Shown here: positions 1 through 20,290 of the stretch, one piece after another
How the letters are laid out: every line of letters begins with the position of its first letter
Numbering within the stretch: the first letter of the stretch is position 1
IMG/VR virus record: IMGVR_UViG_3300020195_000447
Location: 1-20,290 of that record
Length of the DNA stretch: 20,290 nucleotides
Reading direction: 5' to 3' (one strand)
Source: a virus
Translations under genes and position numbers: made by a program
The notes under the pieces: generated by a model
The model's input: the letters and a program-made list of their open reading frames with translations, nothing else
What the model was told of the DNA's origin: nothing
Database searches by the model: none

Positions 1-627
1 CTGTACTACGAACACATGATCGAAGGTTCGCCGTATCGCGTGCTCGAACCCAAGGAGCTGTACGATCGGCTGCTCGCGCGTGCGAACCCGGTGTTCGTGC
101 AAGAGGGTTGGCGGATCTTCACCGCATACGCGCTGTACTACAAATTCGAGCGCATCGAGCCGCTCTGCACCGAGCTCGACCTTCGCGATCCACGCACCGG
201 CGAGAGCTGCCGGTACGACATGATCGCGTTCTTCCCTGACGAGGCGCCGATGCGCGTGCCCGGCACGTACATCGTCGAGCACAAGAGCGCTTCGCGATTC
301 GACCATGCGACGCTGGCGGGCTGGCCGAACGATGGCGAGGTTCTCGGGCAGGTCGCGCTCTGGGATCGGCTCGGGCTTGATCGACGGTGGGGTCCGCTCA
401 AGGGCGTGATCGTCAACATCACCGGCAAGCAGAAGGAGCCGCAGTTTCATCGCACGATCGTCGCGCCACCGAGCTGGCAGATCGAGCAGCATCTCTCCGA
501 CCTCAAGAAGTGGGAGGGCTTGATCCAGCTCGCACGCAGCACCGACTCATTCCCGCGAGCTCGACAGTCGTGCAATGGACGCTACGGCTTGTGCGACTGG
601 TTCGAGCACTGCGCGACTGGCGATTGA
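1..627 (+). CDS. PD-(D/E)XK nuclease, Cas4/RecB-like (5' partial)
   Basis: The reading frame is open from base 1, so the first ATG (16) is probably internal and the N-terminus lies outside the window. Numbered from that ATG, a restriction-endonuclease-fold core is visible: Asp68 in RYDMIAFF, Glu88 and Lys90 in YIVEHKSA (the ExK motif), and Gln112 in GEVLGQVALW, matching the RecB/Cas4 QxxxY-type region. The C-terminus has Cys186-x6-Cys193-x5-Cys199, like the three C-terminal cysteines of Fe-S-bound Cas4/AddB/Dna2 nucleases; the fourth would lie in the missing N-terminus. Phage relatives are exonucleases that act in recombination or replication, which fits the Sak4-like ATPase and DUF669-like genes downstream. 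No CRISPR array or other cas gene is seen, so a Cas4 role in immunity is not supported. The fold call is fairly secure; the exact activity is inferred. Confidence 0.85.
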   Translation: MYYEHMIEGSPYRVLEPKELYDRLLARANPVFVQEGWRIFTAYALYYKFERIEPLCTELDLRDPRTGESCRYDMIAFFPDEAPMRVPGTYIVEHKSASRFDHATLAGWPNDGEVLGQVALWDRLGLDRRWGPLKGVIVNITGKQKEPQFHRTIVAPPSWQIEQHLSDLKKWEGLIQLARSTDSFPRARQSCNGRYGLCDWFEHCATGD

Positions 628-671
628 GTGTTGACGACTAACTAGCCCACTACCTACAGCATGAGGTGAGT

Positions 672-696
672 GGCTGTCAGCCTCACGCGCTAGTGT
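672..696 (+). promoter_or_regulatory. Promoter-like element P1 (leaderless type)
   Basis: The near-palindrome GGCTGTCAGCC (672-682) is followed by TAGTGT (691-696). TGTCAG starts exactly 16 nt before TAG, as in the six other copies in the window. GTG 706 begins 31 nt after TGTCAG starts. No Shine-Dalgarno sequence precedes it. Confidence 0.65.
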
Positions 697-705
697 GGTT
701 TGTGC

Positions 706-984
706 GTGCGCGTGACCAACAAGAAACGAGGCCCGGCCCCTAAGCCGCCTGATGTGCAGGGCAACGCGTGTTGCCAGTCCATCGGCACCGAGCATCGCTT
801 CGATTGTCGGGTTGCGTCACCAAAGAAACGCGGCGCCGGTCCGTTTCTTCCCACCTACGATCCGCCGACAGAGTTTCTTCGATGCTGTGGCGGCATGCAG
901 GTGCATCGCGCGTACTGCGTCTCGTCGATGCCCGTCGAGCTCCGTGCGCCTACCCCCCACATCACGAGGACCAATGGCTGTTGA
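706..984 (+). CDS. Small Cys-rich protein of unknown function
   Basis: About 92 aa from GTG 706, chosen because it sits at the leaderless distance from P1; GTG 712 is also possible. The protein begins RVTNKKRGPAPKPP and contains paired cysteines (ACC, RCCGG) with further single Cys and His residues, suggesting metal binding. I recognise no family. The end overlaps the start of the next gene by 11 bp. Codon third positions are reasonably GC-rich, but competing frames are open across the same stretch, so the gene is supported mainly by its promoter. Confidence 0.45.
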   Translation: MRVTNKKRGPAPKPPDVQGNACCQSIGTEHRFDCRVASPKKRGAGPFLPTYDPPTEFLRCCGGMQVHRAYCVSSMPVELRAPTPHITRTNGC

Positions 985-1207
985 TCCAATCGAGAAGCCG
1001 ATGAAGCCTGCGAACCACCGCGCGCTGATCGAAGCACGGCGCGTGCTCTGGCGTAACGACGTGAACCCGGACAAGAGCGTTGATCTGATCGAGACGCTTG
1101 CGGCGCTCGTGCGCGAGTACGAGATGAACATGCCAGGCGTGAACGCGCGCGTGAGTAAGCTCATCGATGAGACGCCGTGGGCGTTGGCTGTCAGCCCCGC
1201 GTTGTAG
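974..1207 (+). CDS. Small hypothetical protein
   Basis: 77 aa beginning MAVDPIEKPMKPANHRALIE. The frame is open further upstream, but ATG 974 follows a GAGGA Shine-Dalgarno (966-970), so it is preferred. The product is mostly helical and charged (ALIEARRVLWRNDVNPDKS, then LIETLAALVREYE), without cysteine or a membrane segment. I recognise no family. Its last residues (AVSPAL) and TAG stop are encoded by promoter element P2, so the gene end and the next promoter are the same DNA. Confidence 0.65.
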   Translation: MAVDPIEKPMKPANHRALIEARRVLWRNDVNPDKSVDLIETLAALVREYEMNMPGVNARVSKLIDETPWALAVSPAL

Positions 1208-1210
1208 AAG
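1186..1210 (+). promoter_or_regulatory. Promoter-like element P2 (leaderless type)
   Basis: GGCTGTCAGCC (1186-1196) with a -10-like TAGAAG at 1205-1210, the same 16-nt offset as the other copies. The hexamer is a weaker TANNNT match. GTG 1218 follows after 7 nt. The TAG is also the stop codon of the preceding gene. Confidence 0.6.
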
Positions 1211-1217
1211 TACGGGC

Positions 1218-1457
1218 GTGGCGAAACAGATTTGCTTCGGTGGCTTCATCCCCTGCCGGGATGAACGTTGCAAAGATCGAATCGACGTTCACCCCGAGCA
1301 CGTCATCCCATCACAGAAAAACCGAATCGACGCGTGCCCGCGCTGTGATGGGGACGTGTTTCCACTACCCAAGCAGCGTGCTGCATGCACTGCGTGCACC
1401 TGGCGCGGTAGTCGCCTCGTCCCGAAGATCAAGAAAGAAGCTCGCCCGCATGCGTGA
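1218..1457 (+). CDS. Small zinc-ribbon protein with CRDExC/HPxH motif
   Basis: 79 aa from GTG 1218, which lies 29 nt after TGTCAG of P2, as expected for a leaderless start. Two metal-binding patterns are visible: CRDERC followed by HPEH in the N-terminal part, and CPRCDG followed by CTACTW further on, a CxxC/CxxC zinc ribbon. The C-terminus is basic (KIKKEARPHA). A near-identical CRDEHC...HPWH element occurs at the start of the winged-helix protein at 3324. The function is unknown; nucleic-acid binding is plausible. Its TGA overlaps the ATG of the following ATPase gene (ATGCGTGA), implying translational coupling. Confidence 0.65.
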   Translation: MAKQICFGGFIPCRDERCKDRIDVHPEHVIPSQKNRIDACPRCDGDVFPLPKQRAACTACTWRGSRLVPKIKKEARPHA

Positions 1458-2343
1458 CATCCCGCTCAACGACGCGCCCGGCAAGTTGCCGATCTTCACG
1501 ATGCTCAACTACGGCGACACCCGTACAGGCAAGACGGAGTTCGGCGCGACGTGGCCGCGCCCGATGATCCTCGCAGATGTCGCCGAGCGTGGCTACACGA
1601 CGATCAAGACGATGGATCGCGAGAAGTGGTTCGAGCCCAACGTCGAGCCGATGATCAAGGGCATCGAGAACATGAACGATCTGGCGAACATCTTGCCGAT
1701 CATTCAGGCGCTGATCGCGAGTGGTCGGATCATGACGGTCGTGTTCGATGCGTTCACGTTCTACACCGACTTTTTCCTCAACGGGATCATCGCGACGCAG
1801 AGCAAGCCCGACAACCGCGCAGCGTACGGCACGCTCGGGCTACATCTGCGCAAGGTCCGCACGGATCTCCACAGCCTCAAGACGAACGTCGTTTGGAACT
1901 GCCTCGCGCGGCACCCCGACACCGACAACCTGAAAGGCGGCCCGATGATTCCGGGCCAGCAGGCGGACAAGTTCGCGGCCGGTGTCGACTTCCTCGTGCA
2001 TTCACGCATCGAGCAGATCAAGGACGGCGGCAAGATCGTAGGCGAGGAGTTCCAGCTTCGCACGCGCCAGTACAACAGCTACATCTGCGGCAACCGGCTC
2101 GGTACGGACGCGCAGTACCTGCCGGATCCGTTCATCGGGACGTACAGCGATCTCATGGTGCAGCTCGGCTACGACGTGGAGGCGCTGCGCAAGTCGCTGC
2201 CCTCGCCGAAGATGCCGACGATCGCGGCACCCGTGGTGGTGAAGCCACCCGTCAACAATTCAGCACCGAAAGTGGCAGTTGTGCCGCCGAAGGTGGGGAA
2301 CAACCCGGTGGCTCACAAGGCCACCAACAACGTGAAGGACTAG
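1450..2343 (+). CDS. Sak4-like RecA-fold recombinase ATPase (AAA_24)
   Basis: 297 aa from ATG 1450. The frame is open upstream to about 1177, but that part overlaps the zinc-ribbon gene and has a shadow-like composition. Walker A is GDTRTGKT (residues 22-29), and Walker B ends at Asp100 in MTVVFDAFT. The remainder has the layout of the phage AAA_24/Sak4 family, whose members are RecA-like annealing ATPases that act with an SSB-like partner in recombination-dependent replication. The adjacent DUF669-like gene is the usual neighbour of this family. The C-terminal tail, from about residue 245, is rich in Pro, Val and Asn and probably unstructured. The fold call is secure; the role follows from the family. 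Confidence 0.88.
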   Translation: MRDIPLNDAPGKLPIFTMLNYGDTRTGKTEFGATWPRPMILADVAERGYTTIKTMDREKWFEPNVEPMIKGIENMNDLANILPIIQALIASGRIMTVVFDAFTFYTDFFLNGIIATQSKPDNRAAYGTLGLHLRKVRTDLHSLKTNVVWNCLARHPDTDNLKGGPMIPGQQADKFAAGVDFLVHSRIEQIKDGGKIVGEEFQLRTRQYNSYICGNRLGTDAQYLPDPFIGTYSDLMVQLGYDVEALRKSLPSPKMPTIAAPVVVKPPVNNSAPKVAVVPPKVGNNPVAHKATNNVKD

Positions 2344-2350
2344 AAGCGTC

Positions 2351-2875
2351 ATGGCAAACAACGAAGCACCTGCCGAGTTCACTGATTTCGAGATTCACCA
2401 GGATCTCTCCGAGGTCGACGCATGGGGTGGCGAACAGCGCCCGCTCGTGCCAGCTGGCGAGTACCAGCTGACGATCACCCACGTCGAGCAGAAGCCGAGC
2501 TCGAACAACAACCCGATGATCGTCGTGACCTTCGAGGTGGCCAGCGGCCCGGAGAAGGGCTCGAAGGTGTGGGGCAACTACGTACTCACGCAGAAGGCGA
2601 TGGGGCGCATCAAGGCGCTCGTCGTCGCGTGCGGTGGATCGCTCGATGTGATCCGCGCGAGCGAGCTGATGGGTGCCACGATCGAGGCCACCGTCGTGCA
2701 CAACGAAGGTCAGGCGAAGATCGGTCCCGATGGCAACCCGGGCGCCACACCCGTCTACGCCAACGTGATCAACGAGCGCGCGCCCGAGCAGGCGGCGCCC
2801 GCGCCGACGCCGGCCCCGCCGGTCACCCGCGCCACGCAGGCCAAGCCGCAGAACGGCGCCGCGCGGCGGGCGTAA
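2351..2875 (+). CDS. DUF669-like SSB-type protein
   Basis: 174 aa. The core (LVPAGEYQLTITHVEQKPSS, then NNPMIVVTFEVASGPEKGSKVW) matches the phage DUF669 pattern of a beta-barrel, single-strand-binding-like protein that pairs with Sak4 or Erf-type genes. The last 35 or so residues are Pro/Ala-rich (APAPTPAPP) and end in basic GAARRA, a flexible tail rather than the acidic tip of bacterial SSB. It starts 7 bp after the ATPase stop without a clear Shine-Dalgarno sequence, so coupling is likely. It is the last gene before a strong terminator. Family assignment is from pattern memory; ssDNA binding is inferred. Confidence 0.75.
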   Translation: MANNEAPAEFTDFEIHQDLSEVDAWGGEQRPLVPAGEYQLTITHVEQKPSSNNNPMIVVTFEVASGPEKGSKVWGNYVLTQKAMGRIKALVVACGGSLDVIRASELMGATIEATVVHNEGQAKIGPDGNPGATPVYANVINERAPEQAAPAPTPAPPVTRATQAKPQNGAARRA

Positions 2876-2964
2876 ACGACTCGCGGCGCGGCGCGGAGCC
2901 TCCTCGACCCTGATCCGCGGTGCGTTTCCCCCCGGGTGCTGCCCCGTCGAGAATGCAGCACGAC

Positions 2965-2991
2965 GAGCCCTTTCGGGGCTCTTCGTCTTTT
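2965..2991 (+). terminator. Rho-independent terminator
   Basis: A 6-bp perfect stem GAGCCC/GGGCTC (2965-2970 and 2976-2981) with loop TTTCG is followed by the T-rich tract TTCGTCTTTT. Flanking ACGA and TCGT extend the stem after one mismatch. It lies 90 bp after the DUF669-like gene and would end the 706-2875 transcription unit. Confidence 0.8.
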
Positions 2992-3323
2992 CGGCGTAGG
3001 TAGTGCCGGCTGTGCGATCCCGTCACTACAGGCTGCGCGCCTACGCGCAGTGATTGCGAGATCACTTACGTGCGGGATCTCGTCACGACGTGTTGGCTGC
3101 CTGTGGATTGTCGATTTTTCTCGCGTCGATGTTCGCGTGTTGCTTCGAGAAGATCTCACTCCCGCGACTCCACAGGAAAGTCACAGGCATAAAAAGTTGC
3201 GCGATCTCGACATCGTACTCTAAGGGTTAGGCATACACGTCTCACTGAGCGTCGGCGCGCGGCGAGACCACTACCATCACAAATTTGCGGTCCCACGGGA
3301 TCGCGTCCAGGGGGCTGGAATAG
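2992..3323. other. Noncoding region with inverted repeats (possible control region or origin)
   Basis: This is the longest stretch without a credible gene. It holds a 6-bp hairpin AGTGAT/ATCACT (3049-3066) and an overlapping inverted repeat CGAGATC (3057-3063) with GATCTCG (3076-3082), so two structures compete. GATCTCG recurs near 3203-3209. Two T- or A-rich runs (GATTTTTC near 3113, CATAAAAAG near 3188) stand out from the GC-rich surroundings. I see no good promoter of the TGTCAG type. Replication origin, regulatory RNA or operator are all possible; none is shown. Confidence 0.4.
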
Positions 3324-3758
3324 ATGTCTGAAGTTGAGTCAGGGTCGATCTGTCGTGATGAGCACTGCGACCGCATGGGGGTGCATCCGTGGCATCCAAT
3401 GGGCGCGAACCGCGAGGTCAAACCACACCACCGGCCAGGCAAAAAGCCGGTGTGGCAGCTCGATGATCCAACCGCGCTAACCGGTGCCGTCGCTCGCGCG
3501 ACGAGCAAAGCCTACCCGACGCACTTCGCCGCCATCGTGCGCGATGTTCGCGACGACTACGGCACGGTGACGGAGCGAACCGTCTACCGCCACATCAAGA
3601 AGCTAGTCGCCCGCGGGCACATCGCGAAGGTCGACATCGGCTTCGCGTTCGCGGCGTACATCCGGCCGGGCAGCCGCATGTTCAAGACCGCGGACGCGAT
3701 CCGCGACTACATCCTCGGCACCGTCGAGATGACTGCGTGCACGCGCGAGGTTGGCTGA
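3324..3758 (+). CDS. Winged-helix DNA-binding protein with N-terminal Cys/His motif
   Basis: 144 aa. The N-terminus has CRDEHC followed by HPWHP, the same metal-binding-like element as in the protein at 1218. Residues about 62-115 (HFAAIVRDVRDDYG, then TERTVYRHIKKLVARGHI) look like a winged helix-turn-helix with a recognition helix around TERTVYRHIKKL. It is therefore a candidate transcriptional regulator. It is the first gene after the noncoding region and may control the adjacent promoter elements, but this is not demonstrated. Its TGA overlaps the next ATG (TGATG). Confidence 0.7.
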   Translation: MSEVESGSICRDEHCDRMGVHPWHPMGANREVKPHHRPGKKPVWQLDDPTALTGAVARATSKAYPTHFAAIVRDVRDDYGTVTERTVYRHIKKLVARGHIAKVDIGFAFAAYIRPGSRMFKTADAIRDYILGTVEMTACTREVG

Positions 3759-4042
3759 TGCCCTACTCCTGCGCTAGTTGCGGGCGCGAGAGCCTGTTGG
3801 CTCGAACTCTGCGCTGCGCGCAGTGCCAGCCCACCAAGCCAGTCGATCGCGTGGATGCGCTGCACCATCAGCTCACGCAGCACACGAAGGTGCACCCGAA
3901 TTGGTTGCTCGTTACGGGATCGTTCGCCTCCGAGGAATTTGATCGCCTCTACTGCACTTGGATCTGCGCGCGCTGGGATGCGGGCGACCCCTGGGTGCGC
4001 GAGTGCTGGCCTACACGCCCGGTTGCGCTGCGCGCTTGCTGA
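3758..4042 (+). CDS. Zinc-ribbon protein, tandem paralogue copy 1
   Basis: 94 aa beginning MPYSCASCGRE. Two CxxC pairs (CASC and CAQC) form a short zinc ribbon; a conserved block SFASEEFDRLYC.WICARWDAGD follows. It is closely related in DNA and protein to the next gene. ATG 3758 overlaps the upstream stop and keeps the same start context (TTGGCTGATGCCC) as copy 2. It ends earlier than copy 2 because its 3' end diverges before the promoter block. The function is unknown. Confidence 0.7.
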   Translation: MPYSCASCGRESLLARTLRCAQCQPTKPVDRVDALHHQLTQHTKVHPNWLLVTGSFASEEFDRLYCTWICARWDAGDPWVRECWPTRPVALRAC

Positions 4043-4085
4043 CTGTCGAATCGTGGTTGTCAGCCCTACGCAGTAGCGTTGGCTG
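4026..4085 (+). repeat. Promoter-bearing 60-bp repeat, copy A
   Basis: This block is nearly identical to 4996-5055 (GCGCTGCGCG, TTGCTGACTGTCG, ATCGTGGTTGTCAGCCC, GCAGTAGCGT, with a few substitutions). It includes all of P3 and also an inverted repeat GCTGAC/GTCAGC spaced by about 15 nt. The second copy carries P5 upstream of the polymerase. Confidence 0.8.
4056..4079 (+). promoter_or_regulatory. Promoter-like element P3 (leaderless type)
   Basis: TGTCAGCCC begins at 4058 and TAGCGT lies at 4074-4079. The 16-nt offset is conserved. ATG 4086 follows 6 nt after the hexamer with no Shine-Dalgarno sequence, giving a leaderless mRNA if transcription starts about 7 nt after the -10 box. Confidence 0.75.
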
Positions 4086-4385
4086 ATGCCCTACTCCTGC
4101 TACATCTGCGGCTTTACTACATGGTCGTTCCCCACGTCTGGTCCGGTGTACTGCGGGCAGTGCCAGGCGCCTGATGCTGCGAATGCACGCGTGGATGCGC
4201 TGTACCATCAGCTCAAGCAGCACATGAAGGTGCACGCGGGTTTTCTAATCGTCGCGGGATCGTTCGCCTCCGAGGAATTTGATCGCCTCTACTGCGCTTG
4301 GATCTGCGCGCGCTGGGATGCGGGCGACGACCCCTGGGTGCGCAAGGTCTGGCCTGCGCGACCGGCTGTCAGCCCCACGCAGTAG
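4086..4385 (+). CDS. Zinc-ribbon protein, tandem paralogue copy 2
   Basis: 99 aa beginning MPYSCYICGFTT, with CxxC pairs CYIC and CGQC and the same C-terminal block as copy 1 (SFASEEFDRLYC.WICARWDAGD). ATG 4086 is 6 nt after the TAGCGT of P3, so the mRNA is probably leaderless. The last residues (AVSPTQ) and TAG stop are encoded by promoter P4. The function is unknown; a small nucleic-acid- or protein-binding role is likely. Confidence 0.72.
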   Translation: MPYSCYICGFTTWSFPTSGPVYCGQCQAPDAANARVDALYHQLKQHMKVHAGFLIVAGSFASEEFDRLYCAWICARWDAGDDPWVRKVWPARPAVSPTQ

Positions 4386-4388
4386 TGT
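4365..4388 (+). promoter_or_regulatory. Promoter-like element P4 (leaderless type)
   Basis: GGCTGTCAGCC begins at 4364-4365 and TAGTGT is at 4383-4388, the standard offset. ATG 4396 follows after 7 nt. The TAG also ends the upstream zinc-ribbon gene. Confidence 0.75.
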
Positions 4389-4395
4389 GCTGGCG

Positions 4396-4818
4396 ATGAG
4401 AGACCCACGGATCGCAGAAGCAAAAGCCCGCCTCACCGCGTGGACGATCCCTGAGCTGAGACATGTCTGCGTTGAAGGCATGCTGGCTGGCGGGTGGATC
4501 CGCTTCCGGTACGATTGCGACGGGAACATGGAGATCTGCGCGATGTCCGACAACGTGCAGTACATCGAGAAGAAGACCGGGAAGCCTTGCCCGCCGTGGT
4601 GGGAGACCAATGCCGCGTGGGATCTCGCGTACGAGCTGGTCCCGAAATCTGATCAGCACATCTCCAAGACGCAACCGATCGGCACCGAGGTAGCACTCGG
4701 AGACGTGGCAGGAGTCAGCGGCATGGGCACGGTCATCGAATACGCCGGCAGTTGGTTCACTGTCCGGTACGCGGACGGTCAGGAGCGTTCGATCTCGATG
4801 CCAAGGTGCAAGGTATGA
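4396..4818 (+). CDS. Hypothetical protein with C-terminal SH3-like segment
   Basis: 140 aa from ATG 4396, placed by P4; the frame is open upstream but that part overlaps the previous gene. The N-terminal half is helical, followed by a stretch with WIRFRYDCDG and CPPWW. Residues about 96-140 (IGTEVALGDVAG, then GTVIEYAGSWFTVRYADGQE) look like a small beta-barrel of SH3/Tudor type that might bind nucleic acid or protein. I recognise no family. The end overlaps the next start as ATGA. Confidence 0.65.
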   Translation: MRDPRIAEAKARLTAWTIPELRHVCVEGMLAGGWIRFRYDCDGNMEICAMSDNVQYIEKKTGKPCPPWWETNAAWDLAYELVPKSDQHISKTQPIGTEVALGDVAGVSGMGTVIEYAGSWFTVRYADGQERSISMPRCKV

Positions 4819-5045
4819 ATCGCTGGCCTTGCGGGCACGCGCTGCATAGCGCCACGGAAGCCGCGGAATGCGCGGCGTACGCGCGGCGCGATGCACGACA
4901 CATGCGTTGGTTCACGATGTTTTTCTTTCTCGTGATCGCAGCGATCTTGGTTGGTGTCGAGCTAGGCCGCGCGGCGTGGATCTACGGCGATTGGCGCTGC
5001 GCGTTTGCTGACTGTCGCATCGTGGTTGTCAGCCCCGCGCAGTAG
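4815..5045 (+). CDS. Small single-span membrane protein
   Basis: 76 aa from ATG 4815 (ATGA overlap with the previous gene). The N-terminus (MNRWPCGHALHSATEAAECAAYARR) has Cys and His residues; one hydrophobic span covers residues about 32-52 (WFTMFFFLVIAAILVGVEL). The C-terminus (CAFADCRIVVVSPAQ) is translated from the duplicated promoter block and ends at the TAG of P5, so this tail probably arose when the block was inserted. The function is unknown. Confidence 0.6.
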   Translation: MNRWPCGHALHSATEAAECAAYARRDARHMRWFTMFFFLVIAAILVGVELGRAAWIYGDWRCAFADCRIVVVSPAQ

Positions 5046-5055
5046 CGTGGTTGGC
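4996..5055 (+). repeat. Promoter-bearing 60-bp repeat, copy B
   Basis: This is the second copy of the block at 4026-4085, with a few single-base differences. Here it is read through in frame as the tail of the small membrane protein and delivers P5 to the polymerase gene. Confidence 0.8.
5026..5048 (+). promoter_or_regulatory. Promoter-like element P5, upstream of the polymerase
   Basis: TGTCAGCCC begins at 5027 and TAGCGT lies at 5043-5048. GTG 5058 starts 9 nt later, the longest gap of the set. The same TAG stops both the upstream gene and the polymerase frame, so GTG 5058 is the first possible start. Confidence 0.7.
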
Positions 5056-5057
5056 TA

Positions 5058-8000
5058 GTGGAGGACGAGATCCCGATCAGCTTCGCCCCACTGTATCGTG
5101 GGACCGCAGAGGGCGCTGACTGCCCGAGCTGCCCGTTCGCGACGAACGGTGAGCCGACGCGGCCGGTGTTCTCAGAGTTCCCCGAGGATCCTGCGTGGAT
5201 GGTGATCGGTGAAGGGCCAGGGTTCAACGAGGTCCGGCAGAGCCGCCCGTTCATCGGCGCGGGCGGGCAGGTGGTCGACAAGGTGCTCGTCAAGATCGGG
5301 CGCGCGCGGCGTGACCTCTACGTCGGCAACGTGATGCTGTGCATGCCTCCGCAGGGCACACCCGAAGCGGCGCGGCAGCGCGCGGCGATCGCATGCCACC
5401 CGCGGCTCGTGCGCGAGCTCGCCGAGTTCCCAGGCAAGCCGATCCTGACCCTCGGCGCAGTGGCTGCGCGTGCGATCATCCCCAAGCCGGCGCTCGATGC
5501 GATCGATCCACCCGACGCACCCAAGTCGATCCGCAAATCGCAGAAGCTGCGCCAGCAACCGCAACTGAAGAACGCGATCGCGCGGCGCAAGCAGATCGAC
5601 AAGATCGGACAACGCCGGCTCAAGAAAATGATCACGCACCTGCGTGGTCAGATCAAAGCCGAGCTGAAAAAGAAGCAACGCGCGCGGCCCGATGAGCCGT
5701 ACCTGCAAGCCGAGGTTGCCCGCGTCCAGCCACGGATGGAGCTGAAGGCGCGCGAGGACGCGATCAAGGAGTTCGAGCTCGCGGTGAAGACCCGCGATGC
5801 GAAGAAGAAGGTCGACGTGCTCAAGCCCAAGGCGAGGAAGCCCAAGCCGATCAAGATCTCGGACATCGTAAGCACGCTGTTCGAGATCAATGTCGACGGT
5901 ACCGGCCCTCGACCGTTGATCCCGGGCATCCATCCGGCATCGCTGCTCCGCGGGGGTGGCGCGTCGATCGGCGGCTCGCACACGCCCGACCTCGCGTACG
6001 TCAACCTGATCTACGACGCTGGCAAGGTCGATGCGCTCTCGAAGGGGAAGGACATCCGGCTCAAGCTCAACGTCGAGTACGAGCTGACCGACGTGGATCG
6101 CACGGTCGAGCTGTTCCTCAAGGTCTACCGCGATGCGCTTGAAGAGGACGCATGCTCGCTCGATCTTGAGACCTACGTTGACGACCCGGATCGCCACACC
6201 GCGCTGATGGCGTACGTGGCGAAGATCCGCGTGGTCGGGCTCGCGACGCAGAAGCACGCGATCTCGCTAGCGTGGGATCTCTTGCCGTCGTGGTGTCACT
6301 CGCTGTTGCAGCTGTTGATCGGCCGCGTCGAGATGACGTACCACAACGGGCTCTACGATCGCACGGTGCTGCTCGCGCAGGGCTTCATCATGGGGCCGCG
6401 ATGGTTCGACACCTTGCTCGCGCACCACGCAGCGTTCCCGGGCAACTCGCACCGGTTGCAGACGGTGACCGCGCAGTTCTACGGCGTGACGCCGTGGAAG
6501 AGCGAGTTTCGTAACGCCGAGGAGAACGGCGAAGACCTCGCGATCTACAACGCGAAGGACACCGGCGGCACGCACGCGCTCCGGGCGCCGCTGACCTTGT
6601 GGATGAAGCGCACGAACACGTTGCGCGTCTACGAGCTCGATAAGAAGATGTCCGCGATCGCAAGCGACATGCACATCGCGGGCATGCCGGTGTCGCGCGA
6701 GGTCAACTCCGAGCTGCTAGCTACGTTCACGAAGAACGTCGTGGAGTCACGACGCGCCGTCGAGGACATCGCGCGCGATCCTAAGCTGCGCGAGCAGATC
6801 TGGCACCACCTGGCACTGCAACAGGCCCGCAAGCAGCGCAAGGTCGACCCCGATGACTTAGAGGCCCGCTACGACGTCCGCCTAGCAGCGATGAAGCTGG
6901 ATCCCGATTGGAAGTGGAAGATCGGCGCCAGTAAGCACGTCGCGGCGCTGCTCCAAGCGATGGGCGTCGGGCTCTACCAGACCACCGAAGGCGGCGACGT
7001 CTCAACGAAAAAGGACGTGCTAGAGGCGCTGACCGAGGTTCCGATCGTTCGCGAGATCCTCACGTTCCGCGAGAACGACAAGCTGCACTCGACGTTCGTG
7101 TGGGGCCTCTTCGATCGCACGAACCACACCGGCGAGATCGTGCAATACGGCTACGCCGACGGGAACGATCGCATTCATCCGATCTGGAACGTCCATCGGA
7201 TCTCGGGCCGCTGGGCCTCACAGTGGCCGGTGGTCTCCAACGTTCCGAAGGACAAGTGGAAAAAGGTTCTCGACTTCGCGCTCTCGGTGCTTCGTGGCAG
7301 GCTGGACACGAGCGGCATCATCCCGCCGGCGAAGGGCAGCTTCGAGCTCGACGGGTCGCACTACCGGTTCAGCGATAAGGACAGCTCGTTCTCAAAGATG
7401 GTGCGGCCGAACCTGCGTCGGCAGATCCGCGCACCCAAGGGGCGAGTCCTCGTCGGGTTCGACTTCGCGCAGATCGAGGCTCGCGTGATCGCGCTCATCT
7501 CGGGCGATCCGTTCCTGTGCGCGATCTTCGCCGAGGGTCGCGACCCGCACATCGAGTGCGCTCGGATCATCTTCGCAGGCTTCGACACGTTCGACAAGGC
7601 CACGCAGAAGCAGCTACGTGAGCAGACCAAGCCGATCGAGTACGGGGCGATGTATCTCGCGCAGGTCGAGACGCTGCACAAGCAAATGCTCAAGGAGGGG
7701 CATTTGATCAAGCTCGTCGACCTTGCAAAAGCGATCGCGAAGCTGCTCCACGCGATGGCGGGCCTCGTACGTTGGCAGCATCAGACCGTTGCGAACGCGT
7801 CGTGCCCTCCGTACGAGGTGAAAGACTTCGTGATCGGCCGCCGCCGTACGTGGCCGATGGGCAACGTTGAGGGCACCGAGGCCGTCAACTTCGGCGTTCA
7901 GACCGCGGCGGCGTCGATCATGAACACCGGTATGGCGCAGATGGCCGATCGGATGCACGAGTTCACCCAGGCGCACATGATCGCGCAGATCCATGACGCA

Positions 8001-8144
8001 TGCGTGTTCGAGTGCTGGGAGGACGAGGCTGAGCGGCTCGCTGAGGTGATCAAGGTGGCGTACACGCAAGAGTACGAACGCGACGGCCGAACGATCCCGT
8101 TCCCTGTTGACGTGCGGATCGGCCAAGACTGGAGCGAGGTGTGA
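5058..8144 (+). CDS. UDG - 3'-5' exonuclease - family A DNA polymerase fusion
   Basis: 1028 aa. The N-terminus is a family-4-type uracil-DNA glycosylase: Cys22-x2-Cys25 and Cys95-x17-Cys113 match its Fe-S ligand pattern, GEGPG is at residues 51-55, and HPASLL begins at His292. A Lys/Arg-rich helical insertion (about 160-275) separates these halves. The exonuclease has SLDLET (Asp369, Glu371), YHNGLYD and YNAKD. The polymerase has GRWASQWP, motif A DFAQIEAR (Asp802), motif B KPIEYG (Lys858, Tyr862) and motif C IHDACVFE (Asp980), where the usual HDE reads HDA. It is the likely replicative polymerase. Fusion of this glycosylase type to PolA is known from SPO1-like phages; whether this one excises uracil or only recognises it is open. 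The gene is preceded by P5. Confidence 0.93.
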   Translation: MEDEIPISFAPLYRGTAEGADCPSCPFATNGEPTRPVFSEFPEDPAWMVIGEGPGFNEVRQSRPFIGAGGQVVDKVLVKIGRARRDLYVGNVMLCMPPQGTPEAARQRAAIACHPRLVRELAEFPGKPILTLGAVAARAIIPKPALDAIDPPDAPKSIRKSQKLRQQPQLKNAIARRKQIDKIGQRRLKKMITHLRGQIKAELKKKQRARPDEPYLQAEVARVQPRMELKAREDAIKEFELAVKTRDAKKKVDVLKPKARKPKPIKISDIVSTLFEINVDGTGPRPLIPGIHPASLLRGGGASIGGSHTPDLAYVNLIYDAGKVDALSKGKDIRLKLNVEYELTDVDRTVELFLKVYRDALEEDACSLDLETYVDDPDRHTALMAYVAKIRVVGLATQKHAISLAWDLLPSWCHSLLQLLIGRVEMTYHNGLYDRTVLLAQGFIMGPRWFDTLLAHHAAFPGNSHRLQTVTAQFYGVTPWKSEFRNAEENGEDLAIYNAKDTGGTHALRAPLTLWMKRTNTLRVYELDKKMSAIASDMHIAGMPVSREVNSELLATFTKNVVESRRAVEDIARDPKLREQIWHHLALQQARKQRKVDPDDLEARYDVRLAAMKLDPDWKWKIGASKHVAALLQAMGVGLYQTTEGGDVSTKKDVLEALTEVPIVREILTFRENDKLHSTFVWGLFDRTNHTGEIVQYGYADGNDRIHPIWNVHRISGRWASQWPVVSNVPKDKWKKVLDFALSVLRGRLDTSGIIPPAKGSFELDGSHYRFSDKDSSFSKMVRPNLRRQIRAPKGRVLVGFDFAQIEARVIALISGDPFLCAIFAEGRDPHIECARIIFAGFDTFDKATQKQLREQTKPIEYGAMYLAQVETLHKQMLKEGHLIKLVDLAKAIAKLLHAMAGLVRWQHQTVANASCPPYEVKDFVIGRRRTWPMGNVEGTEAVNFGVQTAAASIMNTGMAQMADRMHEFTQAHMIAQIHDACVFECWEDEAERLAEVIKVAYTQEYERDGRTIPFPVDVRIGQDWSEV

Positions 8145-8146
8145 CG

Positions 8147-8169
8147 CTGTCAGCCCCTCGTCGTACAAC
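8147..8169 (+). promoter_or_regulatory. Promoter-like element P6 (leaderless type)
   Basis: TGTCAGCCCC begins at 8148 and TACAAC lies at 8164-8169, the standard 16-nt offset but the weakest -10 match of the set. ATG 8178 follows after 8 nt. It begins just after the polymerase stop. Confidence 0.6.
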
Positions 8170-8177
8170 CATCAACC

Positions 8178-8579
8178 ATGGAATTCATCGATGGCCGGCT
8201 CACACCGGGCACATGCCCGGACTGCCCGCCCACATACATGGGGGTTGTTCATCATGTGGCATGCACGCGGGCAGGTGGTGAGCTGATGCTCGCGCTTCAG
8301 GGTGAGCGTGATGCGTTCCTGGCGCAGCTACCAAACCGCCAACACCAAACCTCTGGTGTTGTCACTGATCCGGTGAACCCACCGCACTATCAGGGCGATC
8401 TCGTGATGCGCATCATCGAGCACTTCGGGCTCGAAACATCGTTCTATCTCGCGAACCTCATCAAGTACGTGCTGCGCCACGGCAAGAAAGCAGGGCTCGA
8501 AGATCTGCGAAAGGCCCGCTGGTATCTCGATCGCGCGATCGCACGCGCCGAAGGCAAACACGTGGAAGGTGTGAAATGA
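8178..8579 (+). CDS. DUF3310 family protein with N-terminal zinc motif
   Basis: 133 aa. The C-terminal half (DPVNPPHYQG, then LVMRIIEHFGLETSFYLANL and IKYVLRHGKKAGLEDLRKAR) is a typical DUF3310 domain, a small helical family common in phages beside nucleotide-metabolism genes and sometimes called nucleotide-kinase-like. The first 35 residues add CPDC and a later HHVAC, a possible zinc site. The start follows P6. Its TGA overlaps the next ATG (ATGA). The biochemical role of the family is not settled. Confidence 0.85.
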   Translation: MEFIDGRLTPGTCPDCPPTYMGVVHHVACTRAGGELMLALQGERDAFLAQLPNRQHQTSGVVTDPVNPPHYQGDLVMRIIEHFGLETSFYLANLIKYVLRHGKKAGLEDLRKARWYLDRAIARAEGKHVEGVK

Positions 8580-8752
8580 CCTGGCCTCAAATCGTCATCA
8601 CACTCTGGTTTCTCTTGAACGTCGGGTTCGTGGCCATCACTGTCACGCGCGACACGAAGATCAGCGTAACAACCGCTACAACCACTGTGCTGCTGTTCAT
8701 GGTGGTCTACGGTGCACTTTCGTGGGTTCTGCGTGCAGGAGGTTTCTGGTGA
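8576..8752 (+). CDS. 58-aa two-span membrane protein
   Basis: Too short for most gene callers but well supported: it starts in an ATGA overlap with the DUF3310 gene and ends in a GTGA overlap with thyX. It begins MTWPQIVITLWFLLNVGFVA and has two hydrophobic spans (about 4-24 and 36-54) separated by a short TRDTKIS turn, ending GGFW. It resembles a common small phage membrane protein with a terminal GGF/GGFW found near DUF3310-type genes; its function is unknown. A holin role is possible from topology alone, but no lysin is nearby. Confidence 0.75.
   Translation: MTWPQIVITLWFLLNVGFVAITVTRDTKISVTTATTTVLLFMVVYGALSWVLRAGGFW
8737..8742 (+). promoter_or_regulatory. Strong Shine-Dalgarno for thyX
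   Basis: AGGAGG lies 6 nt before GTG 8749 and fixes this start over the ATG at 8722, which lies upstream within the membrane-protein gene. It shows that the replication half does use Shine-Dalgarno initiation for internal operon genes. Confidence 0.75.
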
Positions 8753-9720
8753 GCGAGGCACAGCGCACGGACATCGAGCTGCTGACCGACGCTGACGGGC
8801 ACATCTTCGCCCAACAGCCGATCGAAGGTGGCGCATCGATCATCGTGCGCATCATCGCCGATTCGATCACCGACGGCGGCTCGCGGCTCATCACGTGGTG
8901 CTGGGAGTACCAGCGGATGATCCACGCGGAGATCATGACGCACCGGGCGCTCAGCCGTAACGCGTCCAGCTCGCGCGCCATCCCGGCGAGCAAGCTGCGC
9001 GAGCGCGTGCTCAACGCGCCGGCGATCCCCGTGCACTGGGGGCAGAACCAGGCCGGCATGCAGGCATCAGCTGAGGTGACGGACATCGACGCCGCGCGCG
9101 CGTGGTGGCTCGAAGGCCGCGACCTGATGGCAGCGCACCACGCGAAGGGCGAGGCACTGGGGCTGCACAAGCAGATCGTCAACCGGCAGATCGAGCCGTG
9201 GATGATGATCTCGACGATCATCTCGGCGACCGACCACTCGAACCTGTTCCATCTTCGCAAGCATGCGATGGCTGAGCCGAACTTTCAGGTGGTTGCGAGC
9301 CTCGCGTGGGAGTTGTTCCACAACCACATGCCGGTGTTCATCCAGATCAACGGCTGGCACCTACCCTACGTCAACGCGAGCGACATGGAGGTCTCGAAGA
9401 GGACTGAGGATCTGCTCAAGTTGTCGACGGCACGGTGCGCGCGCGTCTCGTACCTCACGCACGATGGCAAGCGTGATCGAGCGAAGGACTTCGAGCTCCA
9501 CGACACGCTCGCGGCAACGGCAACCAAGGGTGAAGATCCGATGCACGCGTCCCCACTAGAGCACCCGGCGTTGGCGGTCGGTGGGCGCGCTCGGATCGGC
9601 AACTTCGAGGGTTGGAAGCAGTACCGAAAGTTCTTCCCACACGAGAACGGCCCCGACGTCAGCGTGCGTTGCTACCGCTGCGGCTGCTGGGGTGGGCGTC
9701 ACGTTCGGGACTGCCCGTAG
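8749..9720 (+). CDS. thyX: FAD-dependent thymidylate synthase ThyX with C-terminal Cys tail
   Basis: 323 aa from GTG 8749. The ThyX signature appears as THRALSRNASSSR (residues 64-76), the phage-type version in which the first Arg of RHRx7S is Thr; WGQNQAGMQ and the His-rich ATDHSNLFHLRKH segment follow. The enzyme methylates dUMP to dTMP using methylenetetrahydrofolate, FAD and NADPH, supplying dTTP for phage replication beside a UDG-bearing polymerase. The last 20 or so residues (VRCYRCGCWGGRHVRDCP) form a zinc-knuckle-like tail (CxxC, then H and C) that I do not recall from standard ThyX. The family call is firm; the tail function is unknown. Confidence 0.92.
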   Translation: MSEAQRTDIELLTDADGHIFAQQPIEGGASIIVRIIADSITDGGSRLITWCWEYQRMIHAEIMTHRALSRNASSSRAIPASKLRERVLNAPAIPVHWGQNQAGMQASAEVTDIDAARAWWLEGRDLMAAHHAKGEALGLHKQIVNRQIEPWMMISTIISATDHSNLFHLRKHAMAEPNFQVVASLAWELFHNHMPVFIQINGWHLPYVNASDMEVSKRTEDLLKLSTARCARVSYLTHDGKRDRAKDFELHDTLAATATKGEDPMHASPLEHPALAVGGRARIGNFEGWKQYRKFFPHENGPDVSVRCYRCGCWGGRHVRDCP

Positions 9721-9743
9721 CTGTCAGCCCCGCGCTGTAGGGT
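9720..9743 (+). promoter_or_regulatory. Promoter-like element P7, upstream of the helicase
   Basis: TGTCAGCCCC begins at 9722 and TAGGGT lies at 9738-9743. GTG 9751 follows after 7 nt with no Shine-Dalgarno sequence. It begins directly at the thyX stop codon. Confidence 0.72.
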
Positions 9744-9750
9744 AGGCGTC

Positions 9751-12570
9751 GTGGAAGAGCAACCCGTCCTCGTAGACACCGCAGAGCAGACCGCGATCAC
9801 CAGCTTCGTCGCCAGTGGCAAAGGCAACCTGATCGTGGATGCGCTTGCCGGGACCGGTAAGTGCCTCGGATCCGGTACACCCGTGTTGCTGTTCGATGGG
9901 CGTGTGATCCCCGTTGAAGATGTGCGAACCGGGATGCTCTTGATGGGTCCAGATAGCGAGCCACGGCGCGTTCTCACAACAAACATCGGTCGAGGCCCGC
10001 TGTATCGCATCAGCCCTGTAAAGGGTGAGTCGTGGGTCTGCAACGACATCCATGTGATGACGTTGACGGGGACCGGTTTCTGGCACGATCAGATCCGTGA
10101 TGTGCCGCTGAACGAGCATCTTGCAGCATGCGGTGAACAACGCCCAGATCGAAACTGGAAGTTGCTACGCACGGGTGTGAAGTGGCCCGCCCAACCCATC
10201 CCGCTGGATCCATACCTCGCAGGACTGTGGCTAGGGGACGGTACCTTTGACTCACCGACGATCACGAATGCTGATCCAGAGGTGGCTGCCTATTGCCGTA
10301 AGATTGCGCCGCAGTTGGGTGTTGAGTGTGTGGTCACTGAAACGCCACGCAACAATTCAAACCTGATCCGTTTTCGTTTTGGTGCGAGGGGTACGTTCAA
10401 CACGCGCACCGAACGCAACGCGTTTCAGGATGCTGTTCAAGCCTTCAAGGTTGACAATGAAAAAGTGATCCCGTGGTGCTACTTGAGCAACTCACGGGAG
10501 AATCGACTTGCGTTACTCGCTGGGCTGATCGACACCGATGGGTTTGTCACATCAGGCTGCGTCGAGATCACGTCGAAATACGATCGGCTCGCAGACGCCA
10601 TTTTGTTCCTTGCACGTTCGCTGGGTTTCGCTGCCTACATGAGCAAGAAGCGCGCAACGATCAAATCGCTGAACTTCGAGGGCGTCTACAACCGCATCAT
10701 GATCTCAGGCGATATCGACGAGATTCCATGCTTGGTTAAAAGGCGTCAAAGTGCGCCGCGCACGCAGATCAAGCGTGTGACTGTTACGGGGTGGGACGCA
10801 GAACCAATCGGCGAGGGCGATTACTATGGCTTCACGCTTGACGGCGATGGCCGATTCTTGCTCGGTGACTTCACGGTCACGCACAACACAACGACGATCA
10901 TCAAGTCGCTCGCGCAGATCCCTCAGCGCAGCATCTTGATGTGTGCGTTCAACAAGCGGATCGCGATCGAGCTCGAAGCCAAGCTCCCGAAGATGCCCAA
11001 GGGTACCGCGGTGCACGTCAAGACGTTTCACGCGATCGGGCTATCGATCGTCAAGCACCACTTTCGGCACCTTCAGGTTTCTGCGCAAGGCACCGAAGAG
11101 CTGATCAACCGCGCCGCGGGCAAAGAGATCTCGTTCAAGATGCGGCGTTGCGCAGTGAACTTGCTGCGCATGATCAAGGAGACCCGTGCCGAGCGCATCC
11201 CACCAACAGCCGATGAAGCGCACGCGATCGGGCTCGAATACGCGTTGTTCAAGACGCTCAATGAAGTTGAGATCAGCCTGTGCATCGAGGCTGTACGTGA
11301 CGCGTACATCCTCAGCGCGAACTTGAACGAGCGCGCGACGATCGATTTCTGCGACATGGTGTGGGCCGCCGCCACGCTCGACCTCGCACCGCCGTCACGG
11401 TATCAGGCGATCTTCGTAGACGAGTTGCAGGACATCTCCGAACCGCAGCTCAAGCTGCTGCTCAAGCTGATGGTCCCAGGCACCGGACGGTTCATCGGTG
11501 TCGGTGACAAGAACCAGCAAATCTATGGCTGGCGTGGCTCGATGGGCGCCAAGGTGTGGAAGGTTGCGCACGATCAGCTGGGCTCGACGTTCCTACCGCT
11601 CACGATGACGTGGCGCTGCTCGGCGGCCATCGTGAAGGAAGCGAACGGGATCGTCCCACAACTGCGCGCCCGCCCGAACGCACCCGCCGGGCACGTTGTT
11701 GATACGAAGTGGTTGGCGTTGCCTGCGGCGATTCGGGCTGGCGTGCCGATCGCGCACGGCAAGCACACGTTCGTACTTTCACGGACCAACGCGAGCCTGC
11801 TCGACGTCGCACTGTACCTGTGGCGTGAACGCGTCCAGTTCGAGCTCAGCGGGGGTGAGGATGTGCTTGAGCCGTTGTTCAGCATCCTCGACAAGCTCGA
11901 TCTGCAAAGCGAGGAGACGTATCGAAAGACGCTCGCGAAGTGGGTGGATGAGGAGCTAGCGCGGGCCGAGAAGCTCAACGCCACGGCCTACGCGGATCGC
12001 GTCGAGGAGCAGTTCAACATGCTTCAGATCGCGATCACGTACACCAAGCCGAAGATGGTGCGGAAGCTGCTCACCGACCTCATGGTGCCGAACAGCGCCG
12101 GTGTGCTGCTCTCGACGGTACACAAGGTCAAGGGCCTCGAAGCGGAGCGGGTGTTCCTGCTCAAGCAAACGTTCGCGCGGTACGCGAAACGCCCATGCTT
12201 CACGTGCCGCGGTAAAGTGAGCCCAGGTTGCGGAGTCTGCCACGGCACCGGTTTCTTCAAGGAAGAGAAGATTCCGCAGGAGGAGCTCAACATCGAGTAC
12301 GTCGCGATCACGCGCGCGAAGAGCCGGCTCGTGTGGGTCGATATCGAAGATCGATTCACAATCACGGAAGCCACTGAGGATCCGCTCTTGGCGGTCGTGC
12401 GCCATCAGCTCGGTGTCGTCTCCGAGCGTGATCAGCTGATCGCAGCGGTGGGTCGGTTCGAGAACGGCGGCATGCCGCATGCGATGGCAGAAGGCTTTGC
12501 CGATCCGCCGCGGGGTGACCATGCACGCGACACAATGATGACGGACTTCTACGAGTCTGAGGAGCCGTGA
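9751..12570 (+). CDS. UvrD/Rep-type superfamily 1 helicase, intein-containing
   Basis: 939 aa precursor; about 597 aa after splicing. The P-loop reads LAGTGK, then the intein (residues 38-379), then TTTIIKSL. Further helicase motifs: VKTFHAIG; motif II IFVDELQDIS (Asp557, Glu558); motif III VGDKNQQIYGWRG; motif IV region FVLSRTN; motif V STVHKVKGLEAERV; motif VI EYVAITRAK (Tyr850). The DEL.D Walker B and QIYGWRG point to a UvrD/Rep-like 3'-5' DNA helicase. Between motifs V and VI sits a cysteine module, Cys816-x2-Cys819-x7-Cys827-x2-Cys830, resembling one DnaJ-type zinc unit. Splicing is required to rebuild the ATP site. The start follows P7. The end overlaps the next gene as GTGA. Confidence 0.92.
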   Translation: MEEQPVLVDTAEQTAITSFVASGKGNLIVDALAGTGKCLGSGTPVLLFDGRVIPVEDVRTGMLLMGPDSEPRRVLTTNIGRGPLYRISPVKGESWVCNDIHVMTLTGTGFWHDQIRDVPLNEHLAACGEQRPDRNWKLLRTGVKWPAQPIPLDPYLAGLWLGDGTFDSPTITNADPEVAAYCRKIAPQLGVECVVTETPRNNSNLIRFRFGARGTFNTRTERNAFQDAVQAFKVDNEKVIPWCYLSNSRENRLALLAGLIDTDGFVTSGCVEITSKYDRLADAILFLARSLGFAAYMSKKRATIKSLNFEGVYNRIMISGDIDEIPCLVKRRQSAPRTQIKRVTVTGWDAEPIGEGDYYGFTLDGDGRFLLGDFTVTHNTTTIIKSLAQIPQRSILMCAFNKRIAIELEAKLPKMPKGTAVHVKTFHAIGLSIVKHHFRHLQVSAQGTEELINRAAGKEISFKMRRCAVNLLRMIKETRAERIPPTADEAHAIGLEYALFKTLNEVEISLCIEAVRDAYILSANLNERATIDFCDMVWAAATLDLAPPSRYQAIFVDELQDISEPQLKLLLKLMVPGTGRFIGVGDKNQQIYGWRGSMGAKVWKVAHDQLGSTFLPLTMTWRCSAAIVKEANGIVPQLRARPNAPAGHVVDTKWLALPAAIRAGVPIAHGKHTFVLSRTNASLLDVALYLWRERVQFELSGGEDVLEPLFSILDKLDLQSEETYRKTLAKWVDEELARAEKLNATAYADRVEEQFNMLQIAITYTKPKMVRKLLTDLMVPNSAGVLLSTVHKVKGLEAERVFLLKQTFARYAKRPCFTCRGKVSPGCGVCHGTGFFKEEKIPQEELNIEYVAITRAKSRLVWVDIEDRFTITEATEDPLLAVVRHQLGVVSERDQLIAAVGRFENGGMPHAMAEGFADPPRGDHARDTMMTDFYESEEP
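9862..10887 (+). mobile_element. LAGLIDADG homing-endonuclease intein in helicase P-loop
   Basis: 342-aa intein between Lys37 and Thr380 of the precursor. It begins with Cys38 (CLGSGTPVLLFDG, block A), has a block-B-like CNDIHVMTL with His101, and two dodecapeptides: LAGLWLGDG (156-164) and LAGLIDTDG (256-264), each with the acidic residue needed for cleavage. It ends with YYGFTLDGDG and DFTVTHN (blocks F and G), with Thr as the +1 residue. All splicing residues and both endonuclease acids are present, so it looks active in splicing and homing. Codon use appears less GC-rich than the flanking helicase, consistent with transfer. Confidence 0.93.
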
Positions 12571-12785
12571 CTCGACCGTGCTTTCGCCCGGGGTGTGCAC
12601 ACACCACGGATGAACCATGCTTGCGTGGTCCTGCGCTGCGAGATGCCAACGCGAACCGTGATCGAGCCCCGCTGTGCACGAAGGTCGCGCGGTGCATCTT
12701 GCCCGCAGATCACGCAGACAGCTGTGCGATCGCCGAGCCGCGTGAGATCGCGCCGAATCTGTTCGATAAAGGAAAAATCAAGTGA
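12567..12785 (+). CDS. Small Cys/His-rich protein
   Basis: 72 aa from GTG 12567, overlapping the helicase stop as GTGA and the next start in the same way. Cysteines occur as CFRPGCAH and as CTKVARCILPADHADSCA; the second is the C..LP.H...C pattern common in short zinc-binding phage proteins. The minus-strand gene at 19651 has a similar HHDGPCAHP element. The function is unknown. Tight coupling on both sides supports that it is real. Confidence 0.68.
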   Translation: MTRPCFRPGCAHTTDEPCLRGPALRDANANRDRAPLCTKVARCILPADHADSCAIAEPREIAPNLFDKGKIK

Positions 12786-13402
12786 CGCAAAGTCGACGCC
12801 CGAAGGAAGAGACATCGTGGTCGGACGCATACTGCACGCCGCTTTGGTACGCGAAGCGCCTCCCGCACCGTGACTTCGACCCGTGCTCGAACCCGCGCAC
12901 GAACATCCTCACCGACTGGTCGTTCTCGCTGGAGAAGGGCTACGACGGGCTCAAGATGCCATGGCGCGGCGCCGGGTTCGTCAACTGGCCGTACAGCTTC
13001 CCCGGCCCGTGGGCTGAGAAGGCGCAGCACGAGATGAAGATCGGCAACTGCACCGATCTCATCGTCCTCTGCAAGCTCGACCCGTCACCTGACTGGTGGG
13101 ACGTCATCATCGAGCCCACGCTCGGCACGCTCGACCGTTGGGACCACATGCGGCGGATCCAGTTTGACGAGCACCCCGAGGCGATCGCGGAGCGGCTATG
13201 GCTGCGCATGGAGGCACAAGCGCGGAAGGAAGCCGGCGAGCTCAACGTCAAGGTACCGCCGAAGAAGATCTCGAACAACTTCGCATCGACGACGCTGCAT
13301 CACCGGCACCAGGATGCACCGCTGCTCAACTTCTGGGACGTCGCGACGTTGTGGCGCCGGCTCGACGGTACCTACCCAGCGGATCTCGTGAACCGGCCTT
13401 GA
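12782..13402 (+). CDS. Dam-like phage DNA N6-adenine methyltransferase (atypical motif IV)
   Basis: 206 aa from GTG 12782. The layout fits the phage Dam family: WSDAYCTPLWYAKRLP, FDPCSNP (Asp33, SAM-binding motif), GYDGLKMPW and then FVNWPYSFPGPW. The catalytic motif normally reads NPPY; here it is NWPY (residues 68-71), with Trp in place of the first Pro. LIVLCKLDPSPDWW follows as usual. It would methylate adenine, perhaps in GATC, which is visibly frequent across the window. Methylation could protect phage DNA or mark it for the replication proteins. The Trp substitution may alter or abolish activity. Family call good; activity uncertain. Confidence 0.82.
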   Translation: MTQSRRPKEETSWSDAYCTPLWYAKRLPHRDFDPCSNPRTNILTDWSFSLEKGYDGLKMPWRGAGFVNWPYSFPGPWAEKAQHEMKIGNCTDLIVLCKLDPSPDWWDVIIEPTLGTLDRWDHMRRIQFDEHPEAIAERLWLRMEAQARKEAGELNVKVPPKKISNNFASTTLHHRHQDAPLLNFWDVATLWRRLDGTYPADLVNRP

Positions 13403-13406
13403 GCGC

Positions 13407-13823
13407 ATGAGCAAGCACCAGACACGCCGGTCGCTCAGCTTCGAGCGTCGCTTGCACGAGATCACGACGCAACATGCAGCGGCGCTCAAGCAGTCGACGT
13501 CGCACTACGTATCAGAGTTGATTCGACGTGATCTGATCGCGGCGGGTATCGAAGTCCCGGCGGCACCGCTGCATGTCGTTATCGACGATGAGCGTGTGGG
13601 TCGCTGGTGGTGCAAGCCCAAGCCGCTGAAGCCACCGAAGCCACCAAAGCCACCGAAACCAGAAAAGCTACTGGTAGAGCGCCCTGAAAAGCCACCGAGA
13701 CCGCCGAAGCCGGAACCGCCATCGTGCTGGTGGTGCCGCAAAGGGTTTGCGGTGCACGAAACGGCGATCATGATCCGCGACCGCACACTACACGCGCGGT
13801 GCGCGCGGCAAGCCAGGCTGTAA
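13407..13823 (+). CDS. Ribbon-helix-helix protein with proline linker and zinc motif
   Basis: 138 aa. Residues about 5-50 (RRSLSFERRLHEITTQHAAA, then SHYVSELIRRDLIAAGIEVP) look like a CopG/Arc-type ribbon-helix-helix DNA-binding domain. Residues about 70-108 are a Lys-Pro-Pro repeat linker (KPPKPPKPPKP). The C-terminus has CWWC, then HETAIMIRD, then HARC, a CxxC...HxxC zinc site. It may be a repressor with a separate interaction domain; no toxin gene is adjacent, so an antitoxin role is not supported. ATG 13407 lies 4 bp after the previous stop with no clear Shine-Dalgarno. It is the last gene before the cassette of small proteins. Confidence 0.72.
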   Translation: MSKHQTRRSLSFERRLHEITTQHAAALKQSTSHYVSELIRRDLIAAGIEVPAAPLHVVIDDERVGRWWCKPKPLKPPKPPKPPKPEKLLVERPEKPPRPPKPEPPSCWWCRKGFAVHETAIMIRDRTLHARCARQARL

Positions 13824-13870
13824 CCGGTTGACGTTTCTACGGTCGCTGTGTGATCGTCTGGTCAAGGAGA
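13822..13870 (+). promoter_or_regulatory. Possible late promoter and strong Shine-Dalgarno
   Basis: The gap holds a palindrome AACCGGTT (13822-13829), a TTGACG (13828-13833) 17 nt upstream of a weak TGATCG, and TACGGT (13838-13843) as an alternative -10. AAGGAGA (13864-13870) lies 6 nt before ATG 13877 and is an excellent ribosome-binding site. The TGTCAG element is absent. The promoter assignment is tentative; the ribosome site is clear. Confidence 0.4.
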
Positions 13871-13876
13871 ATTCAC

Positions 13877-13981
13877 ATGGCAAAGCGCAAGAGCACCAAG
13901 AGCTGCAAGTTCGGCAAGGTTTCCCGTGGCAAGCGTAAGGGGCAGTGCCTCAAGTCACGCAAGACGCGCCGCAAGCGCTAG
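13877..13981 (+). CDS. 34-aa highly basic protein
   Basis: This very short gene reads MAKRKSTKSC, then basic residues to RKTRRKR: 17 of 34 residues are Lys or Arg, with two cysteines (10 and 24). The AAGGAGA site 6 nt upstream makes translation convincing. Its composition is protamine-like, suggesting DNA condensation or an internal virion peptide. Its Cys-x-x-Gly-Lys...Cys pattern and start resemble the C-terminal part of the 360-aa protein at 15449. The function is inferred only. Confidence 0.75.
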   Translation: MAKRKSTKSCKFGKVSRGKRKGQCLKSRKTRRKR

Positions 13982-14052
13982 TCGCTAGCCGGCTGCGTTG
14001 AGCTCGCCCGGAGGCGGCGCAGCGATCTGCGTTCAACCAAAGGAGCGAGCCC

Positions 14053-14376
14053 ATGCACCTGATCACGACCTACGATTCGACCAATGAATTTTCTCCTGGG
14101 GACCCTGGACAGCGTGTCCGTGACGTCTACGTTCAGGGGAGCCCCGGCGGGTACCAGTCGTTTGCCTGGAACCGCGTCGCGACCGACTCTCAGCTGAGCG
14201 GGCTCGGCCTGTCGTGGGCCGGCCTGCCGATCTGGGCGCAGGTCGCGATCGTCGCTGCGGGTGCGGTCGCCACCGGCTACTTCGGCATGTCGAAGTTCGG
14301 TGACAGCCACATCAAGCCCGCGCTGCGCAAGGTCGGCGTCAACCTCGCCGGCCCGCGCACGCGTCGGCGGCGCTAG
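14053..14376 (+). CDS. Single-span membrane protein with basic tail (virion candidate)
   Basis: 107 aa. AAAGGAG (14039-14045) 7 nt before ATG 14053 is a strong start signal. The N-terminal half is polar and Gly-rich. One membrane span covers about residues 58-79 (PIWAQVAIVAAGAVATGYFG), followed by KFGDSHIKPALRKVGVN and a terminal RTRRRR. This layout, outside domain then span then basic tail, suits a virion-membrane or host-membrane protein. I recognise no family. The TAG stop overlaps the next GTG. Confidence 0.75.
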   Translation: MHLITTYDSTNEFSPGDPGQRVRDVYVQGSPGGYQSFAWNRVATDSQLSGLGLSWAGLPIWAQVAIVAAGAVATGYFGMSKFGDSHIKPALRKVGVNLAGPRTRRRR

Positions 14377-14750
14377 TGCTGATCCAGCACAACCAGGTCG
14401 GGACAATGATGCGCCGCCGTGGTGGCCTCGGCTCGCCGTCGTACGACCTCGCCAAGCAGCTTGTTGGGCTGCTCGAAGAGAACGACTACCCGTCGGCGGT
14501 GGCGATCCTCAGCGGCTTGTCCGCGGTCGAGCTCCAAACCGTTGCGACCAAGGCGATCGCGCTCGGCGCTGACCCGAGCGCGGTGCGCGGCCTCATCGCG
14601 ACCCTCGGGCAGAACGAGATCATCGAGGTCACCGGCTCGGCGCCGCTCATCCGTGCGATCGGTCAGCCGCTCCCGTTGTGGCTCAAGATCCTGCTCGGCG
14701 CGGGCGTCGTGTTCGCGGCGGCGTGGGCCTACAAGAAGTGGAGGAAGTGA
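14376..14750 (+). CDS. Single-span membrane protein with helical N-terminal domain
   Basis: 124 aa from GTG 14376 (TAGTG overlap); the ATG pair at 14406 and 14409 would give a protein about 10 residues shorter starting MMRRRGG. Residues about 20-90 are helical (YDLAKQLVGLLEENDYPSAV and two further helices). A span at about 100-118 (PLWLKILLGAGVVFAAAWAY) is followed by KKWRK. Like its neighbours it is a short, membrane-anchored protein with a basic end. The function is unknown. Confidence 0.72.
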   Translation: MLIQHNQVGTMMRRRGGLGSPSYDLAKQLVGLLEENDYPSAVAILSGLSAVELQTVATKAIALGADPSAVRGLIATLGQNEIIEVTGSAPLIRAIGQPLPLWLKILLGAGVVFAAAWAYKKWRK

Positions 14751-14992
14751 TGGCTCGCAAGCGCTACAAGCCCTCGGTGGGTGCGATCTGCAAGATCGGC
14801 ACGCTCGCACACAACAGGCAGTTCACCGCGGCCGAGCTGCGCGAGTACAGCGGGCGCAGCTATGGCGGCCCCCAGCTGATCTCGTGGCTGCGTAAGCACG
14901 GCCACATCGAGACTGTCGGGCGTGGCAAGCTCTACCCGACGGCCAAGGGATGGAAGATGATCGAGTCGGCGTGCACGAAGCGGAAGCGCTGA
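14750..14992 (+). CDS. Small basic protein with winged-helix-like fold
   Basis: 80 aa, beginning MARKRYKPSVGAICKIG. TGATG overlap with the previous gene and GGAGG about 7 nt upstream support the start. The middle (FTAAELREYSGRSYGGPQL, then ISWLRKHGHIETVGRGKLYP) looks like a small winged helix with a beta wing; the ends are basic (ACTKRKR). It may bind DNA inside the virion or act as a late regulator. No family is recognised. Confidence 0.68.
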   Translation: MARKRYKPSVGAICKIGTLAHNRQFTAAELREYSGRSYGGPQLISWLRKHGHIETVGRGKLYPTAKGWKMIESACTKRKR

Positions 14993-15237
14993 TGCCGATG
15001 ATCATGTCCCTCGAAGGGCCGCGCGCAACCGTCGCCGATGCGATGCGCAGCGAGCTCTACCGCGCCACGCCGCGCTCGATCTACCGGCTCGGGCTCGGCG
15101 CGTCCGACATCTGGTACAAGTTCGGCATGTCGCCCACGATCTGGACCGGCATCTTCGGCGTCCTCGCTGGCGCCTGGCTCGCGAGCTCGAAGTCGGGCTT
15201 CGCGAAGAACGTTCGTAACCGTGTAGGTGGTCGCTAA
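14992..15237 (+). CDS. Small single-span membrane protein
   Basis: 81 aa from ATG 14992 (TGATG overlap); the frame is open upstream but only within the previous gene. One hydrophobic span at about 48-65 (PTIWTGIFGVLAGAWLAS) is followed by a basic tail (KNVRNRVGGR). The N-terminal part carries TPRSIYRLGLG. The topology matches the two proteins upstream. The function is unknown. Confidence 0.7.
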   Translation: MPMIMSLEGPRATVADAMRSELYRATPRSIYRLGLGASDIWYKFGMSPTIWTGIFGVLAGAWLASSKSGFAKNVRNRVGGR

Positions 15238-15239
15238 CC

Positions 15240-15446
15240 ATGGCTCGCAAGAAAACGCCGAAGGCAAACATCCACTGGCACCAGATCAAGCCAGGCATGT
15301 GCGTGCGCGACGAGGGTAGCTACTTCTCGGTGCAGGTCACCAAGACGAAGCGCGCCGTCGCGAACTGGTCGTCGACCGATGCTCGTCAGGCGCAGAACGA
15401 TCTGAAGCACCGCGCGTCGACCGGCGTCTACTGCCTCCGTAAGTAA
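15240..15446 (+). CDS. Small basic protein
   Basis: 68 aa beginning MARKKTPKANIHWHQIKPG. It is soluble and basic, with two cysteines (MCVRDEG and the terminal VYCLRK) and possible beta strands (YFSVQVTKTKRAVANWSS). It starts 2 bp after the previous stop, so it is part of the same operon. A DNA-binding or virion-internal role is a guess. No family is recognised. Confidence 0.68.
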   Translation: MARKKTPKANIHWHQIKPGMCVRDEGSYFSVQVTKTKRAVANWSSTDARQAQNDLKHRASTGVYCLRK

Positions 15447-15448
15447 TC

Positions 15449-16531
15449 ATGGCGGTGTGGCGGCGATACCGGCGTCCGGCCTGGCTCGACGTGCTCGCTG
15501 CACAAGGGTCGGGGCTCGGCCGTCCGTCGGTGCCTGCGCCGGCGCCTGCCCGCTGGTGGATGCAGCCTGTCAAGAGCGAGCCTGACCTCAAGGCGTGCTT
15601 CTCGACGAAGACGGCGGCGCTCAAGTCGTTCATCGAGGCGAACCGCCAGCTGATCGACGAGTACGGCGGCCTCGACTATCAGGTGAGCCCGTCGGAGTTC
15701 GACGCGATCAACCATCGCTACGGGCTGCACAAGGGCCGCGCGGTGCGCACGATCGCCGACGCGCTGTGGGCGGCGATGCCTGCGGGCAAGCCGTTCTGCC
15801 TCGACCGCATCGACCTCGAAGTGCTCAACGACACGAGCCCGGCGCGCCAGCGCGCAGACGCCGCGTTCCGGCTACCCGACGAGGTTTACAGCAACCCAGA
15901 CGCGATCGCGGCGGAAGGGGCGGCATACTACCGCGACATCGAGGCTCGCACCGACGAGGACGCGCCGCGCGAGGAGTGGGCGCCCGACGCGCCCCGACCG
16001 ACCAAGCTGCGCCGCAACCGCGGTGATGACCCGGCCGCGCGGGCGTTCATCGATGAGGCGGATGAGACCGCAGCCGTGTACGCCACCGCGGCCCGCGATG
16101 CGACCTGGCGACCCAAGCGCAAGCGGCGATCGACCCCCCGCGAGGCGGCCCCTGTCGAGCTCGCCCCGCGAAAGCCGCCCGGTAACCGCAAACCCGTGCG
16201 AAAAAAGAGAACCCACATGGCGAAGCGCATCGACGATTCACACCAGCCGTTCAAGCGTGTTCGCAAGATCGGCCCCGGCCCGAAGCGCCACCCACCCGTG
16301 CTCGAAGTGAAGCAGTGGAGGTGCCGCAAGGGCAAGAAGAAGTACACGCAGGTCTGCACCTGGATCGGTGGTGGCGAGAAGCGCGCGCCGACGATCAACC
16401 GCATGAACAAGGCGAAGAAGAAGAAGTACAACAAGCTCTACCGCGCGTGGGCGAAGAAGAACCGCGGCACGAAGGGCGGCCGGCGCGCGAGCTACCGTTG
16501 CCGCAAGACGCGCAACACGACCTGCAAGTAG
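15449..16531 (+). CDS. Basic two-part protein with Cys-rich C-terminal domain
   Basis: 360 aa. The first 170 or so residues are a soluble helical domain (LKSFIEANRQLIDEYGG, then YGLHKGRAVRTIADALW). Residues about 180-256 are an Arg/Pro-rich linker (RPKRKRR, PRKPPGNRKP, RKKRTH). Residues 257-360 are strongly basic with Cys pairs (WRCRKGKKKYTQVCTW and YRCRKTRNTTCK) and a Lys-rich helix. Met257 begins MAKRIDD after an AAGAGA sequence, so a second start is possible. The C-terminal domain resembles an enlarged form of the 34-aa peptide at 13877. A genome-packing or internal virion protein is plausible, not shown. Confidence 0.7.
   Translation: MAVWRRYRRPAWLDVLAAQGSGLGRPSVPAPAPARWWMQPVKSEPDLKACFSTKTAALKSFIEANRQLIDEYGGLDYQVSPSEFDAINHRYGLHKGRAVRTIADALWAAMPAGKPFCLDRIDLEVLNDTSPARQRADAAFRLPDEVYSNPDAIAAEGAAYYRDIEARTDEDAPREEWAPDAPRPTKLRRNRGDDPAARAFIDEADETAAVYATAARDATWRPKRKRRSTPREAAPVELAPRKPPGNRKPVRKKRTHMAKRIDDSHQPFKRVRKIGPGPKRHPPVLEVKQWRCRKGKKKYTQVCTWIGGGEKRAPTINRMNKAKKKKYNKLYRAWAKKNRGTKGGRRASYRCRKTRNTTCK
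16217..16531 (+). CDS. Possible nested product from an internal start
   Basis: In-frame ATG 16217 lies 6 nt after AAGAGA, and the following codons (MAKRID) mirror the true start at 13877, which is also 6 nt after AAGGAGA. It would yield a 104-aa, very basic, Cys-containing protein in addition to the full-length one. The alternative is that the ATG is only a fused domain boundary. Confidence 0.35.
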   Translation: MAKRIDDSHQPFKRVRKIGPGPKRHPPVLEVKQWRCRKGKKKYTQVCTWIGGGEKRAPTINRMNKAKKKKYNKLYRAWAKKNRGTKGGRRASYRCRKTRNTTCK

Positions 16532-16537
16532 CCCGAG

Positions 16538-16580
16538 GCTGATCAGCGGATTCCTGGAAACCCCGGGGTTGGGGTAGGCT
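16538..16580 (+). promoter_or_regulatory. Palindromes and -10-like box upstream of the spike-like gene
   Basis: Two perfect palindromes, GCTGATCAGC (16538-16547) and AACCCCGGGGTT (16559-16570), precede TAGGCT (16575-16580), which is 6 nt from GTG 16587. This is the spacing of the leaderless promoters, but without TGTCAG. There is no T-tract, so a terminator is unlikely; an operator is more plausible. Confidence 0.45.
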
Positions 16581-16586
16581 GGAGTG

Positions 16587-17135
16587 GTGGACCGCAAGAT
16601 CGAGGTAAGCCCCGCACTGATCGGTGTCGGTGCGTGCGTGGCCCTCACCTGGGTTGCGGTCCTGTGGACCATCTTTCGGAAGCCATTGAGCTCCGTTCCG
16701 CCGATCAACATCTGGAACGTCAACGGTGGCGACACCTCGCGGAGCCTCGCGGTCCCGCAGCTGATGGCGCCCCCACCGGCGACGGCGCCGCAGCAGACAC
16801 CGGCGATGGCAGCAGCCGATCGCAGCTCGCGATCGAGCGCGCTCGCGACCTACCAGCTCAGCACCTCGAACCCGTCACGGCTCGCCACAGCCGCCGGTCC
16901 GCGGTTCTGGGTCGCCGAAGTCCGCACCGTCGGCCCCCCGGGCTCGTTCGCGATCGTCTCGCTCGTCGCGAACGCGCTCACGCAGGGCAACGTGCCCGGC
17001 TACGACGCGATCGTGATCCCGGCGGGCGGTAGCGAGCGAATCCGGCTCGCGCCCGGTCAGGCGCTGTTCGGCGTCGGCAACGTCAACAATACGGTCGTCT
17101 CGGTGAACTGCTCCGAGGAGTACCCTGCGTCGTGA
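16587..17135 (+). CDS. Membrane-anchored beta-domain protein (structural candidate)
   Basis: 182 aa from GTG 16587; the adjacent GTG 16584 is equally possible. A span at about 9-30 (PALIGVGACVALTWVAVLWT) is followed by a Pro/Ala/Ser-rich linker and a C-terminal beta-rich domain from about residue 95 (RFWVAEVRTVGPPGSFAIVS, then IVIPAGGSERIRLAPGQALF). The domain looks like the small beta-sandwich modules found in phage structural proteins. N-terminal anchor plus outer domain suggests a spike or a host-membrane protein. It is coupled to the next gene by GTGA. Confidence 0.68.
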   Translation: MDRKIEVSPALIGVGACVALTWVAVLWTIFRKPLSSVPPINIWNVNGGDTSRSLAVPQLMAPPPATAPQQTPAMAAADRSSRSSALATYQLSTSNPSRLATAAGPRFWVAEVRTVGPPGSFAIVSLVANALTQGNVPGYDAIVIPAGGSERIRLAPGQALFGVGNVNNTVVSVNCSEEYPAS

Positions 17136-17524
17136 GTGGCGGCCTCGTCAGTGGCGCCGCAGTCCGTGATCAGACGCCCGACGCCGATGACCAAGGCATG
17201 GTCGTCCGTCCGATCGGTACGGTCACCGTACTGGACCCGGCAGCGCTCGGTGCATCCTCGACCGTTGCGGCGAGCTTGATCGCCGTCACCCTGCTCGCGG
17301 CGAACACGTCACGGCTTGGCTTCACGATCTACAACACGTCGCTCGCCGACACGTTGTACGTCCTCGTCGGTGCGGGCGTCGTGTCGGCAACTTCGTTCAC
17401 GGTTGCGCTCGTTCCGGGGGCGTATTACGAGAGCCCGGTGCGCTACGTTGGCGGGGTGACGGGCGTCTGGGATCCGGCAGCTACCGGCGACGCACTCATC
17501 ACTGAATTTACACCGGTGCCCTGA
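17132..17524 (+). CDS. Beta-sandwich virion protein candidate
   Basis: 130 aa from GTG 17132 (GTGA overlap). After a short polar N-terminus comes a beta-rich domain: LLAANTSRLGFTIYNTSLAD, LYVLVGAGVVSATSFTVALV, GAYYESPVRYVGGVTGVW. The N..R.GftIyN.s...lYV.lG...S...f.v.L.PG.yyE pattern recurs in small structural or fibre-associated proteins of many phages. It probably sits with the fibre encoded next. Overlap with the fibre start (TGATG) supports joint expression. Confidence 0.68.
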   Translation: MSGGLVSGAAVRDQTPDADDQGMVVRPIGTVTVLDPAALGASSTVAASLIAVTLLAANTSRLGFTIYNTSLADTLYVLVGAGVVSATSFTVALVPGAYYESPVRYVGGVTGVWDPAATGDALITEFTPVP

Positions 17525-19083
17525 TGCCTCTGTTCCCGCCCCCATTCGTGATCGGTCTCATCGCCATCTCGGCCGTCGGATCGTCTGTGTCATCAGGCAC
17601 GGTCGTTTTCTCGAACTCGAACAACGTCACGTTCGGGATGTCGGGCGCGACGATCACAGCCTCAGTCGCAGGCGGTGGTGGTGGTGGGATCGCGGCGGCG
17701 GCAGGCACGCAGACCGCAATCACGGGCACGATCGTGCTCGCCAACTCCAACGGCATCAGCTTTGGAATGAGCGGCAGCTCGCAGATCACCGCCAGCTTCT
17801 CGACGCTCATCTACTCGAACAGCCACAACGTCTCGTTTGGGATCGTTGGCTCGACGCTCACAGCATCGGTGGTGGTCCCCGCGCAGTCGACCGGCCCCGC
17901 TGCTTTGAGCGCCGGCACGACGCAGGCGACGAGCGGTACGATCTCGTTCGCTGACTCGAACGGCGTCTCGTTCGGGCTCGACGGGCAGACGATCACTGCA
18001 TCGATCTTGCCGCCGACCCCAGAGACCCCGTTCGCCGTGTCAGCTAACGGCGGCTCACAGAGCACCGGCACCATCACGTTCGCGAACGGCGGCAACGTGT
18101 CGTTCGGCTACGCGGCGGGTGTGATCACCGCGACGGCGACGTTTCCTGCGCAGACCGCATTCGTTCTATCGAACAGCAACAACGTCAGCTTTGGCACGAA
18201 CGGCTCGACGGTCACCGCGAACGCGACGTTCCCTGCGGAGACACCGTTTGGTGTCAGCGCTGGAACGCAGAGCGCATCCACCGGCACGCTCGTGTTCTCG
18301 AACTCCAACGGCGTCACGTTCGGGATGTCGGGGAGCTCGCGGATCACGGCCAGCGTTGACGCGATCAAGTCGATCTCGGGCGGCACCACGCGCGCAAGTG
18401 GTGGCGAGGTCGTGTTCTCGAACTCGAACGGCGTGTCGTTTGGCCTCGACGGGAACACGATGACGGCCAGCGTTGACGCTGGCGTGACGCTGAATTACTG
18501 GAATCCGCAAGACGCATACGCGCAGGTAACCGGCAACCAAGGCCAGGCGACGTTGCACGTGCAGCCCGGTCAGGCCCCCAACGTCACCTTCGATCGGGTG
18601 ATCGTCCCGGTCTACTTCTCGGGCGCGTCGAACTCCACGATGACGCTCTCGTATACGCAGCTGTGGGGCGTGTTCACGCGCACAGGCTCGACATTGTCAC
18701 AGCTGATGTCGACGTCGATCACCGGAACGTTGGGTCACTCAGGTAACGTGAACTCGGCGCTGAACAACGGCGTTCGGTTGTTGACCATCCCTTTTGCGAG
18801 CTCGCTGTCAGCCGATCAATACTACTTCGTGAACATGCAGCGCTCATCGAGCAGCAGCGCCAACGCGACCTTCGCGCAGATACTTGCGAGCCAGCTGAAC
18901 TCGAACTTTTCGGGAATCCTCGGGGTGGCTAGCAACGCCACCATTCAGTACACGCGCGGGCTCGGCGTTTACACCGCGTCCTCGACGGGGATTCCGGTCT
19001 CAATCGCATTCTCGCAGATCAACGGATCCAACTCGTTGGTGCTGCGCCAACCCATCTTCTACGTCGCCAACGGAACCTTCTAG
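17524..19083 (+). CDS. Repeat-containing fibre / receptor-binding protein candidate
   Basis: 519 aa. Residues about 25-320 contain eight imperfect repeats of about 25-45 aa with the core FSNSNGVSFG.(S/D)G.TITAS, separated by GTQ.A.(S/T)GT-type linkers. The remaining 200 residues form a distinct Ser/Asn/Thr-rich domain (LNYWNPQDAYAQVTG, then QLWGVFTRTGSTLSQLMS) ending IFYVANGTF. Repeats of this type occur in long structural or fibre proteins, with a C-terminal recognition domain. The N-terminus is mildly hydrophobic (PPFVIGLIAISAVG) and may dock to the virion. No signal peptide is clear. Function is inferred from architecture. Confidence 0.75.
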   Translation: MPLFPPPFVIGLIAISAVGSSVSSGTVVFSNSNNVTFGMSGATITASVAGGGGGGIAAAAGTQTAITGTIVLANSNGISFGMSGSSQITASFSTLIYSNSHNVSFGIVGSTLTASVVVPAQSTGPAALSAGTTQATSGTISFADSNGVSFGLDGQTITASILPPTPETPFAVSANGGSQSTGTITFANGGNVSFGYAAGVITATATFPAQTAFVLSNSNNVSFGTNGSTVTANATFPAETPFGVSAGTQSASTGTLVFSNSNGVTFGMSGSSRITASVDAIKSISGGTTRASGGEVVFSNSNGVSFGLDGNTMTASVDAGVTLNYWNPQDAYAQVTGNQGQATLHVQPGQAPNVTFDRVIVPVYFSGASNSTMTLSYTQLWGVFTRTGSTLSQLMSTSITGTLGHSGNVNSALNNGVRLLTIPFASSLSADQYYFVNMQRSSSSSANATFAQILASQLNSNFSGILGVASNATIQYTRGLGVYTASSTGIPVSIAFSQINGSNSLVLRQPIFYVANGTF

Positions 19084-19108
19084 GTCGCCAGTCGGGTACC
19101 AGGATCAC

Positions 19109-19654
19109 ATGAACAAGCGCCAAGAACTCGAAGCCGCCAGGAACATGGAGCCCGACTGCGCCTACGGAGCAGTAGGGGCCGGGAGGTACACGCGGGGGGT
19201 CAGCGAACGTCGCGAAGCGCACACTGCTCGGACCCAGGTGTCCCGTGTTCTTCTCGACCGCGATCCGAGTGAGGGGGCACTGCGATCGCCGGCGCCGCTC
19301 CGATACCCGAGCGCTCAATCACCGATCACAATCGAGGTCGTGCGCCAAGAAGATGGGTTGTCGTTTCGGCTCAAGGCCGATAGTCACCGGCGGTTGCAGG
19401 CTCAGGGGATCGCGCTGCCGCCGGTCGGGTCGATTCACATCGGCACCACGATGCGCGACGACTTCGAGACCGTTCATGATCCCTTCGCGCGTCACGTCGC
19501 GCCGCTGTTGACGAACATGCCGCTGGATCAGCTTGTCGTCCTCGGTGGTGTGCAGTTCGTCTCAGCGGGAAGTAGCGATGTCATTTGGGAGCTGAGGTCG
19601 TTGCTGACGTTGGTCGACAAGGCCAAGTCGCACGAGCTGGACCCCACCATCTAG
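19109..19654 (+). CDS. Hypothetical protein, start uncertain
   Basis: Up to 181 aa from ATG 19109, with a weak AGGATC upstream. The C-terminal 110 residues (ITIEVVRQEDGLSFRLKADS, then FARHVAPLLTNMPLDQLVVL) have normal codon use and look like a folded domain. The first 70 or so residues (GAVGAGRYTRGVSERREAHT) have atypical, G-rich codons and may be untranslated leader, with a true start near 19339. I recognise no family. Its stop shares the tetranucleotide CTAG with the opposing gene. Confidence 0.58.
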   Translation: MNKRQELEAARNMEPDCAYGAVGAGRYTRGVSERREAHTARTQVSRVLLDRDPSEGALRSPAPLRYPSAQSPITIEVVRQEDGLSFRLKADSHRRLQAQGIALPPVGSIHIGTTMRDDFETVHDPFARHVAPLLTNMPLDQLVVLGGVQFVSAGSSDVIWELRSLLTLVDKAKSHELDPTI

Positions 19655-19977
19655 ATCGGGTCGCGCATCGTACCGGCGCACGTGCAGTTCGAGCGGTGCC
19701 GCGCAAGCATCTCGCACAGCGGGTCGCGCCTGGCCTCGACGACTTCGAGCTCGGGCTCGGGCTCGGGCTCGGGCAGCACGCCGAACGCCTGTGCTTCTGC
19801 GGCTGTCATCGGTTGCGCGAACGGGTGCGCACACGGACCGTCATGATGGTCATCCTCACGCGTGCAGGGCGCGAAGCCTGGCGGGGTGAAGCCATGGCCA
19901 CTCGGCAGTGACTCAACGTCGGTCGGTTCACCATCAAGGCGGATCTCGAAGTCGTCGAAGTCGGCTGGGCTCGGCAT
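19651..19977 (-). CDS. Minus-strand acidic protein with Cys/His motif
   Basis: 108 aa from an ATG at 19977 reading left. On the minus strand TAGCCT lies 7 nt before the ATG, the leaderless spacing, so this start is preferred over one at 20043. The protein begins MPSPADFDDFEIRLDGEP, carries CTREDDHHDGPCAHP (a Cys/His metal-binding-like element), a Pro-Glu repeat (PEPEPEPE) encoded by GGGCTC repeats, and ends with CEMLARHRSNCTC. It is the only convincing minus-strand gene in the window. The function is unknown. Confidence 0.65.
   Translation of the reverse strand: MPSPADFDDFEIRLDGEPTDVESLPSGHGFTPPGFAPCTREDDHHDGPCAHPFAQPMTAAEAQAFGVLPEPEPEPELEVVEARRDPLCEMLARHRSNCTCAGTMRDPI
19747..19774. repeat. 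GGGCTC hexanucleotide tandem repeat
   Basis: About four copies of a 6-bp unit encode the Pro-Glu run of the minus-strand gene. Because the unit is a multiple of three, changes in copy number would alter protein length without a frameshift. Confidence 0.75.
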
Positions 19978-20095
19978 GGCTCCGAGGCTACTACAGCGCT
20001 TCGCGCATCGCACCGGTGCAAATTGCACTCGCGGTCGTCTCACCTGCGCGGGTTCGCGCTCGCTGTGACGTCACCGCGCGTTGTACGCTACAGGC
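19978..20095. promoter_or_regulatory. Divergent control region with three palindromes
   Basis: 118 bp between two divergent starts. Minus-strand TAGCCT (19985-19990) is 7 nt from its ATG and plus-strand TACGCT (20084-20089) is 6 nt from ATG 20096. Between them lie palindromes GCACCGGTGC (20010-20019), overlapping GTGCAAATTGCAC (20016-20028, one central base unpaired), and GTGACGTCAC (20065-20074). Operator sites for a dimeric regulator are the simplest reading. Confidence 0.5.
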
Positions 20096-20290
20096 ATGAT
20101 CCGCGTTCCGCTCTGGTTCGGCCTCCTTGCGGGCGCGGCGACGGCTGGCCTCGCGATCGCCGCGGTGGCATCGCAGCCTCAGCGTCGGCGCGGGCCGCTC
20201 GGGGGTTGGCGTGATGACTACGATCGCGCCTCCGCAGCGCCCGAAGAGCATGCTGACGAGCTCAAGGGCTTCCGAAAGATGGTCCACAGG
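20096..20290 (+). CDS. N-terminally anchored membrane protein (3' partial)
   Basis: 65 codons are open to the last base, so the gene continues beyond the window. ATG 20096 is 6 nt after TACGCT. A hydrophobic segment (about 4-25, VPLWFGLLAGAATAGLAIAA) is followed by basic QPQRRRGPLGG and an acidic, soluble region. There is no clear signal-peptidase site, so a signal anchor is more likely than secretion. The function is unknown. Confidence 0.6.
   Translation, partial: MIRVPLWFGLLAGAATAGLAIAAVASQPQRRRGPLGGWRDDYDRASAAPEEHADELKGFRKMVHR

Follow-up and report, generated by a model that had tools for sequence, protein, structure and literature searches.

Leaderless phage promoters with a −26 element and no conserved −35 hexamer resemble RecA-NDp/PafBC-type promoters of Actinomycetota

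The RecA-NDp promoters of Mycobacterium, exemplified by recA P1, are read by sigma-A RNA polymerase together with PafBC. Their consensus, tTGTCRgtg-8nt-TAnnnT, in which the letters at positions 7–8 are lower case, places the −10 TA 16 nt after the first T of TGTCR (PMC5656591). PafB touches the −26 motif, PafBC substitutes for −35 recognition and single-stranded DNA arms PafBC (PMC11804915). Homologues of PafBC are also present in Myxococcota (PMC9705874), and an earlier study reported a lack of conservation of the M. smegmatis motif in Streptomyces, leaving open the existence of such a response there (PMC9380542). The window analysed here, a stretch of 20,290 nt of DNA from a soil phage, contains seven elements with the same 16-nt offset. 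The match to the RecA-NDp/PafBC geometry was not named in the earlier note on this DNA.

The sequence TGTCAGCC occurs eight times in the window, exclusively on the + strand, where 0.94 copies are expected, and none of 100 shuffles reached this count. The earlier note had described seven copies, each with a −10-like hexamer exactly 16 nt after the first T and a gene start 28–31 nt after the same base; all seven were recovered at the positions given and with this geometry (Table 1). The eighth copy is a chance occurrence outside the system, because it lies within an ORF and has no −10 at +16. TA begins exactly 16 nt downstream in the other seven copies and, as the frequency of TA in the window is 0.015, the chance of at least seven of eight copies displaying TA at +16 is ∼1.5 × 10−12. 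The full TANNNT is present at five of the seven sites, the other two being TAGAAG and TACAAC. No Shine-Dalgarno sequence precedes any of the seven genes, whereas one is present at several genes that lack the element (thyX and the genes at 12567, 13877, 14053 and 14750); together with start-codon offsets that fit leaders of 0–3 nt, this is consistent with the leaderless starts originally proposed. The 45 nt upstream of the copy 5 gene match the equivalent region of copy 3 at 36 of 45 positions, and the two copies represent a recently duplicated promoter cassette.

Table 1. Coordinates of the element copies and associated features in the window. Offsets are from the first T of the element to the start codon.
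Feature	Position	Strand	−10-like hexamer	Offset	Associated gene or remark
Copy 1, TGTCAGCC	675..682	+	TAGTGT, 691-696	+31	Leaderless GTG 706, 92 aa ORF to 984
Copy 2, TGTCAGCC	1189..1196	+	TAGAAG, 1205-1210	+29	GTG 1218, 79 aa CRxExC-x5-HxxH zinc-finger-like protein
Copy 3, TGTCAGCC	4058..4065	+	TAGCGT, 4074-4079	+28	ATG 4086, 99 aa, paralogue of adjoining upstream ORF
Copy 4, TGTCAGCC	4367..4374	+	TAGTGT, 4383-4388	+29	ATG 4396, 140 aa
Copy 5, TGTCAGCC	5027..5034	+	TAGCGT, 5043-5048	+31	GTG 5058, UDG-DNA polymerase A fusion, 1028 aa
Copy 6, TGTCAGCC	8148..8155	+	TACAAC, 8164-8169	+30	ATG 8178, DUF3310 protein
Copy 7, TGTCAGCC	9722..9729	+	TAGGGT, 9738-9743	+29	GTG 9751, UvrD-like helicase with intein
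Eighth TGTCAGCC	18806..18813	+			Within ORF 17524-19083; no TA at +16
Zinc-finger and winged-helix protein	3324..3758	+			In five relatives, 37-49% identity; candidate phage-encoded regulator
TTGACG-N17-TGATCG with Shine-Dalgarno	13828..13856	+	TGATCG		Before MAKRK gene 13877; comparison class

All seven sites carry TGTCAG, fitting a −26 element of the form TGTCRG, and the spacer flavour in the window is CCCCRCGCAG. The gap between TGTCAG and the hexamer is 10 nt, as against the 16–18 nt that separate −35 and −10 in standard sigma-70/sigma-A promoters. A scan of the window found no consensus −35/−10 pair, and none of the columns ahead of the element is strongly conserved, that is, there is no conserved −35 hexamer.

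The element is located at leaderless starts in 10 related phage records, with up to ∼25 copies per genome. In these relatives TA follows TGTCAG at +16 in 48 instances vs ∼3 at other offsets and, among all 4,096 hexamers, TGTCAG is the one most commonly found with TA at +16 and ATG/GTG at +28–32 (37 of 148 occurrences; 13 of 253 for the runner-up). A matrix derived from the relatives only recovers exactly the seven window sites, with scores of 20.7–24.3, the next best place scoring 7.6. Absence from relatives at orthologous positions, which the earlier note had set as the refutation of its proposal, was checked, and the element is present there: before orthologues of the zinc-finger gene at 1218 in five relatives (L006, L007, L009, L010 and G417), before the orthologue of gene 16–627 in L009, L010, L052, G413 and G417, and before UvrD-matching ORFs in L010 (+29) and L009. 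The recent duplication of copies 3 and 5 would fit a pattern produced by chance or by functionless simple duplication, but that explanation is already refuted by the conservation at orthologous positions, in phages whose proteins share only ∼40–60% identity, and, with the hexamer test also against it, its probability is negligible.

The element has the string TGTCA in common with the core of the mycobacteriophage L5 stoperator, and could on that basis be an operator or stoperator of an L5-type phage repressor; the earlier note had called the resemblance only suggestive and had also described a near-palindrome, GGCTGTCAGCC, in most copies. The near-palindrome occurs in only three of the seven copies (675, 1189 and 4367) and is not conserved in the related phages, in which the element is not palindromic. 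An asymmetric element held at a fixed distance from the −10 and the start codon argues against a palindromic operator. Near-constant spacing at all seven sites, their position on the coding strand and their promoter-like score with the relatives' matrix make an operator or stoperator of a phage repressor very improbable, while L5-type stoperators are scattered across the genome (PMC9283540). The likeness to stoperators, assessed from that paper and general background, is unsupported; what stands of the original interpretation is that the promoter is non-standard, that an activator-type element precedes its −10 and that the start is leaderless.

The same layout is evident in bacterial genomes. 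The pattern TGTCAGNCCN5GGTAGNNT returned 22 matches in 396 Actinomycetota genomes vs 0 with the reversed control, and these precede recA, radA (+28/+29), xthA (+29), ligA, dnaX (+28), the ssb operon, clpC and pup. One class within Actinomycetota contained 46–47 matches vs 3 in the control, and seven large Streptomyces-like genomes contained 41 vs 2, at pup, uvrC (+29), dnaG (+28), a RecD2-like helicase (+28), dinG (+31) and recA. The sites at bacterial repair genes often share the leaderless spacing of the phage. Negative controls displayed no enrichment, with 5 matches vs 3 in Pseudomonadota and 4 vs 2 in Chloroflexota, one of each count being present by construction. The exact flavour of the window, searched as a 17-base pattern across the sequenced genomes, gave 16 matches, about the number expected by chance, and the genomes concerned, when searched again with a looser pattern, yielded mostly single matches. 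In Streptomyces-like genomes the phage-derived element points to a candidate PafBC-type regulon that includes pup, uvrC, dnaG, recA, ligA and xthA. Actinobacteria commonly have TANNNT −10 boxes and leaderless genes, which would fit a constitutive class for which the host primary sigma factor, or a different sigma factor, suffices and the −26 element is an accessory contact. Ordinary sigma-A promoters, however, need no strictly fixed 10-nt gap, six-base invariant element or missing −35, and the occurrence of the same element at bacterial DNA-damage genes likewise makes a constitutive class distinctly unlikely.

The geometry, its conservation in relatives, the layout shared with Actinomycetota repair genes and pup, and the lack of a conserved −35 and of Shine-Dalgarno sequences are best explained by reading the seven elements as phage promoters of the RecA-NDp/PafBC type, leaderless and without a −35, that are probably driven by the PafBC of the host (probability roughly 0.57). 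While the promoter class itself is well supported, we infer that a PafBC-type WYL activator of the host redirects the housekeeping sigma-A RNA polymerase to read it, an example of sigma adaptation. The −26 element, TGTCAG followed mostly by C, would operate with a −10 of TAGNNT or TACNNY whose first base lies 16 nt from the first T, and transcription would begin ∼12 nt beyond that base, at the start codon or up to ∼3 nt before it, giving leaders of 0–3 nt. The activator would be armed by single-stranded DNA, whether from DNA damage or from intermediates of phage replication, and the phage genes for the nuclease, polymerase, helicase and other non-structural proteins would then be switched on. 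The structural module would be driven by an ordinary TTGAC-type promoter; TTGACG-N17 is retained before the orthologue of the MAKRK gene in L007, L008 and L010. We tentatively infer that the host is an actinobacterium. Among cultured phages and plasmids, PolA and the first gene had distant matches only or none, and two conserved proteins of a relative gave no matches or uncultured ones only. Counting against such a host, the relatives contain no WhiB gene, and a search of 396 actinobacterial genomes, run without a positive control, found nothing related to gene 16–627. The Streptomyces phage phiC31 has no TGTC[AG]G-N10-TA site.

G413 carries mostly TGTCGG, in line with the R of TGTCRG. The flavour of the element, including the spacer, differs from phage to phage (CCCCATCGA in G001 and CAGCGAG in G005), and the variants TGGCAG, TGACAG, CGTCAG and TGTCAT are frequent. 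Such differences could mean that the reader is encoded by the phage or co-evolves with the element. The PafBC-type architecture might be read by a phage-encoded activator that replaces PafBC, such as the 3324 protein or one encoded beyond the fragment, consistent with an element that is homogeneous within each phage, drifts between phages and reaches ∼25 copies per genome. The 3324 gene, moreover, adjoins polA in five relatives, and the element is missing before it in all of them. Homogeneity could, however, also arise if a genome duplicates its own promoter cassettes, of which copies 3 and 5 are an example, and bacterial repair regulons display the same element and spacing without the phage. 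The 3324 protein has a generic winged-helix fold resembling the Fur/PadR type; PafBC is absent from its 50 best structural matches, and a PDB profile search with the protein returned nothing significant. Apart from one small WYL domain that stands alone in G005, the relatives contain no WYL regulator. A phage-encoded reader is, on balance, rather unlikely. A weak match to a WYL activator in G003 contained internal stops and was rejected.

Phage expression is classically coupled to DNA damage through repressor cleavage. A tentative extension of the host PafBC reading, possible but short of even odds, is that this phage family carries ∼7–25 dispersed leaderless promoters of the LexA-independent DNA-damage regulon of the host, and that expression or prophage induction may proceed through single-stranded DNA and PafBC sigma adaptation, not through RecA/LexA cleavage. 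The genes that, equally tentatively, would belong to this regulon are those encoding nuclease, polymerase, helicase and zinc-finger proteins and, in one genome, the integrase; at least two phages of the family encode a tyrosine integrase. If true, an activator-based phage regulon would constitute a second, LexA-independent damage route. A literature search combining PafBC, phage and promoter found no title or abstract describing such phage promoters.

L5 stoperators contain the string TGTCA but are repressor sites tied to neither a −10 nor a start codon, whereas the phage element is fixed to both. In T4 middle promoters, which combine a MotA box with a −10 through sigma appropriation, a factor-bound element near the −10 replaces the −35. 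The logic is similar here, with an element close to the −10 in place of the −35, although sequence and spacing differ and MotA is phage-encoded. The candidate PafBC-type sites of non-mycobacterial Actinomycetota resemble the phage element in their layout, TGTC[AG]G[AT]CCC-N6-GTAG, and in that a leaderless start often follows at +28 to +31, but position 7 is mostly A/T in these sites and C in the window phage. The repair promoters of non-mycobacterial Actinomycetota matched by derived patterns, like the phages, lack the TG found at positions 7–8 in mycobacteria; the phages have CC, AC or AG at these positions, and the window CC. The phage promoters also differ from mycobacterial RecA-NDp promoters in residing in a phage genome, in being almost always leaderless and in a PafBC dependence that is only predicted. 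They share with the mycobacterial promoters TGTCRG, a TANNNT 16 nt on, a dispensable −35 and a tie to DNA replication and repair genes.

The window, a 20,290-base IMG/VR virus fragment, contains eight copies of the element TGTCAGCC, exclusively on the + strand, compared with an expectation of 0.94, and the seven promoter-like copies listed in an earlier note are all among them. The eighth lies within an open reading frame and lacks a -10. The fixed geometry described in that note was confirmed, as all seven copies have TA beginning exactly at +16 from the first T of TGTCAG and the gene starting at +28 to +31; given a TA frequency of 0.015, the probability of TA at +16 in at least seven of the eight copies is ~1.5e-12. 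None of the seven genes behind the element has a Shine-Dalgarno sequence, while several element-less genes in the window do, and the proposed leaderless starts are thus well supported by the sequence. The near-palindrome GGCTGTCAGCC, thought to be present in most copies, was found in only three.

Copies of the element, the genes behind them and other features of the window and of one related locus
Element (strand)	Feature	Coordinates
675 (+)	ORF	start 706
1189 (+)	small zinc-finger-like protein	1218-1457
	intergenic stretch (448 nt) ahead of winged-helix gene; terminator-like hairpin (2965-2981) and T-run	2876-3323
	zinc-finger and winged-helix protein (moderate-confidence model)	3324-3758
4058 (+)	small ORF	start 4086
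4367 (+)	small ORF	start 4396
5027 (+)	uracil-DNA-glycosylase/DNA polymerase A fusion	5058-8144
8148 (+)	DUF3310 protein	start 8178
9722 (+)	UvrD-like helicase with intein	9751-12570
	presumed structural genes	13850-19083
18806 (+), no -10	within ORF	17524-19083
	presumed structural gene of relative	L246:17002-17796 (-)

The polymerase fusion aligns over nearly its full length in close relatives. The helicase intein carries a LAGLIDADG-type homing endonuclease domain, and relatives' matches to this helicase begin past the intein region. A probable zinc finger, CRxExC-x5-HxxH, is common to different small proteins of these phages, including the zinc-finger-like and winged-helix proteins. The intergenic stretch could hold the winged-helix gene's promoter or an origin. 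From ~12.6 kb to the window end, a region of presumed structural genes, among them small ones of membrane type, no promoter-like copy is present; in this element-free part the MAKRK gene is preceded by a TTGACG-N17 promoter-like site, kept upstream of its ortholog in three relatives, and a Shine-Dalgarno sequence. The presumed structural genes had no match among PHROG families or cultured phages; their products include a 264-aa protein with 79-81% identity between relatives.

Nine related contigs (19-138 kb) were found through PolA and a tenth (G417, 70 kb), with orthologous genes and the CCCC flavour in common, through a pattern scan. In the available sequence of the nine plus the window (431 kb, ~1.3 kb counted twice through the L006/L256 overlap), 48 of the 148 TGTCAG occurrences have TA at +16, compared with ~3 at other offsets, and TGTCAG is the commonest of all 4096 hexamers when TA is required at +16 together with ATG/GTG at +28-32. 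A matrix built without the window recovered exactly its seven sites (20.7-24.3 bits; next best 7.6). The element is indeed present at orthologous positions, upstream of the zinc-finger gene (L006, L007, L009, L010, G417), the first gene (L009, L010, L052, G413, G417) and UvrD-matching ORFs (L010, L009), with orthology read from shared protein motifs for G417 and, at the first gene, also for L052 and G413. It is absent upstream of the relatives' polA, indicating that individual promoters are gained and lost. Including degenerate forms, leaderless-start copies number ~25 in relative G001, one of them upstream of a tyrosine integrase, and ~22 in G005, whose homolog of this integrase has a PHROG integrase match (2.7e-29). 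G005 also encodes a small stand-alone WYL-domain protein (L011:1501-1731, ~76 aa) without an HTH.

Bacterial genomes, sampled by phylum and class from the groups surrounding contigs whose titles give a name, were scanned with derived patterns to establish whether the phage motif has real kin or look-alikes. TGTCAGNCC-N5-GGTAG-NN-T matched 22 times across 396 Actinomycetota genomes, compared with 0 times for the reversed control; ~16 precede recA, radA, xthA, ligA, dnaX, the rpsF-ssb operon, clpC or pup, as named from downstream ORF reading without database search, and radA, xthA and dnaX start at +28/+29, the phage spacing. One class within the phylum yielded 46-47 matches (control 3), many upstream of YneA-type LysM-containing small proteins and SbcD-like exonucleases. 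Seven large Streptomyces-like genomes gave 41 (control 2), one per genome by construction as they were picked for matching the first pattern, upstream of pup, uvrC, dnaG, a RecD2-like helicase, dinG, xthA and recA. There was no enrichment in Pseudomonadota (5 versus 3) or Chloroflexota (4 versus 2). This distribution places the phage element in the promoter class that serves the DNA-damage regulon of actinobacteria.

In mycobacteria, promoters of this type are read by PafBC, a heterodimer of WYL-domain proteins that single-stranded DNA arms; it inserts between sigma-A domain 4 and promoter DNA and recognizes a -26 motif instead of a -35 (PMC11804915). Sequence comparison establishes the element's geometry, its conservation and its position at leaderless starts without a -35, as well as the presence of this promoter at repair genes of bacteria; sigma-A RNA polymerase would be redirected to the element by a host PafBC-type activator, for which single-stranded DNA would be the signal. 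The main rival is that a phage-encoded protein reads the element, consistent with the homogeneous flavour in each phage, which reaches into the spacer, and with core-deviating variants such as TGGCAG and TGACAG. The conserved winged-helix protein is a candidate reader, although its modelled structure is generic, nearest to Fur/PadR folds. Copying of promoter cassettes also contributes to the homogeneity, as the 45 nt upstream of the copies at 4058 and 5027 are identical at 36 positions.

A search of the literature turned up no report of systematic, mostly leaderless use of PafBC-type promoters by a phage family, and phiC31, the single cultured Streptomyces phage examined, has no such site. A viral scan with TGTCAGACCC-N4-GGTAG-NN-T returned at least 120 stretches, against a rough expectation of ~28 that assumes a 60 Gb viral collection; the matches listed are mostly low-GC contigs, with Shine-Dalgarno-like leaders at the genes, and PafBC-type promoters may therefore be common in phages outside this family. 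The pattern is frequent in low-GC phage contigs (L056-L135, some 80 viral loci), where it typically reads TGTCAGACCCCTATGGTAGGAT ahead of a Shine-Dalgarno-led small gene family (MSANVYTIE...LLVG). The promoter type itself is already known from mycobacteria. The TGTCRGNCC-N6-GTANNNT sites at pup, uvrC, dnaG, recD2-like, dinG, xthA, recA and ligA promoters of Streptomyces-like genomes (loci L287, L289, L290, L292, L294, L296, L299, L300, L304, L305, L193-L199, L207-L209) make up a putative PafBC-type regulon whose consensus differs from that of mycobacteria.
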